NCBI RefSeq assembly: GCF_000407485.1
Contig: NZ_ASWD01000006.1
Location: 1-64,000, forward strand
DNA length: 64,000 nt
DNA from: Enterococcus pallens ATCC BAA-351
GTDB lineage: Bacteria; Bacillota; Bacilli; Lactobacillales; Enterococcaceae
Direction: 5' to 3'
This document shows positions 1 through 64,000 of this stretch, in pieces (the stretch's first letter is position 1; each line of letters begins with the position of its first letter). The position numbers and the translations under genes were made by a program. The notes below the pieces were generated by a model, which was not told where the DNA came from, did not search any database, and saw only the letters and a list, made by a program, of their open reading frames with translations.

Positions 1-83
1 ATGGAAGAAAAAGCGTTCGACTTGCATGTATTAGGCACGCCGCCAGCGTTCGTCCTGAGCCAGGATCAAACTCTCATAAAAAG
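1..83 (-). rRNA. 16S ribosomal RNA, 5' end only
   Basis: Read on the minus strand this is the canonical 16S start: GAGTTTGATCCTGGCTCAGG, then ACGAACGCTGGCGGCGTGCC and the stretch leading to TCGAACGCTTTTTCTT. The last part lies in the V1 region and is of Enterococcus type. Only about 80 nt are in the window; the gene runs off the left edge. The mature 5' end is placed by similarity to other Firmicutes and may be off by a few bases. Confidence 0.95.
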
Positions 84-266
84 TGTTTGAAACAGTCTTG
101 CGACTGTTCAGCTCAATTTAAAAATTGATTCGCTAGCAATTGCTTGCTATGTTGTTTGCTTCTATTATATAGAAGCGCCCTACACATTTGGTTTGTTTTA
201 TTCGTTCAGTTTTCAAAGGTCTACTTGATAAAATCGTGTGTTTCGTGCTGCATCAGCAACTCTTAA

Positions 267-295
267 ATCTTATCAGGTTACCGGCTGTTTGTCAA
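267..295 (-). promoter_or_regulatory. rRNA operon promoter
   Basis: On the minus strand a perfect -35 TTGACA (290-295) and a -10 TAAGAT (267-272) are separated by 17 nt, about 185 nt upstream of the 16S start. The leader between them contains a second TATAAT-like element near 164-169 with no good -35. Consensus -35 and optimal spacing fit a strong rrn promoter. No gene lies between this promoter and the terminator at 412-446. Confidence 0.8.
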
Positions 296-411
296 TAACT
301 TTCTTGAAAGTTTTTTCGAAAAAGTTTTATTTGTTTTTGTAAGACGAATCGGCAACTCCAATAATTTACCATTTCTCAGATCACACGTCAACTACTTATT
401 TTCATTTTCTC

Positions 412-446
412 AAAAAAACACAGTGAACTTTTTCGTCCACTGTGTT
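412..446 (-). terminator. rho-independent terminator of the 118-aa gene
   Basis: Stem AACACAGTG (417-425) pairs with CACTGTGTT (438-446). On the minus strand it is followed by a run of T, as expected just downstream of the gene ending at 464. Confidence 0.8.
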
Positions 447-463
447 CCCTTGTATGTATTTCG

Positions 464-820
464 TTAAAAAAGTGGTACACCTTCTATTTCAAAGGTATCC
501 AAAATTTCTCGTACGCTATCTGGCGTTTCCCATACAAACCCTTCTGGAAGCTCCGTTACCTTCTCTTCGTTCATCTCAAAGACGTATAGCGGTAAGCTAA
601 TGCCGTTTGCTTGCGTGTTAGTTAGTTCAACTAAACTTATCTCATTAATGTCAATTTGAACTACGCTCTTCAAAAAATTTAAAAAGCTTGCTAGAACAGT
701 ATTTTCCTCTTTAATTTCGGTACGAGCAAATTCATTCATAATTCCCTCTTGATGTACTAAAAAGCGTTTTGATCCATCTGCTAAATTCAACATAACCGTT
801 CCAGATACTTCTTTTGTCAA
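464..820 (-). CDS. conserved hypothetical protein, 118 aa
   Basis: I do not recognise a family. The product is a small, acidic, soluble protein with no signal peptide or membrane segment. It starts with TTG, supported by an AGGGGTG Shine-Dalgarno sequence about 7 nt upstream. The sequence alternates beta-like stretches (VMLNLADGSKRFLV, LPLYVFEM) with a helix near residues 38-52, suggesting a small alpha/beta fold. It is monocistronic, with its own terminator, between the rRNA promoter and the S1-domain gene. The ORF is long for chance and well punctuated, so I consider it real, but the function is unknown. Confidence 0.7.
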   Translation of the reverse strand: MTKEVSGTVMLNLADGSKRFLVHQEGIMNEFARTEIKEENTVLASFLNFLKSVVQIDINEISLVELTNTQANGISLPLYVFEMNEEKVTELPEGFVWETPDSVREILDTFEIEGVPLF

Positions 821-913
821 ACTGCTTCACCCCTAGGTAGCTACTTAGTCTTAACTGAATACTATCATATCACATTTTCAGAAACAAAGATATCGGCTCA
901 TGAAAATAGTTGA

Positions 914-1294
914 TCAATTTTCACACTTTAAATCACTTAAATATCGCAAGGTATCCTCAATCCAATTCGGCATCTGTTCCTGAATAGAACGAAATCCAAT
1001 ATTCTTGTTGCGATTAGTGAAATATCGCTTTCGTTGATACGGTGACGCTGGAGGATGATCTGCCAACGTACGTAAGGATAGACTAATTTTTTTTGTATAT
1101 TCATCAATATCGATGATTTGCACCCGGACCTTCTGCCCAATTTCTAAGTATTGATGAATGTTCTTTGTGTATCCCGCTTGAATCTCAGAAACATGAACTA
1201 AGCCTTGCGTGTGACTGTCTAGAGAAACAAATGCACCATAAGGTTGAATCCCTGTGATATCTCCTTTAATAATTTGTCCAATTTTATATCCCAT
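914..1294 (-). CDS. S1 RNA-binding domain protein, CvfD/YugI (GSP13) family
   Basis: This 126-aa protein has one S1 domain at residues 4-76 (GQIIKGDITGIQPYGAFVSL, then VHVSEI and VRVQIIDIDEYTKKISLSLR), followed by a short basic tail. Family members are small RNA- or ribosome-associated post-transcriptional regulators (general stress protein 13 in Bacillus, CvfD in streptococci). The start is ATG with a GAGGG site upstream. It is divergent from the MalY/PatB gene, and the 78-bp gap must hold both promoters. The S1 assignment is firm; the specific role is inferred from family and size. Confidence 0.85.
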   Translation of the reverse strand: MGYKIGQIIKGDITGIQPYGAFVSLDSHTQGLVHVSEIQAGYTKNIHQYLEIGQKVRVQIIDIDEYTKKISLSLRTLADHPPASPYQRKRYFTNRNKNIGFRSIQEQMPNWIEDTLRYLSDLKCEN

Positions 1295-1372
1295 TTAGTT
1301 CCCTCTTTTCGCAAGTTTTATTATACTGTATTTACAACAAAAAAAGAAGTTTGGAAAATTAGGAGGGATACA

Positions 1373-2539
1373 ATGGTCAATTTTGATGAACAGTTCAATC
1401 GAAAAGGTACAAACAGTGTTAAGTGGGATCAGATTTGCGAGACGTATCAAGAAGAAGAATTGTTGCCTTTATGGGTAGCCGATATGGATTTTAAAGCTCC
1501 CGATGGTGTTATCCAAGCTTATCAAAAAATGATTCAGCAGGGCATTTTCGGTTATAATACAACCCCGGACTCGCTCTACGAAGCGATTATCGATTGGGAA
1601 AAGAATCATCATCACCTATCAGTAGCTAAAGAAGAAATTTTCTTTTTTAGCGGGGTATTGGCTGGACTCGCTACTGCGATCCAAGCATTCACAGAACCAA
1701 ATGACGCAGTCTTAATTCATGATCCAGTTTACCCTCCATTCTCTGGTATTCTCACTGAGAACAAACGAAAAATCGTCCGCAGCAGATTGCTTGAAAAAGA
1801 CGGCCGTTTTGTGATGGACTACGCAGATATGGAAGAGAAGATAAAACAAAATCAGATTAAACTGGCTATTTTGTGTAATCCTCATAATCCTGGAGGACGT
1901 GTCTGGACCAAGAAAGAATTGAATCGTTTTGGCGAATTGTGTCGGAAATATCAAGTGATAGTGTTAAGTGATGAAATTCATCAGGATTTGGTTTTTGCTC
2001 CGCATCAAATGACCAGCTTCTTTAATGCTGGTGATAATTTTGCAGACTTCACTGTGCAATTTACTTCAATGACAAAAACCTTTAATCTGGCTGGGATAAA
2101 AAATTCGGTTGCTTTTGTAAAAAATCCTAAATTGCATAAACAATTGGAACACAAACAAACAGAAAATTTCCAACAGGAGATTAATACTTTTGGTTTGGTA
2201 GGAATGGAAGCAGCTTATCGTACCGGAGAAGAGTGGCTTGAAGAATTACTTGTTTATTTACAAAAAAATATTGAAGACACCTTTAAGTTTTTCAGCGAAC
2301 ACTTGCCTAAAGCAAAAATAATGCGGCCCGAAGGCACTTACCTGCTTTGGATTGATTTTTCTGAGTACGGATTAACTGATGAGCAGCTTGAGAATCAACT
2401 CGTTCATGAAGGAAAAGTGGTACTGAACGCGGGAATAAGCTACGGCCCTGGCGGAAAACAACATATGCGACTGAATGTAGCTTGTCCCAATGCAACTTTA
2501 TTGGAGGGACTCAAACGAATTGCTCAAGCAATAAATTAA
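1373..2539 (+). CDS. MalY/PatB family PLP-dependent aminotransferase (cystathionine beta-lyase)
   Basis: A 388-aa fold-type I PLP enzyme, expected to cleave the C-S bond of cystathionine to homocysteine, pyruvate and ammonia in the cytosol. Visible motifs are FDEQFNRKGTNSVKWD at the N-terminus, ADMDFKAP, the ligand stretch LCNPHNPGGRVW, DEIHQDL, and the PLP-lysine segment SMTKTFNLAG. The ATG at 1373 follows AGGAGGG with good spacing; the open frame upstream has no ribosome site. A terminator follows directly at 2541-2567. Some MalY-type proteins also have regulatory or other lyase roles, so the substrate is a family-level call. Confidence 0.9.
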   Translation: MVNFDEQFNRKGTNSVKWDQICETYQEEELLPLWVADMDFKAPDGVIQAYQKMIQQGIFGYNTTPDSLYEAIIDWEKNHHHLSVAKEEIFFFSGVLAGLATAIQAFTEPNDAVLIHDPVYPPFSGILTENKRKIVRSRLLEKDGRFVMDYADMEEKIKQNQIKLAILCNPHNPGGRVWTKKELNRFGELCRKYQVIVLSDEIHQDLVFAPHQMTSFFNAGDNFADFTVQFTSMTKTFNLAGIKNSVAFVKNPKLHKQLEHKQTENFQQEINTFGLVGMEAAYRTGEEWLEELLVYLQKNIEDTFKFFSEHLPKAKIMRPEGTYLLWIDFSEYGLTDEQLENQLVHEGKVVLNAGISYGPGGKQHMRLNVACPNATLLEGLKRIAQAIN

Positions 2540-2540
2540 A

Positions 2541-2567
2541 AAAATCGGCTCTCGGGCCGATTTTTTT
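2541..2567. terminator. bidirectional terminator between MalY and cyclophilin genes
   Basis: Stem ATCGGC/GCCGAT is flanked by A-runs on the left and T-runs on the right, so it can end the two convergent genes on either side. Confidence 0.85.
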
Positions 2568-3153
2568 ATTCACTTACTTCAATTGTTTCAATTACGATAT
2601 CATGAACGGGACGATCTTGAGGTCCACGTTGCGCATCACCAATTGCATCAACAACATCCATGCCTTCTACTACGTGACCAAAAACAGTATGGCGGAAGTC
2701 TAACCAAGGAGTCCCCCCCTGTTTGTACGTCTCAATGATTTCACCTGGGAATCCAGCCTCTTCTAACTGAGTCATCATGTTTGCAGGGACATTTTGGTTG
2801 TTAACGATGAAAAATTGACTGCCGTTTGTATTAGGTCCAGCATTAGCCATTGATAAAGCACCACGTAAATTGTAGACATTGCGAGAAAATTCATCCTCGA
2901 ATTTGTCACCGTAGATACTTTCTCCACCCATACCAGTACCGGTTGGGTCGCCCCCTTGAATCATGAAGTCTGGAATGACACGATGGAAAATTACACCATC
3001 GTAATAACCTTTTTTAGCTAATTCAACAAAGTTTTTTACTGTTTTCGGTGCTTCTTCAGGAAATAATTGAACCACGATATCTCCCATATTAGTTTTAATT
3101 GTAGCCTTTGGACCTTTCTGATCCGCTAAATTTAATTGTGGAAATTGAGTCAC
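2566..3153 (-). CDS. cyclophilin-type peptidyl-prolyl cis-trans isomerase
   Basis: A 195-aa cytosolic cyclophilin that isomerises X-Pro bonds. The core motifs are present: [38 protein letters not shown] with the catalytic Arg, [19 protein letters not shown] and [15 protein letters not shown] use the GTG at 3153, which has an AAAGGAGG site 7-8 nt upstream; the longer open frame adds about 74 residues with no cyclophilin homology. There is no signal peptide. The gene converges on MalY and is divergent from the ferredoxin-NADP reductase gene. Confidence 0.92.
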
Positions 3154-3373
3154 AGATATAGCCTCCTTTAATTGTCTCGTTCTATCATAACAAACTTTGC
3201 AGCTTTTTCCACGTAAATTCGATTGGTTAACCTCTTTTTTAACTTTATTCATGCACAGAAACCGTGTGTCTTCAACGACAACATTATAACATTCCCGCAT
3301 TTTCCAAACGCTTACCTTTTGGAAGGTTTGGGAAAAGTCTGATACAATCAATAGCAAAGAAAGGAAGAATGTC

Positions 3374-4363
3374 ATGGAGATTTTTGATATAACGATTGTA
3401 GGAGCAGGGCCGGTAGGAATGTTTGCTGCTTTCTACGCGGGTATTCGTCAAAAAAAGACGAAACTAATTGATAGCTTGCCACAGTTAGGCGGACAACTGA
3501 CGACACTCTACCCTGAAAAAAATATTTACGATATTCCCGGATTCCCAGTAGTCAAAGCTGCTGATTTAATTGGCAATTTAGAGAAGCAATTACAGACATT
3601 TCCTCATACTTATTGCTTGGAAGAAGAAGTTACTGATCTAAAGCAGCATGAAGGATATCTGGAACTAATCACTACTAAAGGTGTTCATTATACAAAAGCT
3701 GTTGTCTTAGCTATCGGAAACGGCTCATTTCAGCCAAGACGTTTGCAGGTTGAAAATAGTGAGGACTTTGAAAACAGAGGGATTGATTACTATGTCAACG
3801 ACTTGATGAAATACGCCGGAAAAAAAGTTGCCATTGCTGGTGGAGGAGATTCCGCACTTGATTGGGCTTTAATGTTAGAGCCGATTGCAGAGAAGGTATC
3901 AGTTATTCATCGAAGAGATCAGTTTCGCGGCCACGAGCACAGTGTAGAAAAGTTAAAGGAGTCAACGATTGATATCTTAACGCCTTACATCGTGACAGGC
4001 GTATCTGGAGAGCGAGAACTTGACACCGTGACTTTGCAAAAAGTTCGATCAGATGAGACAATGGAATTAAAGGTGGATCATCTAATTGTAAATTACGGCT
4101 TCACTTCTTCTCTAGAGCACTTGAAAAGTTGGGGACTAGAGTGCACACGACAAGCAGTGCTTGTGAATTCTGATATGAGCACCTCTATTCCTGGGGTTTA
4201 TGCTTGTGGAGATATCACCACTTATGATGGAAAAGTAAAACTGATTGCCACAGGATCAGGAGAAGCCCCTACTGCGGTGAATAATGCGCTACATTACATT
4301 GATCCAGAAGCTCGGAGACAGCCTGGTCACAGTACCAGTGTATTTCCGAAAATCCAAGGATAA
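3374..4363 (+). CDS. ferredoxin--NADP(+) reductase, thioredoxin-reductase-like (YumC type)
   Basis: A 329-aa flavoprotein that transfers electrons between NADPH and ferredoxin or flavodoxin. It has the FAD motif [14 protein letters not shown] near residue 10, [18 protein letters not shown], an NADP-binding [11 protein letters not shown] near residue 155 followed by [10 protein letters not shown], and the late FAD motif [21 protein letters not shown]. The CxxC redox pair of true thioredoxin reductases is absent, which fits FNR. It is followed 12 nt later by the PgpA-family gene. A role alongside the flavodoxin/Nfn block nearby is plausible but inferred. Confidence 0.9.
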
Positions 4364-4375
4364 CGGAGGAACATT

Positions 4376-4885
4376 ATGGTTTTTGAGACAACAGCTTTAG
4401 AAGAGACCGCACGCGCACTGTTAATTGAACGTGGCGTAACTATTAAGGACATTGCAGAGCTTGTTTTTTTCCTGCAAAAGGATTACATTGATAAGCTGAC
4501 AATGGATATGTGTATCCATAGTGTAGATCGAGTATTAACAAAACGAGAAGTCCACAATGCTATCATCACTGGCATTCAGCTGGATAAATTGGCAGAAAAA
4601 AAATTACTGGATTCACCACTTCAGGAAATTCTTGAAGAAGATGAAGGATTGTATGGCGTAGATGAAATCATGGCGTTATCGATTGTAAATGTTTACGGTT
4701 CAATCGGCTTCACTAACTATGGTTACATTGATAAAGTAAAACCAGGTATCTTGAAAGAACTAAATTCCCATGACGGCAAATCCGTACACACCTTTTTAGA
4801 CGATTTAGTAGGTGCAATTGCCGCATCCGCTGCTAGTCGCTTGGCTCATGAAGACCCTGAAACCTTAGATGATTTAATTAAATGA
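4376..4885 (+). CDS. phosphatidylglycerophosphatase A family protein (YutG-like)
   Basis: A 169-aa protein of the PgpA/YutG family. Typical features are the N-terminal GVTIKDIAELVFFLQ, the central VHNAIITGIQLDKLAEK, and the C-terminal DDLVGAIAASAASRLAHEDPET. Family members dephosphorylate phosphatidylglycerophosphate, but the Firmicutes YutG group lacks the long membrane segments of the E. coli enzyme and its activity is less certain. The ATG follows GGAGG. It is likely co-transcribed with the upstream reductase gene, and terminators follow. Confidence 0.8.
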   Translation: MVFETTALEETARALLIERGVTIKDIAELVFFLQKDYIDKLTMDMCIHSVDRVLTKREVHNAIITGIQLDKLAEKKLLDSPLQEILEEDEGLYGVDEIMALSIVNVYGSIGFTNYGYIDKVKPGILKELNSHDGKSVHTFLDDLVGAIAASAASRLAHEDPETLDDLIK

Positions 4886-4889
4886 TAGT

Positions 4890-4932
4890 AAGACTAGATC
4901 GCTTATTATAAAACGGCGGCTAGTCTTTTTTA
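4890..4932 (+). terminator. terminator of the FNR-PgpA operon
   Basis: Stem AAGACTAG (4890-4897) pairs with CTAGTCTT (4920-4927) and is followed by a T-run on the plus strand. Confidence 0.7.
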
Positions 4933-4956
4933 TCGCTATCTGATGATCAGAAAACA

Positions 4957-5013
4957 AAAAGCTCCAACACATGGACACTTTGAATGAAAAGTGTCTTGTG
5001 TTGGAGCTTTATT
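4957..5013. terminator. strong bidirectional terminator, 3' of nifJ
   Basis: A long stem formed by GCTCCAACAC and GACACTTT pairs with AAAGTGTC and GTGTTGGAGC. It has an A-run before and a T-rich run after. It closes the minus-strand flavodoxin-Nfn-nifJ operon and can also back up the plus-strand terminator at 4890. Confidence 0.85.
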
Positions 5014-5026
5014 TTGTAAAAACTAT

Positions 5027-8000
5027 TTAGTCTTTAGACTTCATTAATTCGCTATAGTTGTCCAAGCGTTTTTCTGCATCTTCCACTGTTTGATTCAGTA
5101 ATTCTTCTACTTCCGCTGAATCTTTTTTAATATTATGCAGAGCGGAGAAGCGTGTTTGACCTTCTAGGAAATCATTCATTTTACTGAAATCAGCTTTCTT
5201 GAAGTCCATACGCAACGGATCTTTTCCTTTTTCAGCTTGGCGAGGATCAAAACGATACAATTGCCAATAACCTGATTCAACCGCTTCGATCGATTCCTCG
5301 ATTGACTTGCTCATACCGCCACGAATTCCGTGGTTGATACAAGGTGTATAGCCGATAATGATTGACGGACCTGGATAGCTTTCAGCTTCTCGGATTGCCT
5401 TTATAGTTTGAGCAGCATTTGCTTCAATCGCCACTTGTGCCACATAAACATCCCGATAAGTCATGGCAATCATACCCAAATCTTTTTTCTTAGTCTTCTT
5501 ACCACCTGCAGCAAATTTTGCGATTGCCGCAGTTGGTGTTGCTTTCGACATTTGTCCGCCTGTATTGGCATACAGCTCATTATCCATAACAAAGATATTC
5601 ACATCTTCTCCAGAAGCTAAGACATGATCAATCCCGCTAAAGCCGATATCGTATGCCCAACCATCGCCACCAATGATCCATTGGCTTGGTTTAGCAAACA
5701 TATCTTTGTCCTGTAAAATTGCTTTTAATGCTGGATCTGTTTCTTCAGAAAGAACTGCTGCTAATTTAGCCGCACGTTGTTGTGTTCCTTCCCCTTCAAG
5801 CATGTGATCCAACCAATTTTGCATCAATGCTCTTGTATCTTCAGATCCTACACCTTGAGCCAAAGCTTCACGCATCTTATTCGCTAAGCGATTGCGCTTC
5901 GTTTCATTCGCAATGTGCATACCTAATCCATACTCAGCGTTGTCTTCGAATAACGAGTTGCTCCATGCTGGTCCTCGGCCATCTGCATTGACTGTATATG
6001 GCGTTGCCGGAGATGAACCACCCCAGATTGACGAACAGCCTGTTGTATTAGCGATCATCATGCGATCTCCATACAATTGAGTCAATAGCTTAATGTACGG
6101 TGTTTCTCCACAGCCGGCACAAGCCCCTGAGAATTCAAGTAATGGCTGTTCGAATTGAGAACCTTTCACGGAGAATTTCTTTGCTGGATTTTCTTTTTGG
6201 CGAAGTGTCATAGCAAATGCCCAATTAACCGCTTCTTCTTTTTGCTCTTCGTAAGATTTCATTACTAATGCTTTTTCTTTAGCTGGACATACTTCTACAC
6301 AAAGTCCACAGCCAGTACAATCCTCTAAAGAGACTTGAATACGGTATTTGTAGCCATCTTTTCCGCGCATGTCTCGAGTGATAAACCCTTCTGGTGCCTG
6401 CTCCATCTCTTCTTCATTCGCTAAGAATGGACGAATCGCAGCATGCGGACAGATAAACGCACATTCATTACACATCGTACAAGCTTCTGGAATCCACTCA
6501 GGCACTTCCAACGCGATTCCACGTTTTTCGTACGCTGCAGTCCCCGATGGCATAACGCCACCCAGCATTCCATTTTCAATTAAATCATTAACTGAAAGCT
6601 GGTTTCCTTCTTGACGATTGATTGGTTCTAAAATGTTGCGAACGTATGCTGGCTTGCTTTGATCAGTTTGTAGTGCCGGACGAACCTCTAGCTCAGCCCA
6701 TTCAACTGGAATTTCAACCTTTTTCAAAGCTGCAAATGTTTCATCAATGGCTTGCCAGTTTCGTTCTACGACTACTTTTGATTTCTTTCCGTAAGCAGCT
6801 TCCACTTCTCCTTTTAATAGAGGCAGGAAGGTTTCACGATCCATGATATCTGTTAGCTCAAAGAACGATGTCGACATCACGGTATTAATTCGGCCGCCCA
6901 AACCAATTTTTTGTGCAATATCCATCGCATTGATGATATAAAAATTGATTTGATGCTCTGCTAGGTAACGCTTAATTCGATTTGGTAATGCTTGCTTAAC
7001 CTTTGCTTCATCCCAAACTGTATTAAGCAAGAATGTTCCACCATCTTTCAAGCCACGCAGTAAGTCGTATTGGTGAATATAAGCATTGTTATGACAACCA
7101 ATGAAATCAGCAGCTTCTACATTGTAGGTTGAAAGAATTGGATCTTTCCCAAAGCGCAAGTGGGAAATTGTTACCCCACCAGATTTTTTCGAATCATAGG
7201 AGAAATAAGCCTGCGCATAATAATCGGTATTGTTTCCAATTATTTTGATTGCTTGTTTGTTGGCACCTACTGTTCCATCTGAACCAAGTCCCCAGAATTT
7301 CGCTTGGAAGGTAGTTTTTGGCGTTAAGTCCAACACCTCTCCCTGAGGTAAGGACAAATGAGTAACATCATCATTGATTCCAATTGTAAAGCGCTGTTTC
7401 ATCGTCTCAACTGGTAATAACAGGTGATCGTATACTGCTACGATTTGATCTGGTGTCACATCTTTTGAGGCAATTCCATAGCGTCCACCAATAACAACCG
7501 GACGATTAGAATGACGATAAAGGACACTTTGTACATCCAATAATAGCGGCTCGCCATCTGAACCTGGTTCTTTCGTACGGTCCAGTACAGCTACTTTTTC
7601 TACCGTTGACGGCATTTTTTCCAACAGGTTTTCTGCCGGGAATGGACGATACAAATGCATATCGATAAAGCCGACTTTGCGACCTTGTGCATTCAAGTAA
7701 TCTACTGTCTGCTGGATTGCTGGTGAAGCTGATCCCATAGCCACAATTACTTCTGTTGCTTCAGGATGTCCATAATAATTGGTTAAGTCATAATTCGTTC
7801 CACGCAGCTCATTGATCTTCTGCATATATTTTTGAACAATCGCTGGCATTTCATCATAATAGCGATTCACTGTTTCTCTTTGTTGGAAATGGATATCTGG
7901 ATTTTGCGCTGTTCCAGAAACATTTGGGCGATTTGGATTCATGCCTAATGCCCGAAACTCATCTAACGCTTCCCAGTTCACCATATTTTTCAAATCTTCA

Positions 8001-8560
8001 TAGTCGATTACTTCAATTTTTTGAAGCTCATGACTAGTTCTGAACCCATCAAAAAAGTTCATGAAAGGCAATTTACCTTCAAGACTTGCTAAATGGGCAA
8101 CAGCTGAAAGATCCATTACCTCTTGTACACTGCCTTCAGCCAGCATACAAAATCCGGTTTGTCGTGCCGCCATTACATCGCTGTGATCACCGAAAATACT
8201 TAGTGCATTCGTAGAAACAGCGCGCGCTGCCACATGAAAAACTGTCGGCAATAATTCACCAGCAATTTTGAACATATTAGGAATCATTAAAAGCAGCCCT
8301 TGAGAAGCTGTGTAGGTTGTAGTTAAAACTCCCGTTTTCAAAGAACCATGCACCGTACCTGCAGCACCTGCTTCTGACTGCATCTCAACTACCTTAACTG
8401 GCTCGTTAAAGATATTCTTGCGGCCTTGTTCTGCCCATTCATCGACGATTTCCGCCATGGTTGAACTTGGTGTGATCGGATAGATTCCTGCAACTTCGGT
8501 AAACGCATAAGAAATATGAGCAGCTGCTGTATTTCCATCCATCGTTTTCATTGTTTTCAT
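5027..8560 (-). CDS. nifJ: pyruvate:ferredoxin (flavodoxin) oxidoreductase
   Basis: A 1177-aa single-chain PFOR that oxidises pyruvate with CoA to acetyl-CoA and CO2 and reduces ferredoxin or flavodoxin. Visible parts: N-terminal pyrimidine domain (MDGNTAAAHISYAFTEVAGIYPITPSS, quoted in part), an adjacent [4Fe-4S] pair in the middle (CTMCNECAFICPHAAIRP and CTGCGLCVEVCPAKEKA), and the C-terminal TPP domain (CAGCGETPYIKLL, TTGCSSIWGG, GDGWAYDIGF). Length matches the bacterial family. I take the ATG at 8560, 7 nt from GGAGG, rather than the TTG at 8563. It is the last gene of the fld-nfnA-nfnB-nifJ operon. PFOR is unusual in lactic acid bacteria. Confidence 0.97.
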   Translation of the reverse strand: MKTMKTMDGNTAAAHISYAFTEVAGIYPITPSSTMAEIVDEWAEQGRKNIFNEPVKVVEMQSEAGAAGTVHGSLKTGVLTTTYTASQGLLLMIPNMFKIAGELLPTVFHVAARAVSTNALSIFGDHSDVMAARQTGFCMLAEGSVQEVMDLSAVAHLASLEGKLPFMNFFDGFRTSHELQKIEVIDYEDLKNMVNWEALDEFRALGMNPNRPNVSGTAQNPDIHFQQRETVNRYYDEMPAIVQKYMQKINELRGTNYDLTNYYGHPEATEVIVAMGSASPAIQQTVDYLNAQGRKVGFIDMHLYRPFPAENLLEKMPSTVEKVAVLDRTKEPGSDGEPLLLDVQSVLYRHSNRPVVIGGRYGIASKDVTPDQIVAVYDHLLLPVETMKQRFTIGINDDVTHLSLPQGEVLDLTPKTTFQAKFWGLGSDGTVGANKQAIKIIGNNTDYYAQAYFSYDSKKSGGVTISHLRFGKDPILSTYNVEAADFIGCHNNAYIHQYDLLRGLKDGGTFLLNTVWDEAKVKQALPNRIKRYLAEHQINFYIINAMDIAQKIGLGGRINTVMSTSFFELTDIMDRETFLPLLKGEVEAAYGKKSKVVVERNWQAIDETFAALKKVEIPVEWAELEVRPALQTDQSKPAYVRNILEPINRQEGNQLSVNDLIENGMLGGVMPSGTAAYEKRGIALEVPEWIPEACTMCNECAFICPHAAIRPFLANEEEMEQAPEGFITRDMRGKDGYKYRIQVSLEDCTGCGLCVEVCPAKEKALVMKSYEEQKEEAVNWAFAMTLRQKENPAKKFSVKGSQFEQPLLEFSGACAGCGETPYIKLLTQLYGDRMMIANTTGCSSIWGGSSPATPYTVNADGRGPAWSNSLFEDNAEYGLGMHIANETKRNRLANKMREALAQGVGSEDTRALMQNWLDHMLEGEGTQQRAAKLAAVLSEETDPALKAILQDKDMFAKPSQWIIGGDGWAYDIGFSGIDHVLASGEDVNIFVMDNELYANTGGQMSKATPTAAIAKFAAGGKKTKKKDLGMIAMTYRDVYVAQVAIEANAAQTIKAIREAESYPGPSIIIGYTPCINHGIRGGMSKSIEESIEAVESGYWQLYRFDPRQAEKGKDPLRMDFKKADFSKMNDFLEGQTRFSALHNIKKDSAEVEELLNQTVEDAEKRLDNYSELMKSKD

Positions 8561-8575
8561 CAATTTGTCCTCCGC

Positions 8576-9994
8576 TCAGACCGGTTGCTCCTGCAACTTT
8601 TTATTTTGAACATAGTTATCAATTTCGTTTGCTGCAATTTTACCAGCACCCATTGCCAAAATAACGGTCGCAGCTCCGGTTACGATATCACCGCCAGCAT
8701 AAACACCTGGAATAGAAGTGGCACACGTTTCTTCACTCGCATCGATATAACCCCATTTGTTTAATGAAAGCTCAGGGAAAGTATCCAATAAGACTTTATT
8801 AGCTCCTTGGCCAATGGCTTCAATTGCAGTATCTGCTTCAATAATGAACTCACTGCCAGGAATAACCACTGGACGTCTCCGGCCAGAATCATCTGGTTCT
8901 CCAAGCTCCATTTGTACACATTTCACTGCTACTAAATTACCGTTCTCATCACCCACGTATTCAACAGGATTGGTTAACCAATGATAGTTAATCCCTTCTT
9001 CAACCGAATGATGGTATTCTTCTTCTCTAGCTGGCAATTCTGCCAATGAACGTCGATAAACAATCGACACATTTTCTGCTCCCAAACGTTTGGCAGAACG
9101 TGCAGCATCCATCGCAACGTTTCCGCCGCCGATAACTACTACATTTTTAGATTCTTGAACAGGTGTATCATATTTAGGGAATTGATACCCATGCATCAAG
9201 TTGATTCGTGTTAAGTATTCACTAGACGAATAAACACCCTTCAAGGAAGTCCCTTTAATACCTTGGAAATTCGGTGCACCCGCTCCAACGGATAAGTAAC
9301 AAGCATCAAATTCTTCCATAATTTCATCCATCGTAATTGTTTTTCCTACAACAACGTTGGTTTCGATTGTGACTCCTTGTGCTTTGATCCGCTCGATTTC
9401 CTTGTTCACAATCTTTTTAGGCAAACGAAACTCAGGAATGCCGTAAGTCAACACCCCACCAGGAGCATGCAATGCTTCATACACAATAACTTCATAACCC
9501 AATTTCGCTAAGTCCCCAGCTGCAGTTAAGCCAGAAGGTCCTGAACCGATAACGGCAACTTTCCCCTTATCTCCAGCAACTTCTTTATACTCAATTGGTT
9601 GTTCTAAAGCCCAATCAGCAACTAAACGTTCAAGCTTACCGATTGCAACTGGTTCAAATTTTTTCGAACGGCCTAACCGACAAACCATTTCACATTGCTT
9701 TTCTTGCGGACAAACACGTCCACAGATGGCTGGCAGGTTGGTATACCGACCCAAAACTTCATAAGCCTTTGGCATATCGCCTTCTTCAATTGCTTTAATA
9801 AACCCTGGAATGTCAATCATTACCGGACAGTTTTCAATACAAGGTGCATTTTTACATTGTAAACAGCGGCTTGCTTCCAATTGACCTTCTTCAAGGGTGT
9901 AGCCTAAAGCAACCTCTTCGAAATTATGACAACGAATCTCAGGTGCTTGCTCTTTCATCGGTGTTTTTGTATAACTTCTTTTAGCTTTAGCCAT
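8576..9994 (-). CDS. NfnB/SudA-type NADPH-dependent FAD/iron-sulfur subunit (GltD-like)
   Basis: A 472-aa homologue of the glutamate synthase small subunit, of the kind that forms the large subunit of NADH-dependent reduced ferredoxin:NADP+ oxidoreductase (Nfn). The N-terminal Cys motifs CLQCKNAPCIENCPV and CGRVCPQEKQCEMVC bind two [4Fe-4S] clusters; the FAD motif is GSGPSGLTAAGDLAKLGYEV; the NADPH motif is GGGNVAMDAARSAKRLG; the end has GVYAGGDIVTGAATVILAMG. Its start overlaps the end of the NfnA gene by 8 nt, implying translational coupling. A free-standing glutamate synthase subunit is less likely because no large GltB is nearby. Confidence 0.88.
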   Translation of the reverse strand: MAKAKRSYTKTPMKEQAPEIRCHNFEEVALGYTLEEGQLEASRCLQCKNAPCIENCPVMIDIPGFIKAIEEGDMPKAYEVLGRYTNLPAICGRVCPQEKQCEMVCRLGRSKKFEPVAIGKLERLVADWALEQPIEYKEVAGDKGKVAVIGSGPSGLTAAGDLAKLGYEVIVYEALHAPGGVLTYGIPEFRLPKKIVNKEIERIKAQGVTIETNVVVGKTITMDEIMEEFDACYLSVGAGAPNFQGIKGTSLKGVYSSSEYLTRINLMHGYQFPKYDTPVQESKNVVVIGGGNVAMDAARSAKRLGAENVSIVYRRSLAELPAREEEYHHSVEEGINYHWLTNPVEYVGDENGNLVAVKCVQMELGEPDDSGRRRPVVIPGSEFIIEADTAIEAIGQGANKVLLDTFPELSLNKWGYIDASEETCATSIPGVYAGGDIVTGAATVILAMGAGKIAANEIDNYVQNKKLQEQPV

Positions 9995-10823
9995 TTTGAC
10001 TCACCTGCTTTTCGTAAATTTCATTGGCACGAAGCTCTTCTGGACGATATTGCTGCATCCGACTGATAAATTCATCCCAGTCTACCTCTTCACCAAGAAA
10101 CTCTGGCCCATCGACACAGGCAAACTTGATGCTGTCAGCGACCGTTACTCGGCAACCACCACACATGCCAGTTCCATCAATCATAATTGGATTTAGTGAA
10201 ACATAGATTGGCACCTGATGCTTTTGCGCTGTAATGGTACAGAATTTCATCATGATACTTGGACCAATTGCCCAAGCATTGTTGACGGTCTCTCTTGCGA
10301 AAACTTCTTCCATTGCTTGAGTAACTAAACCTTTTTGTCCCACAGAACCATCATCTGTCATTAAAATCAATTCATCAGAGTATTTCTCACACTCTTCAGT
10401 TAAAATTAAAAGCTCTTTATTCTTCGCTCCTAGAACAGTGATTACGCGGTTGCCTGCCTCTTTCAACCCCTTTACAATCGGGAATAGAGCAGCAATACCT
10501 ACTCCACCGCCAACTAAGAGAACTGTTCCATAATTTTCGATATCAGTTGGTTTTCCTAAAGGACCAACAACGTCTGCAAGTGATTCGCCTTCCATCACTG
10601 TCGCCAGCTGCGCTGTTGATTTTCCAATCACTTGGAAAATTAAACGAACTAATCCTGTTTCTGGATCAGTATCCACGATTGTTAAAGGAATACGTTCGCC
10701 GTGATCGTCAATCCGTAAAATGACGAATTGTCCTGGTTTTGCCTTGTTAGCGATTCTTGGTGCCTCGACAAAAATCTCAAATTCGATCGGTGCCAATTCT
10801 TTTCGTTTTACTACTTTAAACAA
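9987..10823 (-). CDS. NfnA/SudB-type FAD/[2Fe-2S] NAD(H)-binding subunit
   Basis: A 278-aa member of the dihydroorotate dehydrogenase electron-transfer subunit family (PyrK-like). It has an FAD-binding beta-barrel at residues 1-100, an NAD-binding stretch (VLLVGGGVGIAALFPIVKGL) and a C-terminal [2Fe-2S] motif DGTGMCGGCRVTV...ACVDGPEF. The Asp plus Cys pattern is as known for Nfn. It starts with TTG after GAGGTGA. It forms the bifurcating Nfn pair with the next gene, coupling NADH and reduced ferredoxin/flavodoxin to NADP+ reduction. A role as PyrK is unlikely with no pyr genes nearby. Confidence 0.87.
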   Translation of the reverse strand: MFKVVKRKELAPIEFEIFVEAPRIANKAKPGQFVILRIDDHGERIPLTIVDTDPETGLVRLIFQVIGKSTAQLATVMEGESLADVVGPLGKPTDIENYGTVLLVGGGVGIAALFPIVKGLKEAGNRVITVLGAKNKELLILTEECEKYSDELILMTDDGSVGQKGLVTQAMEEVFARETVNNAWAIGPSIMMKFCTITAQKHQVPIYVSLNPIMIDGTGMCGGCRVTVADSIKFACVDGPEFLGEEVDWDEFISRMQQYRPEELRANEIYEKQVSQNG

Positions 10824-10851
10824 ATTATCACCTCAACCTTTTCCTGAATCT

Positions 10852-11295
10852 CTAAGCTTCAGCTAAAGACTTAACAAGCGCTCGCAAAACTTCCTCATCT
10901 TCATCATCTGCGTCATTTTCGATCATTACAGTTTCACCAATTTTCTTGGCACCTGTTTTAGCAAACGCTTCGTCAAAATCAATCGCAGCTTGACAGAAAT
11001 AATCAGGGTATAACTCACTGTCGCCACTTCCAACAACTGCGTATACTTTGCCCGATAAGTCTTGATCCGGTAATTCTTCATAGAAATCTTCCAAATCGAA
11101 AGGTCGTTCGCCATCTCCATCAGTATAAGTAGCTAATACACAAATATCTGCATCTTCATAGAAATCTGCTTCTGCATCGTCTGCCTCAACACGTTCTACT
11201 TCTACTCCAGCTTCTTTCAAAGCATCCTCCAAGATTTCTGAGATTCCTTCTGTGTTGCCTGTGTTGCTTGCGTAAACGATTTTTGCTAATGCCAT
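10852..11295 (-). CDS. flavodoxin
   Basis: A 147-aa short-chain flavodoxin. It has the FMN phosphate loop KIVYASNTGNTEGISEIL, an acidic middle, YTDGDGERPFD and VGSGDSELYPDYFC typical of the isoalloxazine loops, and a strongly acidic C-terminus (NDADDEDEEVLRALV). I choose the ATG at 11295, 8 nt from AAGGAAGG; an ATG three codons upstream is too close to the ribosome site. It is first in the operon with Nfn and PFOR. No ferredoxin gene is in the window, so this protein is the obvious electron carrier for the block. Fur-like palindromes upstream fit flavodoxin induction under iron shortage. Confidence 0.93.
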   Translation of the reverse strand: MALAKIVYASNTGNTEGISEILEDALKEAGVEVERVEADDAEADFYEDADICVLATYTDGDGERPFDLEDFYEELPDQDLSGKVYAVVGSGDSELYPDYFCQAAIDFDEAFAKTGAKKIGETVMIENDADDEDEEVLRALVKSLAEA

Positions 11296-11508
11296 GTCTG
11301 TCATCCTTCCTTTTTTGTATGATTTATATCAATAATCTATTATTGAATATTGACAAGTTTTAAAAGCGCTTTATTAAAAAAGCCAGATAGCTTATTATCC
11401 CGCCTGAATGAACATTACACTTTCCAATATCTGTTAGCCACTTCAAGTGGTAAAACAGCTTTGGAGTAGAGAATATCACGCAGACAGTCAATAATTCGTA
11501 TCAAGATA

Positions 11509-11517
11509 ATTATAACA
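11509..11517 (-). promoter_or_regulatory. extended -10 promoter of the flavodoxin-nifJ operon
   Basis: On the minus strand the sequence TGTTATAAT is an extended -10 (TGnTATAAT) with no convincing -35 at 17 nt. It would give a leader of about 200 nt before the flavodoxin gene. No ORF or riboswitch that I recognise lies in 11296-11508. Confidence 0.5.
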
Positions 11518-11556
11518 AAAAAACAGAAGGATTGTGGCAAAACAAACAAATGATAA

Positions 11557-11571
11557 TGAGAACTGTTCTCA
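11557..11571. promoter_or_regulatory. Fur-like operator, perfect 7-1-7 palindrome
   Basis: TGAGAACTGTTCTCA is a perfect 7-1-7 inverted repeat preceded by TGATAA, so the region resembles a Fur-family box. It lies about 40 nt upstream of the extended -10 of the flavodoxin operon. Similar palindromes occur at 11660-11674 and 17022-17036. The 7-1-7 layout is typical of Fur/PerR/Zur boxes. Which regulator binds is not determined. Confidence 0.55.
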
Positions 11572-11659
11572 AAGAAGTTTTTTCATTTTATCATCATTCT
11601 ATAATGTTGATAAACCTTGGTTTTATCAGATATAGTGCCTTTTTTTATTGAATTACACA

Positions 11660-11674
11660 TAAGAATTGTTCTAA
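11660..11674. promoter_or_regulatory. second Fur-like operator
   Basis: TAAGAATTGTTCTAA is an imperfect 7-1-7 palindrome matching the box at 11557 in the AGAAYTGTTCT core. It lies about 100 nt further upstream of the flavodoxin operon, in a gene-free AT-rich gap (11296-11831). Confidence 0.45.
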
Positions 11675-11831
11675 TTATTCTTCCATATTTCCACCGGATA
11701 AAGCTTCTGTTATATATCAGATTAAAGATAATTAATTTGTTATATAACAAGATTTTTTTACTCCATTTAGCAACCAAAATAAATCCAACTAGACGAACAA
11801 GTTCTTCCTGTCTGTTTGATACATTTATTCA

Positions 11832-11875
11832 CAAAAAAGATTCTTGGAGCCAAATCACTCCAAGAATCTTTTTTG
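11832..11875 (-). terminator. terminator of the rnf operon
   Basis: Stem GATTCTTGGAG (11839-11849) pairs with CTCCAAGAATC (11858-11868). Flanking A- and T-runs are on both sides. It sits directly 3' of rnfB and separates the Rnf operon from the flavodoxin operon. Confidence 0.9.
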
Positions 11876-11897
11876 TTATGACTCTATTAAAGAAAGA

Positions 11898-12710
11898 TCA
11901 GCTGCCCACTTTTTCCTTCACAGGCATCTCCTGAATACAATTTTGCGGACAAACTTCACGACACTCCCCACAGTTGGTGCATAGTTCTGGATCAATCACT
12001 GCTACATTATTTTCCATCCGGATTGCTTCTTGAGGACAGGCCTTCACGCAGCGGTTGCAGGTGATACAACCCACGCTGCAAATTTTACGAACACCGCCAC
12101 CCTTTTCTTGATTTGAGCAAGCAACAATTGATGTATCTTCAGCTGGCAGCATTTTGATCAAATTTTTCGGACAAGCGCTAATGCATTTCAAACAGCCAAC
12201 ACATTTATCAGGGTCGATTTTGGCAACATCATCAACTATCTGAATCGCATCGTACTCACAGACAACTTTACAATCACCAAAGCCCATACAACCAAAACGG
12301 CATGCCTGTGGTCCACCAAATATCTGATTAGCTCCATAGCATGTTTCGGTCCCTGCATAGTCCATTTTCTTATTTGTAAACTCGCATGTACCGTTACAAC
12401 GTACGAATGCTGCGATCTTCTGTACCTCTCCAACTTCTACACCCACTATCTCTGACAAAACCTGTCGTGTCGCTTGTCCCCCAGGAGTACAATTCGTTGC
12501 CTCTGCTTTGCCTTCTGCCATCGCTTTAGCATATCCGTCACAGCCGGAAAAGCCACAAGCACCACAATTTATTCCAGGCAGTGCTTCTCTTAGTGCCTCT
12601 TCCTTTTCATCGACTGGTTTATGAAAAATGATTGTCGCCAATGAAAGGATAACTCCTGCGATCAACCCCATCCCACTGACAATGCCAATAGGTATTATGA
12701 TTTCAGCCAT
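11898..12710 (-). CDS. rnfB: Rnf complex subunit RnfB, iron-sulfur protein
   Basis: A 270-aa subunit that takes electrons from, or gives them to, ferredoxin or flavodoxin in the Rnf complex. It has one N-terminal membrane helix (IIIPIGIVSGMGLIAGVILS), the Fe-S domain CGACGFSGCDGYAKAMAEG with following Cys, and then several ferredoxin-type motifs (CVGCLKCISACPKNLI, CITCNRCVKACPQEAI, CTNCGECREVCPQNCI). The three ferredoxin-like motifs plus CRFGCMGFGDCKVVCEY make this the multi-cluster type found in anaerobic Firmicutes. It is the last gene of rnfCDGEAB, 12 nt after rnfA. Confidence 0.96.
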   Translation of the reverse strand: MAEIIIPIGIVSGMGLIAGVILSLATIIFHKPVDEKEEALREALPGINCGACGFSGCDGYAKAMAEGKAEATNCTPGGQATRQVLSEIVGVEVGEVQKIAAFVRCNGTCEFTNKKMDYAGTETCYGANQIFGGPQACRFGCMGFGDCKVVCEYDAIQIVDDVAKIDPDKCVGCLKCISACPKNLIKMLPAEDTSIVACSNQEKGGGVRKICSVGCITCNRCVKACPQEAIRMENNVAVIDPELCTNCGECREVCPQNCIQEMPVKEKVGS

Positions 12711-12722
12711 TTTTAATCCCTC

Positions 12723-13313
12723 CTATTGGAATAATCCTTCTGCCAAACCAGCGAAACCAAGAAACGATAACGCAACAATGGCTGCAGCAATTAGTGTGAT
12801 TGGCAATCCTTGTAAGGAGTCCGGTATATCATTTCCCTCTAAACGGCTACGAACTCCAGCGAAAATTACCATTGCAACTAAAAATCCGACGCCTGCAGCA
12901 AAGGCATTAACCATCGACTGAATGTACGTATAGTTTTTCGAGAAATTTAAAATGGTTACACCTAACACAGCACAGTTGGTAGTAATCAATGGTAAGTAAA
13001 TCCCCAATGCATTATATAAGGGGGTCATGTAGCGTTTCATAATTACTTCAACTAATTGAACCAAAGCTGCGATAGTCAGTATGAAGACGATTGTTTGCAG
13101 GTAGTCCAATCCTAATGGAACCAGCAGAAAGCTGTAGAGTGGATACGTCACTAAGGTTGCCAACACCATGACAAAGGTAACGGCCAGAGACATTCCAACC
13201 GCCGTATCTAATTTCTTAGATACACCTAGAAAAGGACAAATGCCTAGAAATTGGGACAGCACAAAATTATCAGTTAAAATGCCGGCTACTAAAATAGTCA
13301 CAAAGGTCTGCAT
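12723..13313 (-). CDS. rnfA: Rnf complex membrane subunit RnfA
   Basis: A 196-aa integral membrane protein with about six helices. It begins with the family signature LVAGILTDNFVLSQFLGICPFLGVS (quoted here only as a landmark), which carries the conserved Cys that, with RnfE, helps bind an intramembrane Fe centre. TTNCAVLGV in the middle carries the second conserved Cys. RnfA and RnfE are antiparallel homologues. The start overlaps the rnfE stop by one base, consistent with coupling. Confidence 0.95.
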   Translation of the reverse strand: MQTFVTILVAGILTDNFVLSQFLGICPFLGVSKKLDTAVGMSLAVTFVMVLATLVTYPLYSFLLVPLGLDYLQTIVFILTIAALVQLVEVIMKRYMTPLYNALGIYLPLITTNCAVLGVTILNFSKNYTYIQSMVNAFAAGVGFLVAMVIFAGVRSRLEGNDIPDSLQGLPITLIAAAIVALSFLGFAGLAEGLFQ

Positions 13314-13990
13314 CAGCTGTTACCCTCCTTTTCTTCACAAATCGTCGTGCAGGCTTCCGCAATTGGACATGCTCCGCAGTCCAATTCTTTTTTGGTTCGA
13401 TCGCCCAGTTTATTGGCTACCATTACTAAAATACCGAATACGAAAAAACCACCTGGCGGCAACAGCATAATCGTCATTGGCGGAACGAATCCAGCCGTAA
13501 TCGGAAAGCCCAACAAGGTGCCGCTTCCGATCAATTCACGAATACCTCCCATGCAAAGCAGTGCCATCGTAAAGCCCACACCCATCCCTAGTCCATCCAA
13601 AGCCGAATGAAGGACCGGATGATTTTTAGCATAGGCCTCTGCTCGTCCAAGAATGATACAATTTACCACAATCAGCGGTAAGTATATTCCCAGCGTGGCA
13701 TCTAGTGCAGGTGCCAGTGCTTTAACCACTAATTGAACCACCGTTACAAAACCGGCAATAATTGTGATAAAAGCAGGAATTCTCACACGATCTGGGATAA
13801 CCTTGCGCAGCAGGGAGATCACGACATTGGAGCCAAAAAGTACAACTGTTGCTGCAATTCCCATCCCTAATCCGTTCATGGCAGAGGTAGTTACTGCCAG
13901 AGTTGGACAAGTACCTAGCATGAGACGCAGAACCGGATTTTCGATAATAAGTCCTTTTGTAAAAATAGCGGATACTTTTTCTTTTTCCAT
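13313..13990 (-). CDS. rnfE: Rnf complex membrane subunit RnfE
   Basis: A 225-aa membrane protein homologous to RnfA. It carries ENPVLRLMLGTCPTLAVT near the N-terminus and IVVNCIILGRAEAYAKNHPV in the middle, giving the two conserved Cys. After the last helix there is a hydrophilic tail with four cysteines (ELDCGACPIAEACTTICEEKEG), unlike the short tails of proteobacterial RnfE. It starts 15 nt after rnfG. Function in the complex follows from family and operon position. Confidence 0.94.
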   Translation of the reverse strand: MEKEKVSAIFTKGLIIENPVLRLMLGTCPTLAVTTSAMNGLGMGIAATVVLFGSNVVISLLRKVIPDRVRIPAFITIIAGFVTVVQLVVKALAPALDATLGIYLPLIVVNCIILGRAEAYAKNHPVLHSALDGLGMGVGFTMALLCMGGIRELIGSGTLLGFPITAGFVPPMTIMLLPPGGFFVFGILVMVANKLGDRTKKELDCGACPIAEACTTICEEKEGNS

Positions 13991-14005
13991 AGAATCTCCC
14001 CTCCT

Positions 14006-14563
14006 CTAATTTTCTGAAGCTGTGACTTGTTCAAAAAGAGCAAGTGCTTCTTCAACCGATTTTGCTACCGCATTTGAGGACTTTGTTGCCCCCGTAACAG
14101 CCTCCACCTGGTTTTCGCCAGAAGGGGTATTTTTCACAACCTCTGGTGCACCAACGAGTCCCGCAAACTGATCAGCAAACTCTTTTTTTGTCACATTCTG
14201 TCCCAAGCCCGGCGTTTCGTTGGATGCGTCTAGGATATCGATTCCTACAACTTCTCCTTCTGAAATCGCACTCATCACACTGACATCACTGCCATAACCG
14301 TATGCCTTGGTAACAAAGAGGTAACCTAAAGTATCTCCCGCTGTATCCAAAGCCTTGAAAGCTTGATTTTCACCTGGAACCTTTACTTCTTCAAATTCAT
14401 CGGCTTCAATTAATTCGCTCATCACACTTTGCGTTTGAGTCCATTCCTGCTTGGCAATACGATCTTTGAATGCTGCCCGGGTTCCGGCAACAGCGAAGGT
14501 TACTACTAAGCAAATAATAAACAGGCAAAGCGTGTCAGAAAAGATTACTTTTGAATGTTTCAT
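14006..14563 (-). CDS. rnfG: Rnf complex FMN-binding subunit RnfG
   Basis: A 185-aa subunit with one N-terminal membrane helix (LCLFIICLVVTFAVAGTRAAF) and an extracytoplasmic FMN-binding domain. The motif VTGATKSSNAVAKSV holds the threonine to which FMN is attached by a phosphoester bond. The stretch ISEGEVVGIDILDASNETPGLG is typical of the family. Its ATG overlaps the rnfD stop (ATGA), so the two are translationally coupled. Covalent flavinylation would need an ApbE-type transferase, which is not in this window. Confidence 0.94.
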   Translation of the reverse strand: MKHSKVIFSDTLCLFIICLVVTFAVAGTRAAFKDRIAKQEWTQTQSVMSELIEADEFEEVKVPGENQAFKALDTAGDTLGYLFVTKAYGYGSDVSVMSAISEGEVVGIDILDASNETPGLGQNVTKKEFADQFAGLVGAPEVVKNTPSGENQVEAVTGATKSSNAVAKSVEEALALFEQVTASEN

Positions 14564-15504
14564 TTTGCTTTCGCCTCCTCACCAAAGACCTTTGGAATAG
14601 TTAAATTCTCAATGTGAGGGACCAAAATATTCATTAATAGAATCGCGTAAGAGACGCCTTCTGGCAGTGCTGCAAAGAAGCGAATTAAAACAGTAACTAT
14701 CCCACAGCCTATACCGAAAATAATTTTACCGTTTCTAGTAACAGGAGAGGTCGTATAATCCGTAGCCATAAAGAAAGCCCCTAATAACAGTCCGCCTGAC
14801 ATCACTTGATAGAGTAAATCTCCACCCAAAAGCGTTGATAGAACGGCTACTGTTCCAATAAAGCAAAGAGGAATAATGGGCGAGATCACTTTACGTGCAA
14901 TTAAATATACTCCGCCAATCAGCAAAGCCAACGCACAAGTCTCCCCTAAACTTCCTGCCCGGATTCCTAAAAACATATCCAATAAGGAAGGAATTTCCTG
15001 CCCGGATTGACTAGCAGAAAAATAAGTAGCCGAGGAAATCACATCTACTCCCGCGGCCATGCGGTAATTAAACGGCGGCTGCCATGTACTCATTTGAGAG
15101 GCGAAGGACATCAATAGGATGATTCGAGCAGTAATCGCTGGGTTGACAAAATTTTGACCTACCCCGCCGAAAAACTCTTTCACAATAACGATTGCAATCG
15201 CGCCACCTAGAGCGGCCATCCAAAAAGGCAATGTAACCGGCAGATTCAAGGCTAAAAGGATACCGGTAACCACCGCGGTGAGATTATAAATAGTATCTGG
15301 TCGTTTCAAAATTTTTCTAGTAACATATTCACTCATAACGCAAGCAGCCACTGTCACTAAAATCAACATAAGTGCACGAAAGCCAAAAATAATGGTTGAG
15401 GCAATAATAGCCGGAGTTAAAGCGATAATGACGTCTAGCATGATACTACGGCTGCTGCGTCCGCAATGCAGATGAGGTGAAATCGTTACAGGTAATTTAT
15501 TCAT
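14560..15504 (-). CDS. rnfD: Rnf complex membrane subunit RnfD
   Basis: A 314-aa polytopic membrane protein homologous to NqrB. It starts MNKLPVTISPHLHCGRSS, has about nine or ten helices, the conserved GGVGQNFVNPAITARI, and the likely FMN-attachment segment DVISSATYFSA, in which the Thr would be flavinylated. I use the ATG at 15504, which overlaps the rnfC stop (ATGA); the longer open frame runs inside rnfC and has no family similarity. Confidence 0.95.
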   Translation of the reverse strand: MNKLPVTISPHLHCGRSSRSIMLDVIIALTPAIIASTIIFGFRALMLILVTVAACVMSEYVTRKILKRPDTIYNLTAVVTGILLALNLPVTLPFWMAALGGAIAIVIVKEFFGGVGQNFVNPAITARIILLMSFASQMSTWQPPFNYRMAAGVDVISSATYFSASQSGQEIPSLLDMFLGIRAGSLGETCALALLIGGVYLIARKVISPIIPLCFIGTVAVLSTLLGGDLLYQVMSGGLLLGAFFMATDYTTSPVTRNGKIIFGIGCGIVTVLIRFFAALPEGVSYAILLMNILVPHIENLTIPKVFGEEAKAK

Positions 15505-16826
15505 TTGGCCGCCTCTCTTTCTAATTGTTTGGCTTGTTTCATGGATTGAACCAATTTTCGTCCAGCAGGACAAACATAGGCACAACAGCCGCATTCCATA
15601 CAGGCCGACACGTTTAATTTCTTCAATGTTTCTACATCGTTGTTCCGTGCACAACGTTCGATCTGAACTGGCAGTAACGACATCGGACAAGCAGTCACAC
15701 AACGCCCACAACGAATACACGGGGACTCATCTGGCAGTGCTTGCGTCTCCGACAAAATGGTAATTGCATTGGTTTGTTTGGTAATCGGTAGTTCCAGAGA
15801 ATATTGTGCAATGCCCATCATGGGACCACCTAAAATCACTTTACTAGGCTCATCAATAAACCCATCGCAAAACTTTACAATTTCACTGATCGGCGTACCA
15901 ATTGGCGCCAGTACATTTTTGGGGGTGACAACATTTCCATCGACAGTTACTCTTTTTTGAATCAATGGTAGGCCTGTCTCTAAGTATTCCTGTAACCGAG
16001 AAATTGTTGAAATGTTCATGATCAGGCAGCCTACTTCAGAAGGCAATTTACCTGGTGGAATTTTGCGACCAGTTGTAGCATAGACAAGCATTTTCTCTGC
16101 CCCTTGAGGATATAGCGAGGGAATCTCCATCACGTCAATTGCTGGATCAAGATCAGCCAGTTCGTTTAAGCGATCACGCAAAATCTGCAAGCCTTTTGGT
16201 TTATTGCTTTCAATTCCCACTACACCGTGTGGGATATTCAAATACTTCATAACTACTTGCATGCCGGCTATAATACGTTCTGGATATTCTAGGCTTTCAC
16301 GATAATCAGAGGTAATGAAAGGTTCGCATTCCGCTCCATTAATGACTAAAGTATCAATAGGACTATCTTCTTTAACAGCCAGCTTTACATGTAGCGGAAA
16401 GCCTGCCCCGCCAATTCCAACTAAGCCACTGTCTCTAGCAGCTTTCAACAACTCTTCTTTCGAGTTGACTTGAACCGGCATTTGCTCCTCTAACTTAGTA
16501 TATAGCCCATCATTTTCGATATGGATGGCATCACAGGTCTGTCCATTTGATAATAAAATTGGCTTAATCCCTTTCACCTTACCAGATACGGAAGCATGAA
16601 TCGGCGCTGACACAAAAGCCTCCGAATCCCCAATTACCTGACCGACAGAAAGGATTTCACGAGCTTTGATCGTCGGCTTACACGGCCCTCCGATATGCTG
16701 CTGCAAGGGAATGACTACCATCTTTGGCGGATCAATTATAACGCTTTCAAATTCAGCTGTATTTTTGTTGTGAGGGACCCTGACACCCCCTTTGAACTTT
16801 GCAATTGCTTTTACTAATGTATTCAT
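15501..16826 (-). CDS. rnfC: Rnf complex NADH-binding subunit RnfC
   Basis: A 441-aa peripheral subunit that oxidises or reduces NAD(H). Visible parts: GGVRVPHNKN and PLQQHIGGPCKP at the N-terminus, the nucleotide/FMN-binding GLVGIGGAGFPLHVKL and LVINGAECEPFITSDYR, and two C-terminal [4Fe-4S] motifs (CIRCGRCVTACPMSLLP and CMECGCCAYVCPAGRKL). It is the first gene of the minus-strand rnfCDGEAB operon, with GGGAGG upstream. The order is the standard one for Rnf. Confidence 0.96.
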   Translation of the reverse strand: MNTLVKAIAKFKGGVRVPHNKNTAEFESVIIDPPKMVVIPLQQHIGGPCKPTIKAREILSVGQVIGDSEAFVSAPIHASVSGKVKGIKPILLSNGQTCDAIHIENDGLYTKLEEQMPVQVNSKEELLKAARDSGLVGIGGAGFPLHVKLAVKEDSPIDTLVINGAECEPFITSDYRESLEYPERIIAGMQVVMKYLNIPHGVVGIESNKPKGLQILRDRLNELADLDPAIDVMEIPSLYPQGAEKMLVYATTGRKIPPGKLPSEVGCLIMNISTISRLQEYLETGLPLIQKRVTVDGNVVTPKNVLAPIGTPISEIVKFCDGFIDEPSKVILGGPMMGIAQYSLELPITKQTNAITILSETQALPDESPCIRCGRCVTACPMSLLPVQIERCARNNDVETLKKLNVSACMECGCCAYVCPAGRKLVQSMKQAKQLEREAAK

Positions 16827-16979
16827 AGACCAACCTCCCTGTAATAAGAAGAACCTATCGAGCTCTTATTCAACTCGTGAAACTAGACACCACTATTGTT
16901 GACAAATTAATAAATCCGCTTGTGAAATCATTCTCAATAATCCTCGTTGAAAGAAGCAAATCACGATTTGTATTTGTTA

Positions 16980-17012
16980 TTATTATACCCTTTTGTAAAG
17001 CGTTTTCTCAAT
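16980..17012 (-). promoter_or_regulatory. promoter of the rnf operon with overlapping cre-like site
   Basis: On the minus strand, -35 TTGAGA and -10 TATAAT are separated by 18 nt, giving a leader of about 150 nt before rnfC. The spacer contains AGAAAACGCTTTAC (16995-17008), close to the catabolite-responsive element consensus WGWAARCGYTWWMA, so CcpA control is possible. A Fur-like box sits just upstream at 17022. The rest of the 427-bp gap holds no gene that I can see. Confidence 0.55.
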
Positions 17013-17021
17013 CAATTCCAG

Positions 17022-17036
17022 TGAGAATCGTTCTTA
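17022..17036. promoter_or_regulatory. Fur-like operator upstream of the rnf promoter
   Basis: TGAGAATCGTTCTTA is a near-perfect 7-1-7 palindrome of the same type as the boxes at 11557 and 11660. It is placed just upstream of the rnf -35. A weaker half-like copy (TTGAGAATGATTTC on the minus strand) lies downstream near 16926-16940. Shared boxes suggest that the two redox operons are co-regulated. Confidence 0.5.
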
Positions 17037-17188
17037 ATCAAACGCTCCCCTCCGCTAATTACAGGCAAGTTCTTCGGTAAAAAAGAACAGCTTCACGCTT
17101 CTTACCTCCAACAAAAAAATTAAACAAATCCTGTTACTCCTTTTAAAGCAACTAACAAAGAGTACAGTCATTAAAAAGGAGCATAAAT

Positions 17189-17231
17189 AAAAAAAACGAC
17201 CTGCTTAACTTGAGAAGTTAAGTAGATCGTT
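17189..17231 (-). terminator. terminator of the YutD-NagD-TIGR01906 operon
   Basis: Stem AACGACCTGCTTAACTT (17195-17211) pairs with AAGTTAAGTAGATCGTT (17215-17231). A T-run follows on the minus strand. Confidence 0.85.
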
Positions 17232-17253
17232 CAAAAATTTATTCAATATTTTT

Positions 17254-17895
17254 TCAGGGATTAAGCTTTTTTAAGGCATATTTCCCAATCACAATTTGCA
17301 AAATGAAGAATATTTCTAATAACACAAAAAACAGAATAAAGCTATGCAAGAAAAATTCTTCTGGTAATACATTGATAATTGGATCTGTTGCTGGATTAAA
17401 AATCCAGGCATCATTGTTAAAAAAGATACCATGGAAAGCAACAAAGAAGCGATCAAAGCCCATTGCCATCACGACTGCAATAATTAATGGCACACCTACA
17501 GCAATTTTAAAAGGCTGAATCAACGTCCACAACCGTTTATTCCTAATCAAATGGCGTATATAGAGAATACTGGGAATCAGGCTAACTAAGAATACGCCGT
17601 AATTCAATAGAAACAAACGTTTAACCTCATAAAAATGCAACGCACCACTGGCGGAAACTGGAAAGTCCGGCAGTTGCAACTCAGCGATCCACGGCAGATT
17701 CAAATAGCGCATCAGCTGATCAAAGTTAGTCAGCAATTCTTTCTCAGATAAGCTGGTATAGTTTAACAGCTTCAAATGCTGAATATCCCACTGATACAAC
17801 CAGCGAGCATTAATCGTTAACGTAATCGCCAAGGTCAACAAAGTTAACAGCCAAAAGACCAGGCCGACTTTTTCCCAACGCTGCCAGCTACGCAT
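17254..17895 (-). CDS. TIGR01906-type integral membrane protein
   Basis: A 213-aa membrane protein with four to five hydrophobic segments (VGLVFWLLTLLTLAITLTI, FLLNYGVFLVSLIPSILYI, VGVPLIIAVVMAMGF, FFLHSFILFFVLLEIFFIL). The pattern of one N-terminal helix, an external loop with WxxxDIQHL, and three further helices fits the TIGR01906 family, whose role is unknown. I use the ATG at 17895, which overlaps the end of the NagD-like gene by 8 nt (ATGCGTAG); the longer frame lies inside that gene. It is the last gene of a four-gene conserved Lactobacillales cluster. Confidence 0.82.
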   Translation of the reverse strand: MRSWQRWEKVGLVFWLLTLLTLAITLTINARWLYQWDIQHLKLLNYTSLSEKELLTNFDQLMRYLNLPWIAELQLPDFPVSASGALHFYEVKRLFLLNYGVFLVSLIPSILYIRHLIRNKRLWTLIQPFKIAVGVPLIIAVVMAMGFDRFFVAFHGIFFNNDAWIFNPATDPIINVLPEEFFLHSFILFFVLLEIFFILQIVIGKYALKKLNP

Positions 17896-18658
17896 CAAAA
17901 TCCCACTCATCCAATGAATCGACAATATAGGTAGGCGGAACAGGCAAGTTCGGAACATCTTCCTTCTGAGTGAAGCCTGAAAGAACCAGTAACGAATCGA
18001 TTCCGTTATCAATTCCTGCTCGAATGTCCGTCAGGTAATTATCCCCAACCATCACTACCTCTGACTTATCCAGCCCTAAAAGCTCCACAGCCTTATCCAT
18101 GATAATCGCTTCCGGCTTTCCAATATAGATTGCCTTTTGTTGGGTCGAGGTTTCCAAGAAGGCGATCACTGCGCCTGCTCCAGGAAGTAGTCCCCGTTCA
18201 GTGGGAATATTCTTATCAGGATTGGTTCCAATAAACATCGCGCCCTTTTGAATCGCTAAAGTAGCAGTAACAAATTTTTCATAGGTCACTTCATTATCCA
18301 AGCCCACTACCACATAATCAGGTGCTGCTTCTTCCCATTCAAAGCCCGCGGCTAGAATCGGTTCCCGCAAGCCCGGCTCGCCAATAATATAAACCTTGTT
18401 TCCTTTACCGGCAGCCTGCATAAAATCAATAGTAGCCAAGGTTGCTGTGTAGACCGTGTCAGCCGTTACATGAATATCAAATTCATTTGCTAAACGAGCA
18501 GCAACGGTTTCAGGAGATTTGGTTGTATTATTTGTCAAAAAACGGAAAGGAATCTGACGCTGCTGCAGCTGTTCAACAAACCGGCGACCAGCAGGTATCG
18601 GTTCCTTCCCGCGATAAATCGTACCATCTAAATCAATCAAATAGCCTTTGTATTTCAT
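17888..18658 (-). CDS. NagD-like HAD-superfamily phosphatase (TIGR01457 type)
   Basis: A 256-aa cytosolic HAD phosphatase. Motif I is YLIDLDGTIYRG, motif II FLTNNTTKSPE, motif III IYIGKPEAIIM and motif IV MVGDNYLTDIRAGIDNGI; the cap is of the NagD/C2 type. Substrates in this family are small phosphorylated metabolites and are not predictable here. The ATG at 18658 lies just after the YutD stop; the upstream open frame is inside yutD. It is coupled to the TIGR01906 gene downstream. Confidence 0.88.
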   Translation of the reverse strand: MKYKGYLIDLDGTIYRGKEPIPAGRRFVEQLQQRQIPFRFLTNNTTKSPETVAARLANEFDIHVTADTVYTATLATIDFMQAAGKGNKVYIIGEPGLREPILAAGFEWEEAAPDYVVVGLDNEVTYEKFVTATLAIQKGAMFIGTNPDKNIPTERGLLPGAGAVIAFLETSTQQKAIYIGKPEAIIMDKAVELLGLDKSEVVMVGDNYLTDIRAGIDNGIDSLLVLSGFTQKEDVPNLPVPPTYIVDSLDEWDFDA

Positions 18659-18662
18659 CGTC

Positions 18663-19253
18663 TTACTCTTCTCTTTGACGAATGACAAAACGTCCATCGT
18701 TTTCTTTAGTCTTCATTGCAGTTTCTTTTTTAGGCTTGCGATTTTTGATCACCGGTTTTTTCTTCGGAGTTTCCTTAACTGGCGCCTTCTTTTCTTCAAT
18801 ATGGGCCTGGTTAGTATTCCGGCGTTTTTTACGCTTTTTACGGTTGCTGTTTTGCCGTTTGCCGCCTACTCGTTCAATGACAAAATACGCACAGCCAAAG
18901 TTGCAATATTCATATAAATAATCTTCTAATGTATCAATACGTTGTTCTGGATTGCTTTTGCGATCATCTGCTCGGAAAAAGCCCTTTAAGCGCAATTGAT
19001 CGTAGCCCCAATCACCGACAATATAATCATAACGAGAGAGCACCTCGCTAAAGCGTTCGCCTAACCGTTCTGCATCAAAGCCTTCGCGATAATCTACCAC
19101 TATTCGGTATTGACGTTCACCAATCAATAAGTTCGTCTCGTCTACACGTGTGACAAGCTCCCCTTTTTTCTTTTCTTCAGCGGGGGCCTCGACGATTTCC
19201 TCCAACGCTTCTGCCACTTCATCAGTCACAGTTTTCTTTTCTTTAGTTGTCAT
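18663..19253 (-). CDS. YutD family protein
   Basis: A 196-aa member of the YutD (DUF1027) family. The conserved core is near residues 40-130: YRIVVDYREGFDAERLGERFSEVLSRYDYIVGDWGYDQLRLKGFF (landmarks DYREGFD and GDWGYDQLRLKGF), then DYLYEYCNFGCAYFVIER. The C-terminal 65 residues are Lys/Arg-rich and look disordered, suggesting nucleic-acid or ribosome contact. The function is unknown. It is 5' of the NagD-like gene, as in related genomes. Confidence 0.85.
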   Translation of the reverse strand: MTTKEKKTVTDEVAEALEEIVEAPAEEKKKGELVTRVDETNLLIGERQYRIVVDYREGFDAERLGERFSEVLSRYDYIVGDWGYDQLRLKGFFRADDRKSNPEQRIDTLEDYLYEYCNFGCAYFVIERVGGKRQNSNRKKRKKRRNTNQAHIEEKKAPVKETPKKKPVIKNRKPKKETAMKTKENDGRFVIRQREE

Positions 19254-19287
19254 CGTTTCACCACCTGTCTGCTATTATACCTTGTTT

Positions 19288-20670
19288 TCATTGGATTGGG
19301 TAGTGAGCTTTTAGATAGTCCCCTAAGACACTGCGAATAAACTCAGGGAATAAAAACTCATACTCACCAGCAATTTCAATCGTTGGAAAGAACGGCAAGA
19401 ACATATAATGATCCACTGTAGCAATAGTATAGCGTGCCGTAGGATCAATGGGCTCGCCCAGCCAGCAAACTTGACGATTTACCGAGTCATAAGATAAGCC
19501 TTCATAAACCAAATGGCCGAAGACCTTGCCGCGAAAGCCCATGCCGATGACTGGAAAGTTGATTAAAAAATGACGGTTTTTCTCCATCTCTAAAATTAAG
19601 CGAATCAACTCCTTGCCAGAAAAGGTCACTCGGATTAGATGCATTGGATGAGGTAAAGCGGTATGCAGCTGATCCTGATTAACGATTCCAGCTGGAAGAT
19701 CACTCAAAAAAAGACCAGAATTCAAAATAGCTACATCTGTCCCAGCCTTTTCTTTGACTGCTTTCAACGTATATTCAATCATAGGATGCTCAGCATGAAT
19801 GTCGGCACTCATAGCAAACGGCAGGTCAGCTACAACCTTCTCTGACAACAACCGATGGCCTTCACTTAAATACCCAGCAATTTCCGCTTGATCTTCAGGT
19901 AACTCCAGCATTTTATCTGTCGCGTACGTATGGGCAGAGGTTCGGATAATCTGATGCTCTTCATCCAGATAAATGTGCACTTCCCCCACATAATAACCAT
20001 ATTTGCCTGCTGCCGCTACCTGTACCTTACCAATCTGTTCGCCCCGTTCAAATAAATGATGGGTATGGGAACCTAAGATGATGTCAATCTCAGGATGTGT
20101 TCGAGCGATGTAGCGATCTTCACTTATTCCTAAATGACTCATTAACACCAAAACATCCACTTGTGGCCGTAAGCTCGCAATTAAATCCGGCAGCATATCC
20201 TCCACTTGGCGAATATCCCAGCCATTAGGATTATAAGTTAATGGGAAGGGCGCAGTCAGAGCCAGTAAGCCTACCTTTGTTCCGCTTTCTGTAGTGATAA
20301 TCTTATATACCTGCGACCAATCAGGCGCCTGTAACGTGGGCTTATCAAACAAATTGTCTAAGATCACATCAAAATTAGCCTCATCGTATAAGTGGTTTAA
20401 GTCGTCCTTTGAGTTTCCCACCCCCTCATTGTTACCGATTGTTGCTGCATCATAACCAATTTGATTCATCAGTTCTACATTGGCTTGCCCGTTAGTTGCT
20501 TCAGTCAGCGGGTGCCAACGATCGACAAAGTCTCCAAGATCCACTGTAATCACCGCTTGATTGTTCCGTCGATCCTCCTGTTGGCGCGTGTGCAAAAAGC
20601 GGCGAATCTTCGGCCAATTTTCAAGATGAGAATGTAGATCGTTCGTATGTAAAAGGATAATTTTTTCCAT
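19288..20670 (-). CDS. bifunctional UDP-sugar hydrolase/5'-nucleotidase family metallophosphatase (YunD-like)
   Basis: A 460-aa calcineurin-like phosphoesterase. Metal-binding motifs: LLHTNDLHSHLE, VDLGDFVDRW, GNNEGVGNS in place of the usual GNHE, LMSHLGISEDR and LGSHTHH. A C-terminal 5'-nucleotidase substrate domain follows (residues 270-460). There is no signal peptide, so it is the cytoplasmic YunD type rather than the secreted UshA type. The GNNE variant replaces the family His with Asn, as seen in YunD proteins. The substrate is unknown. Confidence 0.87.
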   Translation of the reverse strand: MEKIILLHTNDLHSHLENWPKIRRFLHTRQQEDRRNNQAVITVDLGDFVDRWHPLTEATNGQANVELMNQIGYDAATIGNNEGVGNSKDDLNHLYDEANFDVILDNLFDKPTLQAPDWSQVYKIITTESGTKVGLLALTAPFPLTYNPNGWDIRQVEDMLPDLIASLRPQVDVLVLMSHLGISEDRYIARTHPEIDIILGSHTHHLFERGEQIGKVQVAAAGKYGYYVGEVHIYLDEEHQIIRTSAHTYATDKMLELPEDQAEIAGYLSEGHRLLSEKVVADLPFAMSADIHAEHPMIEYTLKAVKEKAGTDVAILNSGLFLSDLPAGIVNQDQLHTALPHPMHLIRVTFSGKELIRLILEMEKNRHFLINFPVIGMGFRGKVFGHLVYEGLSYDSVNRQVCWLGEPIDPTARYTIATVDHYMFLPFFPTIEIAGEYEFLFPEFIRSVLGDYLKAHYPIQ

Positions 20671-20754
20671 AATTTCGCTTCTCTCTTACCGGTTTTTGTT
20701 GGTTCTATAGTACCATAACCGTAATCTATTTATTGAATGGGAGGCATTAAATCC

Positions 20755-21210
20755 ATGAAATTTGAAACTTCTTTAGGCACTTTGTGGTTGGATGCTAATG
20801 AACAGGCATTGACTGCTGTTTCCTACACCGAGATTTCTGAATCAAAGATCGCAAATCAAGATATACTTAAACAAGCAAAAGAAGAAATCTTGCTGTTTCT
20901 CGAGGGCCAGCTGACAATCTTCACTGTACCTTATGAATTTACTTATGGCACTGCATTCCAACAAGAAGTTTGGCAAGCCCTTGCACAAATTCCGTACGGC
21001 AAGACCTGCTGTTACCAAGACATTGCGGAACAAATCCAGCGACCAAAAGCGGTTCGGGCAATTGGACAGGCCAATCGAAAAAATCCCTTGCCCATTATTA
21101 TTCCTTGTCATCGAGTGATTGGTAAAAGCGGTCAGCTTACTGGCTATTCCGGCTCAAGTGCAGAAGGCTTGGCGATTAAGCAGCAGCTATTGACAATCGA
21201 ACTAAATTAA
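20755..21210 (+). CDS. ogt: methylated-DNA--[protein]-cysteine S-methyltransferase
   Basis: A 151-aa suicide DNA repair protein that removes the methyl group from O6-methylguanine. It has the active-site motif PIIIPCHRVIGKSG with the acceptor Cys, the helix-turn-helix stretch YQDIAEQIQRPKAVRAIGQA, and TGYSG near the end. The ATG at 20755 has GGGAGG about 10 nt upstream and begins MKFETSLGTLWL; an ATG six codons upstream overlaps that ribosome site. It is divergent from the YunD-like gene, with a strong terminator after it. Confidence 0.93.
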   Translation: MKFETSLGTLWLDANEQALTAVSYTEISESKIANQDILKQAKEEILLFLEGQLTIFTVPYEFTYGTAFQQEVWQALAQIPYGKTCCYQDIAEQIQRPKAVRAIGQANRKNPLPIIIPCHRVIGKSGQLTGYSGSSAEGLAIKQQLLTIELN

Positions 21211-21212
21211 AA

Positions 21213-21292
21213 TAAAAAACGAATTACATTAGTATAGCCCTCATCCAAGCTAGGATGAATAGAGCTGATGCTAATCGTAATTCGTTTTTTCT
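21213..21292. terminator. terminator after ogt
   Basis: Stem AAAAACGAATTAC and ATTAG at the left pair with CTAAT and GTAATTCGTTTTT at the right (about 21215-21290). An inner hairpin (CTCATCC...GGATGA) is also possible. It ends in a T-run on the plus strand. Confidence 0.8.
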
Positions 21293-21305
21293 GGATACTG
21301 CGTAA

Positions 21306-21389
21306 TGCGGCCGAGAAGACTCGAACTTCCACGATATTGCTACCACTAGCGCCTGAAGCTAGCGCGTCTGCCAATTCCGCCACGACCGC
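21306..21389 (-). tRNA. tRNA-Leu (anticodon CAG)
   Basis: An 84-nt tRNA with a long variable arm. The acceptor stem is GCGGTCG/CGGCCGC; the D arm contains TGGCGGAATTGGCAGACGC; the anticodon stem is CTAGC/GCTAG around the loop TTCAGGC, anticodon CAG; the T loop is GTTCGAGTC. CCA is not encoded. It lies between the AI-2E transporter gene and the ogt terminator. Confidence 0.96.
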
Positions 21390-21450
21390 ATGAATCTAGA
21401 GTAAAACAAAGCTTGGAATTTTGCAATGATTTTTATTCTAAATATCAAAA

Positions 21451-22641
21451 TTAGTCGTTAATATATTCCTCCTGCGAAAATTCAGTATCTTCATATTCGC
21501 CATCGTCCTTGCCATAATAGCGATTATAGCGTTGTTTGAACTTGCGAAACAGGAAGACGCCGAAAGCTTTGATGACTGCATATGTCGGTACTCCAAAAAC
21601 TAATCCGAACAGCCCAAACAGATTCCCCATAACTAATAAGACCAATACAATCGTCACCGGATGAACCCGCAGCTGTTCCCCTAATACTTTTGGTTCAATG
21701 ACATTCCCATTTAGCACTTGCTCCACAATCCAGACAACAATTAAAGCCAGCAGCATTTGGAAGGACTCCAACAAGGCAATCACCGCACAAGGAATAAAGG
21801 CGATGAACGGTCCAATGTAAGGGATGAACGACGTAATCGTCACTAACAATGACAAGGGCAAGGCATAAGGCATACCAATAATTAGGAAACCAACAAAGAC
21901 AATCACACCATTTGCCAGAGCGACAATAAACTGTCCTTTTAAATAGTTGCCGACTTGAATATCCAGAATTCCTCCAAGCTCGTTGGCATCGTCCCTAAAT
22001 TTTGGTGGCAGCAGCTTCAAAAAGTAGTGCTTGAACTTTTTAACATCCTTTAATAAGAAAAACGCAATAATTGGGGCCGTCAGCAAGATCACAAAAAAAC
22101 CGCTAACTGTAGAAAAAATATTGCCCACAAATTGTTGAATATCTCCTAATGAATCCGATAAGACATTAATAACCTGTCCAACTACATCCTCTAAAGAGCC
22201 AAAAACATCTTGAACCGGCTCTTCAACAATCGTTCCAGCAACAAAGTTTTGAACAGTATTGTTGAAGTTATCGACATGCTGCGGAAAATCAGTAATTAAG
22301 CTAAAGGTCTGGCTATAGAGCTTAGGAACAGCCCAAATCCCAAAAGCAATCATCAGTAGAATCAGCACTAGGCCAATTCCAACAATCGTATAAATTCGCT
22401 TAACCCCTTTTCCCTCAAAGTAATTAACAATGGGGTCTAATAAGTAGTAAAAGATCAAAGCAAGTAACACCGGCGCAAATAAGGTTCCCAAAATAATTCC
22501 TATTGGTTCAAAAATGAAGCGCACCAAGTAGAAAATAAAGATTAATGCTCCTACCAGTACACCGGCAATTAAAGTAAAAATCAAGTTGCGGCCACCGATA
22601 AATTGGATCCAGCGGGTCGTCTTTGTCGAAGGTCGTTCCAT
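21451..22641 (-). CDS. AI-2E family transporter (UPF0118 permease)
   Basis: A 396-aa polytopic membrane protein with seven to eight helices. It has the family landmarks LLDPIVNYFEGKGVKRIYTI, FLLKDVKKFKHYFLKLLPP, SFIPYIGPFIAFIPCAVIALL and NVIEPKVLGEQLRVHPVTIV. The acidic tail (DDGEYEDTEFSQEE) is cytosolic. Family members export small molecules or ions, including Na+(Li+)/H+ antiporters and proposed AI-2 exporters; the substrate cannot be told from sequence. A paralogue is at 24286-25416. Confidence 0.88.
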   Translation of the reverse strand: MERPSTKTTRWIQFIGGRNLIFTLIAGVLVGALIFIFYLVRFIFEPIGIILGTLFAPVLLALIFYYLLDPIVNYFEGKGVKRIYTIVGIGLVLILLMIAFGIWAVPKLYSQTFSLITDFPQHVDNFNNTVQNFVAGTIVEEPVQDVFGSLEDVVGQVINVLSDSLGDIQQFVGNIFSTVSGFFVILLTAPIIAFFLLKDVKKFKHYFLKLLPPKFRDDANELGGILDIQVGNYLKGQFIVALANGVIVFVGFLIIGMPYALPLSLLVTITSFIPYIGPFIAFIPCAVIALLESFQMLLALIVVWIVEQVLNGNVIEPKVLGEQLRVHPVTIVLVLLVMGNLFGLFGLVFGVPTYAVIKAFGVFLFRKFKQRYNRYYGKDDGEYEDTEFSQEEYIND

Positions 22642-22683
22642 TTTTTATCAAATCCTTTTTCTTTTATTGTAACGAAACAATCA

Positions 22684-22711
22684 CTATCCCACAAAAAAAA
22701 GGCCTGTAGCA
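22684..22711 (-). terminator. terminator of the SPFH-YxjI operon
   Basis: Stem AAAGGCCTG pairs with CAGACCTTT with one mismatch. A T-run follows on the minus strand, just beyond the gene ending at 22717. Confidence 0.75.
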
Positions 22712-22716
22712 GACCT

Positions 22717-23205
22717 TTAGTTGTTATTAGCCGAACGTTCATCCTCTTTCACACGATCAATGGCAATCACTAGTGAAATAATTAAATGCTCGTAAGCCTC
22801 ATCCAAAATGGTAACCTCATAGGTATCGCCCCAGGAAATCCAGCGCTTATTAATATCAGCAATTCGTCGTCCATCTTTTTCCACAATGAAATCCATGTCC
22901 CACCAGTTGCCCTGTACCGACATTCCTTCTGCTTCAATCGAATAATGTGCCTTCAAAAAAGTCAGATGTTTAGCAATTTCGATCATTTCCTGACCGTCAA
23001 TTTCTACAAAGAATTTTGGCAGTAAGTTAATCGTCTTTTTTGTGATTTTGCTGATTTCTCGTCCTTGTTCATCCTCAATTCGAAAGGTTTTAGGAATTTT
23101 CAGAAAGCTTCCTTCCACATAGTAGCGCGGGTTCTCCTGTTCATCCATCACTGTAAACTTTTCACCAATACTGAATACCTTTTGCTTAATATAAAGCTTT
23201 TTCAT
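22717..23205 (-). CDS. LURP-one-related/YxjI family protein
   Basis: A 162-aa protein of the YxjI/LURP-one fold (tubby-like beta barrel). Visible repeats of beta strands: KQKVFSIGEKFTVMDEQENPRYYVEGSF, FRIEDEQGREISKI, KAHYSIEAEGMSVQGNWWDMDF and VTILDEAYEHLIISLVIAID (landmarks only). It overlaps the SPFH gene by 4 nt (ATGA). The function is unknown; tubby-like folds may bind lipids, which would fit a partner of a membrane SPFH protein, but that is inference. Confidence 0.82.
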   Translation of the reverse strand: MKKLYIKQKVFSIGEKFTVMDEQENPRYYVEGSFLKIPKTFRIEDEQGREISKITKKTINLLPKFFVEIDGQEMIEIAKHLTFLKAHYSIEAEGMSVQGNWWDMDFIVEKDGRRIADINKRWISWGDTYEVTILDEAYEHLIISLVIAIDRVKEDERSANNN

Positions 23206-24095
23206 GATTTGCTGCCTCCTGTCTTGGAATTGTCACTCATGTCACCAGTATTAATAACTGGCTGAGTACCTTTGTCGGTAATAATTGAAACCAGCAGATT
23301 ATTGATTAATTGAACCTTTCGATCATCGGTAAATTGGATATCCTGCCCATCCTCAATTTGTTCAAGAGCCATTTGAGTCATAGTCACGGCTCCTTCAACA
23401 ATCGTTTGGCGAGCTGAAAGAATCGCACGAGCCTGTTGACGCTGCAGCATTGCATTGGCAATTTCTGTTGCATAAGCCAAATGGTTCAATCGGGTTTCAA
23501 TCACTTCGACACCAGCAATTGCCAAACGTTCCTGTAATTCCTTGGCTAATTCCTCAGAAACCTTGGTAGTATTCCCCCGTAAAGTCAGGTCATCCTCATT
23601 AAAGGTATCATAAGGATACTGTGAAGCAATGTGACGAATCGCTGTCTCACTTTGAATCTCGACAAAATCTAAATAGTAATCCACATCAAACAGTGCTTTG
23701 GCAGTATCAACAACCTTGTATACCACAACTGCCGAAATTTCAATCGGATTCCCGTCTGAATCATTCACTTTCAACAGCGAGCTGTTAAAGTTGCGTACCT
23801 TCATAGACACTTTGATTTTTTGTGTCAAAGGAGTTGTCACAAACAGACCATTTTCCTTGATCGTTCCAACATATTTTCCAAAAAACAAAACCGCTTTAGC
23901 CTGATTGGGACTAACAATAGTCAACGAACTAATGAACAAGAAGGAAATCCCCCATAAAATTACGGCTAAAATAATTAATCCCACTCGATTAGTTGTACTT
24001 CCTTGATAAACAAACCAAACACCTGCAATCATAATTAAAACTAACACCAATAAAGCGGCATATCCGTTTACATGGAAGGCCTTTTTCTCTTTCAC
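23202..24095 (-). CDS. SPFH-domain (band 7/stomatin-like) membrane protein
   Basis: A 297-aa protein with two N-terminal membrane segments (AALLVLVLIMIAGVWFVYQG and VGLIILAVILWGISFLF) and an SPFH domain at about residues 60-260 (IVSPNQAKAVLFFGKYVGTI, VVVYKVVDTAKALFDV, ETAIRHIASQYPYDTF, GVEVIETRLNHLAYATEIANAM). Such proteins organise membrane microdomains or hold proteases. I use the GTG at 24095, 8 nt from GGAGG; the TTG starts upstream overlap the ribosome site. It is co-transcribed with the YxjI-like gene. Confidence 0.87.
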   Translation of the reverse strand: MKEKKAFHVNGYAALLVLVLIMIAGVWFVYQGSTTNRVGLIILAVILWGISFLFISSLTIVSPNQAKAVLFFGKYVGTIKENGLFVTTPLTQKIKVSMKVRNFNSSLLKVNDSDGNPIEISAVVVYKVVDTAKALFDVDYYLDFVEIQSETAIRHIASQYPYDTFNEDDLTLRGNTTKVSEELAKELQERLAIAGVEVIETRLNHLAYATEIANAMLQRQQARAILSARQTIVEGAVTMTQMALEQIEDGQDIQFTDDRKVQLINNLLVSIITDKGTQPVINTGDMSDNSKTGGSKS

Positions 24096-24285
24096 TGCCA
24101 ACACCTCCAACTTATTTCCTACAGTGTACTCCTATGATTAAGCAGATTCAATAAAATAACCAGTAGCTTATTTTTTGAAAAGAATGTGGAAAGCTTCCCA
24201 AACTTTTTCTTTAATTTCTTAAAAAAAGATTTTTTCATTGCAGAATAAATGATAAGATGAAGCCATCATATAGAAGGAGGCTACT

Positions 24286-25416
24286 ATGCTCTCACGTTTC
24301 AAACAGTCGAAGTTGTTCTTCTGGACAGCCGAAATCGTCTTAACGATTATCGGAATTTACTTTATTTTGCAAATGCCTAATATTTTTGAACCCATTTTAG
24401 GCATGCTTTCAGCAGTGGTATTGCCCTTGCTGGTTGCCGGATTTCTTTATTACATGTTTGATCCCATCGTCGTATTTCTGGAAAAACGCGGTGTTCCCCG
24501 GGTCTTCGGCTTTCTAATTTCTTTTGTGATCATTGCGATTATTATTGTTTTAACAGCAATGAACGTGATTCCCCAATTAATTGAGCAAACGGTTCAGTTA
24601 ACACAGAACTTGCCGTTGTACGCTGAAGAAACTGGAAAATGGTTAACTGAGCTGGCTCAGAGAGACGAATTTAGAAACTTTAATTTGGAAGAGCAGCTGG
24701 CTTCGGCTAATCTCACCATTAACAATCTGATTAATTTGGCAATCGTTAGCGTGACCTCCAGTCTGTCGCGAATTGTCAGTGTCGCTATGCAATTTTTCGT
24801 GCTGCTGTTTACGGTTCCCTTCATTTTGATCTTTATGTTTAAGGATGGACACAAATTTCTTGATGCAATCTCACAATTTTTCCCGTTAACGATTCGCAAA
24901 GAACTGCGTCAAACTGTACGGGAGCTAAACGAAACACTGTCTGCTTACATCAGCAGTACCGTGTTGGATGCGTTTATTATCGGAATTTTGAGCTTTATTG
25001 CCATGACTATTTTTAAACAGCCGTATAGCTTATTGCTGGCGATTTTCTGTGGAGTCACCAATATTATTCCTTATGTTGGACCATTTATCGGGGCTGTGCC
25101 AGCGGTGATTGTAGGATTTTTTATCTCACCTTTGCAGGCGTTGTACATGGGGCTTTCTATTCTAGTCATTCAGCAGCTAGATGGGAACTTAATCAAACCA
25201 TTGCTGTTTGGTAAATCCTTGAATATTCACCCACTGACCATCATCTTAGTATTAATTGGTGCCGGAAGTGTCGCTGGAATCATTGGCATGCTGATTTGCA
25301 TTCCAGTCTATGCGGTAATCAAAACCTTAATTATTAATATTCATAAGATTTACCACATTCGTCGGGAAAGTCAACTCTTAAAAGACGATACGAGTTCTTC
25401 GAATACGTTACAATAA
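24286..25416 (+). CDS. AI-2E family transporter (UPF0118 permease), second copy
   Basis: A 376-aa paralogue of the transporter at 21451-22641, with the same landmarks: YYMFDPIVVFLEKRGVPRVFGF, FMFKDGHKFLDAISQFFP, NIIPYVGPFIGAVPAVIVGF and NLIKPLLFGKSLNIHPLTII. It has seven to eight helices. AGAAGGAGG precedes the ATG. It is monocistronic on the plus strand with its own terminator. Substrate unknown. Confidence 0.88.
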   Translation: MLSRFKQSKLFFWTAEIVLTIIGIYFILQMPNIFEPILGMLSAVVLPLLVAGFLYYMFDPIVVFLEKRGVPRVFGFLISFVIIAIIIVLTAMNVIPQLIEQTVQLTQNLPLYAEETGKWLTELAQRDEFRNFNLEEQLASANLTINNLINLAIVSVTSSLSRIVSVAMQFFVLLFTVPFILIFMFKDGHKFLDAISQFFPLTIRKELRQTVRELNETLSAYISSTVLDAFIIGILSFIAMTIFKQPYSLLLAIFCGVTNIIPYVGPFIGAVPAVIVGFFISPLQALYMGLSILVIQQLDGNLIKPLLFGKSLNIHPLTIILVLIGAGSVAGIIGMLICIPVYAVIKTLIINIHKIYHIRRESQLLKDDTSSSNTLQ

Positions 25417-25418
25417 AC

Positions 25419-25458
25419 AAAAAGCCCATGAAATCCAATTAGATTTCATGGGTTTTCT
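25419..25458. terminator. terminator after the second AI-2E transporter gene
   Basis: Stem AAGCCCATGAAATC pairs with GATTTCATGGGTTTT around the loop CAATTA, with A- and T-runs either side. It can serve the plus-strand transporter gene and the convergent gene ending at 25463. Confidence 0.85.
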
Positions 25459-25462
25459 GTAT

Positions 25463-25969
25463 TTAGAAACTGCCATAACAGTCTTTTGAAATAATTTGTC
25501 CAGAATCTTTTTCATAACGAATAGTAACGGAAATATAGCCGCCATCCTCTAAATCCTTTTCCCAGTCCGCATCAACAACCGTTGGTCTGGTTTCGTCGCC
25601 CTTGTGAGTATAGGTCCTTGTCGGTGGTCCAACAATGTCCACCAGCTCTTCATAAGAGCCGCCATGAGAATACGTTTCAGTTGAGATATCCTCTTCCTCA
25701 TCATACTCTACGTTGGTAGTTGCTACTTGAATGTCTTCATAGATACTGCGGTCCCAGTTCTTCACTTCATAAATATAGTCTAATGCTTCCTCTTCTTCAA
25801 GATATGCTTCATCGGCATAATCATTCGAAGCTATTGAGTTAGAGGAATTTAGCAAGTCACTGTCAGAAACTGCGATCCCTAAAATTATCAATGCGATCCC
25901 TGCTGCTATACTTAAACGCGGATGTCTTCCCGACCAAGTTTTCTTTTTAGGCGTTGCTTTTTTCATCAT
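25463..25969 (-). CDS. membrane-anchored hypothetical protein, 168 aa
   Basis: I do not recognise a precise family. The protein has a basic N-terminus, one membrane segment (SIAAGIALIILGIAVS), an acidic linker rich in Asp/Glu, and a C-terminal domain of about 85 residues (YSHGGSYEELVDIVGPPTRTYTHKG, then VTIRYEKDSGQIISKDCYG) that looks like the small extracellular folds of the SmpA/BLIP type. There is no lipobox Cys. The ATG at 25969 follows GAAGGGG; the longer open frame lacks a ribosome site. Probably surface-exposed. Confidence 0.68.
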   Translation of the reverse strand: MMKKATPKKKTWSGRHPRLSIAAGIALIILGIAVSDSDLLNSSNSIASNDYADEAYLEEEEALDYIYEVKNWDRSIYEDIQVATTNVEYDEEEDISTETYSHGGSYEELVDIVGPPTRTYTHKGDETRPTVVDADWEKDLEDGGYISVTIRYEKDSGQIISKDCYGSF

Positions 25970-26050
25970 ATCCGTCGCCCCTTCATTTTTTGCTGCTATT
26001 ACTCTTAATTTCATAATAGTATAAGGAAAGTAGGGAAAGCAATCTTTTTC

Positions 26051-26076
26051 GAAAAAAAAAACAGGCCTCAGCCTGT
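26051..26076 (-). terminator. terminator of the SRP RNA gene
   Basis: Stem ACAGGC pairs with GCCTGT around CTCA. It is followed by a run of T on the minus strand (26051-26060). Confidence 0.8.
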
Positions 26077-26093
26077 TGAATGGTTGTCTATTT

Positions 26094-26184
26094 AATTTCA
26101 GACACATGCCGGATCCTGCTTAGTGCTGCTTCCTTCCAGACCTGACACAATTCACAAGCCCGACATTGTCCTAGCCTTTCGGCA
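26094..26184 (-). ncRNA. ffs: signal recognition particle RNA (small bacterial type)
   Basis: On the minus strand the highly conserved SRP helix 8 core is present (GTCAGGTCTGGAAGGAAGCA then GCACTAAGC). It is flanked by complementary ends GCCGAAAGG...CCGGCATGTGTC. The length of about 90 nt fits the short SRP RNA of Lactobacillales. A -10 TATACT lies at 26191-26196 and a terminator follows at 26051-26076. Exact ends are estimated. Confidence 0.93.
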
Positions 26185-26203
26185 AAAAATAGTATAACAA
26201 ATT

Positions 26204-26716
26204 CTAGTCGTCTTGGCTAGTCTTTTTCATTTGTTTTTTCTTTTCTCTTAATTGCTGGAAGAAATTAGTGAGTAAGTTCCCACAGGTTTCCTCTAAAATA
26301 CCGCCCTCTACATAAGCGCGATGATTAAACCTCTCATCAGTCAGCAAATTCATTAAGGTGCCTGCCGTTCCCCCCTTGGGATCATACGCGCCAAAATAAA
26401 CTTCCTCTACCCGAGATAAGATCATCGCTCCACTGCACATCGGACAAGGCTCCAGCGTGACAAACAGTTGGCATTCCTCTAAGCGCCAGCTATCCAAACC
26501 TTTACAGGCCTTACGGATCGCGAACATTTCAGCGTGACTAGTGGCATCTTGGCTGTGCTCCCGTAAATTATGCCCCCGACCAATAATTTCCTTATTGTGG
26601 ACAATGATTGCTCCAATTGGCACTTCAGCAACTGCCTCCGCCTTCTTCGCTTCTTTGATCGCTTCCTGCATATAATAATTTTTTTCTTCTTCAGTAAATG
26701 AACTGATTCGTTCCAC
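26204..26716 (-). CDS. tadA: tRNA adenosine(34) deaminase
   Basis: A 170-aa zinc deaminase that converts A34 to inosine in tRNA-Arg(ACG). Motifs: SHAEMFAIRKAC with the zinc His and catalytic Glu, and LEPCPMCSGAMILSRV with the two zinc Cys. The N-terminal YYMQEAIKEAKKAEAV and VPIGAIIV are typical. I use the GTG at 26716, 8 nt from GAGG; the longer ORF extends upstream with no homology. It lies just upstream of the SRP RNA, a common arrangement in Firmicutes. Confidence 0.93.
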   Translation of the reverse strand: MERISSFTEEEKNYYMQEAIKEAKKAEAVAEVPIGAIIVHNKEIIGRGHNLREHSQDATSHAEMFAIRKACKGLDSWRLEECQLFVTLEPCPMCSGAMILSRVEEVYFGAYDPKGGTAGTLMNLLTDERFNHRAYVEGGILEETCGNLLTNFFQQLREKKKQMKKTSQDD

Positions 26717-26855
26717 GTACTTCACCTCGTGTTTAACTTTAGCATATTTTAGACAAAAGTCAGTAAAAATTTTAGGATATTCAGACTTATGACTGATTTT
26801 AAAAATTCTCCTTGGTTGTATGATAATAGTAGATTCGTTCAACAAGGAGGGTATC

Positions 26856-27242
26856 ATGAGAAAATATAAATATGTAATTGTTTTGGCTTTATTTCTTATG
26901 GGCTTCCTACTGGTTGAACCCTACCTAAGCAAGGACTGCATTCATCGCTGGGCTGCTGTTGCCGATCGGCTCAATCCTTTAGTTAAAGAGGAGACGGTCT
27001 ATATTAGAACTGCCAACAGCTCTGAGGCGATTCTTCTAAGTACCGCTAAAGAAAAAACGGTCTATATTACAACCAGCTATGATAATCACGGGCAAGCTCG
27101 AAAGATAAGCTGCCATGAATTTGATAAACACATGACTTCTGGTCGCTACCTGGAAGTTGTCACCAAAGGTCAAAATGTTCAAAGCTGGCGCGAAGTGTTG
27201 CCCGCTCAAGTTCCAGCAAAGGCTCGTGAGCAGTTAAGATAA
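26856..27242 (+). CDS. hypothetical exported or membrane-anchored protein, 128 aa
   Basis: The family is not recognised. The protein has a short basic N-terminus (MRKYKYVIVL) and a hydrophobic segment (ALFLMGFLLVEPYL), then a hydrophilic domain of about 95 residues. No cleavage site or lipobox is clear. The ATG at 26856 follows AAGGAGGG; the upstream part of the frame is discarded. It is monocistronic, divergent from tadA, and followed by a terminator. Confidence 0.65.
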   Translation: MRKYKYVIVLALFLMGFLLVEPYLSKDCIHRWAAVADRLNPLVKEETVYIRTANSSEAILLSTAKEKTVYITTSYDNHGQARKISCHEFDKHMTSGRYLEVVTKGQNVQSWREVLPAQVPAKAREQLR

Positions 27243-27253
27243 ATCCAAACGTA

Positions 27254-27298
27254 AAAAACGCCTGTTGCCAGATTTTTCGCTGGTAACAGGCATTTTTC
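27254..27298. terminator. bidirectional terminator
   Basis: Stem GCCTGTTGCCAG (27260-27271) pairs with CTGGTAACAGGC (27280-27291, approximate), with A-run before and T-run after. It lies between convergent genes ending at 27242 and 27301. Confidence 0.85.
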
Positions 27299-27300
27299 TA

Positions 27301-27639
27301 TTAATCCATTACGTTCTCAACAAAGCCCATAATCTTATCTTTTAAATCATCCGTGGTTTCTTTGATGGAATCACCGTATACAGAAACACGTTTCTTGCCA
27401 TCTTTGATCTTACCAAGAATGTTCATCAGGTTGTCTAAGTCATCATCAGACAATTTGTCGACGATGTCCATTACTTTCTCATTACCGTCAAACTTATCAC
27501 TCACAAATTTTTTCACTTTATGGCGATTCGATACATGACGGGCCTTGTCCAAAATTTTGCCAGAGGCAATCACTGCTGTGGCAACGCTAGCTACCGCAAT
27601 GACACTTACACCGATCTTAATTTTCGTTGCTCTTTTCAT
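27301..27639 (-). CDS. small membrane-anchored hypothetical protein, 112 aa
   Basis: The family is not recognised. The N-terminus has one hydrophobic segment (IGVSVIAVASVATAVIASG) after a basic start (MKRATKIK), which fits a signal anchor. The remainder is a charged, helical region rich in Lys and Asp (KFVSDKFDGNEKVMDIVDKL). AAAGGAG precedes the ATG. General appearance is like small YtxH-type stress proteins, but I see no diagnostic motif. Confidence 0.62.
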   Translation of the reverse strand: MKRATKIKIGVSVIAVASVATAVIASGKILDKARHVSNRHKVKKFVSDKFDGNEKVMDIVDKLSDDDLDNLMNILGKIKDGKKRVSVYGDSIKETTDDLKDKIMGFVENVMD

Positions 27640-27781
27640 GGGTATCAGCTCCTTTATTTGCTACATTAATCATACCACACTCTAAAGATGAACAATAATA
27701 AGAACTCTCTCTTTTTATTTTGATTACACGAGTAGTTAATTCCTTTTCAGCTTGCTATACTGAGTAGAAAAAGGAACAGTT

Positions 27782-28273
27782 ATGATGATCATTAATGAAT
27801 ACTCTGCGTCTCATCCAAAATTCCAACAAGCTAAGCAATATGGATTAAAACACTTATCAACAGCTGATGGAGAAGGAATTATCGATCACGAAGCCTTCGA
27901 CCTTTCAAAAAAAGTCTACCTCGCTAGTTTAAACGATCAAATTATCGGCTTTCTGTTAATTGCTGAGGATGGGCTGCTGGAAAAACTAGCAACAAACAAT
28001 TTATTCGAACCACAACCATTGAAAGGTCTTTTGATCCAACAGCTGTTTGTTGATCCAAATTTCCGAAGACAAGGTATCGCTCAAGCACTTCTTGCCTCCG
28101 TGGAGCAGCTGGGAGAGACCCTGTATCTCTACGTAAGTGATCGGAACACTTCAGCAAAAAAATTCTATGCTCACAGAGGATTCCACACTATCGGTGTCTA
28201 CCAGGCTCCACAACACAATAACTTTAGCAATTTCAAAGCCTTTTTATTAATGAAAGCCGCAAAAAAGCTGTAA
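27782..28273 (+). CDS. GNAT family N-acetyltransferase
   Basis: A 163-aa GNAT fold. The acetyl-CoA binding motif A is LFVDPNFRRQGIAQALLASVEQLG, followed by LYLYVSDRNTSAKKFYAHRGFHTIG (motif B). The substrate is unknown. AAAGGA precedes two adjacent ATG codons (27782 and 27785), and either could be used. A terminator overlaps its stop codon. Confidence 0.87.
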   Translation: MMIINEYSASHPKFQQAKQYGLKHLSTADGEGIIDHEAFDLSKKVYLASLNDQIIGFLLIAEDGLLEKLATNNLFEPQPLKGLLIQQLFVDPNFRRQGIAQALLASVEQLGETLYLYVSDRNTSAKKFYAHRGFHTIGVYQAPQHNNFSNFKAFLLMKAAKKL

Positions 28274-28301
28274 ACATCCTAATTGAATGCTTACAGCTTT
28301 T
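28261..28301. terminator. bidirectional terminator overlapping the GNAT stop codon
   Basis: AAAAGCTGTAA (28263-28273, including the TAA stop) pairs with TTACAGCTTTT (28291-28301). It also serves the convergent metallopeptidase gene ending at 28304. Confidence 0.8.
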
Positions 28302-28303
28302 GC

Positions 28304-29017
28304 TTAATTTCGGTTCCGATTGCCGCCAAACAGGAGGATCAATCGCAACAATTGTAAGAAGGTTGCTAAGGCAGCTGCCACGTAAGTCAACGCTGCGGCC
28401 GTCAGTACTTTACGAGCGGCTTGCAATTCATCTGGCTCCAGCATGTTGCCATCTCGCAGAATTGCTAGTGCTCGACGAGAAGCATCAAATTCCACTGGCA
28501 AAGTAACCAGCTGGAAAACCAACGCTAGTGAGAAGGCTGCTATTCCGATATTAATCAGTGTAGAATTCCAACTCATGAATACACCAATCATAATAAGCGG
28601 AAACGCAATAGTTGAACCAAAATTGGCAACTGGCACAATCGCATGCCGAATTCTCAATGGTGCGTACCCCTTCGCATCTTGCACTGCGTGACCACATTCA
28701 TGGGCAGCAACACCAATTGCGGCAACAGAAGTAGATTGTGCAGTAGCTTCCGACAAGCTTAGCATCTTATCTCCACTATTGTAATTATCCGTTAGATTCC
28801 CTGCGATTTGTTGTACACCTACATTGTTGATTCCTTGACTCTGTAAAATATACTGGGCAGCTCGAGTTCCCGTCAATCCATCGCGACTGCGCATTTCATC
28901 ATATTTACGAAATGTGGAGTTGACATAGGCTGAAGCGGCACCACTAATTACCAATCCGAGGATAACTAAAAAGAAGGTCGGATCGAAAAATCCAAATCCA
29001 TAGCCGTACATATACAT
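28304..29017 (-). CDS. zinc metallopeptidase, YugP family
   Basis: A 237-aa membrane metallopeptidase (DUF/peptidase family of YugP). The zinc motif is GVAAHECGHAVQDAKGYAP (HExxH-like HECGH). There is an N-terminal membrane segment (FFLVILGLVISGAASAYV) and two or three more near residues 125-235 (VANFGSTIAFPLIMIGVFM, LINIGIAAFSLALVFQLV, VAAALATFLQLLRLILLF). A second ATG two codons inside has better ribosome-site spacing and may be the true start (29011). Substrate unknown. Confidence 0.85.
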   Translation of the reverse strand: MYMYGYGFGFFDPTFFLVILGLVISGAASAYVNSTFRKYDEMRSRDGLTGTRAAQYILQSQGINNVGVQQIAGNLTDNYNSGDKMLSLSEATAQSTSVAAIGVAAHECGHAVQDAKGYAPLRIRHAIVPVANFGSTIAFPLIMIGVFMSWNSTLINIGIAAFSLALVFQLVTLPVEFDASRRALAILRDGNMLEPDELQAARKVLTAAALTYVAAALATFLQLLRLILLFGGNRNRN

Positions 29018-29095
29018 TTCCCCTATCTTAATCTTTCTATTATAAGTGTAACAGAAAGCCTTGAAAAAAGTGTGAAGCCCGCCCTAAGAAACTCT

Positions 29096-29425
29096 CTAGA
29101 GCTTTTTAACAAATTCTGATTTCAGCTTCATCGGACCAAAGCCGTCGACTTTGCAGTCGATATCATGATCGCCTTCAACTAAACGAATATTTTTAACCTT
29201 GGTTCCTTGCTTGATCGGGTTAGAAGCCCCTTTAACCTTCAAATCCTTGATTACAGTTACACTGTCGCCATCTTGAAGAAGATTGCCGTTGCTGTCCTTC
29301 ACAACTAATCCTTCTTCAGCTGATGCGTCTTCATTCCATTCATGTCCACATTCCGGGCACACAAACATGCTGCGGTCCTCGTAAGTATATTCTGATTGGC
29401 ACATTGGGCAATTTGGTAATGACAT
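29096..29425 (-). CDS. PhnA/YjdM family zinc-ribbon protein
   Basis: A 109-aa protein with an N-terminal zinc ribbon ([25 protein letters not shown]) and the C-terminal PhnA domain ([36 protein letters not shown]). It was named for a link with alkylphosphonate genes, but no phosphonate genes are here and the general role is unclear. AAAAAGGAG precedes the ATG. Confidence 0.88.
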
Positions 29426-29464
29426 GTCTTGTCTCCTTTTTTGTTTGATGCCTTATTTTAGCGA

Positions 29465-29546
29465 AAAAAGCGCCCTTTGAAAAGGGGCTCTCTTATTTTC
29501 TTCCTATTCAATGAAAAAGACAGCCTCCCCGAAAGGAAGCTGTCTC
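29465..29546 (-). terminator. tandem terminators after nagE
   Basis: Two hairpins in a row on the minus strand. The first is AGACAGC...GCTGTCT (29518-29545) and the second AGCGCCCTTT...AAAGGGGCT (29469-29489, imperfect). Each is followed by T-runs on the minus strand. They separate nagE from the PhnA-like gene. Confidence 0.75.
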
Positions 29547-29550
29547 TTAT

Positions 29551-31512
29551 CTATTTACTAACTAATTCGCCAATAATATCGTTAGCACTTACTTCTTTAG
29601 ATGTCTCAACCGTTAACTGCTCTACTTTATCGCCATTGGTAAAGGCAACAATCATGTCGGTTTTCTTTCCAGCCGCTTTGATCGCTGCTAAATCTGCCTG
29701 AGCAATCATTTGACCCCGGCCCACCTGTTGACCAGCCGTCACATAAACAGTAAATGGTGCTCCACCAAGATCTACAGTGTCTAGTCCCATATGAAGCAAT
29801 ACTTCCACTCCTGTAGGTGTAGTAATTCCTACCGCGTGTTTTGTCGGGAAGACACTAGAGATCGTTCCAGCCACTGGAGAAAAGATTTCGCCAGATACTG
29901 GTAAAATCGCATAGCCGTCACCCATCATTTTTTCTGAGAAGACATCATCAGAAACTTCAGTAATCGGTACTAGCTTACCATTCGCTACTGCAAATAATTC
30001 TTGATTCTTCGACACGGGTTCTACAGCTGCTGTCTCGACAGCGGCATTTGCTGTTCCAGCAGCACCATGATGCAGACGATTCATTTCATCAGCTACAAAT
30101 TGTACTTCTGTTCCAACAATAACTTGAATATTTTTATCATCAATGACCTTCAAGCCAGGAACACCAGTTGCTTTAATTTTGCTTTGATCAGCGGCACCAG
30201 TATCCTGCAATTGTAAACGAAGACGAGTGGTACAGTTATCAATTGTCATCACGTTAGCAGCTCCACCTAACGCATCATAAATTCTTTGCGCCATCACTGC
30301 ATGCTTGCTGTCTCCAGTAGTATCAATATCTGGTGTTTCTTCGCCATCGCCCTCTTCACGTCCTGGAGTCATTAAGTTGAATTTAGTAATTACGAAACGG
30401 AAAGTCACATAGTAAACAACAGCCATTACTAATCCTAATAGGATCAACATGTAAGGTTTATTAGCAATTGGCACACGCAAGCTTAAAACGAAGTCAATCA
30501 AACCAGCACTAAAATTGAAGCCGGCTGTCCATTGGAAAGTAGCCGCAATAAACATTGAAATCCCTGTTAAAATTGCATGTACCACGTATAAAGGCCACGC
30601 AACAAACATGAATGAGAACTCTAAAGGTTCAGTTACCCCTGTAAAGAAAGAAGCGAATGCAGCTGCCACCATTAAAGAAGCAGTAACCTTTTTCTTTTCT
30701 GGACGTGCACATTGGTAAATAGCTAACGCACCAGCTGGCAATCCAAACATCATTACTGGGAAGAAGCCGGCTTGGTACATACCTGTAACACCCTTGACAC
30801 CTTCACTAGCCCAGAACTTACCAATGTCATCAATTCCCGCCAAGTTAAACCAAAATACATTGTTTAAGGCATGGTGCAAGCCTGTCGGAATCAGTAAACG
30901 GTTAAATAGTCCATATAATCCTGCACCTATCGGCCCTAAACCAGAAATGAACTCACCAAAGGTTACCAATGTGGTATAAACCGGTGGCCAAACAAAAATT
31001 AGAGCAGCTGAAACAACCGCCATCATTCCTGCTGTAACGATCGGAACCAGTCGTTTCCCACTAAAGAAGGAGAGTGCCATTGGCAACTTCACACTGCTAA
31101 AGCGATTGTACATAGCCGCAGCAATCAGACCAGCTAAAATTCCAACAAAGACATTTTTAAAGTTAATTGCACCAAAGGCAATGTCTACGTCTTCTACTGC
31201 AATTTTCTTAAACATAGCAACTGCATCACTATTTACTAATGTCATTGGTGTCAAGAATGCCACTAATCCAGCTAAAGCTGAAGCACCATCCTTATCCTTA
31301 GACATCCCCAAGGCTAACCCAACTGCGAACAAAATACCCAAATTATCTAAAATTGTACCACCGGCTTTAATTAAGAAGGCTGCCAATAAGTTATTGCCGC
31401 CCCAACCGCTAGGATCAATCCAATACCCAACTCCCATAAATAGTGCTGCTACTGGTAAGGTAGCCACCGGTAACATCAATGAACGACCCATTCGCTGCAT
31501 ATAAGCTTTCAT
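29551..31512 (-). CDS. nagE: PTS N-acetylglucosamine-type EIICBA transporter
   Basis: A 653-aa PTS permease of the glucose/GlcNAc family that imports and phosphorylates its sugar. The EIIC domain (residues 1-380, about ten helices) includes LLIPTGLHHALNNVFWFNLAG and FFTGVTEPLEFSFMF; EIIB (about 405-480) has DNCTTRLRLQL with the phosphorylated Cys; EIIA (about 520-650) has VEVLLHMGLDTVDLGG with the active His. The WIDPSGWGGNNLLA start of EIIC favours GlcNAc over glucose. It lies immediately after a BglG-type antiterminator gene, which probably controls it. Confidence 0.9.
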   Translation of the reverse strand: MKAYMQRMGRSLMLPVATLPVAALFMGVGYWIDPSGWGGNNLLAAFLIKAGGTILDNLGILFAVGLALGMSKDKDGASALAGLVAFLTPMTLVNSDAVAMFKKIAVEDVDIAFGAINFKNVFVGILAGLIAAAMYNRFSSVKLPMALSFFSGKRLVPIVTAGMMAVVSAALIFVWPPVYTTLVTFGEFISGLGPIGAGLYGLFNRLLIPTGLHHALNNVFWFNLAGIDDIGKFWASEGVKGVTGMYQAGFFPVMMFGLPAGALAIYQCARPEKKKVTASLMVAAAFASFFTGVTEPLEFSFMFVAWPLYVVHAILTGISMFIAATFQWTAGFNFSAGLIDFVLSLRVPIANKPYMLILLGLVMAVVYYVTFRFVITKFNLMTPGREEGDGEETPDIDTTGDSKHAVMAQRIYDALGGAANVMTIDNCTTRLRLQLQDTGAADQSKIKATGVPGLKVIDDKNIQVIVGTEVQFVADEMNRLHHGAAGTANAAVETAAVEPVSKNQELFAVANGKLVPITEVSDDVFSEKMMGDGYAILPVSGEIFSPVAGTISSVFPTKHAVGITTPTGVEVLLHMGLDTVDLGGAPFTVYVTAGQQVGRGQMIAQADLAAIKAAGKKTDMIVAFTNGDKVEQLTVETSKEVSANDIIGELVSK

Positions 31513-31515
31513 TCT

Positions 31516-32370
31516 TTAATCTTCCCCTTTACGTTGATTTTTTGCTCCCCGCAATCGTTCTACGTGTATCGCTAAATACCCTAGCTCCTCTGTAGTGATT
31601 GCCAGCTGATAATTTTTCATTAAAAAGACGCGAATCTTTTTAGCAACTTGGTAGCTCTCCGTATACTTGCTGCGAACCATCTCGATAATATCTAAGTCTA
31701 AAGAAGCATACCGCTGATTCTGGTACCGCTGCAGCAATAAGCGCAAATGATTTGCTAAACGAGAATAGTCCAAAGCCATCTCTTTTGAATAGATATCAAC
31801 ACCCACCTCTTGGGCAATGATGTTGATAACCTCTGAAATAATCGTTACTTCGCGAATACTAGAGTAATTATTACTTTTCCCCATACGAGCGCTGTGAATA
31901 TGGATAGCGATATAACCGGCTTCGTCATAACCGTAAGGAATATTTAGCGTACGATTCAGATAATCGACTGCCCACTGGGCGATAGCAAATTCTTCATTAT
32001 ACAGGACTTCAATCTCACTTAACAGCTTGTTGCGAATGACAATGCCGTTGGTGATATTTTGCGCCGCAAAAGCAATATGATCAGTCAAAGCAACAAAAAT
32101 ATGTTCATTCAGCTTTTCCATTAGAACGGTTTCTGCGTGATCAATAATGTGCTCTGCCGCAAAAAAATATTTTTCATCAATTTGGTTTAATAAGTTCTGT
32201 AGCTTTTGCTGTCCTTCCGGTTCCATCACGAACAAATGCTCAATGTCTTTTGCAAAAATCAAATCGTTCTTTTGCTTGCTGAAGCCTACCCCTTTGCCGA
32301 TTGCTACCTTCTCTTCCCCATGATCATCTACCAACACTGCATTTTGATTCAAAATCTTTTTAATTTTCAT
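31516..32370 (-). CDS. BglG/LicT-family transcriptional antiterminator
   Basis: A 284-aa RNA-binding regulator. The co-antiterminator domain is at residues 1-55 (MKIKKILNQNAVLVDDHGEE, IGKGVGFSKQKND), followed by PRD1 (about 65-170, with HIIDHAE and ALTDHIAFA) and PRD2 (about 172-275, with YIAIHIHSAR before it and YLAIHVERLR near the end). PTS phosphorylation of PRD histidines would set its activity. It is 3 nt upstream of nagE. A terminator-like hairpin lies in its own leader at 32430-32480, so it likely reads through that terminator when the sugar is present. Confidence 0.9.
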   Translation of the reverse strand: MKIKKILNQNAVLVDDHGEEKVAIGKGVGFSKQKNDLIFAKDIEHLFVMEPEGQQKLQNLLNQIDEKYFFAAEHIIDHAETVLMEKLNEHIFVALTDHIAFAAQNITNGIVIRNKLLSEIEVLYNEEFAIAQWAVDYLNRTLNIPYGYDEAGYIAIHIHSARMGKSNNYSSIREVTIISEVINIIAQEVGVDIYSKEMALDYSRLANHLRLLLQRYQNQRYASLDLDIIEMVRSKYTESYQVAKKIRVFLMKNYQLAITTEELGYLAIHVERLRGAKNQRKGED

Positions 32371-32429
32371 AACTCTTCCTCATTCTGCAGAATTTTTTAC
32401 TGTCTTGACTAGTTCTTGGCCAGAGAAAA

Positions 32430-32480
32430 AGACATGGAAAGAAACACAAGGTCGCTTCCTTGTGAATTCCTTCCATGCCT
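32430..32480 (-). promoter_or_regulatory. leader terminator with probable antiterminator target
   Basis: A long hairpin on the minus strand pairs AGGCATGGAAGGAATTCACAAGG-like and ACCTTGTGTTTCTTTCCATG-like arms (32458-32480 with 32430-32452), followed by TTTTT. It is 60 nt upstream of the BglG-type gene. The position is as expected for a ribonucleic antiterminator/terminator pair; the exact RAT bases were not resolved. Confidence 0.6.
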
Positions 32481-32569
32481 AGTATGATCTAGTCACATGA
32501 AACAGTATTTGTTAACAATTTAATTGTATAGACCAATGGCCAGTTTGTCAACCGCTTTCTTAAAAAAAT

Positions 32570-33514
32570 TTAGCGCTTAAATTCTGCACACAAAAGCTGT
32601 AATTCTCGATAAATTTCTGCACGCTCTTTCTCATCATACGCATTTGCCCCGCTGGCTAATGGATGTCCTCCGCCGTGGTGCTTTTTGGCTAATTCATTGA
32701 TTACTGGTCCTTTTGAACGCAATCGCACACGATAGTAGCCTTCAGGTTGTTCCACAAATAGTCCCCAAGCCATCACATTATCAATTACTCCAGGTAAAGG
32801 AACTAACGAAGAAGTTTCCGAATCAACGATATCGTATTTTTTCATAATTTCTTGACTCAGCACCACTTGTCCCGCACCATTTTCATCTACTTCCAGGTTC
32901 TGATAGAGGTAACCGGAAAGTTTGGCCACCTTCAAGGAAATTTGTTCAATTTCGCGATTCAGCTTGGTTGCATCAAAGTGATGGTCAAGCAATTTAGCTG
33001 CAACTCGCAAAGTATGAGAAGTGGTTGCCGGATACAAGAAACGTCCAGTATCTCCGACAATCCCACCATACAAAAGACGCGCCGCATTTTCATTTAATTT
33101 TAGCTTCTGATCAAAAGCTAAATCTGCAATCATCTCACTACAGCTGCTGGCATTCGTATTGACCCAAACGATATCGCCATAGGGATCATCATTGGGATGG
33201 TGGTCAATTTTAATCAATTTATCCCCTAGAGAAAAACGATCATCACTGACTCTAGGGGAATTAGCTGTGTCTGTCACAATAACCAAAGCCCCTTGATACA
33301 GACTATCCTCAATCGTCTCCATGCTGGCTAAAAATTCCAAGCCCTCAACTGAACCACCTACTTGATAAATTTCCTTTTCAGGGAAATTGTTACGCAGGAT
33401 TTCTGCTAATCCCACCTGGGAACCGATCGCATCTGGATCAGGACGCTTATGCCGATGAATAATGATTCGGTCATATTCTTTAATTGCTGCAATAATTTCT
33501 TCCATTGTTGTCAT
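32570..33514 (-). CDS. nrnA: nanoRNase/pAp phosphatase (DHH/DHHA1)
   Basis: A 314-aa bifunctional oligoribonuclease and 3'-phosphoadenosine 5'-phosphate phosphatase. DHH-type metal motifs: RHKRPDPDAIGSQVGL, VTDTANSPR, KIDHHPNDD and GGIVGDTGRF. The DHHA1 domain ends with KHHGGGHPLASGAN. It lies 13 nt after the YtoI-like gene, a conserved Firmicutes pairing, and the two are probably one operon. Confidence 0.92.
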   Translation of the reverse strand: MTTMEEIIAAIKEYDRIIIHRHKRPDPDAIGSQVGLAEILRNNFPEKEIYQVGGSVEGLEFLASMETIEDSLYQGALVIVTDTANSPRVSDDRFSLGDKLIKIDHHPNDDPYGDIVWVNTNASSCSEMIADLAFDQKLKLNENAARLLYGGIVGDTGRFLYPATTSHTLRVAAKLLDHHFDATKLNREIEQISLKVAKLSGYLYQNLEVDENGAGQVVLSQEIMKKYDIVDSETSSLVPLPGVIDNVMAWGLFVEQPEGYYRVRLRSKGPVINELAKKHHGGGHPLASGANAYDEKERAEIYRELQLLCAEFKR

Positions 33515-33527
33515 GTTATGCCTCTTT

Positions 33528-34859
33528 CTATGAACGCTCCATCACCTGGCAGACCACTAAGGCCTTTGCCACAATGACATTATCAATAAAGACTTCCAAA
33601 TCTAGCTTCGCCGAGCGACGACCAAATTCTAAAATCTTAGTTCGAATTTCAATTTCACTTTCTAATTGAATCAAACGTAAATAATGCAGGTTCATCTGTT
33701 CAATTAAGGTATTACGGCGTTGGTCAATCATCAAGGTCCGCTGCGCTACATTCGCCAACAGCTCACTCAATACGCCAAAAGAAATCGTTCCGACACTATT
33801 CACCATTTGCGGACTAACTTCAAACTTAAAGTTAGGCAAGTCTAATGGATTGCCCTCTCGATCCGTATCAATCATTACAATATCACCAACGATTTGATCA
33901 GAAATCGTATTAGACATCTGGGGCTGACGCTGAACCAGCTGCATGGCCTTCATGACATCTTGACGGCTAACCATACCTAATAGGGTTAAATCATCTTTAA
34001 CCACTGGCATCATTTCCAACCCGTCCCAGATCATCCGATGGCTGACAGAAGCGACACTCATATTGGTTTTAACTACAATGGGGTCTCTAGTCATCACTCG
34101 ATCCAACAACTGATTGTCTGCTTTGCCTAAAATATCCTTGGCCGTCACAATCCCAACTACCCGCATATTTTTATTAACAACTGGAAAACGAGAATGTCCC
34201 GTTTTCTCGGATAATGCTTGGTAGGTTGAAATCGGTTCGCCTGCCTGTAAATATTGTGTTTTTTCCAACGGCATATAAATGTCGCTAACCTGCATAATAT
34301 CCTTTTTGATTAATTGGTCGCTTAACGCCCGGTTAATCATAGTTGCCACAGTAAAGGAGTCATAGGTTGTGCGTAAAACCGGCAATTCTAATTCGTCCGC
34401 CAATTGAGAAATTTCCGGATCTGTATCGAATCCCCCAGTAATCAAGACAGCCGCGCCGTCCTTCAACGCTAGACGTTGAGCACCTAAACGATTTCCGACA
34501 ATCAATAGTGATCCAGGTGTAATATAGCGCTGCATAGCCTCTTCGGTCATCGCACCAATCACAAATTTGTTTAGATCTTTATCTAATCCGTTGGCACCAC
34601 CTAGCACATCGCCTTCGATAATCCGAACAACTTCGCCAAAGGTTAAACGTTCAATATTTTTCTTTAGTTTGCGTTCGATCCGAATGGTACCCACCCGCTG
34701 GATCGTCGAAACCAAGCCGATATTCTCTGCATCCTTGATTGCCCGATAAGCTGTCCCTTCACTAACGCTCAAATTCTTAGCAATACTCCGTACTGAGATA
34801 CGTTCGCCCACTGGCAAGCTCTCAATGTGCTCCAGAATTAAATCATGTTTAGTTGCCAC
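33528..34859 (-). CDS. DRTGG/CBS/hotdog-domain regulator, YtoI family
   Basis: A 443-aa multidomain protein: an N-terminal winged helix (residues 10-60, RSIAKNLSVSEGTAYRAIKDAENIG), a DRTGG domain (about 75-185), two CBS domains (about 195-310, with HSRFPVVNKNMRVVGIVTAKD and MPVVKDDLTLLGMVSRQDV) and a C-terminal hotdog-like domain. CBS pairs usually bind adenine nucleotides. It starts with GTG after GGAGGGG. The architecture is that of YtoI, whose role is not well defined. It is co-transcribed with nrnA. Confidence 0.87.
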   Translation of the reverse strand: MATKHDLILEHIESLPVGERISVRSIAKNLSVSEGTAYRAIKDAENIGLVSTIQRVGTIRIERKLKKNIERLTFGEVVRIIEGDVLGGANGLDKDLNKFVIGAMTEEAMQRYITPGSLLIVGNRLGAQRLALKDGAAVLITGGFDTDPEISQLADELELPVLRTTYDSFTVATMINRALSDQLIKKDIMQVSDIYMPLEKTQYLQAGEPISTYQALSEKTGHSRFPVVNKNMRVVGIVTAKDILGKADNQLLDRVMTRDPIVVKTNMSVASVSHRMIWDGLEMMPVVKDDLTLLGMVSRQDVMKAMQLVQRQPQMSNTISDQIVGDIVMIDTDREGNPLDLPNFKFEVSPQMVNSVGTISFGVLSELLANVAQRTLMIDQRRNTLIEQMNLHYLRLIQLESEIEIRTKILEFGRRSAKLDLEVFIDNVIVAKALVVCQVMERS

Positions 34860-34926
34860 AACTACCCCTCCTATTTTTCCTTTTTCATTAGTACAGTTTT
34901 ATCTTTTTTAGTATAACAGAAGGTTT

Positions 34927-34973
34927 TAAAAAAAAGAAGTCAGCTGCAAGTTTTTCAACTAATCTGCTGACTC
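34927..34973 (-). terminator. terminator of ebsC
   Basis: AGTCAGC (about 34939-34945) pairs with GCTGACT (34966-34972). It is followed on the minus strand by a long T-rich run. Confidence 0.75.
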
Positions 34974-34980
34974 CCATTAT

Positions 34981-35451
34981 TTATTTCAATAAATTTTCAA
35001 TTTCTGGGTGTAACAGTTCCACTAAATCACTGGCTGCTAGTTCAACAGCCTTGCCAAGTTCACCACTAGAAACAATTACCTTGTCATAGTCCTGGATACT
35101 CTCATCAAACACAAGTAAGTAATCCGGATGATTCAGCCGAATACCAATGGGTGTATTCGCACCATGCTCATATCCAGTATGCTCCAATACAAATTCCATC
35201 GGCGGTAAACCGATCTTGCGGTTGCCCGTTGCTTTCGCTGCCTTCTTATAATCCAATCGAGCATCTAACGGCACCACTGCGATAACTACCCCTGTCTTGT
35301 TTCCCTTCATTACTAATGTTTTGAAAATTTTATCATGGTCGACTGGTTCTTCAGCTAAGACCGCCGTTCCATCTGCTTGCTCAACAGGCAGTTCGTGGAC
35401 AGTAAACGGGATGCCTTTTTCTGTTAGGTATTCTTCTACTTGATTCGCCAT
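34981..35451 (-). CDS. ebsC: aminoacyl-tRNA deacylase EbsC/YbaK family
   Basis: A 156-aa YbaK-domain protein that hydrolyses Cys-tRNA(Pro) and similar mischarged tRNAs. Landmarks: GIPFTVHELP, KIFKTLVMKGNKTGVVIAVVPLDARLDYKKAAKATG with the catalytic Lys, GYEHGANTPIGIR and IVSSGELGKAVELAASDLVELLHPEI. The ATG at 35451 follows GGAGG; six further residues upstream overlap the ribosome site. EbsC is the enterococcal name of this family. Confidence 0.9.
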   Translation of the reverse strand: MANQVEEYLTEKGIPFTVHELPVEQADGTAVLAEEPVDHDKIFKTLVMKGNKTGVVIAVVPLDARLDYKKAAKATGNRKIGLPPMEFVLEHTGYEHGANTPIGIRLNHPDYLLVFDESIQDYDKVIVSSGELGKAVELAASDLVELLHPEIENLLK

Positions 35452-35531
35452 TTTACTTCCTCCTTCCAAGTAACTTAGATTATATTGTTCTCTATACTAC
35501 AAGAATAAACGACTGAGGATGAGTCTCCTCT

Positions 35532-35978
35532 CTAAAGCCAAGTCAAACTATCGAATTCTGCTGCGGTTATTCCCAACTCTTCCAAGGAGTTTGCAAGGAT
35601 TTCCTTTAAATCCGTATTTTTCTGTTCACCTGACCTGACCAGCACATCCACGCCAGCGGGTGTTACTAAAGAAGCTTCAAAACGAATTACCAGTAGTTTC
35701 TCGTTCATACCAGCCACCGACCAATGGCTGCGCAATACTTTTAAAAGCCCCTTGCCGCGCCATTCAAATCCCTTTGAAACAATCGTATCTATCCCAACAA
35801 TGGATTTCTGTTTGCCATTTTGTTTTTGGTATTCAACCAAGTCCAGTAGTTTCTCAGGTTCATTAGGAATCGCTTGATAGGTGATGGATGGATTTAGCCG
35901 CTTTCCCGAAAGCCACATGGGAAAATTCGACGCTTGAATCAACCATTTGCCTTGGATGTCCCTTACTGTATTTCCCAT
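35532..35978 (-). CDS. hypothetical protein, 148 aa
   Basis: The family is not recognised. The N-terminus (IQGKWLIQASNFPMWLSGKRLNPSITY, quoted as a landmark) and the pattern of beta strands with FEWRGKGLLKVLRSHWSV and KLLVIRFEAS resemble a lipocalin-like barrel, but this is only an impression. There is no signal peptide. The ATG at 35978 has GGAG 7 nt upstream; another ATG is four codons earlier. It lies 36 nt after the MFS gene and may share its transcript. Confidence 0.62.
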   Translation of the reverse strand: MGNTVRDIQGKWLIQASNFPMWLSGKRLNPSITYQAIPNEPEKLLDLVEYQKQNGKQKSIVGIDTIVSKGFEWRGKGLLKVLRSHWSVAGMNEKLLVIRFEASLVTPAGVDVLVRSGEQKNTDLKEILANSLEELGITAAEFDSLTWL

Positions 35979-36013
35979 AGTTTTCTCCATTCCTTTTCTT
36001 AGCTGACTGAAGC

Positions 36014-37441
36014 TTACTTACTCTTCTTTTTTCTAAATCGAACCGCGGAAATAACCAATGCAACAAAACACAACGCAAAAGAAGCAATAAAGGTCACACG
36101 CATTCCAAAAACAAAAATATCTGGTCGATTAGCAATGTAAGTGGTTACTCGTTGCCCATAGGCGGCACTCATTCCACCGTACAGAATCGTCGTTGCCAAG
36201 GCAATCCCGATCACCATCCCTAAATTACGAGCAAAGGAATTCATACTGCCGGCTACCCCTAAATTTTCTTTGGTAACACTACTCATAACCATTGTGTTGT
36301 TGGGTGATTGAAACAGTGCGTTCCCAAAGCCCATGATGGCCGTTGCAATGACAAAATACCAAATCGGTGTAGCTTCATTCATAAAAATATACAAAATCTG
36401 AGTTAACGAAAGTAAGCCTAATCCTGTAATAACCAGGATTGGTGAACCAATCTTGTCAGTCAGATAGCCGCTAATAGGCGAACCAATGACCATCAATAAC
36501 GGAAATACCATTAATAAAAGACCAGAGTAGCTAGCCGAAAGTCCTCGGGCATTTTGCAAATAAAAAGGCATCACCACGTTAACGAAAAAGTTCGAGGCAA
36601 AAATCAATACGGCTGTGATTAAGCTCATGGTAAACATTTTATTCTTGAAAATACTGAAAACAATCAACGGATCGGTTTTCCGTTTTTCCACATAGATGAA
36701 ATAAAGAAAGGCAATCAATGCTAAGCCAAACAACCCTAATGGTAAAGCATTCAGATATCCGATTTCCTGACCGATGAAGATACTGCCGAAGAAGCTCATA
36801 ATCGTTACTGCGAAAGCACCAAAGCCTAAGAAGTCGATCTTGCGTTTCGACATAGTTAAATCCTTTGGCAGGAATTTTTCGCCGATTAAAATAGTGGCGA
36901 TTCCCACAGGCACATTAATCCAGAAAATATATGACCAAGAAAACTGCGACAAGATCAGTCCGCCGATTCCTGGTCCGGCAATTGACCCTAGCGAAACAAA
37001 CGCACCGATGGAACCCAGCGCTCGACCACGTTCCTGCATCGGAAATACTTCTGTCGCAATCCCTGAATTGGTTGCCATCGTCATACTGGCACCGATACCT
37101 TGAACCACTCGGCCAAACAACAGAAATTCCAACGAATGATTGAAACCACAAAGCAATGAACCGACTGTAAAAACAATCGTACCGATCCGATACACTTTGA
37201 TCTTGCCGAAGCTGTCACCAATCTTGCCAAACAACAGCAGACAGGCACACACTACGATTAAATAGATAGAAACTACCCATTCCGCCTGATTCATTGGTAC
37301 ATTTAAATCTTTTGAAATAGTTGGTAAAGCAATGTTCACAATACTAGAATCCAACGTGGACATGAAAGCAAACAAGGCTACCGAGACTAGAATCCACCAG
37401 CGATTTTTTTGTACCAATGGATCATCTTGATAAGTCCTCAT
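36014..37441 (-). CDS. MFS transporter, DHA2 (EmrB/QacA) family
   Basis: A 475-aa drug:H+ antiporter with 14 predicted helices. Motif A-like LFGKIGDSFGKIKVYRIG, the signature FMSTLDSSIVNIALPTISKDL at helix 1, QGIGASMTMATNSGIATEVFP and GPGIGGLI (motif C) are present. Probable role: export of toxic or lipophilic compounds; the substrate is unknown. The ATG at 37441 follows AGAAGGA; the longer frame adds 24 residues of poor quality. It marks the right edge of the core block before the accessory region. Confidence 0.9.
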   Translation of the reverse strand: MRTYQDDPLVQKNRWWILVSVALFAFMSTLDSSIVNIALPTISKDLNVPMNQAEWVVSIYLIVVCACLLLFGKIGDSFGKIKVYRIGTIVFTVGSLLCGFNHSLEFLLFGRVVQGIGASMTMATNSGIATEVFPMQERGRALGSIGAFVSLGSIAGPGIGGLILSQFSWSYIFWINVPVGIATILIGEKFLPKDLTMSKRKIDFLGFGAFAVTIMSFFGSIFIGQEIGYLNALPLGLFGLALIAFLYFIYVEKRKTDPLIVFSIFKNKMFTMSLITAVLIFASNFFVNVVMPFYLQNARGLSASYSGLLLMVFPLLMVIGSPISGYLTDKIGSPILVITGLGLLSLTQILYIFMNEATPIWYFVIATAIMGFGNALFQSPNNTMVMSSVTKENLGVAGSMNSFARNLGMVIGIALATTILYGGMSAAYGQRVTTYIANRPDIFVFGMRVTFIASFALCFVALVISAVRFRKKKSK

Positions 37442-37591
37442 ATAAACATCCTTCTTTCTAATCATTGTGATTATAACAAGTTTTCTCAAAAAATAGCAGC
37501 AATATGTCACCACAGCTGCTAATTGAAGCTGCTGTCTGTTTCCTATTTAAAAAAAGAAAGGCTTTCTGCGAGGTACGAATGAAAAAGAAAA

Positions 37592-37638
37592 AAATCTTTT
37601 ATCTCATGGCCGATCAGCCGTTAGATGAGATAAAAGAT
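37592..37638. terminator. inverted repeat, likely terminator
   Basis: AATCTTTTATCTCAT pairs with ATGAGATAAAAGATT. It is in the 250-bp gap between the MFS gene and the repeat-protein gene. A second hairpin, GATAGTC...GACTATC, lies at about 37653-37683, directly 3' of the repeat-protein gene, and is the nearer terminator candidate for it. Confidence 0.6.
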
Positions 37639-37694
37639 TCGATTTAAAAAGGTATAGATAGTCCGATCGGTATCAATAGACTATCCCGTGGCCC

Positions 37695-40600
37695 TTACCA
37701 CCTCAACTCTTTACTCAGCCAGCTGCTAAATGAAAAATCTTTTCTACTCAAACCGGCTGCAGACAAAAAGTTGCTCCAACTACCATAGCGTTTTGACGCT
37801 AGGTAGCTATGTTCAAATTCAACAAACGTTGGGACTTTCCTTAATTCCTTCGCTTGTTTTTGCACTAACTCAATCAGCTGCTCGTTACTTTTGCCCTCCG
37901 TGTATTTTTGAGGTCTTTGGTACTCTAGACCAGCGCTTGCCAAAAATCTCTTCCAGCCGCCATAGCGTTTTGTCGCTAGGTAGCTATATTCAAACTCCTT
38001 ATACATCGGCACTTTCCCTAACTCTTCTGCTCGTTTTTGGACTAACTCAATCAGCTGCTCATTACTTTTGGTATTCCTATGAGCTTGAGGTTTTTGATAC
38101 TCTAGACCGGCGCTTGCCAAAAAGTTCTTCCAGCCGCCAAAGCGTTTTGTCACTAGGTAGCTATATTCAAACTCTTTATTCGTCGGCGTTCTTCCTAATT
38201 CTTCTGCTTGTTTTTGCACTAACTCAATCAGCTGTTCGTTGCTTTTGCCACTCCTGTATCCTCGGGAGGAACGATACTCTAGACCGGCGCTTGTCAAAAA
38301 TTTTTCCCAGCTGCCGTAGCGCTTTGATACTAGGTAGGTATATTCAAACTCTTTACCCCTCGGCGTTCGCCCTAACTCTTCTGCTTGTTTTTGCACTAAC
38401 TCAATCAGCTGCTCATTGCTTTTGCCACTTACATATCCTTGGGAGGTTCGATACTCTAAACCGGCGCTTGCCAAAAACTTCTTCCAGCTGCCATAGCGTT
38501 TTTTTGCTAGGTATCTATATTCAAACTCTTTATAGGTCGGTCTTTTCCCTAACTCTTCTGCTTGTTTTTGGACTAACTCAATCAGGCGCTCATTACTTTT
38601 ACTTCTGCCATCAGCTTGGGAGCTTCGATACTCTAGACCGGCGCTTGCCAAAAAGCTCTTCCAGTCGCCGTATCTTTCAATCGCAAGGCGTTTATGCTCA
38701 AATTCATCATAGGTTGGCGTCTCACCGAACACCTTTGCCTGTTTTTGGACTAGTTCCATCAGCGTTTCATTACTCATATTACTTTGAGGATTCTTCGTTG
38801 TTCGCGGCTTCAGACCAGCACTAGCCAAAAAGCTTCGCCAGCTACCAAAACTGCCGTTTACTTTGTTTCCATATTTAAACTCACTTTGGGTTGGCGTTTT
38901 CCCTAATTCCCTCGCTTGTTTTCGTACCAATTCGATTAGCTCTTTCTTACGTGCCTCCTTGTACTCTTTAGAATGCCGTGGCATTAAGCCAGCATTTCTC
39001 AAAAAATTACTCCAGCTGTGATACCTACTTATAGCTAGTCTACTATATTCAAACTGATTAAGTGTCGGTGTTCCTCCTAGTTCCTTCGCCCGTTGTTGTA
39101 CCAACCTGATCAGTCTTTCATTGCTCATATCTTTTTTATAGGGTTTGGGCTTTTGTTTGGTCAAGCCGGCACTTTTTAAGAAGTTGTTCCAATTGCCGTA
39201 TCTTTTTACTGCAACACGTGCGTATTCAAATTCTCCGCGTAAAGGCGTTTCTCCCCGTTCTTTCGCCTCTTTTTGTACCAGCTGGATCAACTCTTCATTA
39301 CTTAATGGTCTCTTGTCTCGCACAACTGTTAGGCCGGCGTTTTCCAAAAAGCTATTCCAGCTGTCATATCTTATCAGCACAATCCCAATGTGCTTAAACT
39401 CTGTACGCCTTGGTGCTCTTCCCAATTCTTTGGCTTGTTTTTGCACCCTTTCAATCAGCTGCTCATTGCTAATAAGCTTTCTCTCATTTCCTCTTCTCTG
39501 CGGTTTTAGATTCGCTCTTTGCAAAAAGTTCCCCCAGCTGCCATAGCGCCTCACCGCTATTCCGACATGCTTAAATTCTTTAACCGTCGGAGCTCGCCCT
39601 AACCCCTCAGCTTGCTTTTGCACTCTTTCAATCAGCTGGTTATTGGTTATCATTTTTCTGCTTCGCTTGTATCTCTGCTGTCCGAGACCCGCGCTTTCTA
39701 AAAATTCCTCCCAACTGCCAAAGCGATGGATAGCCGTTGAACTATACTTAAATTCTTCGGCTGTTGGTACTTGGTCCGCGTCAATCTCCTGTTGCTGGAC
39801 AAGCTTGATCAGCTCACTGTTGGTGAGGTTATGAATCGGTTTATACAGCTCCAGTCCAGCAAGCTGCAAGAAATTCTTCCAGCCGTCAAACCGCTTTGCC
39901 ACTAAGCCATGATACTTGAACTCTCTCATGAGCGGCGTCCGGCCCAATTCGTCGGCTGCTTCTCTAACCCATTCCATCAACTGTTCATTGGTGATTTTCC
40001 TGACATCTCCTATAGGATGCCCGGGCTTTCCAGGCTTTATCGGTTCTAAGCCAGCGCTTTTTTGGAAGGTCGTCCACTTACCAAATCGTTTTTTAGCTAG
40101 ATTCCCATACTCGAACTCAGTCCTTGCAGGGGTTCGACCTAACTTTTGGGCTTGCTGCTGAACCAATTGGATTAACTCTTCATTCGTTATGGCATTCTTA
40201 TAGGCACGCGTTGTTTCAGGGGTTAAACCCGCATTTTTTAAGAAGTTTTTCCAACCGCCAAAGCGGCTTTTGGCTAAATGACCATAATGAAATCCAGCTG
40301 CTTTGGGGGATCGGCCTAACTCGGCTGCTTTTTCTTGAACTAATTTAATGAGCTCCTCATTGGTTACATCGATTCTACGCCACCTAGGCTTTGATGGTTC
40401 AAGTTTTGCAGCCGATAGGAAATTACCCCAGGTCCCAAATCTGCCTACTACCAACGATTTATACTCAAATTCGCCCTCATAGGGGGTGCGGCCTAGCTCC
40501 TTTGCCTTTTCATGGATGATTTCGATAAGCTGTTCATTGCTTATCTCTTTTCTGCGCATAGCTAGTGTGCCTGCTTCCAGACCAGCCTGCTGCAAAAAGT

Positions 40601-41261
40601 TTCCCCAATTGCCAAATCTAGTAGTGATTAGTCCACCATACTGGAATTCTTTCTTTAAAGGGGTTCGTCCCTTTTCAGCGGCCTCCTTTTGGATTAACGC
40701 AATCAGCTCTTCATTGGTTACACCCTTTTTGAGCTTACTCATCTCTAATCCAGCCTGATCCAGAAATTCTTTCCAAGAGCCAAAGCGGTGCCTAGCTAAA
40801 GGGCCATGCTGGAACTCAGTACTTAGAGGAACTCGCCCCAATTTGGCTGTCTCCTGGTGAATGGATTCAATCAGCTCTTCATTGGTAATAGTACTTCTGC
40901 TCCTTGGATTTTCCGCCAGCTCCAGTCCCGCACTTTTTATGAAATTTCTCCAGGTGCCAAATTGCCGATTAGCGAAATGGCTCAGTTCAAACTCTTTTCT
41001 AAAAGGGGCACGCCCTAACTCAGCAGCTTGTTCCTGAACCTTTTGGATTAGCTCCTCATCGCTAAACTCTACTTTGCGGGAAGGCGGCTCCATACCAGCC
41101 TCTTGCAAAAAAGCCTGCCACGTGCCAAATCTCCACCGTACTGCCTCTCCATAGGGAAACTCTTTTTTAAACGGCGCTCGGCCTAATTTAGCAGCCTGTT
41201 CCTTTACTAATGCAATCAGCTCTTCGTTGCTTAGTTTTCGTTTATTTAAATCCGTGGCCAT
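37695..41261 (-). CDS. giant tandem-repeat protein of 20 HNH-associated (homing-endonuclease-associated) helical repeats
   Basis: A 1188-aa protein made almost entirely of 20 repeats of 55-65 residues. The repeat consensus is NEELIELVQKQAEELGRTP, then xxxEFxYxxLAxxR[FY]GSW, then xxFLxxAGL plus a linker ending KS or IT. This matches the short helical unit known beside HNH and homing endonucleases, thought to bind DNA. No HNH, nuclease, membrane or signal segment is present, so this is a stand-alone array. Helix 1 and RFGSWxxFL are near-invariant; variation concentrates in three residues after Pro, two before LA, the two before Arg, and the linker. The six C-terminal units are nearly identical, so the array has grown there. 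The start has AAGGAGA 8 nt upstream. The function is not known. Confidence 0.85.
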   Translation of the reverse strand: MATDLNKRKLSNEELIALVKEQAAKLGRAPFKKEFPYGEAVRWRFGTWQAFLQEAGMEPPSRKVEFSDEELIQKVQEQAAELGRAPFRKEFELSHFANRQFGTWRNFIKSAGLELAENPRSRSTITNEELIESIHQETAKLGRVPLSTEFQHGPLARHRFGSWKEFLDQAGLEMSKLKKGVTNEELIALIQKEAAEKGRTPLKKEFQYGGLITTRFGNWGNFLQQAGLEAGTLAMRRKEISNEQLIEIIHEKAKELGRTPYEGEFEYKSLVVGRFGTWGNFLSAAKLEPSKPRWRRIDVTNEELIKLVQEKAAELGRSPKAAGFHYGHLAKSRFGGWKNFLKNAGLTPETTRAYKNAITNEELIQLVQQQAQKLGRTPARTEFEYGNLAKKRFGKWTTFQKSAGLEPIKPGKPGHPIGDVRKITNEQLMEWVREAADELGRTPLMREFKYHGLVAKRFDGWKNFLQLAGLELYKPIHNLTNSELIKLVQQQEIDADQVPTAEEFKYSSTAIHRFGSWEEFLESAGLGQQRYKRSRKMITNNQLIERVQKQAEGLGRAPTVKEFKHVGIAVRRYGSWGNFLQRANLKPQRRGNERKLISNEQLIERVQKQAKELGRAPRRTEFKHIGIVLIRYDSWNSFLENAGLTVVRDKRPLSNEELIQLVQKEAKERGETPLRGEFEYARVAVKRYGNWNNFLKSAGLTKQKPKPYKKDMSNERLIRLVQQRAKELGGTPTLNQFEYSRLAISRYHSWSNFLRNAGLMPRHSKEYKEARKKELIELVRKQARELGKTPTQSEFKYGNKVNGSFGSWRSFLASAGLKPRTTKNPQSNMSNETLMELVQKQAKVFGETPTYDEFEHKRLAIERYGDWKSFLASAGLEYRSSQADGRSKSNERLIELVQKQAEELGKRPTYKEFEYRYLAKKRYGSWKKFLASAGLEYRTSQGYVSGKSNEQLIELVQKQAEELGRTPRGKEFEYTYLVSKRYGSWEKFLTSAGLEYRSSRGYRSGKSNEQLIELVQKQAEELGRTPTNKEFEYSYLVTKRFGGWKNFLASAGLEYQKPQAHRNTKSNEQLIELVQKRAEELGKVPMYKEFEYSYLATKRYGGWKRFLASAGLEYQRPQKYTEGKSNEQLIELVQKQAKELRKVPTFVEFEHSYLASKRYGSWSNFLSAAGLSRKDFSFSSWLSKELRW
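37698..38771 (-). repeat. six near-identical 177-bp coding repeats
   Basis: Repeats 15-20 of the array gene. Units of 59 codons begin at 38771, 38594, 38417, 38240 and 38063 (minus strand), and the last unit is extended to the stop. They share helix 1 and the FLASAGLEY segment almost exactly, while the earlier fourteen units are clearly more diverged. This gradient indicates recent tandem duplication at the 3' end of the gene. Confidence 0.85.
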
Positions 41262-41590
41262 TTATCAATCTCCTTGTTGTCGATGAACTAGAATTGAAGT
41301 GATATGTAATTGTTGCTTGGCTTAGCTCATTTGCTTTTTTTCAAAGTGTATGTAACTCATTCTAGTCATTAAAAAATTGGTTTTCTTTGTATAGAATCAT
41401 CAAATCCATTGCATATATTCTAAACCCCGTTACTTATTTAAAAAAAGGATACGTTAGCAATTATACTTCATTGATTCGTTAGATTAAACAAAAAAATACA
41501 CTGCTTTTCTTTTTTTATGTAATTTTTTATTACCCGAAAACATTTTAATGACGGCCTCGGTTATTCATAAAGTTACCATTAGAGAACAGC

Positions 41591-41637
41591 ACACAAAATA
41601 ACCTAAGCCTCAAGATAGACTTAAGTTGTTTTGTGTA
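41591..41637. other. imperfect inverted repeat in a gene-free gap, possible terminator
   Basis: ACACAAAATAACCTAAG pairs, with a few mismatches, with CTTAAGTTGTTTTGTGT. It lies in the 550-bp gap 41262-41811 between the array gene and the Rpn 3' fragment. Apart from this stem, the Rpn relic at 41668 and the array gene's ribosome site, I see nothing in the gap. Confidence 0.45.
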
Positions 41638-41667
41638 TAAACAGAGAATGATGTTGCGCAATGATCT

Positions 41668-41737
41668 TGTTCTCCAGACTAAAAATAGAGGACTAGTGAA
41701 GTTTGCTGGTTCCTTGCCTAATAAATACGAGAGGTCT
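41668..41737 (-). pseudogene. relic of a second Rpn-family gene
   Basis: This stretch is clearly similar at the DNA level to part of the intact Rpn 3' fragment (about 42149-42220). In one frame it reads FIRQGTSKLH, stop, SSIFSLEN, against YLGRKQQPLLSLCFFSLKN in the neighbour. It is short and carries an in-frame stop. Together with the adjacent copy it suggests an older Rpn insertion or duplication at this site. Confidence 0.6.
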
Positions 41738-41811
41738 TAACACCGATCCCTCTCCTGGGCTTTTCCTTCGGTAAATCTACCCGGAAAAACTTGCACCAAC
41801 AATGATTAAGA

Positions 41812-42435
41812 TCAGTCAGCTTTGTTCTCCTTCAACTCGTTAATCTGTTCAATACTTAATCCGGTTATTTGAACAATTTGTTCTGGTGCCATGTCCAATT
41901 TTAAGCAGTTCGCTGCAACTTTCAGCTTTTCTTCCATCTTTCCTTCCTTACGTGCATAATCTATTTCGGCTTTCTTTATTGCTTTGGCCTTATCAATTCG
42001 CATAATCATTTTCTTTTCCTCCTCATCGAGTTGGTAAAAATCTATTCGTTTCTTTGCTGCTTTGATATACTCTGGTGCATTCTCGGTTACTTCGCCTGTT
42101 TTGAAAAAATATTGCCAATGAGCCAAGGGACTGTTCGGTTCAACATTTTTGTTCTTTAGACTAAAAAAGCAGAGGGACAGTAAGGGTTGCTGCTTCCTTC
42201 CTAAATAGAGACGAGCGTTCTTGTCATTGCGAAGACTAAAGCTTTGAAGTGCTTCTTCGTCTGGATCAAATAAGTGAAAATCTACTATATTAATGTCGTA
42301 GGTAGGACATAATCCAGAAAAGTTGTTGTTTTCGATATAGTCTTCGGCTTCCTCATCGCCATATGGAGAAATGTAGGCTTTCACTAAATAAAACAGGGCA
42401 CGTTCTTCAAAAAACTGGTGGGGCTGTACCTGCAT
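41812..42435 (-). pseudogene. Rpn/PD-(D/E)XK nuclease-transposase family, 3' part of the split gene
   Basis: This codes for the C-terminal 207 residues of an Rpn-family (recombination-promoting nuclease, transposase_31-like) protein. It starts at the motif MQVQPHQFFEERALFYLVKAY, where the second half of the E-x-Q catalytic motif lies, and continues through YDINIVDFHLF and SLCFFSLKN to the C-terminal KEGKMEEKLKVA...LSIEQINELKEN tail. It is separated from its 5' part (45885-46127) by the RIT element. Joining the two at the shared CAT (ATG on the gene strand) restores one frame. The isolated 3' piece still opens with an ATG, but without the catalytic Asp and Glu it cannot be an active nuclease. 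Confidence 0.85.
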
Positions 42436-42464
42436 CTCTTATGCAAAGCTTTACATAAGAGATG
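42433..42464. repeat. 32-bp palindrome at the left end of the RIT element
   Basis: CATCTCTTATGCAAAG (42433-42448) is followed directly by CTTTACATAAGAGATG (42449-42464); the arms are complementary except for one pair. It starts with the CAT that is also found at the right junction. It contains two facing copies of the motif (G/C)TTATGYAAAG that also occurs in both terminal repeats, so it may be a recombinase-binding site. Confidence 0.75.
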
Positions 42465-42491
42465 TTATGAAAAGTAAATAGTTATGTAAAG
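42463..42491 (+). repeat. RIT left inverted repeat
   Basis: 29 bp, exact reverse complement of 45858-45886; it reads TGTTATGAAAAGTAAATAG then TTATGTAAAG. It contains the recombinase-motif copy GTTATGTAAAG at its inner end. Confidence 0.85.
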
Positions 42492-42494
42492 TTG

Positions 42495-42537
42495 AGTGAA
42501 CAGACGTTGATTTGTCAATGTCTATTCACTTTTTTTC
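42495..42537 (+). terminator. hairpin and T-run just inside the RIT left end
   Basis: AGTGAACAGACGTTGA pairs with TCAATGTCTATTCACT (14 of 16 pairs) and is followed by TTTTTTTC. It can stop transcription entering the element from the left on the plus strand. Confidence 0.65.
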
Positions 42538-42602
42538 TTCACATAATGAAAGATGGTGGTACAGTTGATTTGTATCCAAATAAAAGAAAAGGAGGTTTTT
42601 AC

Positions 42603-43826
42603 ATGGATACCGATCAGATTGTTCCTACTATGAATCAACTTATCAAAAAAATGAAAGGCGATGGATATTCCGACAATACACTGGATCATTTTTTATGGAT
42701 TGGTCATACTTTTGAAACTTTCTGTGTTAAGAGAAATATTCAGAAGGTGAACTCTAATGAAGCTCGAAATTTTTTTAAAGAATCCTTCGACTTTGATTTA
42801 GATGCCCCTAACTGCCAATTACAATTTACTCTTCGCCGCCCCGTACTTTTACTGTTTGAATTTTATCACACTGGAAATTACTTATTAAGACATCACAACA
42901 CGGCTTATACAAATATCCCTACTGCATTTTTAGATTTTTATTTAGAATACAAAGATTTCGTAGATAATTTAATCACTTGTCAGAAGCAAGCAAAAAAAAA
43001 TAAGTTATGGACAATGGGAAAATTCCTTCTTTTTTTAGATAAAAACCGGGTCTATTCATTTAGAGAACTATCTACTACACTTGTCCATCAATTCATCAAT
43101 AGTTTAGAAAGCTCTCCAAATACTAAGGATTTACATCGTGGAAATCTTAGACAAGCAATTGATTGGATGTTTGATAAACAAATTTGCCCGTTTTCTGGGT
43201 ATTCTATCTTTCCAGTTATCCATTCTAGTCAGAGATTATCTATATTATCTTATTATAGTAAAGAAGATATGAGAAAAGCATTTGATGTTATCGATATAAA
43301 CTCTGTTCAAGGTAAACTTGAAATGGCAGTTATTACAACTCTTTATTATACTGGAATACGTGCATCTGATTTATTAGAGATGACGTTTGCGCAACTTGAT
43401 TGGGAAAACGATGTTTTCTTTATCAGGCAAAAGAAAAGCGGCGAACCTCTGACACTTCCATTATTGCCCGAAATGAAATTTGCCTTGTTAGATTACATTA
43501 AGAACAGCAGAAAAGCGGTCAATGAGGACTTGGATCATATTTTTTTAATTAGCTGTGCTCCCTATCACAAATTTTCTATTGGTGGAATTTCTTCTATCGT
43601 TAAACGAGTCTTTCTAAGAGCAGAAATTGATATTACTGGTAAGCATGCGGGGGCCCATGCCATGAGACATTCACTTGCGACAAATTTGATGCAGGAGTCA
43701 GTTCCAATTAGCGCAATTTCTAATGTTCTAGGACACAAGCAAATAAGATCGACAGAGAAATATCTGACCATTGACGAAACCAAATTAAGAGAATTTTCTT
43801 TGGAGGTGCCTTATGTCTTTTTATAA
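42603..43826 (+). CDS. RIT tyrosine recombinase A
   Basis: A 407-aa tyrosine recombinase, first of the trio. The SAM-like N-terminal domain is at about residues 5-110, and the catalytic domain from about 215. Catalytic residues: Arg in YTGIRASDLLEM, Lys in RQKKSGEPLTLPL, the box HAMRHSLATNLM, His in LGHKQ, and Tyr in STEKYLTID. I take the ATG at 42603, preceded by AAAGGAGG; the longer open frame begins in the terminal repeat. It overlaps the next gene by 14 nt. Length and order match RIT elements. Confidence 0.88.
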   Translation: MDTDQIVPTMNQLIKKMKGDGYSDNTLDHFLWIGHTFETFCVKRNIQKVNSNEARNFFKESFDFDLDAPNCQLQFTLRRPVLLLFEFYHTGNYLLRHHNTAYTNIPTAFLDFYLEYKDFVDNLITCQKQAKKNKLWTMGKFLLFLDKNRVYSFRELSTTLVHQFINSLESSPNTKDLHRGNLRQAIDWMFDKQICPFSGYSIFPVIHSSQRLSILSYYSKEDMRKAFDVIDINSVQGKLEMAVITTLYYTGIRASDLLEMTFAQLDWENDVFFIRQKKSGEPLTLPLLPEMKFALLDYIKNSRKAVNEDLDHIFLISCAPYHKFSIGGISSIVKRVFLRAEIDITGKHAGAHAMRHSLATNLMQESVPISAISNVLGHKQIRSTEKYLTIDETKLREFSLEVPYVFL

Positions 43827-44796
43827 TTATAAGTTCGCCGAACCTTACAACGAACCATTTGAGCGTGTTATTCAATACAAACGAGGAATAGGTTATGATT
43901 ATGGCGACTGCTATGTTGGTTTTTATAGACGAATTGCAAAATTTCTCAGTCAGTTTAAACCAACGAAACCAATTATTACACAGGAAATGTATGAGAAATG
44001 GTGCGAACAAACTGACAATGAAGGAAAAGTCTACCATAACATGCGAATCAAAGTACTCTGTGATATTTGTCATATATTAACTGACATGGGTTATCCAAAT
44101 ATTTATATTGATCCATTTGAACCGAGATACCTGAAAAGCTCTTTTGTCCCTTACATTTTTACTCACGAGGAGATTATCCGTCTATTTGATAATCTAAAAA
44201 AGATCGTCAATCAAAAGGATTATTCAAATGATGCGTTTACCTTATTATTCATTTTGTACTACTCTTGTGGTCTGCGTCGCTCCGAAGGACTGCATTTACG
44301 GAAAAAACATTGTAAAGTGGATCAAGGGATTATTGAAATCATTGATTCTAAAAATCATATAAGTCGAATCATTCCATTATCTGATAGTGTGCATGCACAA
44401 TTACAAAGCTATATGACCTCTTACAGTTCCCACTTAGAACCTAACCAATTCATTTTTCATCACCCGAATTCTTATGACGAACATTATTCTATAGGGTCTC
44501 TATATCGTAGATATAGGAAACTACTAGTAGACTCTTACATTCCATATCGACAGGGCGGTAATTTACCTCGAATTCATGACTTACGTCATACGTTTGCCAT
44601 TCATGCGCTTGAAAAGGCAGAAAAAGAAGGAATTGATCTTTATGCCGCACTTCCTTTATTGTCTGTTTATTTAGGACATGAACACCTGACTCAAACTGAA
44701 AACTATTTACGACTAACCGTTCAGCAACATAAAAATGTGAGCACAAAAGTGAAAAAGTATATCGGTAACTTGTTCTATCAAGGAGAGGAAGATTGA
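43813..44796 (+). CDS. RIT tyrosine recombinase B
   Basis: A 327-aa tyrosine recombinase, second of the trio. Catalytic residues: Arg in SCGLRRSEGLHL, the box RIHDLRHTFAIHAL, His in LGHEHLTQT and Tyr in TENYLRL; the beta-hairpin Lys is probably in IDSKNHISRIIPL. Its GGAGG ribosome site is inside the end of recombinase A, so translation is coupled. It ends 1 nt before the third gene's ATG. Confidence 0.88.
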   Translation: MSFYNYKFAEPYNEPFERVIQYKRGIGYDYGDCYVGFYRRIAKFLSQFKPTKPIITQEMYEKWCEQTDNEGKVYHNMRIKVLCDICHILTDMGYPNIYIDPFEPRYLKSSFVPYIFTHEEIIRLFDNLKKIVNQKDYSNDAFTLLFILYYSCGLRRSEGLHLRKKHCKVDQGIIEIIDSKNHISRIIPLSDSVHAQLQSYMTSYSSHLEPNQFIFHHPNSYDEHYSIGSLYRRYRKLLVDSYIPYRQGGNLPRIHDLRHTFAIHALEKAEKEGIDLYAALPLLSVYLGHEHLTQTENYLRLTVQQHKNVSTKVKKYIGNLFYQGEED

Positions 44797-44797
44797 C

Positions 44798-45802
44798 ATG
44801 CATGGCTTTTCATTTTATGTGATGAATTATTTTTCAAGTTATTTAACTAAATTCTTAGGTTGCTCAAAAAAGACTATTGAATCTTATCGAGACACTTTCG
44901 TGCTCTTTTTTGACTATTTAGCAACGCACGAAAGAATTACTTCTGACAACATAAAGCTAGAAGATTTTAATGAAGCAATCGTTGAAAGGTTCCTCAACTA
45001 TTTAGAAGAAAATCGTGGAAATAGTATCAATACAAGAAATCAACGCTTAGGTTGCTTAAAAAGTTTTGCGAATTATTTAAAACGAAAAGAGTTTGCCTTT
45101 TTGAGTCAATGGGAAAGAATAACAGACATTCCTAGCAAAAAAAAGATCACTCAACAAATAGCATATTTAACAATAAAAGAGTTAAAAATACTTTTATCTA
45201 TGCCTGATAATACTACTAAAAAGGGGCGCAGAGAAAAGGCGTTATTATCCTTTATGTATGATACAGGCTGTCGCGTTCAAGAGATAATTGAGACCCAAAT
45301 ATGTAATATTCGCTTTTCTTCGCCACCTTCAGTGGAGGTTCTTGGAAAAGGCGCTAAATATCGTCAAATACCTTTTTCATTAGAAGTCCGTGACTTACTG
45401 AGGGAATACCTTAAAGATCAAAATCTGAATATTTCTTCAGAACAATACGTCTTTCGAAATAATGTAAATAAGAAATTGACCCGAGCAGGCGTCCAGTATA
45501 TATTGGATAAAAATATCCAAAAAGCTCGACAGGAGAATCCACACTTATTTCTCAAAAAAATTTCCAACCATAGTTTGAGGCATAGTAAAGCCATGCATTT
45601 GTTGGAAGCTGGGGTTAATTTGATTTATATCCGAGATTTATTAGGACATGCCTCAGTGAATACGACAGAAATTTATGCAAGGGTAAACCCAGAAATAAAG
45701 CGAAGGATATTGGAAAAAAACTATTCAGAAGTTCATTCTGATACAAAGTATACGGACGAAAAAAAATCAGAATTGGTTGAATGGTTGAAAACTTCACTTT
45801 AG
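44798..45802 (+). CDS. RIT tyrosine recombinase C
   Basis: A 334-aa tyrosine recombinase, third of the trio. N-terminal core-binding domain (KTIESYRDTFVLFFDYL, INTRNQRLGCLKSFANYLKR). Catalytic residues: Arg in DTGCRVQEIIETQ, Lys in VLGKGAKYRQIP, box SNHSLRHSKAMHLLEAG, His in LGHASVNTT and Tyr in TEIYARV. AAGGAGAGG precedes the ATG. Its stop codon is next to the inner right-end motif AGTTATGTAAAG. All three recombinases look intact, so the element may still be active. Confidence 0.88.
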   Translation: MHGFSFYVMNYFSSYLTKFLGCSKKTIESYRDTFVLFFDYLATHERITSDNIKLEDFNEAIVERFLNYLEENRGNSINTRNQRLGCLKSFANYLKRKEFAFLSQWERITDIPSKKKITQQIAYLTIKELKILLSMPDNTTKKGRREKALLSFMYDTGCRVQEIIETQICNIRFSSPPSVEVLGKGAKYRQIPFSLEVRDLLREYLKDQNLNISSEQYVFRNNVNKKLTRAGVQYILDKNIQKARQENPHLFLKKISNHSLRHSKAMHLLEAGVNLIYIRDLLGHASVNTTEIYARVNPEIKRRILEKNYSEVHSDTKYTDEKKSELVEWLKTSL

Positions 45803-45857
45803 TTATGTAAAGTAAAGAGCATCACGATAGTTGATCTACGGGCACTATTTTGATGTT

Positions 45858-45886
45858 CTTTACATAACTATTTACTTTTCATAACA
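45858..45886 (-). repeat. RIT right inverted repeat
   Basis: 29 bp, reverse complement of 42463-42491. A further copy of the GTTATGTAAAG motif sits 45 bp inside at 45802-45812. The repeat abuts the Rpn target sequence directly. Confidence 0.85.
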
Positions 45887-46127
45887 TTTCGATGGTTACC
45901 TGGCTGCCATCTTCAGCCACCGCCAATACATCCACTTCGGTCCGCATAATTTTCATCGTGTCATGAGTCTTCTTGTAACTGTCAATGTGGTAAGTTTCTC
46001 GGGGTGTCAGTGTTTTGAATTCCTTGCCCAGCATATCCTTAACAAAAGCCTTTAGGATAATACCAGAATCTTTTGACGTAAGCATTTTGCGGAAAAGTAG
46101 ATCGTTCGTAGGTGTATATTTTTGCAT
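45885..46127 (-). pseudogene. Rpn/PD-(D/E)XK nuclease-transposase family, 5' part of the split gene
   Basis: The N-terminal 81 codons of the interrupted gene. It starts MQKYTPTNDLLFRKMLTSKD, the typical Rpn N-terminus, and runs to RTEVDVLAVAEDGSQVTIEM. The catalytic Asp (VDV) and Glu (IEM) are in this part, while the Gln of E-x-Q is in the 3' part, so the element sits exactly within the active-site motif. I take the ATG at 46127, 8 nt after AAAGGA. An open frame continues a few codons into the element before a stop at 45879. Confidence 0.85.
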
Positions 46128-46443
46128 GTGTTCCATCCTTTCGCTGATCGCGAAAGAGTCACCTTAAGTATAGCACGGTGAGTTTTTGCGATCAAAATCA
46201 TTAGATTTTTTTGAACGGTTCTTAGCGAACTGCTCATGAAAAGATACGCAAAAGAAGGGAAAAAATTTTTTTCTTACTGTCTTTTTCAATAATTGTCTAA
46301 AAAAGATGGAATACTCTGGATTATTCGTTTCATTTCGAAGGATTGTAGTTATTTTTTGTTCAGTATTCATGTTTCTTCTACTTGCTTTATTCAAGATAAA
46401 CATTGATTTGTCAAGGCTCAACGTTCTTTTCCAGTTAAATCTG

Positions 46444-46533
46444 CAATGTTCAATGGACCCCTAGAATATTCAATAAGGTAAATTTTACTATACGATTAAA
46501 TCAAGGTTTTTCTGAAAAGACCATTGAACATTG
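46444..46533. other. 13-bp inverted repeat around a possible promoter
   Basis: CAATGTTCAATGG (46444-46456) and CCATTGAACATTG (46521-46533) are exact inverted repeats 64 nt apart. Between them lies an AT-rich stretch with a TATACGAT-like -10. It is just upstream of the DUF1659-DUF2922 gene group. It could be a paired operator. The rest of 46137-46620 holds nothing I can call. Confidence 0.45.
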
Positions 46534-46634
46534 TGGGGGGTTCATTGAAGATTGGCATTTTGTTCTTTAATTTCTTTGGTTTATTGTTTAGTCACCGGCC
46601 GGAACAAAAAAATATTTCACAGGAGGAACACAAA

Positions 46635-46841
46635 TTGATCCAACAGTTAGGCACAAAATTACAAATACAAATCGAACAAGCAGGCAAAGACAAACAAAAG
46701 AAAGTGAACTTCAGCAACATCATTACTAACCCAGCAGAAGCCGACATTACTAAATTAGGTGAAGTCATGGCTGACTTAGCCGGAGACGAAAGCAGCCTAG
46801 ACAGCGTGATCGTTACTAACCAAACTCGCGTTACCAAATAA
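46635..46841 (+). CDS. DUF1659-like small protein, 68 aa
   Basis: I start at the TTG at 46635, which has AGGAGG 8 nt upstream; the longer open frame adds residues that include the ribosome site. The protein (LGTKLQIQIEQAGKDKQKKV, NFSNIITNPAEADITKLGEV, DSVIVTNQTRVTK) has the size and pattern of DUF1659 proteins, which sit next to DUF2922 genes in many Firmicutes. It is the first gene of a compact plus-strand group. The function is unknown for the whole family. Confidence 0.7.
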   Translation: MIQQLGTKLQIQIEQAGKDKQKKVNFSNIITNPAEADITKLGEVMADLAGDESSLDSVIVTNQTRVTK

Positions 46842-46860
46842 TCAAAGGAGGAAACCACCA

Positions 46861-47244
46861 ATGACTGAACATCCTTTCACTCAATATCATCTGTTTCATT
46901 TAAAAAGAAAAACACTTGAAAAACAAATCACCCATTACTACCAGGAAACCCGTGATAGCTCTGTAACGATCCAACTATTGTTAGTTATGAAAGTTCGCCA
47001 TATGCTAGGCGAAACCGATTTTGAATTGTTCCTGCAGGACTTGGTGAAGCATCTATTCGCCAACAACAAAATCACTCGTGCGCTGCGCCGTTACTTCTAT
47101 TTCTTTAGGGAATATTTCAATGACAGAGAGTGGAAGATCCTGTCATATCGGTGTTTTCCACCTGAACATGTCACTACTGAATTACTGTCCGTCGTCCCGT
47201 CAACTGTTATAACACCTGAAATTACTACACTAGAAAGTTCCTGA
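46861..47244 (+). CDS. hypothetical protein, 127 aa, in the DUF1659/DUF2922 group
   Basis: The family is not recognised. The protein is basic in its first half and strongly helical (HLFHLKRKTLEKQITHYYQE, LLLVMKVRHMLGETDFELFL, ITRALRRYFYFFREYF). No signal peptide, membrane span or metal motif is visible. AAAGGAGG lies 9 nt upstream of the ATG. It sits 19 nt after the DUF1659-like gene and 26 nt before the DUF2922-like gene, so the three are probably co-transcribed. Confidence 0.72.
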   Translation: MTEHPFTQYHLFHLKRKTLEKQITHYYQETRDSSVTIQLLLVMKVRHMLGETDFELFLQDLVKHLFANNKITRALRRYFYFFREYFNDREWKILSYRCFPPEHVTTELLSVVPSTVITPEITTLESS

Positions 47245-47270
47245 GAGAACGAATAAAGGAGAGAAAAATT

Positions 47271-47987
47271 ATGTTAAAACTAGCAGCCGTATTTGAAAAC
47301 GCCGCAGGAAAGAACCACAGCTGGAGCTTTAATGATCCAGATCCAAACAAAAGCCCAGAGGATATCAAGTCAGCCTTGGATGCTATGACCACGATACACT
47401 TATTTGAGAAGGATGGTATCCGTCAATTTTGCAAAGTCGTTTCAGCGAAATTCGTAGAAACTATTGAAACACCGCTTTTTGATCTATCGAAACCAACACC
47501 AGAAGCTTATGTCGCTGATCCCAACAATATCTTTGCGGCACATATTGTTTCTGAAGATGCACCCCAAGTCTCTAAAATGCCGGAAAGACCAGTAGTAGAA
47601 GTATCAAAACAGGAGGAAGTTGTAACAGAAGAAGTTGCAGTTAAGAAAGAAGAAATTGTACCAACAACAGTTAAATCAGCTGTTCCAGCAACAGAAACAA
47701 TGAACTCTATCGAAAAGAAACCTATGGTAGCTCCATCTTCCTTGAAAGCTCCTCTAGCAAATTCTGAATCGTTAGCAGCTGTTGTTGAGCAAGCCAAAAA
47801 TAGTTCTATTATTCCAAGCACATCCGCTCAACAATTAGAAGCTGTAGCAGCTGAGTCTGAGTCGTCGAAATCGGATAGCCTTCCCCTTCAGAAGCCAATT
47901 AGTTCAAGGAAGGCCCAGGTAGATCGGGTCCGAGCCTATCACGAAGCCAACAAGAAGAAGAAAAAGGGTAAAAAGAAAAAACGCTAG
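47271..47987 (+). CDS. DUF2922-like protein with a long low-complexity, Lys-rich tail, 238 aa
   Basis: Residues 1-75 (LKLAAVFENAAGKNHSWSFN, DPDPNKSPEDIKSALDAMTT, FCKVVSAKFVETIETP) fit DUF2922, normally a stand-alone protein of about 70 residues. Here it is followed by a disordered middle rich in Val, Glu, Ser and Ala (residues 85-210) and a very basic end (HEANKKKKKGKKKKR). The tail suggests nucleic-acid, membrane or partner binding. AAAGGAG precedes the ATG. The fusion is unusual for this family as I know it; the role is unknown. Confidence 0.75.
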   Translation: MLKLAAVFENAAGKNHSWSFNDPDPNKSPEDIKSALDAMTTIHLFEKDGIRQFCKVVSAKFVETIETPLFDLSKPTPEAYVADPNNIFAAHIVSEDAPQVSKMPERPVVEVSKQEEVVTEEVAVKKEEIVPTTVKSAVPATETMNSIEKKPMVAPSSLKAPLANSESLAAVVEQAKNSSIIPSTSAQQLEAVAAESESSKSDSLPLQKPISSRKAQVDRVRAYHEANKKKKKGKKKKR

Positions 47988-48018
47988 CTTGATTTCCCCC
48001 CCTGTCCTTGTGGTACGT

Positions 48019-48031
48019 AAAGGAGGTGATG
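48019..48031 (+). promoter_or_regulatory. extended Shine-Dalgarno element upstream of the toxin-like gene
   Basis: AAAGGAGGTGAT is fully complementary to the end of 16S rRNA, 12 bases in a row. The nearest start codons open only a very short frame (ATG CTG ACT TAG at 48030) or, further on, an in-frame run ending VVAELLRKE at 48079. It lies about 95 nt upstream of the toxin-like ORF. Such strong ribosome sites, often sequestered, are typical of type I toxin mRNAs. Confidence 0.5.
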
Positions 48032-48116
48032 CTGACTTAGCAGTGTTTATGGTGGTGGCTGAGCTTCTCAGAAAGGAGTGATGCTTTATGTTCATCCTAG
48101 GAAAGGAATATCCGCC

Positions 48117-48197
48117 ATGACTGTGTATCAGGCGTTGACATTGGCAATTGCCTTTGCCACCTTGATCATCACCATTGATCGACACCATAAGAAATAA
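48117..48197 (+). CDS. putative holin-like/type I toxin small membrane protein, 26 aa
   Basis: The 26-aa product reads MTVYQALTLAIAFATLIITI then DRHHKK: one membrane helix and a short basic end. This is the pattern of the holin-like toxin (TxpA/BsrG-like) family of small Firmicutes peptides, in which MxVYEALxLMIxFxxLI is typical. AGGAAAGGA lies 8 nt upstream of the ATG. Structured RNA follows at 48201-48271. No antisense RNA promoter was identified with confidence, so the toxin-antitoxin assignment rests on peptide similarity and context. Confidence 0.75.
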   Translation: MTVYQALTLAIAFATLIITIDRHHKK

Positions 48198-48200
48198 GCT

Positions 48201-48271
48201 CTACTCACAGTCACCGTCTTAAACGGTGCTTCATTGAGGTGTTATGCGCGCAGCACCTCTGCTTTGAGTAG
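48201..48271. other. structured RNA element 3' of the toxin-like gene
   Basis: A closing stem CTACTCA (48201-48207) with TGAGTAG (48265-48271) encloses two hairpins, CACCG/CGGTG (48212-48228) and GAGGTG/CACCTC (48236-48259). This three-way arrangement fits a stable mRNA 3' end or the antisense partner of a type I system. The remaining sequence to 48636 holds no gene I can support. Confidence 0.55.
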
Positions 48272-48636
48272 AAGGGGGCTACATAATTGATGGTGGTATT
48301 TATCTTTTCTGACCGGCGATCTTTGATAATAGAATAACTGAGTGTTAATTTCTTATAGCAGGTGGCTTTAATTGCGCTTTTTGGGGTCGCTTGTGCAGGT
48401 TGATTTCTAACTATTTTTAGCTTTATTTTCTTAGTAAAAATTGACTGTGTTGTGTTTATCCTCGACGTTGATTCGCGGAAAATGCTATTGCGGGAGTGTA
48501 AACAGAGCATGCACTAACATGCCCTTCATGCTAACTTGAACACTGTTTCAAGAATGGCACCTATATTTTCAATTACTTAACCGTACATACAGCTAGATGG
48601 TTACTTTCTTTTGTCTTTTCGTTCTACCAACAAAAT

Positions 48637-48698
48637 AAACTTCAGAATTTTTTGTCTGCTTATCATTATTTGATAAACACCGCAAAATTCTGAAGTTT
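48637..48698. terminator. terminator of the aco operon
   Basis: AAACTTCAGAATTTT pairs with AAAATTCTGAAGTTT, and an inner TTATCA/TGATAA stem is possible. It lies directly 3' of the dihydrolipoyl dehydrogenase gene. Confidence 0.8.
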
Positions 48699-48704
48699 AT
48701 GGGC

Positions 48705-50087
48705 TTAGTTTGGAATGTGAATGGCTCGTTGATCTGCAGCTAAGGCAGCTTCCCGGACTACTTCGCTGAGGGTTGGATGTGGATGGATTGTTGTCAGAAT
48801 ATCATCGACGGTTCCGCCTTTTTGCAATACGACTGCTGTTTCGGTAATCAAATCGGTTGCTCGTTCACAGAGTAAATGAACACCCAGCAGTTTTTGAGTT
48901 TGCTCTTCGACTAGAACCTTGGCGAAGCCATAGGTTTTGTCCATTGCCAGAGCTTTTCCGCTAGCTTTTAACGGGAACTTGCCAACGCGGTAGGCAAGGC
49001 CTTTTTGTGCTGCTCGTTCTTCCGTCAAACCAACACCGGCGAATTCTGGATCGGAGTAAACACAGCCTGGAGTAGCTTCACCCCTGAATTGTTCTGATGC
49101 TCCTAGTGCGTTTTCCACGGCACATTCTCCTTGAGCCGAAGCATAATGAGCTAACATGATCTGTCCAGTACAATCCCCAATTGCGTATACATTTGCTACA
49201 TTGGTTTGAAGGTATTCATTCACCAGAATTCGTTGCCCCTCGGTTTGAATACTGGTATTTTCAAGTCCTAAGCCTTCAATATAGCTTCTGCGACCAACTG
49301 CTACTAACAGCTGATCTGCCTGAATCGTTTCTTCGCCTAAAGAAAGCTCGACCTGCTTTTCATCACCGGCAACTGCTTCGACTCGTTGGCCTAATAGGAA
49401 ACGAATGCCTGTCTTCGCTAATTTCTTTCTAAGCAGTCCAGCTAGTTCTTGATCCATCGAAGGCAAAATTTCTGGCTGTTCTTCTACAATGGTCACTTCT
49501 ACACCAAAGCTATTAAAAATAGAAGCAAATTCGATCCCAATTACGCCACCGCCAATGACGGTTAATGATTCGGGCAAGGTTTCTAAAGCTAGAGCTTTGC
49601 TGGAATCCAACCAATTGGTGTAGGTATCTAATCCCTTAATTGGTGGAATAAACGGCTGCGAACCGGTAGCAATCACAATCCGATCTGGCTGCAGCTGAAT
49701 TTTTTCACCATCTGCGGCAGTCACTTCTAAGGTTTGATCATCTACAAAAGCGGCAGTACCTGGCAAGATTTCAATTTGATTGGTTTTCATCAAGCCTTGT
49801 ACACCTTTAACCAGCTGCTTGACTACCCGGTCCTTGCGCTTCATTACGGCTGCCCAATCAAAACCTTGTGCCTCAGCTTGAACACCGAATTTTTTGGCTT
49901 GCTTCACCTGCTCTAAGGCTTCAGCTGATTGCAGTAATGCCTTAGTCGGGATACAGCCTACATTTAGACACGTTCCGCCAAGTTGATTTTTTTCAATCAG
50001 GGTGACTTTGGCTCCTAATTGAGCGGCTCGGATCGCGGCTACATATCCGCCGGGACCTCCGCCGATAATCGCTACAGTTTTACTCAC
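48705..50087 (-). CDS. dihydrolipoyl dehydrogenase (E3)
   Basis: A 460-aa flavoprotein that re-oxidises the dihydrolipoyl group of E2 with NAD+. Motifs: FAD site GGGPGGYVAAIRAAQLGAKV, redox disulfide GGTCLNVGCIPTKALL, NAD site GGGVIGIEFASIFNSFG, second FAD stretch VYAIGDCTGQIMLAHYA, and C-terminal HPHPTLSEVVREA with the catalytic His-Glu. It is the last gene of the aco-type operon, 12 nt after the E2 catalytic gene. The lipoyl domain is on a separate protein here, so this E3 must work with a free lipoyl protein. Confidence 0.95.
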   Translation of the reverse strand: MSKTVAIIGGGPGGYVAAIRAAQLGAKVTLIEKNQLGGTCLNVGCIPTKALLQSAEALEQVKQAKKFGVQAEAQGFDWAAVMKRKDRVVKQLVKGVQGLMKTNQIEILPGTAAFVDDQTLEVTAADGEKIQLQPDRIVIATGSQPFIPPIKGLDTYTNWLDSSKALALETLPESLTVIGGGVIGIEFASIFNSFGVEVTIVEEQPEILPSMDQELAGLLRKKLAKTGIRFLLGQRVEAVAGDEKQVELSLGEETIQADQLLVAVGRRSYIEGLGLENTSIQTEGQRILVNEYLQTNVANVYAIGDCTGQIMLAHYASAQGECAVENALGASEQFRGEATPGCVYSDPEFAGVGLTEERAAQKGLAYRVGKFPLKASGKALAMDKTYGFAKVLVEEQTQKLLGVHLLCERATDLITETAVVLQKGGTVDDILTTIHPHPTLSEVVREAALAADQRAIHIPN

Positions 50088-50099
50088 TGACTGACCTCC

Positions 50100-50777
50100 C
50101 TATTCTTTTGGCAACTGTTCGTTGGGATTTTCTAAGATTTCAGCTAAACGGGTTAAGAAGCGAGCGCCAGTTGCCCCATCAGCTACACGATGATCCAAGG
50201 TTAAAACTGGCTGCAGCACCGAAGCCACGATTAGCTGATCATTTTCATCTACATAAGGTTTTTTAGCTATTTTTCCGATGGCTAAAATGCCTAATTCGGG
50301 CGTATTGACAATCGAAGAAAATGTTTCGATATTGAACATGCCAAGATTACTAATCGTGAAGGTTCCGCCAGTCAGCTCTTCCATTGAGAATTTGCCCGTT
50401 TTGCTTTGTTCCTTGATTTGATTCAAATCATTTTGGATGTCTACCAATGACTTGGTATCCACCTGGTTGATCACGGGAACTAGCAAGCCTCGTTTGGTAT
50501 CGCTGGCAATACCGACGTTGACTTCCGCTACACTTTCCACTAAACCATCCACAAAACGTTGATTGATTTCTGGAAACTCGGTCAGGGCAATTGCAACTGC
50601 TTTAGCAATGATCGCTGTAAAAGATACCTTTGTCGTTAAACCCTTACGATAGGCGATCAGCTGATCACAGCGGACCGTAGTACTCAGCTGAAACTGAGGG
50701 ACATCGGTCCAGCTGCGAATCATTTGCTTAGCCATGGCTTTTTTTAAACCAGTCAGCTTCTTTCCTTCACTACTCAT
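50100..50777 (-). CDS. E2 acyltransferase catalytic domain, separate protein
   Basis: A 225-aa 2-oxoacid dehydrogenase acyltransferase core. It starts MSSEGKKLTGLKKAMAKQMI, has QLSTTVRCDQLIAY and GIASDTKRGLLVPVI, and ends with the active-site segment VLTLDHRVADGATGARFL (DHRxxDG). There is no lipoyl domain and no peripheral subunit-binding domain. The ATG at 50777 overlaps the stop of the lipoyl gene (ATGAGTAG), a natural coupling. The open frame upstream of the ATG is just a shadow of the lipoyl gene. Confidence 0.88.
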   Translation of the reverse strand: MSSEGKKLTGLKKAMAKQMIRSWTDVPQFQLSTTVRCDQLIAYRKGLTTKVSFTAIIAKAVAIALTEFPEINQRFVDGLVESVAEVNVGIASDTKRGLLVPVINQVDTKSLVDIQNDLNQIKEQSKTGKFSMEELTGGTFTISNLGMFNIETFSSIVNTPELGILAIGKIAKKPYVDENDQLIVASVLQPVLTLDHRVADGATGARFLTRLAEILENPNEQLPKE

Positions 50778-51012
50778 CGACTTCAATCCACGCAATCGTT
50801 TCACCGATATCGACCGTTTCGTCTTCTTCCTCGACAATTTCCACTAAGGTGCCATCAACGGCTGATTCCACATCGGTTGTCGCTTTATCGGTTTCGATTT
50901 CTAACAAGACTTCGCCTTTTTTTACCGGATCACCGACTTTTTTGTACCAAGTAAGAATCGTTCCTTCATCCATATCTAAGCCAATTTTTGGCATAATAAC
51001 TTCTTTTTTCAT
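50770..51012 (-). CDS. free-standing lipoyl-domain protein of the aco-type complex
   Basis: An 80-aa single lipoyl domain. It reads KKEVIMPKIGLDMDEGTILT near the start and has the lipoylation site EIETDKATTDVESAVDG with the modified Lys in TDKAT. In ordinary E2 proteins this domain is fused to the catalytic core through a linker and an E1/E3-binding domain; here both are missing. It lies 14 nt after the E1beta gene and overlaps the catalytic gene by 8 nt. Confidence 0.9.
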   Translation of the reverse strand: MKKEVIMPKIGLDMDEGTILTWYKKVGDPVKKGEVLLEIETDKATTDVESAVDGTLVEIVEEEDETVDIGETIAWIEVDE

Positions 51013-51026
51013 CGACAGTCTCTCCT

Positions 51027-51998
51027 CTACTTCAATGTGGTTCTAACAGCGGCCATCACTTGTTCTTCGTCTGGCACATAAGCAACTTCTAAATTACGAG
51101 CAAATGGTACTGGCACATCAGGGGCAGTTACTCGCAAGACGGGTTTCTTTAAATGCTCGAAGGCAAACTCTTGAATCTGAGTAGCTATTTCCCCGCCAAA
51201 GCCAGATTTTTTAACGGCTTCATGGACGATCACTGCATGACCGGTTTTTTCAACTGATTTTAGAATCGGCTGCATATCCAACGGTTCAATACTTTTCACA
51301 TCAATGACTTCGGCACTGATGCCTTCTTCCTTCAGCTTTTTGGCTGCTTTTAATGCAACGTCCACCATGGCTGAATAAGCAATCAAGGTAATGTCGTCGC
51401 CAGCTTCCTTGACTTCACTTTCGTAGCTAACTTCATAAGGTTCCTCTGGTACTTCACATTTACGTTTGTACAGTGCTTTGTGTTCTACAAAAACCACTGG
51501 ATTGTTGTCGCGAATCGCCCGCAGCAGCAGCCCCTTGGCATCATAAGCATTTGATGGCATTACTACCCGAATCCCTGGTACATGAGATAAAATGTTCTCT
51601 AATGATTGGGAATGCTGGGCACCATTTCCTAAACCAGCACCACATTGTGTGCGAATGACTAAAGGAATACTCACTCGTCCGCCGTACATATACCGCATTT
51701 TAGCTGCCTGGTTAAGAATTTGATCGAAACAAACACCGATAAAATCCATGTAAGACAATTCCACAATTGGTCGGCGCCCAATCATCGCTGAGCCGATACC
51801 GGCCCCAACAATTGCTACCTCAGATATGGGTGTATCTCTCACTCGTTCGCCACCAAAATTATCTAATAAATCATAACTGCATCGCAGCTGACCACCGTAA
51901 ACGGCAATATCCTCCCCGATGGTAAAGACATTTTCATCACTGTTAAAGGCAATGTGCAGTGCTTCATTGACCGCCTGACGCATTGAAAGTTTCCGCAT
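51027..51998 (-). CDS. acoB: acetoin dehydrogenase-type E1 component, beta subunit
   Basis: A 323-aa transketolase-like beta subunit. Landmarks: LSMRQAVNEALHIAFNSDEN, GEDIAVYGGQLRCSYDLLDNFG, RVRDTPISEVAIVGAGIGSAMIG, the TPP-facing PIVELSYMDFIGVCFDQI and GFGGEIATQIQEFAFEHL. With E1alpha it decarboxylates or cleaves the substrate and acetylates the lipoyl group. AGGAAGGAG precedes the ATG at 51998; the longer open frame overlaps the E1alpha gene. Confidence 0.88.
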   Translation of the reverse strand: MRKLSMRQAVNEALHIAFNSDENVFTIGEDIAVYGGQLRCSYDLLDNFGGERVRDTPISEVAIVGAGIGSAMIGRRPIVELSYMDFIGVCFDQILNQAAKMRYMYGGRVSIPLVIRTQCGAGLGNGAQHSQSLENILSHVPGIRVVMPSNAYDAKGLLLRAIRDNNPVVFVEHKALYKRKCEVPEEPYEVSYESEVKEAGDDITLIAYSAMVDVALKAAKKLKEEGISAEVIDVKSIEPLDMQPILKSVEKTGHAVIVHEAVKKSGFGGEIATQIQEFAFEHLKKPVLRVTAPDVPVPFARNLEVAYVPDEEQVMAAVRTTLK

Positions 51999-52011
51999 AA
52001 TTATCTCCTTC

Positions 52012-53019
52012 CTATCCTTTGGAAAAGACTTTCCATTCGATTTTTTCAAAGGTTGGATCATATAAGTCATTCATGATATCCTCAACCGCTGGCTCAGGGT
52101 CTTGCTTAGCCTGTTCAGAAGCGGCTAATACTAGTGTTTCTTCCTCTTTTTGAATGGCTTTTAACTCATCCTCGCTTACACCATGTACCTTGATTAAACG
52201 TTGCTCACAGCGTAAAATTGGATCTTTTTCTTTCCATTTTTCTACGTCTTCACGGTTGCGGTAATTTTCGCTGTCGCCAAAATAATGTCCAGACATGCGG
52301 TAGGTATCCATTTCCAACAGCACCGGTCCTTTTCCTGCCAACACTTCTTCTTTTATCTCCGCAAAGGTTTGATACACTTCGACTAAATCATTGCCATCAA
52401 CGGTTAGTCCTTTGATGCCATAAGCCTTCGCCCGGTCAGAAATTCGTTCAATGTTCATGGATTTTTCGGTAGAGGTGGAAATACCAAATTTATTGTTTTC
52501 ACAGATGAAGACCACTGGCAGATTCCAGATGGAGGCCATATTCAATGCTTCATGGAAGGAGCCTTCATTCGAAGCGCCGTCGCCAAAGAAGGAAACAGTC
52601 AGGTGTGGTTCGTGACCAATCTGTTGTCCTAGCCCTGCGCCCATAGCCATGGGAATTCCGCCGCCGACGATTCCGTTAGCCCCCAGATTTCCAGTTGCTA
52701 AATCGGCAATATGCATGGAGCCGCCTTTGCCTTTACAGTAGCCGGTTTCCCGCCCCATCAGCTCGGCGAACATGCGGCGCAGATCTGCACCTTTGGCAAT
52801 ACAATGCCCATGGCCTCGGTGGGTAGAGGTGATATAGTCTTTATTACTTAAATGGGCACACACGCCGACTGCAATGGCTTCTTCTCCGTTGTAGGTGTGG
52901 ACAGCTGCCCGAGTGATATTGGCCTTCGCTAATTCAATCGCTTCATTTTCAAAAGCGCGAATACGCACCATCACCCGATAGAGTTCTAACATCGTTTCTT
53001 TCGAGATTATGCTTTCCAA
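52012..53019 (-). CDS. acoA: acetoin dehydrogenase-type E1 component, alpha subunit
   Basis: A 335-aa TPP-dependent subunit. The TPP motif is GDGASNEGSFHEALNMASIWNLPVVFICENN (landmarks GDGASNEG and CENN). The stretch RGHGHCIAKGADLRRM and GYCKGKGGSMHIADLATGNLGANGIVGGGIP (landmarks GKGGSMHIAD, GANGIVGGG) matches AcoA better than PdhA. It starts with TTG after GGAGG. It is first in a five-gene unit, 410 bp after the RuBisCO-like gene. The acetoin label is by family; the true substrate may be another alpha-hydroxyketone or a 2-oxoacid. Confidence 0.85.
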   Translation of the reverse strand: MESIISKETMLELYRVMVRIRAFENEAIELAKANITRAAVHTYNGEEAIAVGVCAHLSNKDYITSTHRGHGHCIAKGADLRRMFAELMGRETGYCKGKGGSMHIADLATGNLGANGIVGGGIPMAMGAGLGQQIGHEPHLTVSFFGDGASNEGSFHEALNMASIWNLPVVFICENNKFGISTSTEKSMNIERISDRAKAYGIKGLTVDGNDLVEVYQTFAEIKEEVLAGKGPVLLEMDTYRMSGHYFGDSENYRNREDVEKWKEKDPILRCEQRLIKVHGVSEDELKAIQKEEETLVLAASEQAKQDPEPAVEDIMNDLYDPTFEKIEWKVFSKG

Positions 53020-53030
53020 CGAAATTCCTC

Positions 53031-53363
53031 CTAGTTCATTTTAAGGTATTCATTTTTCTTAGGAAAAATGAGTTTTATTGTCACCACGTATATCATCCAA
53101 TTAAACTTTTTAGGTCTTGATTGGGTGGTAACTTTTAATATACGTTTGTGATTTTTGATCCTGCGAAAAGTTGGACTGACACCCTAATTCGTATTGTAGT
53201 ATTCATTTTTCTTGTGGAAAAATGAGTCTGATTGTCATCACGTGTATCATCCAACTAAACTTTTCGCTTCTTGTTTGAGTAGATACTTTGGATACTTCTT
53301 TCTGATTTTTGATGCTGCGAAAAGTTGGACTGACATCCTAGTTCATTTTAAGGTAATCATTTT
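53031..53363. repeat. tandem direct repeat of about 153 bp, two copies plus a partial third
   Basis: Copies start at 53031, 53184 and 53338 with CTAGTTCATTTTAAGGTA or a close variant. Shared parts include ATTCATTTTTCTT with GGAAAAATGAGT (a hairpin), the ATCATCCAA stretch, and CTGCGAAAAGTTGGACTGAC. Copies one and two are diverged by perhaps a fifth; the third has only about 26 bp. The repeats fill the 410-bp gap before the E1alpha gene and no ORF is seen in them. Confidence 0.8.
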
Positions 53364-53429
53364 TAATTCATCCATCAGCTATTTGGAGTGTGGACAAAGG
53401 CTGGCCCCTTGTCCACGTGTTTTATTTTC

Positions 53430-54674
53430 TTAACTCCAGAATTTTAGGGCTTGGTCTAATTCTTCGTGGGTGTTTGCTGCTTCGGTGACCGGTACTTCTG
53501 CCATAACGGCTTCGATTGCCTGCAGCAAAGCTTTTGCTCCTGAGACTGCTCCGGCTGGGTGTCCGTAGATTCCGCCGCCGGCCATTAGGATTGTTTCGTT
53601 GCCTAATAGGTTCATCAAATACTCAATGCTGCCTGGGTGAACCCCGCCAGCGACAGTAGTAAAGGCTGGTTCAATATTTTTCATTGGGGTTGATAAAGCA
53701 CTGTGGGTTTCCACTAATTCATCTGTGGTTGTCCCAAACCGACCGCTATCTGGATAAACCAGCGGCATATCCATCCCCATGATTCGTGGTAATTTGCCAC
53801 AGCTTAACGCTGCTGACATTCCATTGTTTTGCGAACGGTAATAAGCGCCTGCCCCAGCGCAGTGACCAAAGATTGGGATCTTGATGTTTTCTTTTTTCAG
53901 GAAGCGAACCAGGTCTTCGGTTGCTGCCCAGCCTAGAGCGTTGTAGTTCACCATGATGGAGTTGGCTCCGGCATCAATGGCTGCTTTGGCACGATCAACA
54001 ACATTCAAGCCTGTGATATTTACTGCGTACAAGGTCGATTGATCTTTGCCGACTTCCTTCAAATGAGCCATAACTGTTTTTACCCGATCGACCATTGGTG
54101 AATACGCTGGATCACTTAACAATTCATCGTCCTTAATTACATCTGCACCGCCTAAAGCTGCTTTGGCTGCACCGGCTGCACTAGCTTCTGGTGGAACACC
54201 GATACACGGCTTCAAGATTGCGCCTACTAGTGGACGATCTTGAATGCCTAATAAATTGCGGATGCCGCTGACTCCCATTAATGGTCCTGTAAATTCTTCC
54301 AGCATAGCATCAGGAAATTCAATGTCTACTAGGCGAATACCATCCTGAGCTAAAACATTTCCGGCTACGGTACTGATGACCATGGCCATATATGCTGGAA
54401 AATTGGCAGTAGGATAAGCGACTCGAGCCACACAAGAAATTCCGTCTGACATTGGGTATACGCCAACTACCTTCGCGCCATATTTTTCAATTACTTCTGG
54501 TGTTTCCCCTTCCACATGGGTCCAGGTGCCGGCACTTTGATCGGCTGCTACTAATTTGACCCAGTCATAAAGGTCCGGTTCTTTTTCTGAACGCATGTAA
54601 TAGGTTGCTACAACAAAATCGTTGCCTAAGCCTTCTGCCATTTTCAACGTTTCAAATTTCATGTCGTCATTCAT
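53430..54674 (-). CDS. RuBisCO-like protein (form IV)
   Basis: A 414-aa member of the RuBisCO large-subunit superfamily. The metal/carbamate motif GGADVIKDDELL keeps the Lys, Asp and Glu of RuBisCO; ILKPCIG keeps the first Lys but replaces the second with Cys; GHCAGAG keeps the first His but loses the Arg and second His; the loop-6 Lys region is replaced by PDSGRFG; phosphate sites VAGGVHPG and GGGIYGHP are present. So it is not a carboxylase. Known relatives act as diketo-phosphopentane enolases or as decarboxylases of keto-acid phosphates such as in apionate degradation. It follows the LevR-type gene by 28 nt and belongs to the PTS cluster. Confidence 0.85.
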   Translation of the reverse strand: MNDDMKFETLKMAEGLGNDFVVATYYMRSEKEPDLYDWVKLVAADQSAGTWTHVEGETPEVIEKYGAKVVGVYPMSDGISCVARVAYPTANFPAYMAMVISTVAGNVLAQDGIRLVDIEFPDAMLEEFTGPLMGVSGIRNLLGIQDRPLVGAILKPCIGVPPEASAAGAAKAALGGADVIKDDELLSDPAYSPMVDRVKTVMAHLKEVGKDQSTLYAVNITGLNVVDRAKAAIDAGANSIMVNYNALGWAATEDLVRFLKKENIKIPIFGHCAGAGAYYRSQNNGMSAALSCGKLPRIMGMDMPLVYPDSGRFGTTTDELVETHSALSTPMKNIEPAFTTVAGGVHPGSIEYLMNLLGNETILMAGGGIYGHPAGAVSGAKALLQAIEAVMAEVPVTEAANTHEELDQALKFWS

Positions 54675-54702
54675 CTCTTTTCAAAATTTTAGTTAATTCC
54701 TA

Positions 54703-57666
54703 TTAGTCATCGACAGACTGTTTCACCAACATTTGTGACTCTTGATAAAACGGGTCCAAACAGGCTTGAACATCCTCTTTGCTTTGTAAATTGGTTAAGG
54801 CTTCAACTGCTTGCTTGTCGGAGATTACCGAGTAAATCTGACTGAACACTGGACTTGTGTCTTCAGTGAAAGCTAACAATAGAACCACCTTGGCTGCCAG
54901 CTGATTTCCCCAAGCAATAGGCTTGCGAGGAAACAAAACTGCAATTTGCGGCACATTAACCTCTGAAAAATAACCGTGGGGAATTGCGGCTCCGGTTTCC
55001 AAGCATGTGGGCACCATGTCTTCTCTTTCAAACACCGTTTCGCTAAATTTGGGTTTTACATAGCCTTGCGCCACCAGCTGATCGGCTAAAAATTGGATCG
55101 CGGCTGCTTTGGTTTGAATATCCTGATCCATAAAAATTAGCGAGTCACTAATAAGCGGCTTCGTGTCAGACTGCTGGGTTGGTAACAGTACTTGTCGTTT
55201 TTTTAGTCGTACTAAGAAGCGATCTAATGCTCCTTCTTGATGGATTTCCTGCATGAGAAGCAGTGGAATATCTCCGGTTTCTACATCCAGGGAACCTGCC
55301 ATTCCTAAAATATGGTAGTCCTTTTTCACTTCAGCAATTTGGCTGTCCATCGGCTGTTCGCTTAATAAATTTAGAAAAATAAATTCCACAGATGGTGCTA
55401 ACTCAATGAGTTTGTCTTTAAGCTGCTTGGCTAGGTATTGGGCACAGCCCTCACCGGTTAGACAGAAAAAAACAAACGCAAGCCGTTTTGGCTCAGAAGA
55501 GGTTTGCTTCTTCAAGACAACATTTTGCTGGTTCTTGATTAAAGATTCCGCTACCTCATCGATGTTCATGTCTACCAGTTGAGTTTTGCGGATCGCATCC
55601 AGCACCATCAAGGTATCTACCCGCGTCACAGTGCGAACCTCAATCCCCAGCTCTTCCCCAATTTCGCTGCCAAAGGTTTCCGGCGACCCCATATCTACAA
55701 GGATTAATACACCTCGTCCTTGGTTGTTCTTTTTCACTTGCTCCAGCAAACGATTGTAAATGGAGCGAGGACTTTCATCTAAGCTGATACAAAGGGATGT
55801 CAAATGAGACTTGCCCATCAGCTCATTGGCCACCGCCACCATTTCAGCCGCCACCCGACCATGGGTAACGACAATCACTCCAATTGCTTCCCCGTAACGA
55901 ACATTTCCACTGTTGGTAGCTGACAAATACATGGCGATAAAGCCAATTTCCTCATCAGGCAGCTCCATTCCGATATATTGCTTAGAAAGGCCCGCCATTT
56001 TGCAGGCCAGCTGGAATTCTTTAGGATAGTGTTTTTTTACGTTGGATAAGTTCGGGTTTAAAATGCGTTCGCCGCGACGAATTCGTTCAATCGAAGCATT
56101 GAAGTGAGTAGCTAAACAAAAGAGCAAGGATTTATCGATTTCTCCTAATTCTTCCTTAGCAATCTTCAGCATCTCTTCCACCATTCTCAGCAAATCTTCC
56201 TCAACAATTGTTTGGATATTGTCCGTGATTTGATTCACATTTTTGTCGGTTTGAATGTTGCTGATATAACGGGAAATTTTCTTTTCCATCAGCTTCCAAA
56301 TGATGGAGTTAATGTCTTTTTCTGAAAAATCATTGTCCTGCAGCTTCTCGTATTCTGTCTCAATGATGCGGTACAAGCCGTCAGAGAATTCATAGGGATC
56401 TTTGATTTTCAATTCAGGAACCACGGCCTCGTCCGTTGGAGACACAATCAGATCCTTAGCAGTAAAGTAATCAATTTCCTTAGAAGGTGCTTCTGTTTCC
56501 TGTAATTGCTGATGAGAAATCACCAACATCTCACGATCAATCAAAATACGCGAGCTGTTGTCAGCTTTATGCATACAAGCCAGATAGCCCTTGGCACAGG
56601 CTACTTGGATTTTGCTCCGTAGCTCCCCAACATTTCCAGGATAGTGCAGAGTTAACAAACGTCTCATTGCTTCCGAGGTAATTACGACTTCGCGATTTAC
56701 CCGCAATGCTTCTTGGTGAAAGAAGGTCATAATAATGTCGTACTTCTCATCTATTCCCCGCATGGACAAGGCTGGAATAGCAATCACCATCGGAATCCGG
56801 CGGCGGAAGGTATCCAATAAGTTGGTTTCAATGTCTTCGGTGGTTGCTGCGATAATCATTACTTGGGCATTTCGCGTTTTCTGATCCCCCAGCCGGCGGT
56901 AAATGCCTTTATCAATTAACTGAAACAGCATTTCCTGACCATCTGGCGGCATCCGATGAACCTCATCTAGAAACAAAATACCGCCATTGGCATGACTAAT
57001 TAATCCTTCACGATCCTCATCAGCTCCGGTAAAGGCTCCCCGCTGATAGCCGAACAGCTGAGCATTTAGCAATTGAGGATTCTCGGCATAATCCGCACAG
57101 TTCAGCTCAACGAAAGGCATCTCCTTGGCTTCCAATTGCTTACTGAATAAAGCAAATTTGTACATGGCTTCTGCCAAAACACTTTTTCCTACCCCGGTCT
57201 CACCGACAATCAGGGTGTGCAGGCCAATCGGCGGATACATCACTGCTGCCTTGGCCTGCTCTACCTGAATACTTAAGCTTCGCTGCGCGCCAATGATACC
57301 GGCGAAGGCTTCATTTTTGGCTAGCTCTGGTGGTGCATTTTCTTTTTCAGTCCCCACCGAAATATTTTGCTGCTCAATAAAATGGATAATACTGTTTAAC
57401 GTAATCCGATAGCCTGAATCAACCAACCGTTTTGTCAGTTGATTCATACTAATCGTTGGTTCCGCTTCCAAAATGGTAAGTACAGCCTTCAGTAAAACGG
57501 CCTCTCGCCGTTCTCGGGAATTTTCAATACCTGCTTTTTTCCGCATCGTGGTGACACTGCTGCGGGAAAGTTTTAATTGTTCAGCCAATTCTTGATCTGT
57601 ATAGGGATTTTTTGCATCTTCAGCATCAATCATCTGGAGCATGCGTGTATAATCGGATGATTTCAT
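54703..57666 (-). CDS. LevR-type sigma-54 activator with PTS regulation domains
   Basis: A 987-aa regulator. Order: HTH (about 20-60), AAA+ domain (about 125-350) with Walker A GETGVGKS, the sigma-54-contact loop GAFTGAD and Walker B GGILFLDEVHRM, a first PRD (about 435-570), an EIIA-Man-like domain (about 585-700, VVTHGRVAAEMV with an active-site-like His), an EIIB-Gat-like or PRD region (about 735-830, VFFCLTGEGCAQ) and a C-terminal EIIA-Gat-like domain (AAIPHGYF with His). Phosphorylation by the PTS should control it. The ATG follows AGGAGG. It lies between EIIC and the RuBisCO-like gene and most likely drives the sigma-54 promoter at 61012-61027. Confidence 0.92.
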   Translation of the reverse strand: MKSSDYTRMLQMIDAEDAKNPYTDQELAEQLKLSRSSVTTMRKKAGIENSRERREAVLLKAVLTILEAEPTISMNQLTKRLVDSGYRITLNSIIHFIEQQNISVGTEKENAPPELAKNEAFAGIIGAQRSLSIQVEQAKAAVMYPPIGLHTLIVGETGVGKSVLAEAMYKFALFSKQLEAKEMPFVELNCADYAENPQLLNAQLFGYQRGAFTGADEDREGLISHANGGILFLDEVHRMPPDGQEMLFQLIDKGIYRRLGDQKTRNAQVMIIAATTEDIETNLLDTFRRRIPMVIAIPALSMRGIDEKYDIIMTFFHQEALRVNREVVITSEAMRRLLTLHYPGNVGELRSKIQVACAKGYLACMHKADNSSRILIDREMLVISHQQLQETEAPSKEIDYFTAKDLIVSPTDEAVVPELKIKDPYEFSDGLYRIIETEYEKLQDNDFSEKDINSIIWKLMEKKISRYISNIQTDKNVNQITDNIQTIVEEDLLRMVEEMLKIAKEELGEIDKSLLFCLATHFNASIERIRRGERILNPNLSNVKKHYPKEFQLACKMAGLSKQYIGMELPDEEIGFIAMYLSATNSGNVRYGEAIGVIVVTHGRVAAEMVAVANELMGKSHLTSLCISLDESPRSIYNRLLEQVKKNNQGRGVLILVDMGSPETFGSEIGEELGIEVRTVTRVDTLMVLDAIRKTQLVDMNIDEVAESLIKNQQNVVLKKQTSSEPKRLAFVFFCLTGEGCAQYLAKQLKDKLIELAPSVEFIFLNLLSEQPMDSQIAEVKKDYHILGMAGSLDVETGDIPLLLMQEIHQEGALDRFLVRLKKRQVLLPTQQSDTKPLISDSLIFMDQDIQTKAAAIQFLADQLVAQGYVKPKFSETVFEREDMVPTCLETGAAIPHGYFSEVNVPQIAVLFPRKPIAWGNQLAAKVVLLLAFTEDTSPVFSQIYSVISDKQAVEALTNLQSKEDVQACLDPFYQESQMLVKQSVDD

Positions 57667-57785
57667 AGTGTTTTACCTCCTCAACAGATTTTAGTGTTGA
57701 TCATAAATGACATATCTATTCACTTATTATCCTACTATAAAAACTGGCTTAACTGAACATGTGTATTCTTGCGTCTAGACGTTCG

Positions 57786-59057
57786 CTAATAACTGACAAA
57801 GCCTAGGAGATCAAGAATTTTATACATTATGAAGGTAATCGGGTTACCTCCTTCTGACAAACTACTAATCAAATTAGTGCCCTCTGGAAATTCAAAGCCA
57901 ACAATTTCAGCAATGTGGGTATGCGCGCCGGCCATCGCAGTGGCACACCAGAAATAAATGGCAAAGACGACAAATACCGACATACAAATGTGCAAAATAT
58001 TTTCCTTAGCAAAGGCGGTAATCCCAATAATGAACCATGGAACGGCTACTAATGAAGCAGTCGCCAGCATTCTATTTCCAGGAATAATTGACATAAAGGT
58101 CACGATTGGTGTCATAATCAAGATCGCAGACATCGTTGCTGGATTCCCCATGATCGTTGACGCATCAATTCCAATCCAAACTTCGCGGCCTTTCATGTAT
58201 TTCGCTGTAAAGATTTTGGCTTGGTCAGAAATTGAGATTAAGCCTTCCATCATGATCTGAATCATCCGTGGCAGCAAGATCATCACCGCTGCCATGTTGA
58301 AACCAAGTAACAAGATTTGACGAATATCATAGCCGGCAATAAAACCAATCAGCATCCCTAAAATAGCTCCGATAACAATCGGTTCTCCAAAGATCCCCAT
58401 TTTTTCCTGCATCGTTTCTGGATCGGCCTTAACATTTTTGATTCCAGGAATTTTTTGAATCAATTTTACCACTGGAATCCCAATCATGGCTGGCGCAATA
58501 ATAGCACCTGTTGGCCAAGTACAGCCAGGGATCCCGTAGAATTCTTGATAAGTTGGTGCCATTTTGTCTGCCCATTTCAAGGAAACGGCCATGTAAATAC
58601 AAGCGGCTAAAACGGTGAAAATCATATTGCCGGTTGCCCCATAAATCAAGGCAGCACTTGCGGCAAAGGACCAGTAATTCCAAAAGTCTACCATCAGTGT
58701 CTTTGTAAAGTTTAAGAAAATCAGTGCAATATTCGTCGCAATTAGTGCAATAATAACCATTCCTGATCCTGGCTGTCCCCAGGCCATCCCCATCAGGCCC
58801 CAGCCAACATCCACAATATCCAAGTTCCAGTTCATCCGTTCAACCATTGACATGGTTGCCGGCGACATTTGCGCAATCAGCATATCTACGGTTAAGTTCA
58901 GTCCAATGAAACCAACTGTTGCAGTTAATGCCGAGCGGACAGCATCTCCAACCTTTAGCCCTAGAACCAGTCCAATAATCAGCAAGGCAACACATAAAAT
59001 CCCATTACTACCTAATCCCGTAAACCACTGGAACCCTTTGTTTACTGCTTCAAACAT
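57786..59057 (-). CDS. PTS EIIC, galactitol (Gat) family
   Basis: A 423-aa polytopic membrane permease of the Gat family, about ten helices. Landmarks: LGLKVGDAVRSALTATVGFIGLN, YQEFYGIPGCTWPTGAIIAPAMI, GREVWIGIDASTIMGNPATMS and ATAMAGAHTHIAEIVGFEFPEGTNLI. Gat-family permeases import and phosphorylate polyols, galactitol being the type case; other members import other alditols or sugar acids. It is 30 nt after EIIB. Substrate unknown. Confidence 0.9.
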   Translation of the reverse strand: MFEAVNKGFQWFTGLGSNGILCVALLIIGLVLGLKVGDAVRSALTATVGFIGLNLTVDMLIAQMSPATMSMVERMNWNLDIVDVGWGLMGMAWGQPGSGMVIIALIATNIALIFLNFTKTLMVDFWNYWSFAASAALIYGATGNMIFTVLAACIYMAVSLKWADKMAPTYQEFYGIPGCTWPTGAIIAPAMIGIPVVKLIQKIPGIKNVKADPETMQEKMGIFGEPIVIGAILGMLIGFIAGYDIRQILLLGFNMAAVMILLPRMIQIMMEGLISISDQAKIFTAKYMKGREVWIGIDASTIMGNPATMSAILIMTPIVTFMSIIPGNRMLATASLVAVPWFIIGITAFAKENILHICMSVFVVFAIYFWCATAMAGAHTHIAEIVGFEFPEGTNLISSLSEGGNPITFIMYKILDLLGFVSY

Positions 59058-59087
59058 GGATTTACCCCCATTCTTTTTTTTATCCTT

Positions 59088-59381
59088 TTACCCCTTTAGA
59101 ATCTGACGCATCTCTTCCATCGCTTCTTCTTTACCGATTCCTGAAATAAACGGTACTCCATTAACCTTAGGTGCATTTAGTTCGGTTGTTACTGGTGTCA
59201 TTAACAAATACATGTCCGGCTGCATCGTGCTCAATACCGTTTTCAATTCTGTTGCCCGGCGCTTGTTCAATTTGACTTTAATGCCTAGCTCTTTGGCTAC
59301 TTTTTTAACCTCATTTTCCCCAGCAGTGGAGGTAGCAAACCCCGCTCCACAAACAACAACCACGATTTTTTCTTCTGCCAT
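59088..59381 (-). CDS. PTS EIIB, galactitol (Gat) family
   Basis: A 97-aa cytosolic phosphocarrier. The phosphorylated Cys is in KIVVVVCGAGFATSTAGENEV, and the C-terminal half has LLMTPVTTELNAPKVNGVPFISGIG. It passes phosphate from EIIA to the sugar bound by EIIC. It lies between the EIIA and EIIC genes. Confidence 0.92.
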   Translation of the reverse strand: MAEEKIVVVVCGAGFATSTAGENEVKKVAKELGIKVKLNKRRATELKTVLSTMQPDMYLLMTPVTTELNAPKVNGVPFISGIGKEEAMEEMRQILKG

Positions 59382-59403
59382 TTTTATTCTCCCCTTTCTT
59401 TAA

Positions 59404-59898
59404 TTACCGTTCATTTTCTCTTTTAGAGAATTCATAATGCATAATGCTCTCTACTTCTTCTGTTGATTTTGCCGCTAACAATTGTGTGACTACTTGTGTA
59501 TCCTGAATAATTTCCATGATGTCCTTAATCATGTACAAGTGCTCATCGTTCAAGCTGGCTGCCAGCATAAAGACTACTTTGACATCAAGGTATAAATTGG
59601 GATCTTCCATACTGGCAAACTTTGCACTATTTTTCAGTACGGCAACACCAATCCCTGCTTTGAATACCTGCGAACGCTCACTGTGAGGGATCGCTATCGG
59701 GACTGGTGTAGGAACTCCCGTAGGAAACTCCAGCTCTCTTTCTAAAACAGACTTTCCGTAACATTCTTCTACCATCCCATGAGCGGCCATTTCACCGGCT
59801 AGCTGATAAATCAGTTGATCACGGTCGGTTTCCTCCGTGATAATGGCATGGATTTCATTCTTGCTTAACATCTGGTCCTCAATGAATGATTTATCCAA
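59404..59898 (-). CDS. PTS EIIA, fructose/galactitol type
   Basis: A 164-aa cytosolic phosphocarrier. The active His is in VPIAIPHSERSQVFKAGIGV; LERELEFPTGVPTP precedes it and VVFMLAASLNDEHLYMIKDI follows. I use the TTG at 59898, 8 nt from GGAGG; the longer frame includes that ribosome site. It is the second gene of the operon after the dehydrogenase. Confidence 0.9.
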   Translation of the reverse strand: MDKSFIEDQMLSKNEIHAIITEETDRDQLIYQLAGEMAAHGMVEECYGKSVLERELEFPTGVPTPVPIAIPHSERSQVFKAGIGVAVLKNSAKFASMEDPNLYLDVKVVFMLAASLNDEHLYMIKDIMEIIQDTQVVTQLLAAKSTEEVESIMHYEFSKRENER

Positions 59899-59927
59899 AT
59901 GAGTCACCTCCTTCACTTTTTACATTC

Positions 59928-60968
59928 TCATGGAATGATGACACCTTTAATCATTTTGCCAGCTCGCATATCCGCAAAGCCCTGTGCCAAGTCCTTTAGC
60001 TCATATTTATGAGTAATGAACTTACGGGCATCCAGCTGACGGTTTAACACTAAATTCAAGGCCTTGCGATTCACTTCTGGTGAATACGCGGAAGCACCAT
60101 AAACCATAATTTCCTTATAATGAATAGCATTGGTATCTAACAGCTTTGCGCTGGATGGATGAATCCCGCCGAATAAGATGACCTTGCCGCGTTTTCGGGC
60201 TAAATCCACTGCATCCGCTTGGGCTTGACCAGCTGGACAGGCACTAATCACCACATCTGCGCCGCGACCGTTGCTTTTCTCTAAGACCATTTCCATTAAG
60301 CGCGGATCAGAACTGCTCATGTTCACGACATTGTCAAAGCCTTGCTTACGGGCAAGATTAGCTTTCTCTTCATTCATTTCCACGATTAGGACTTCTTTTA
60401 CACCGCGAATTTTAGCAATTTCACTGTGCAAGCAGCCGATGGTTCCTGCACCAATTACTACCACCAAATCATCCATGACAATGTTGGTATTGATTTGGGC
60501 ACACAACACGGAAGATGCTGTTTCAGCGATTACCGTGTCCACTGGATCAATGTCATCAGGAATTGTATTGAAGCAGCCATGATCAATCGTTTCTTTCGGA
60601 AAGGCAATGTATTCAGCAAAGCCGCCATTGATGCCCTCTGCCGTGCCAATCATCCGAATATTGTCACAAAGATTTTGAATCCCATTTTGACAATACCAGC
60701 ATTCACCACAAACGATTACCGGAGCAATTGATAAGTTGGTCCCTACCGGAAATCTTTCGTAATTGCTCTCCACTACCTCAGCGGCAATCTCATGACCGGA
60801 AATCGCTGGTAGAATCGAATTTTTCGATCCTCCGCCATATGTGCGCAAGTCTGAGCCGCAAATACCACAGGCAATCACCTTTACTTTTATACCATCTGCA
60901 GGACAAACGGGCTCTTCTACCTCTTCGTAGCGTACATCATCTGGTCCATACAAAACTTCTGCTTTCAT
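59928..60968 (-). CDS. zinc-dependent polyol/alcohol dehydrogenase (medium-chain)
   Basis: A 346-aa MDR dehydrogenase of the sorbitol/galactitol-1-phosphate type. Catalytic zinc residues are in CGICGSDLRTYGGGS and ISGHEIAAEVVE; structural zinc Cys in CGECWYCQNGIQNLC; the NAD site is VVIGAGTIGCLHSEIAKIRG. Expected role: oxidation of the phosphorylated PTS product to a ketone in the cytosol. It is the first gene after the sigma-54 promoter. Which hydroxyl it oxidises is not visible. Confidence 0.88.
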   Translation of the reverse strand: MKAEVLYGPDDVRYEEVEEPVCPADGIKVKVIACGICGSDLRTYGGGSKNSILPAISGHEIAAEVVESNYERFPVGTNLSIAPVIVCGECWYCQNGIQNLCDNIRMIGTAEGINGGFAEYIAFPKETIDHGCFNTIPDDIDPVDTVIAETASSVLCAQINTNIVMDDLVVVIGAGTIGCLHSEIAKIRGVKEVLIVEMNEEKANLARKQGFDNVVNMSSSDPRLMEMVLEKSNGRGADVVISACPAGQAQADAVDLARKRGKVILFGGIHPSSAKLLDTNAIHYKEIMVYGASAYSPEVNRKALNLVLNRQLDARKFITHKYELKDLAQGFADMRAGKMIKGVIIP

Positions 60969-61011
60969 TGGATCACATCCTCATCTCTTTATTTGCTTTC
61001 ACTTTTTATAA

Positions 61012-61027
61012 AGCAAGTCCTGTGCCA
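61012..61027 (-). promoter_or_regulatory. sigma-54 (-24/-12) promoter of the PTS/RuBisCO-like operon
   Basis: On the minus strand TGGCACAGGACTTGCT matches the consensus TGGCACRnnnnTTGCW perfectly, with correct GG-GC spacing. It lies about 45 nt upstream of the dehydrogenase ATG. The LevR-type activator in the same cluster has the loop needed to contact sigma-54. Sigma-54 itself is not in the window. Confidence 0.9.
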
Positions 61028-61100
61028 ACTTCTATTCAACTTGGTCGAAGCCTACTAAACTTAAGAAAGCGGTATCATATTATTTGACAGCCTGAGCAAA

Positions 61101-61150
61101 ACTGAACACTTCCTGACCTTTCAGTTTGGTTTTTGACCTGTTCAGTTTGG
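61101..61150 (-). promoter_or_regulatory. upstream activator sites of the sigma-54 promoter
   Basis: Two direct repeats, TGACCTTTCAGTTTGG (61114-61129) and TGACCTGTTCAGTTTGG (61134-61150), plus a facing half CTGAACAC at 61102-61109. They lie 75-125 nt upstream of the -24/-12 element, the normal distance for enhancer sites of LevR-type activators. Confidence 0.7.
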
Positions 61151-61154
61151 TTAA

Positions 61155-61198
61155 TAAAAAAAGACACAGTCGAACGCTTTTGACGTTCGACTGTGTCT
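61155..61198. terminator. terminator of rnjB
   Basis: AGACACAGTCGAACG (61162-61176) pairs with CGTTCGACTGTGTCT (61184-61198). A long T-run follows on the minus strand. Confidence 0.9.
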
Positions 61199-61216
61199 GC
61201 CTCTTAATTGAATTGT

Positions 61217-62896
61217 CTATTTGCGACGACCACGGCGTTGGTTAGCTTCCATAATAACCGGAAGAATTACCGGACGGCGTTTGGTTTGTTCAAACAGGTA
61301 GCGGCTTAGCTTGTCGCGAATATCTTGTTTTAGTTTAGCCCATTCAAAATCATCGGAATGCAAATGCTTCATCACGATTTCTTCCGTTATCTCGCCGCTT
61401 TCTTTAATTAGGTCGCGGCTGGCTTTTACATAAACAAAGCCTCGTGACGTAATTTGCGGAGAGGAAACAATCTTTTGACCTTTACGATCAATCGTTACCA
61501 CGATAACAAAAATACCGTCCTCTGACAGAACCTTACGATCCCGCAGCACAATATTGCCGATATCACCGACGCCGATTCCGTCAATCATGACATTATCAGC
61601 TGGAACACTGCCGGCTGAGCTTAATTGTTTGTTCTTGTATTCTAGTACATCGCCTCGACCGGTGATGAAGATATGCTTATAGGCCATCCCTAATTCATGA
61701 GCCAAATCGGCATGAGCGGCCAATTGACGATACTCCCCTTGAACAGGAATAAAGTATTTCGGCGACATGAAGTTTAACATCAGCTGCAAATCACGAGGAT
61801 TGGCATGACCGGAAACGCGCAGGTCTTCTGAAATGTTCTTCACGATTCCACCGGCACGATAAATCATGTCTTCGGTTTTCGCAACGGTGGTTTCCATTGC
61901 GGTAGTTGGTGTCGTCGTAATGTATACCAAGTCCCCAGCTTCAATACGCAGGTTGCGGTGAGAGCCATTAGCCATCTTTTGCAATGACTTAATCGGTTCC
62001 CCCATGCGGCCGGTTTCTAAGATGATCAACTCTTCAGGCTTGTACTTTTTCATTTCCTTCAAGGTGATAAACAAATCCTCAGGAACTTCCAATTTTCCTA
62101 AGCGCATGGCGGTACGGATAATCCGTTCAAAATCTTGACCCGTTAGAACCACTTTACGGTGCGCTTTTTCAACTGCATTTAAGACTTGCTGAACGCGTTG
62201 CAGGTTGCTGGCAACACAAGCGACAATAATTCGGCCTTCCCAGTATTTGATGGTATCGAAAACTTCGGCTGAAATTTCGCGTTCGGAAGCCACTTGGATG
62301 GCATTTTCTGCATTGGAAGAAGAGCTTAACAAGGCCAACACACCTTCAGAACCAATCTCTGCCAAGCGACGATAATCCGTTGCATACATTGGAATAGCAG
62401 TTGGATCGAACTTGAAGTCGCCAGTATAAACAATGCTTCCTTCATCGGTTTTCAAGCTTATCCCAACGGAATCAGGAATTGTGTGCGTTGTCCGGAAGAA
62501 GCTGACGCTGGCAGTCCCAAAGTCAATTTCCGTGTGCTCATCAATCACATGGAAATCCTTGAACTTCTTGCTGTCTTCATTTTCTTTTACATTCAGCTTC
62601 GCCAATTCGATCGTCAGCTCAGTCCCAAAGACTGGAACATTCACTTCAGATACTAAATAAGGCAAAGCACCGATCGCATCGGCATGTCCGTGGGTCAAGA
62701 ATACCCCGGCCACTCGATCAGCATTTTCAATTAAATAGGTAAAATCGGGAATGACAATATCAATTCCCAACAGTTCGTTTTCTGGATACTTCAGTCCGCA
62801 ATCTAGGACAAAAATATCGTTATCCACTTCAACCACGTACATGTTTTTACCATTTTCACGTACTCCGCTGAAGGGGATCATTTTGATTGTACTCAA
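61217..62896 (-). CDS. rnjB: ribonuclease J2
   Basis: A 559-aa beta-lactamase/beta-CASP ribonuclease. The metal motif is LTHGHADAIGALPYL, in which the second part of HxHxDH is degenerate (Ala for His), as in RNase J2 rather than J1. Other landmarks: VYTGDFKFDPTAIP, SSSNAENAIQ and VSGHANPRDLQLMLNF. RNase J2 forms a complex with J1 and modulates mRNA decay. It starts with TTG after GAGGTGG. J1 is not in the window. Confidence 0.9.
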   Translation of the reverse strand: MSTIKMIPFSGVRENGKNMYVVEVDNDIFVLDCGLKYPENELLGIDIVIPDFTYLIENADRVAGVFLTHGHADAIGALPYLVSEVNVPVFGTELTIELAKLNVKENEDSKKFKDFHVIDEHTEIDFGTASVSFFRTTHTIPDSVGISLKTDEGSIVYTGDFKFDPTAIPMYATDYRRLAEIGSEGVLALLSSSSNAENAIQVASEREISAEVFDTIKYWEGRIIVACVASNLQRVQQVLNAVEKAHRKVVLTGQDFERIIRTAMRLGKLEVPEDLFITLKEMKKYKPEELIILETGRMGEPIKSLQKMANGSHRNLRIEAGDLVYITTTPTTAMETTVAKTEDMIYRAGGIVKNISEDLRVSGHANPRDLQLMLNFMSPKYFIPVQGEYRQLAAHADLAHELGMAYKHIFITGRGDVLEYKNKQLSSAGSVPADNVMIDGIGVGDIGNIVLRDRKVLSEDGIFVIVVTIDRKGQKIVSSPQITSRGFVYVKASRDLIKESGEITEEIVMKHLHSDDFEWAKLKQDIRDKLSRYLFEQTKRRPVILPVIMEANQRRGRRK

Positions 62897-63029
62897 AAAT
62901 AGCCACCTCTTATATTTTTTTATCTATTGGTTTCAGCTTCCTCAGACCCCGTAACAGTTCGGTCTGTGCTTATACACTCATTAGCTATTATACATGATTT
63001 TTACTGAAAAACCATGGAAGGAGTTATAA

Positions 63030-63140
63030 AGCAAGGAAGCCTTAAAAGATTTAACCGCTGAAAAAGTCAGCCGAGCTATTTTGCAAAAATTTATTGGCCC
63101 TCAAAATGAAGATTTTCATATCCTAGAAAAAATCTATCCC
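63030..63140 (+). pseudogene. possible gene remnant
   Basis: The plus strand reads SKEALKDLTAEKVSRAILQK then FIGPQNEDFHILEKIYPSF, a protein-like stretch with no ribosome site, no start codon and a stop directly before it. It then runs into sequence antisense to the GNAT gene. It may be the tail of a deleted gene. The rest of the gap 62897-63144 shows nothing else. Confidence 0.3.
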
Positions 63141-63144
63141 TCTT

Positions 63145-63747
63145 TTATACCCCTGCTTCGACAAAATGCACCTGTGAATTCTCCCAATACTTTTTATACA
63201 TCCGGTCCTTTTGCCCATCCAGGTTCAACTGGTACATACGAAAAACCACTAAAAAGTCCTTGGGCTGCCATTGTTCTTCATAGGAATAGCAGTAAGACAT
63301 CCCCAGATTAACCATTACACCACCGCTTCTCGGATTGTTGCGGTCATGCGTAGCCGTAATATAAGGGATACCATCTATTCGCAGCTGTTCAATGACCGCT
63401 TTACCTGCCCCTGTCACAATGCCCTGGTGCCAGTATTCCTTTCTTAATCCGTAACCAAAGTCATAACTATCGCTGTCACCAACATGGACATAGCCAATCG
63501 GGACATTATCGGATTTCAAACAAATCGCATAGTTATATCCTTGTGGTTTCTCATAGGCTTTGGCGTATTTTTCCTGATAAAGTGCTGCTGCCTCATCCAA
63601 TGTTTGCAAAGGAAACCAAGGTAAATAAGCATTGACTTCCTCGTCGCTGTAAATCGCCAGTAAGGCTTCAATATCACTTTCCTTAAATCGGCGAAGGATC
63701 AATCGCTTTGTTTCTAGTGTGGGAGTATTTACTATATTCGTGCCCAT
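63145..63747 (-). CDS. GNAT family N-acetyltransferase, RimJ/RimL-like
   Basis: A 200-aa GNAT protein of the RimJ/RimL group. It begins with TLETKRLILRRFKESDIEAL, typical of these enzymes, and has FGYGLRKEYWHQGIVTGAGKAVIE as the acetyl-CoA loop and HDRNNPRSGGVMVNLGMSY later. The substrate could be a protein N-terminus or a small molecule. AAGGAGG precedes the ATG. The last residues (SQVHFVEAGV) are variable. Confidence 0.87.
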   Translation of the reverse strand: MGTNIVNTPTLETKRLILRRFKESDIEALLAIYSDEEVNAYLPWFPLQTLDEAAALYQEKYAKAYEKPQGYNYAICLKSDNVPIGYVHVGDSDSYDFGYGLRKEYWHQGIVTGAGKAVIEQLRIDGIPYITATHDRNNPRSGGVMVNLGMSYCYSYEEQWQPKDFLVVFRMYQLNLDGQKDRMYKKYWENSQVHFVEAGV

Positions 63748-63858
63748 GCTCCAGCCTCCTTATCTTGCACCTCTTATTTTATATCAGCTTATCGAAGGAA
63801 AATAGGATTTGTCTACTATTATAGTTTAAGTATCCTTTCCCCTGACTGTTGCTCAAAA

Positions 63859-63882
63859 AAAGAAGGCACTAGGCCTTCTTTT
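63859..63882 (-). terminator. terminator of the gene at the right edge
   Basis: AAGAAGGC pairs with GCCTTCTT around ACTAG. A T-run follows on the minus strand directly beyond the stop at 63883. Confidence 0.85.
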
Positions 63883-64000
63883 CTACGGTAATCCTCGCGC
63901 TTCTTTGTCAATCACGTCTGCGACATCCATGAAAGGTGTTAAGCTAGCATTTCCAGCCTCCAAGGCGGCACCGGTCACCATAATACGCGAATTGCGATAA
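63883..64000 (-). CDS. 3' end of an unidentified gene, partial
   Basis: The last 38 codons of a minus-strand gene: SRIMVTGAALEAGNASLTPF, MDVADVIDKEARGLP, stop. The composition looks like real coding sequence and a terminator follows. The family cannot be told from this fragment. It continues off the right edge. Confidence 0.6.
   Translation of the reverse strand, partial: YRNSRIMVTGAALEAGNASLTPFMDVADVIDKEARGLP

Follow-up and report, generated by a model that had tools for sequence, protein, structure and literature searches.

Genes and predicted control of the cluster

The window, i.e., the whole 64,000-nucleotide stretch of Enterococcus pallens ATCC BAA-351 DNA that was analysed, carries a run of 11 intact genes at 48705-60968, all on the minus strand. 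The genes named in the preliminary description were all found on this strand with their motifs intact:

61012..61027, minus strand: sigma-54-type promoter, TGGCAC-N5-TTGCT, exact -24/-12 match, 43 nt before the start codon of the dehydrogenase gene
59928..60968, minus strand: Zn-dependent medium-chain dehydrogenase (ADH; PF08240, PF00107; zinc-ligand-type motifs)
59404..59916, minus strand: PTS EIIA, EIIA_2 family (PF00359, PH motif)
59088..59381, minus strand: PTS EIIB, Gat-like (PF02302, CGxG motif; NF007643 44 bits, cut-off 95)
57786..59057, minus strand: PTS EIIC, galactitol family (PF03611 176 bits; TIGR00827 355 bits, cut-off 542)
54703..57666, minus strand: LevR/DagR-like sigma-54 activator (AAA+, PRD, EIIA-man and EIIA_2 domains; GAFTGA motif)
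53430..54674, minus strand: RuBisCO-like protein (RLP) of an E1-linked clade (PF00016, PF02788, tree, active site)
53020..53429, no strand: intergenic stretch with a genome-dispersed repeat (repeat query 53040-53420)
52012..53019, minus strand: E1 alpha (PF00676; TIGR03182 355.6 bits, cut-off 393.9; ThDP motif)
51027..51998, minus strand: E1 beta (PF02779, PF02780; NF006667 349.7 bits, cut-off 321)
50770..51012, minus strand: stand-alone lipoyl-domain protein, 80 aa (PF00364, DKA motif)
50100..50777, minus strand: E2 acyltransferase catalytic domain alone, 225 aa (PF00198 only)
48705..50087, minus strand: E3 dihydrolipoyl dehydrogenase (TIGR01350 547 bits, cut-off 409)

Judging by relatives, the RLP start is perhaps at 54662; the E1 beta open reading frame reaches 52070, 51998 being the likelier start. 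The top NCBIfam model for the ADH, TIGR00692, scored 160 bits (cut-off 458). The gene order, described earlier as contiguous, is so for the most part, with intergenic gaps of -8 to 119 bp, but it is broken between the RLP and E1 alpha by 410 bp filled with the repeat. This repeat has 27 matching pieces genome-wide, counting itself, and also adjoins the RLP of a second cluster in the same genome (C1:1174016), whose RLP is 92% identical. The corresponding gap is only 42 bp in a relative (L010). Purifying selection on the RLP is strong: dN/dS is 0.007 in the comparison with L009 and 0.020 in that with the second genomic copy, the latter at a near-saturated dS of 2.4. By RLP, the closest named relative among the matches listed is Enterococcus sp. 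665A.

Sigma-54 control had been proposed from the outset and agrees with the promoter site, which is the single exact -24/-12 match in the 64-kb window (0.08 expected). The corresponding site occurs without mismatch in L009, L010 and L011, and with one mismatch in L014, L015 and L050. An rpoN match is present in the genome, and a 16-pair terminator-like stem (61198-61162) lies 3' of the gene upstream of the cluster. The activator combines all LevR-type features, i.e., AAA+ with GAFTGA, PRD and EIIA domains, with a -24/-12 promoter. Predicted sigma-54/LevR control of the operon is thus supported by the conserved promoter sites.

The RuBisCO-like protein and its active site

The RLP belongs to form IV of the RuBisCO superfamily, with PF00016 (151.5 bits) and PF02788 (53.4 bits) above their cut-offs and the carbamate motif KxDE present as KDDE at residue 181. 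Membership in forms I-III was rejected, forms II and III being judged by model cut-off alone: the models stayed under cut-off (TIGR03326 249.7/497; NF003252 241/438; NF010002 121.8/489). Furthermore, K177, R295, H327, K334 and S379 are replaced by C, C (19 rows) or S (1 row), L, R and A, respectively, in the 20 clade rows aligned (5 of them duplicates), as compared with form I references only. T65, W66, N123, K175, K201, D203, E204, H294, G381, G403 and G404 are kept in all 20 rows. Read with the roles of RuBisCO residues at the phosphate site, the alignment appears to fit enolisation of a mono-phosphate. The RLP substrate is probably such a mono-phosphate, formed from what the uptake system brings in.

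The tree was built by a quick method with SH-aLRT support only, from 113 of 136 rows after 23 near-duplicates had been dropped. Its references were MtnW, OiaX and form I. The RLP clade is well supported and separate from all three references, and four-carbon-kinase-linked RLPs are separate from it as well. The preliminary description had considered that the protein might fall into a known clade; for these references, it does not. OiaX membership was rejected on this placement and on a model score of 179.6 bits (cut-off 700).

Possibly, the RLP performs MtnW-like or elimination chemistry and converts a keto phosphate to a 2,3-diketone or 1-deoxy compound, the methyl-ketol form of which would be cleaved by E1 to acetyl-CoA. 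Acetoin-type E1 enzymes use methyl ketols, which would suit such a route. An MtnW model is also the top NCBIfam score of the RLP (NF007095, 278.8 bits), and R295 and H327 are missing in both MtnW and the RLP clade. However, this score is under the cut-off of 409, as is that of TIGR03332 (233.5/513.6), and the two MtnW references sit together in a clade of 5 rows (SH-aLRT 100) that leaves out the RLP. At the N123 position, Asn is found in 20/20 clade rows and Lys, which we take to be the catalytic base of MtnW, in the 3 MtnW-clade rows compared. MtnB, MtnX and MtnD genes are absent from the window cluster. MtnW membership was rejected, and the elimination route seems improbable.

Conservation of the thiamine/lipoyl partners

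A genome scan for RLPs gave at least 594 candidates, at least 338 of them confirmed, and at least 79 loci were kept. Neighbours were labelled by BLAST against a few labelled proteins; PtsI, HPr, SorC, PHP, NagD, ABC, RpiB and TpiA are among the labels given by eye. The clade is represented among the matches listed by 15 distinct loci, i.e., 8 from Enterococcus, 5 from other Bacillota and one each from a Verrucomicrobiota and a Chloroflexota MAG. Genes for E1 alpha, E1 beta and a free lipoyl protein lie near the RLP in all 15, so the suggested conservation of the set was confirmed, even where gene order is rearranged (L050, L075). The E2 catalytic gene was found in 13/15 (not seen near the RLP in L078 and L079) and E3 in 11/15 (not seen near it in L073, L078, L079 and L080). 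Counting same-strand genes within 6.5 kb at 84 non-redundant loci listed, E1 genes accompany the RLP in 14/14 cases within the clade vs 2/70 outside. These two exceptions are L065, with just a 106-aa E1b-like open reading frame, and the sister locus L084. The latter has E1a and E1b; lipoyl and E2 genes are absent from the 21 kb examined, and one E2 match lies elsewhere in its genome. Among the wider RLP relatives listed, 32/70 adjoin other genes and are outside the reach of the model presented below. The RLP of a Vibrio plasmid (L166) was rejected as a near parallel on account of its very long branch and of a plasmid thiamine enzyme that is a split transketolase. GAPDH was seen in one clade locus of the 15 listed, L050, where its gene (440.8 bits, cut-off 367.2) belongs to the same run and overlaps with a ptsI-like one.

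The two halves of the cluster could be chance neighbours, i.e., an RLP that has its own separate role in a PTS operon, beside an ordinary acetoin dehydrogenase operon. The 410-bp gap would agree with this, as would PTS-linked Aco-like E1/E2/E3 sets that lack an RLP, one belonging to this genome (L183) and one to a Priestia plasmid (L186). Nevertheless, the joint occurrence of RLP and E1 at every clade locus listed, with various importers and orders, argues against it. So do the retention of the pairing in both copies of the window genome and the closeness of RLP and E1a in L010, L072, L073, L078, L079 and L080. Chance association is therefore very improbable, and the cluster is almost certainly one functional unit. 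That the PTS and aco parts might be separate in all relatives, as once considered, is contradicted by their joint presence in clade loci.

E1a, E1b, lipoyl, E2 and E3 parts of the acetoin dehydrogenase type are all present with catalytic motifs. The lipoyl-E2 protein listed in the preliminary description was right as to its domains, but these are encoded by two separate genes that overlap by 8 bp. A Pfam scan found a peripheral-subunit-binding domain in neither protein, and an E2 alignment of 11 relatives begins at the catalytic domain. The same split occurs in other phyla, by which a frameshift origin was rejected. The cluster thus differs from L183 of the same genome, whose E2 matches an E2 model across its residues 5-403 and has lipoyl and catalytic domains on a single chain. 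The split is not unique, because Phaeobacter (L187) likewise has an annotated separate lipoyl gene and short E2. In the E1 trees, the clade stands alone (support 100/99 for E1a, 80/99 for E1b). Support between clades is modest, with no firm pairing with Aco, for which there was one annotated two-subunit reference (L188). The distinction of the cluster E1 from the genome's own PDH is supported. The E1 motifs examined do not separate acyloin from 2-oxo-acid use; on balance, acyloin cleavage is the likelier activity of the complex, rather than 2-oxo-acid oxidation.

Uptake versions, possible pathway and known systems

Three uptake versions were found among the 15 clade loci listed: a Gat-type PTS with the Zn-dehydrogenase (8/15), another Gat-like PTS with a D-2-hydroxyacid-type dehydrogenase (HADH; 2/15), and an FGGY kinase with HADH (5/15), ABC genes being visible in 3 of these 5. 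The link of the RLP substrate to the PTS, as first proposed, is not obligatory, since the FGGY kinase replaces the PTS in a third version; the RLP substrate is probably an uptake product that carries a phosphate, whether or not a PTS supplied it. Within 6.5 kb on the same strand, ADH occurs in 8/14 clade loci listed, HADH in 6/14 and both in none. This exclusion is range-dependent because of extra ADH-family genes in L012 (31% identical, 6.9 kb from the RLP, same strand) and in L073, L078 and L080 (weakly similar, 21-24%, opposite strand). Among 17 RLP loci listed with EIIC in range, EIIC type A, as assigned by the better of two BLAST matches, pairs with ADH in 12/13; type B pairs with HADH in 3/4 and GlpA in 1/4. 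A class II aldolase stands in for E1 in the PTS-linked loci L052, L055, L056 and L059, and the EIIC/dehydrogenase pairing holds there too. The best models for the L052 aldolase are of AraD/FucA types, all those examined being under cut-off; methylthioribulose dehydratase (MtnB) was rejected (81.7 bits, cut-off 137). The type of dehydrogenase thus tracks the type of uptake system, and the dehydrogenase probably acts before the RLP. Since the uptake half varies and the E1/lipoyl half is constant, the core looks like the RLP plus the thiamine/lipoyl enzymes, its input being an uptake product that has been phosphorylated and oxidised.

The best overall model, held tentatively and with less than even confidence, is an operon for the breakdown of a polyol, or of a compound resembling one, that the PTS imports. 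A Gat-type PTS delivers its substrate as a phosphate. The Zn-dehydrogenase would oxidise it to a keto phosphate, with the ketone probably adjoining the phosphorylated carbon. The RLP could then shift the carbonyl or invert the neighbouring carbon through a metal-bound enediolate at a carbamylated lysine. That it is an isomerase or epimerase, and not a decarboxylase or enolase, has slightly less than an even chance. E1, lipoyl protein, E2 and E3 would split the resulting acyloin and form NADH; the two carbon products would be an acyl-CoA, perhaps a C2 one, and an aldehyde phosphate, perhaps glyceraldehyde 3-phosphate.

A sugar acid might be degraded instead, an option we consider rather unlikely. 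An imported aldonate would be oxidised to a keto acid phosphate, by the Zn-ADH at C3 or a D-2-hydroxyacid dehydrogenase at C2, and decarboxylated by the RLP as by OiaX, giving a ketose phosphate for the E1 complex. D-2-hydroxyacid-type dehydrogenases usually take acids, so a sugar acid matches HADH better than a polyol does, which counts against the best model; the D-2-hydroxyacid fold occurs in 7/15 clade loci listed (PF02826 for L013). The carbamate triad and K175 are kept, and a decarboxylating RLP is already described (PMC6302742). On the other hand, the RLP lies outside the OiaX clade, R295 and H327 are changed, and a four-carbon acid sugar kinase is absent from the neighbour genes seen. 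GlpA-type dehydrogenases, near 8/70 wider family RLPs listed (FGGY kinase near 9/70), suit alditol phosphates.

Extending the polyol model, it is conceivable, at a lower level of confidence, that one pathway spans three phyla. A new isofunctional RLP clade would convert a keto phosphate, itself derived from uptake, to an acyloin; pentitols, deoxypentitols or 2-C-methylerythritol are candidates for the compound at the start of the pathway. A minimal complex of free lipoyl protein and E2 core without a subunit-binding domain would split it to C2 acyl-CoA and triose phosphate. Such splitting, if true, would be the chemical reverse of DXP-synthase or transketolase-type synthesis. The pathway would connect the RuBisCO fold with acyl-CoA formation by thiamine-dependent enzymes of fermenting bacteria. 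The split E2 would allow a test of the minimum size of a working acyl-transfer complex. To our knowledge, few RLP functions have been established. With likely feeding enzymes, a likely product-consuming complex and three exchangeable uptake versions, the reaction of this RLP is narrowed further than could be done for an orphan gene standing alone. The same core with other importers in unrelated bacteria may represent a breakdown pathway, perhaps a new one; literature searches found no published description of an RLP + E1/E2/E3 pathway.

Among known systems, the acetoin cleaving system acoABC(L), which comes with a butanediol dehydrogenase and a sigma-54 regulator, shares the E1a/E1b/E2/E3 set. 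A dehydrogenase is annotated beside the set in Paracoccus (L188), as in the window cluster, and aco is under sigma-54 control in B. thuringiensis (PMC4428206). In contrast, the window cluster adds the RLP, the PTS and a PTS-sensing LevR activator. Its lipoyl domain and its E2 catalytic domain are found in two different proteins, and its E1 does not group firmly with the Aco reference. The D-apiose/apionate RLPs OiaX and OiaT likewise act in carbohydrate catabolism on a phosphorylated keto compound (PMC6302742), but OiaX differs in clade and partner genes. MtnW, the methionine salvage enolase, resembles the window RLP in its changed R295 and H327 and in acting on a mono-phosphate, as the window RLP probably does; model cut-off, clade, the N123 position and the lack of methionine-salvage neighbours set the two apart. 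The R. rubrum RLP, a 5-methylthioribulose-1-phosphate isomerase, shifts the carbonyl of a ketose 1-phosphate, the same chemistry as proposed here. The 5-deoxyribose disposal pathway drdKIA is described as kinase, isomerase and aldolase without an RLP (PMC6079011). Its FucA-like class II aldolase cleaves a ketose 1-phosphate (PMC6079011), and a class II aldolase is likewise found in the four PTS-linked RLP loci in which it stands in for E1.

Gene order and probable sigma-54 control

The cluster around the gene for the RuBisCO-like protein (RLP) is a real and conserved catabolic unit. Eleven genes follow one another on the minus strand, namely a Zn-dependent dehydrogenase (ADH), EIIA, EIIB, EIIC, a LevR-type activator, the RLP, E1-alpha, E1-beta, a lipoyl protein, an E2 catalytic domain and E3, and the catalytic motifs are intact where they were checked. 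Intergenic gaps do not exceed 119 bp, with the sole exception of the 410 bp between the RLP and E1-alpha. The features of the region are as follows.

43813-45802: two tandem tyrosine-recombinase-like integrase genes (named by eye) in a low-GC stretch (0.35)
45879-46136: short Rpn/transposase-like ORF (named by eye), near the integrase genes
53020-53429: RLP/E1-alpha gap, a dispersed intergenic repeat
53430-54674, minus strand: RLP
61012-61027: exact TGGCAC-N5-TTGCW, directed into the operon
61198-61162: terminator-like stem of 16 pairs

The repeat has 27 matching pieces genome-wide, including itself, and one of them adjoins the RLP of a second cluster in the same genome. Terminator-like hits overall are not enriched in the region (13 vs 12.9 in shuffles).

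The sigma-54-type site is the only exact match in the window, and rpoN was found in the genome. Loci were assigned by the better of two BLAST matches to type A, with a window-like Gat-type EIIC, or to type B, with another Gat-like PTS. In all seven type A loci with LevR, such a site lies ahead of the first gene, either exact (window, L009, L010 and L011) or with one mismatch (L014, L015 and L050). The one-mismatch sites are weak on their own because similar sites occur elsewhere in several loci. In L075, where no LevR lies within the stretch examined, and in each of the two type B loci, no such site precedes the gene run. In L010, whose contig matches Enterococcus sp. 669A, the LevR gene (9999-12921) is split over two frames in the assembly.

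Distribution and placement of the RLP

Within the genus, the RLP occurs in 6 of 20 genomes at eight places, as two genomes (that of the window and one matching Enterococcus florum) hold two clusters each. Six of these loci are type A. The others, L012 and L013, have the different Gat-like PTS and an Mga/PRD regulator, and their lipoyl gene is separated from E1-beta by a gene for a D-2-hydroxyacid-type dehydrogenase. Strong purifying selection acts on both the RLP and E1-beta.

Of 398 genomes drawn from the phylum, 50 gave some RLP match, and only one besides the window's genome reached a clade-level score (700 bits; the next was 340). Further members, with RLPs 64-72% identical, came from the named genomes scanned; among the matches listed they belong to Eubacteriales (L072), Christensenella hongkongensis (L073), Clostridia (L078) and three MAGs, of Anaerostipes (L075), Verrucomicrobiota (L079) and Anaerolineaceae (L080), and the next best match listed was at 42%. 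Membership of the two phyla outside Bacillota rests on MAGs, and a binning error could be involved. The clade comprises at least 15 distinct loci (L074 and L050 are one record; L070, L071, L076 and L077 duplicate other loci). E1-alpha, E1-beta and the lipoyl gene are present in 15/15, E2 was seen in 13 (not in L078 and L079) and E3 in 11 (not in L073, L078, L079 and L080). L050 and L075 have a rearranged order, yet PTS, ADH, RLP and E1 set remain one run. An FGGY kinase and the type B dehydrogenase (65-73% identical) accompany the RLP in L072, L073, L078, L079 and L080; the two kinases scanned, of L072 and L078, are XylB-like and under the cut-off. L073 and L078 hold a complete ribose-type ABC transporter (named by eye) and L072 shows part of one; none was seen in L080, and the L079 stretch begins only 0.7 kb before its RLP.

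In a tree of 113 RLPs, the clade (14 rows, long stem) has a support of 100. Its sister is the Aerophobota RLP L084 (support 94), whose locus also carries both E1 genes, FGGY kinases and a dehydrogenase of the same family. In this tree, whose labelled references cover MtnW, OiaX and form I, the clade is separate from all three and from the other four-carbon-kinase-linked RLPs included. The window RLP scored under the cut-off of every NCBIfam model. The metal/carbamate residues K201, D203 and E204, together with K175 and H294, are kept in 20/20 rows (form I numbering; five rows are duplicates), as are T65, W66, G381, G403 and G404, which we take to be the C1-phosphate site of RuBisCO. Compared with form I, K177, R295, H327, K334 and S379 are changed. 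From this pattern we read the active site as one that would enolise a substrate with a single phosphate beside the ketone. Where the MtnW rows have Lys, the clade has Asn.

Dehydrogenase, importer and proposed cleavage products

The substrate of the cluster, the reaction catalysed by its RLP and the acyl-CoA that results are inferences. Same-strand genes within 6.5 kb were counted for 84 non-redundant RLP loci among the matches listed. Type A EIIC goes with a Zn-ADH in 12 of 13 loci (L136 has none), and type B EIIC with a D-2-hydroxyacid-type dehydrogenase in 3/4 and GlpA in 1/4. Exceptions occur beyond this range: in L012 an additional gene of the ADH family (31% identity) lies at a distance of 6.9 kb, and the opposite strand of L073, L078 and L080 carries genes of weak similarity (21-24%). 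Since loci with an E1 set downstream and loci with a class II aldolase show the same pairing, the dehydrogenase seems to be part of the uptake side, and the E1 set and the aldolase appear to be alternative exits. An oxidised uptake product is thus the probable substrate of the RLP.

In the wider RLP family, a GlpA-type dehydrogenase adjoins 8/70 loci and an FGGY kinase 9/70, and Sporomusa and Desulfosporosinus loci include GlpF-like genes. These neighbours suggest alditol phosphates. However, 32 of these 70, none of them in the E1 clade, instead lie beside a PEP-hydrolase-like or UPF0261 gene, which this model leaves unaccounted for.

The E1 proteins form their own clade (support 100/99 for E1-alpha, 80/99 for E1-beta), branching without firm support relative to Aco and PTS-linked references, and they are distant from the PDH of the genome (E1-beta, 41% identity). 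In one of the 15 loci, L050, the run includes a GAPDH gene that overlaps one resembling ptsI, which hints at glyceraldehyde 3-phosphate as the aldehyde product. Eleven of the 13 E2 proteins were aligned, and each begins right with the catalytic domain; some listed ORFs carry N-terminal extensions from upstream start codons. The binding of E1 and E3 to E2 may depart from the textbook mode.

Related gene sets and other RLP neighbourhoods

The same genome holds a further PTS-linked Aco-like set (C4:434000-449000, at 4973-14875 of that stretch) with Gat-like EIIA/EIIC, an SDR, a SorC-like regulator, E1a, E1b, a fused E2 and E3, and no RLP in the stretch. A Priestia plasmid (L186) has an annotated glucitol-PTS version. 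On a Phaeobacter plasmid (L187, 4034-10999), an E1a/E1b set is accompanied by a short E2 and by a lipoyl-containing protein with its own annotation, possibly another split E2, and no RLP is among the features shown.

The preliminary description knew of no pathway with the gene set of this cluster. Among the open-access papers listed by full-text searches, no title or opening of an abstract described such a cluster, and a search of the same library pairing RLP with acetoin dehydrogenase found no paper. The RLP/PTS/E1 catabolic unit is probably new to the literature.

Elsewhere (L057, L058, L060-L064, L067, L068 and others), RLPs often lie near PEP-hydrolase-like TIM barrels, ComB-like and UPF0261 (Tm-1-like) genes, which is a conserved RLP neighbourhood. 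In Sporomusa and Desulfosporosinus (L128, L130, L133, L137, L139), the RLP lies amid glpA-, glpC- and glpF-like genes and an FGGY kinase. One run on a Vibrio nigripulchritudo plasmid (L166, 1019-5638) combines a split transketolase and a very divergent RLP with an FGGY kinase and ABC genes. Two further loci, with genes named by eye, carry an RLP with TpiA- and RpiB-like genes, joined by FGGY kinases and a GlpA-like gene in L054 (9326-19177) and by transaldolase- and transketolase-like genes in L065 (4831-15332); their gene sets recall tetrulose-phosphate isomerase pathways.
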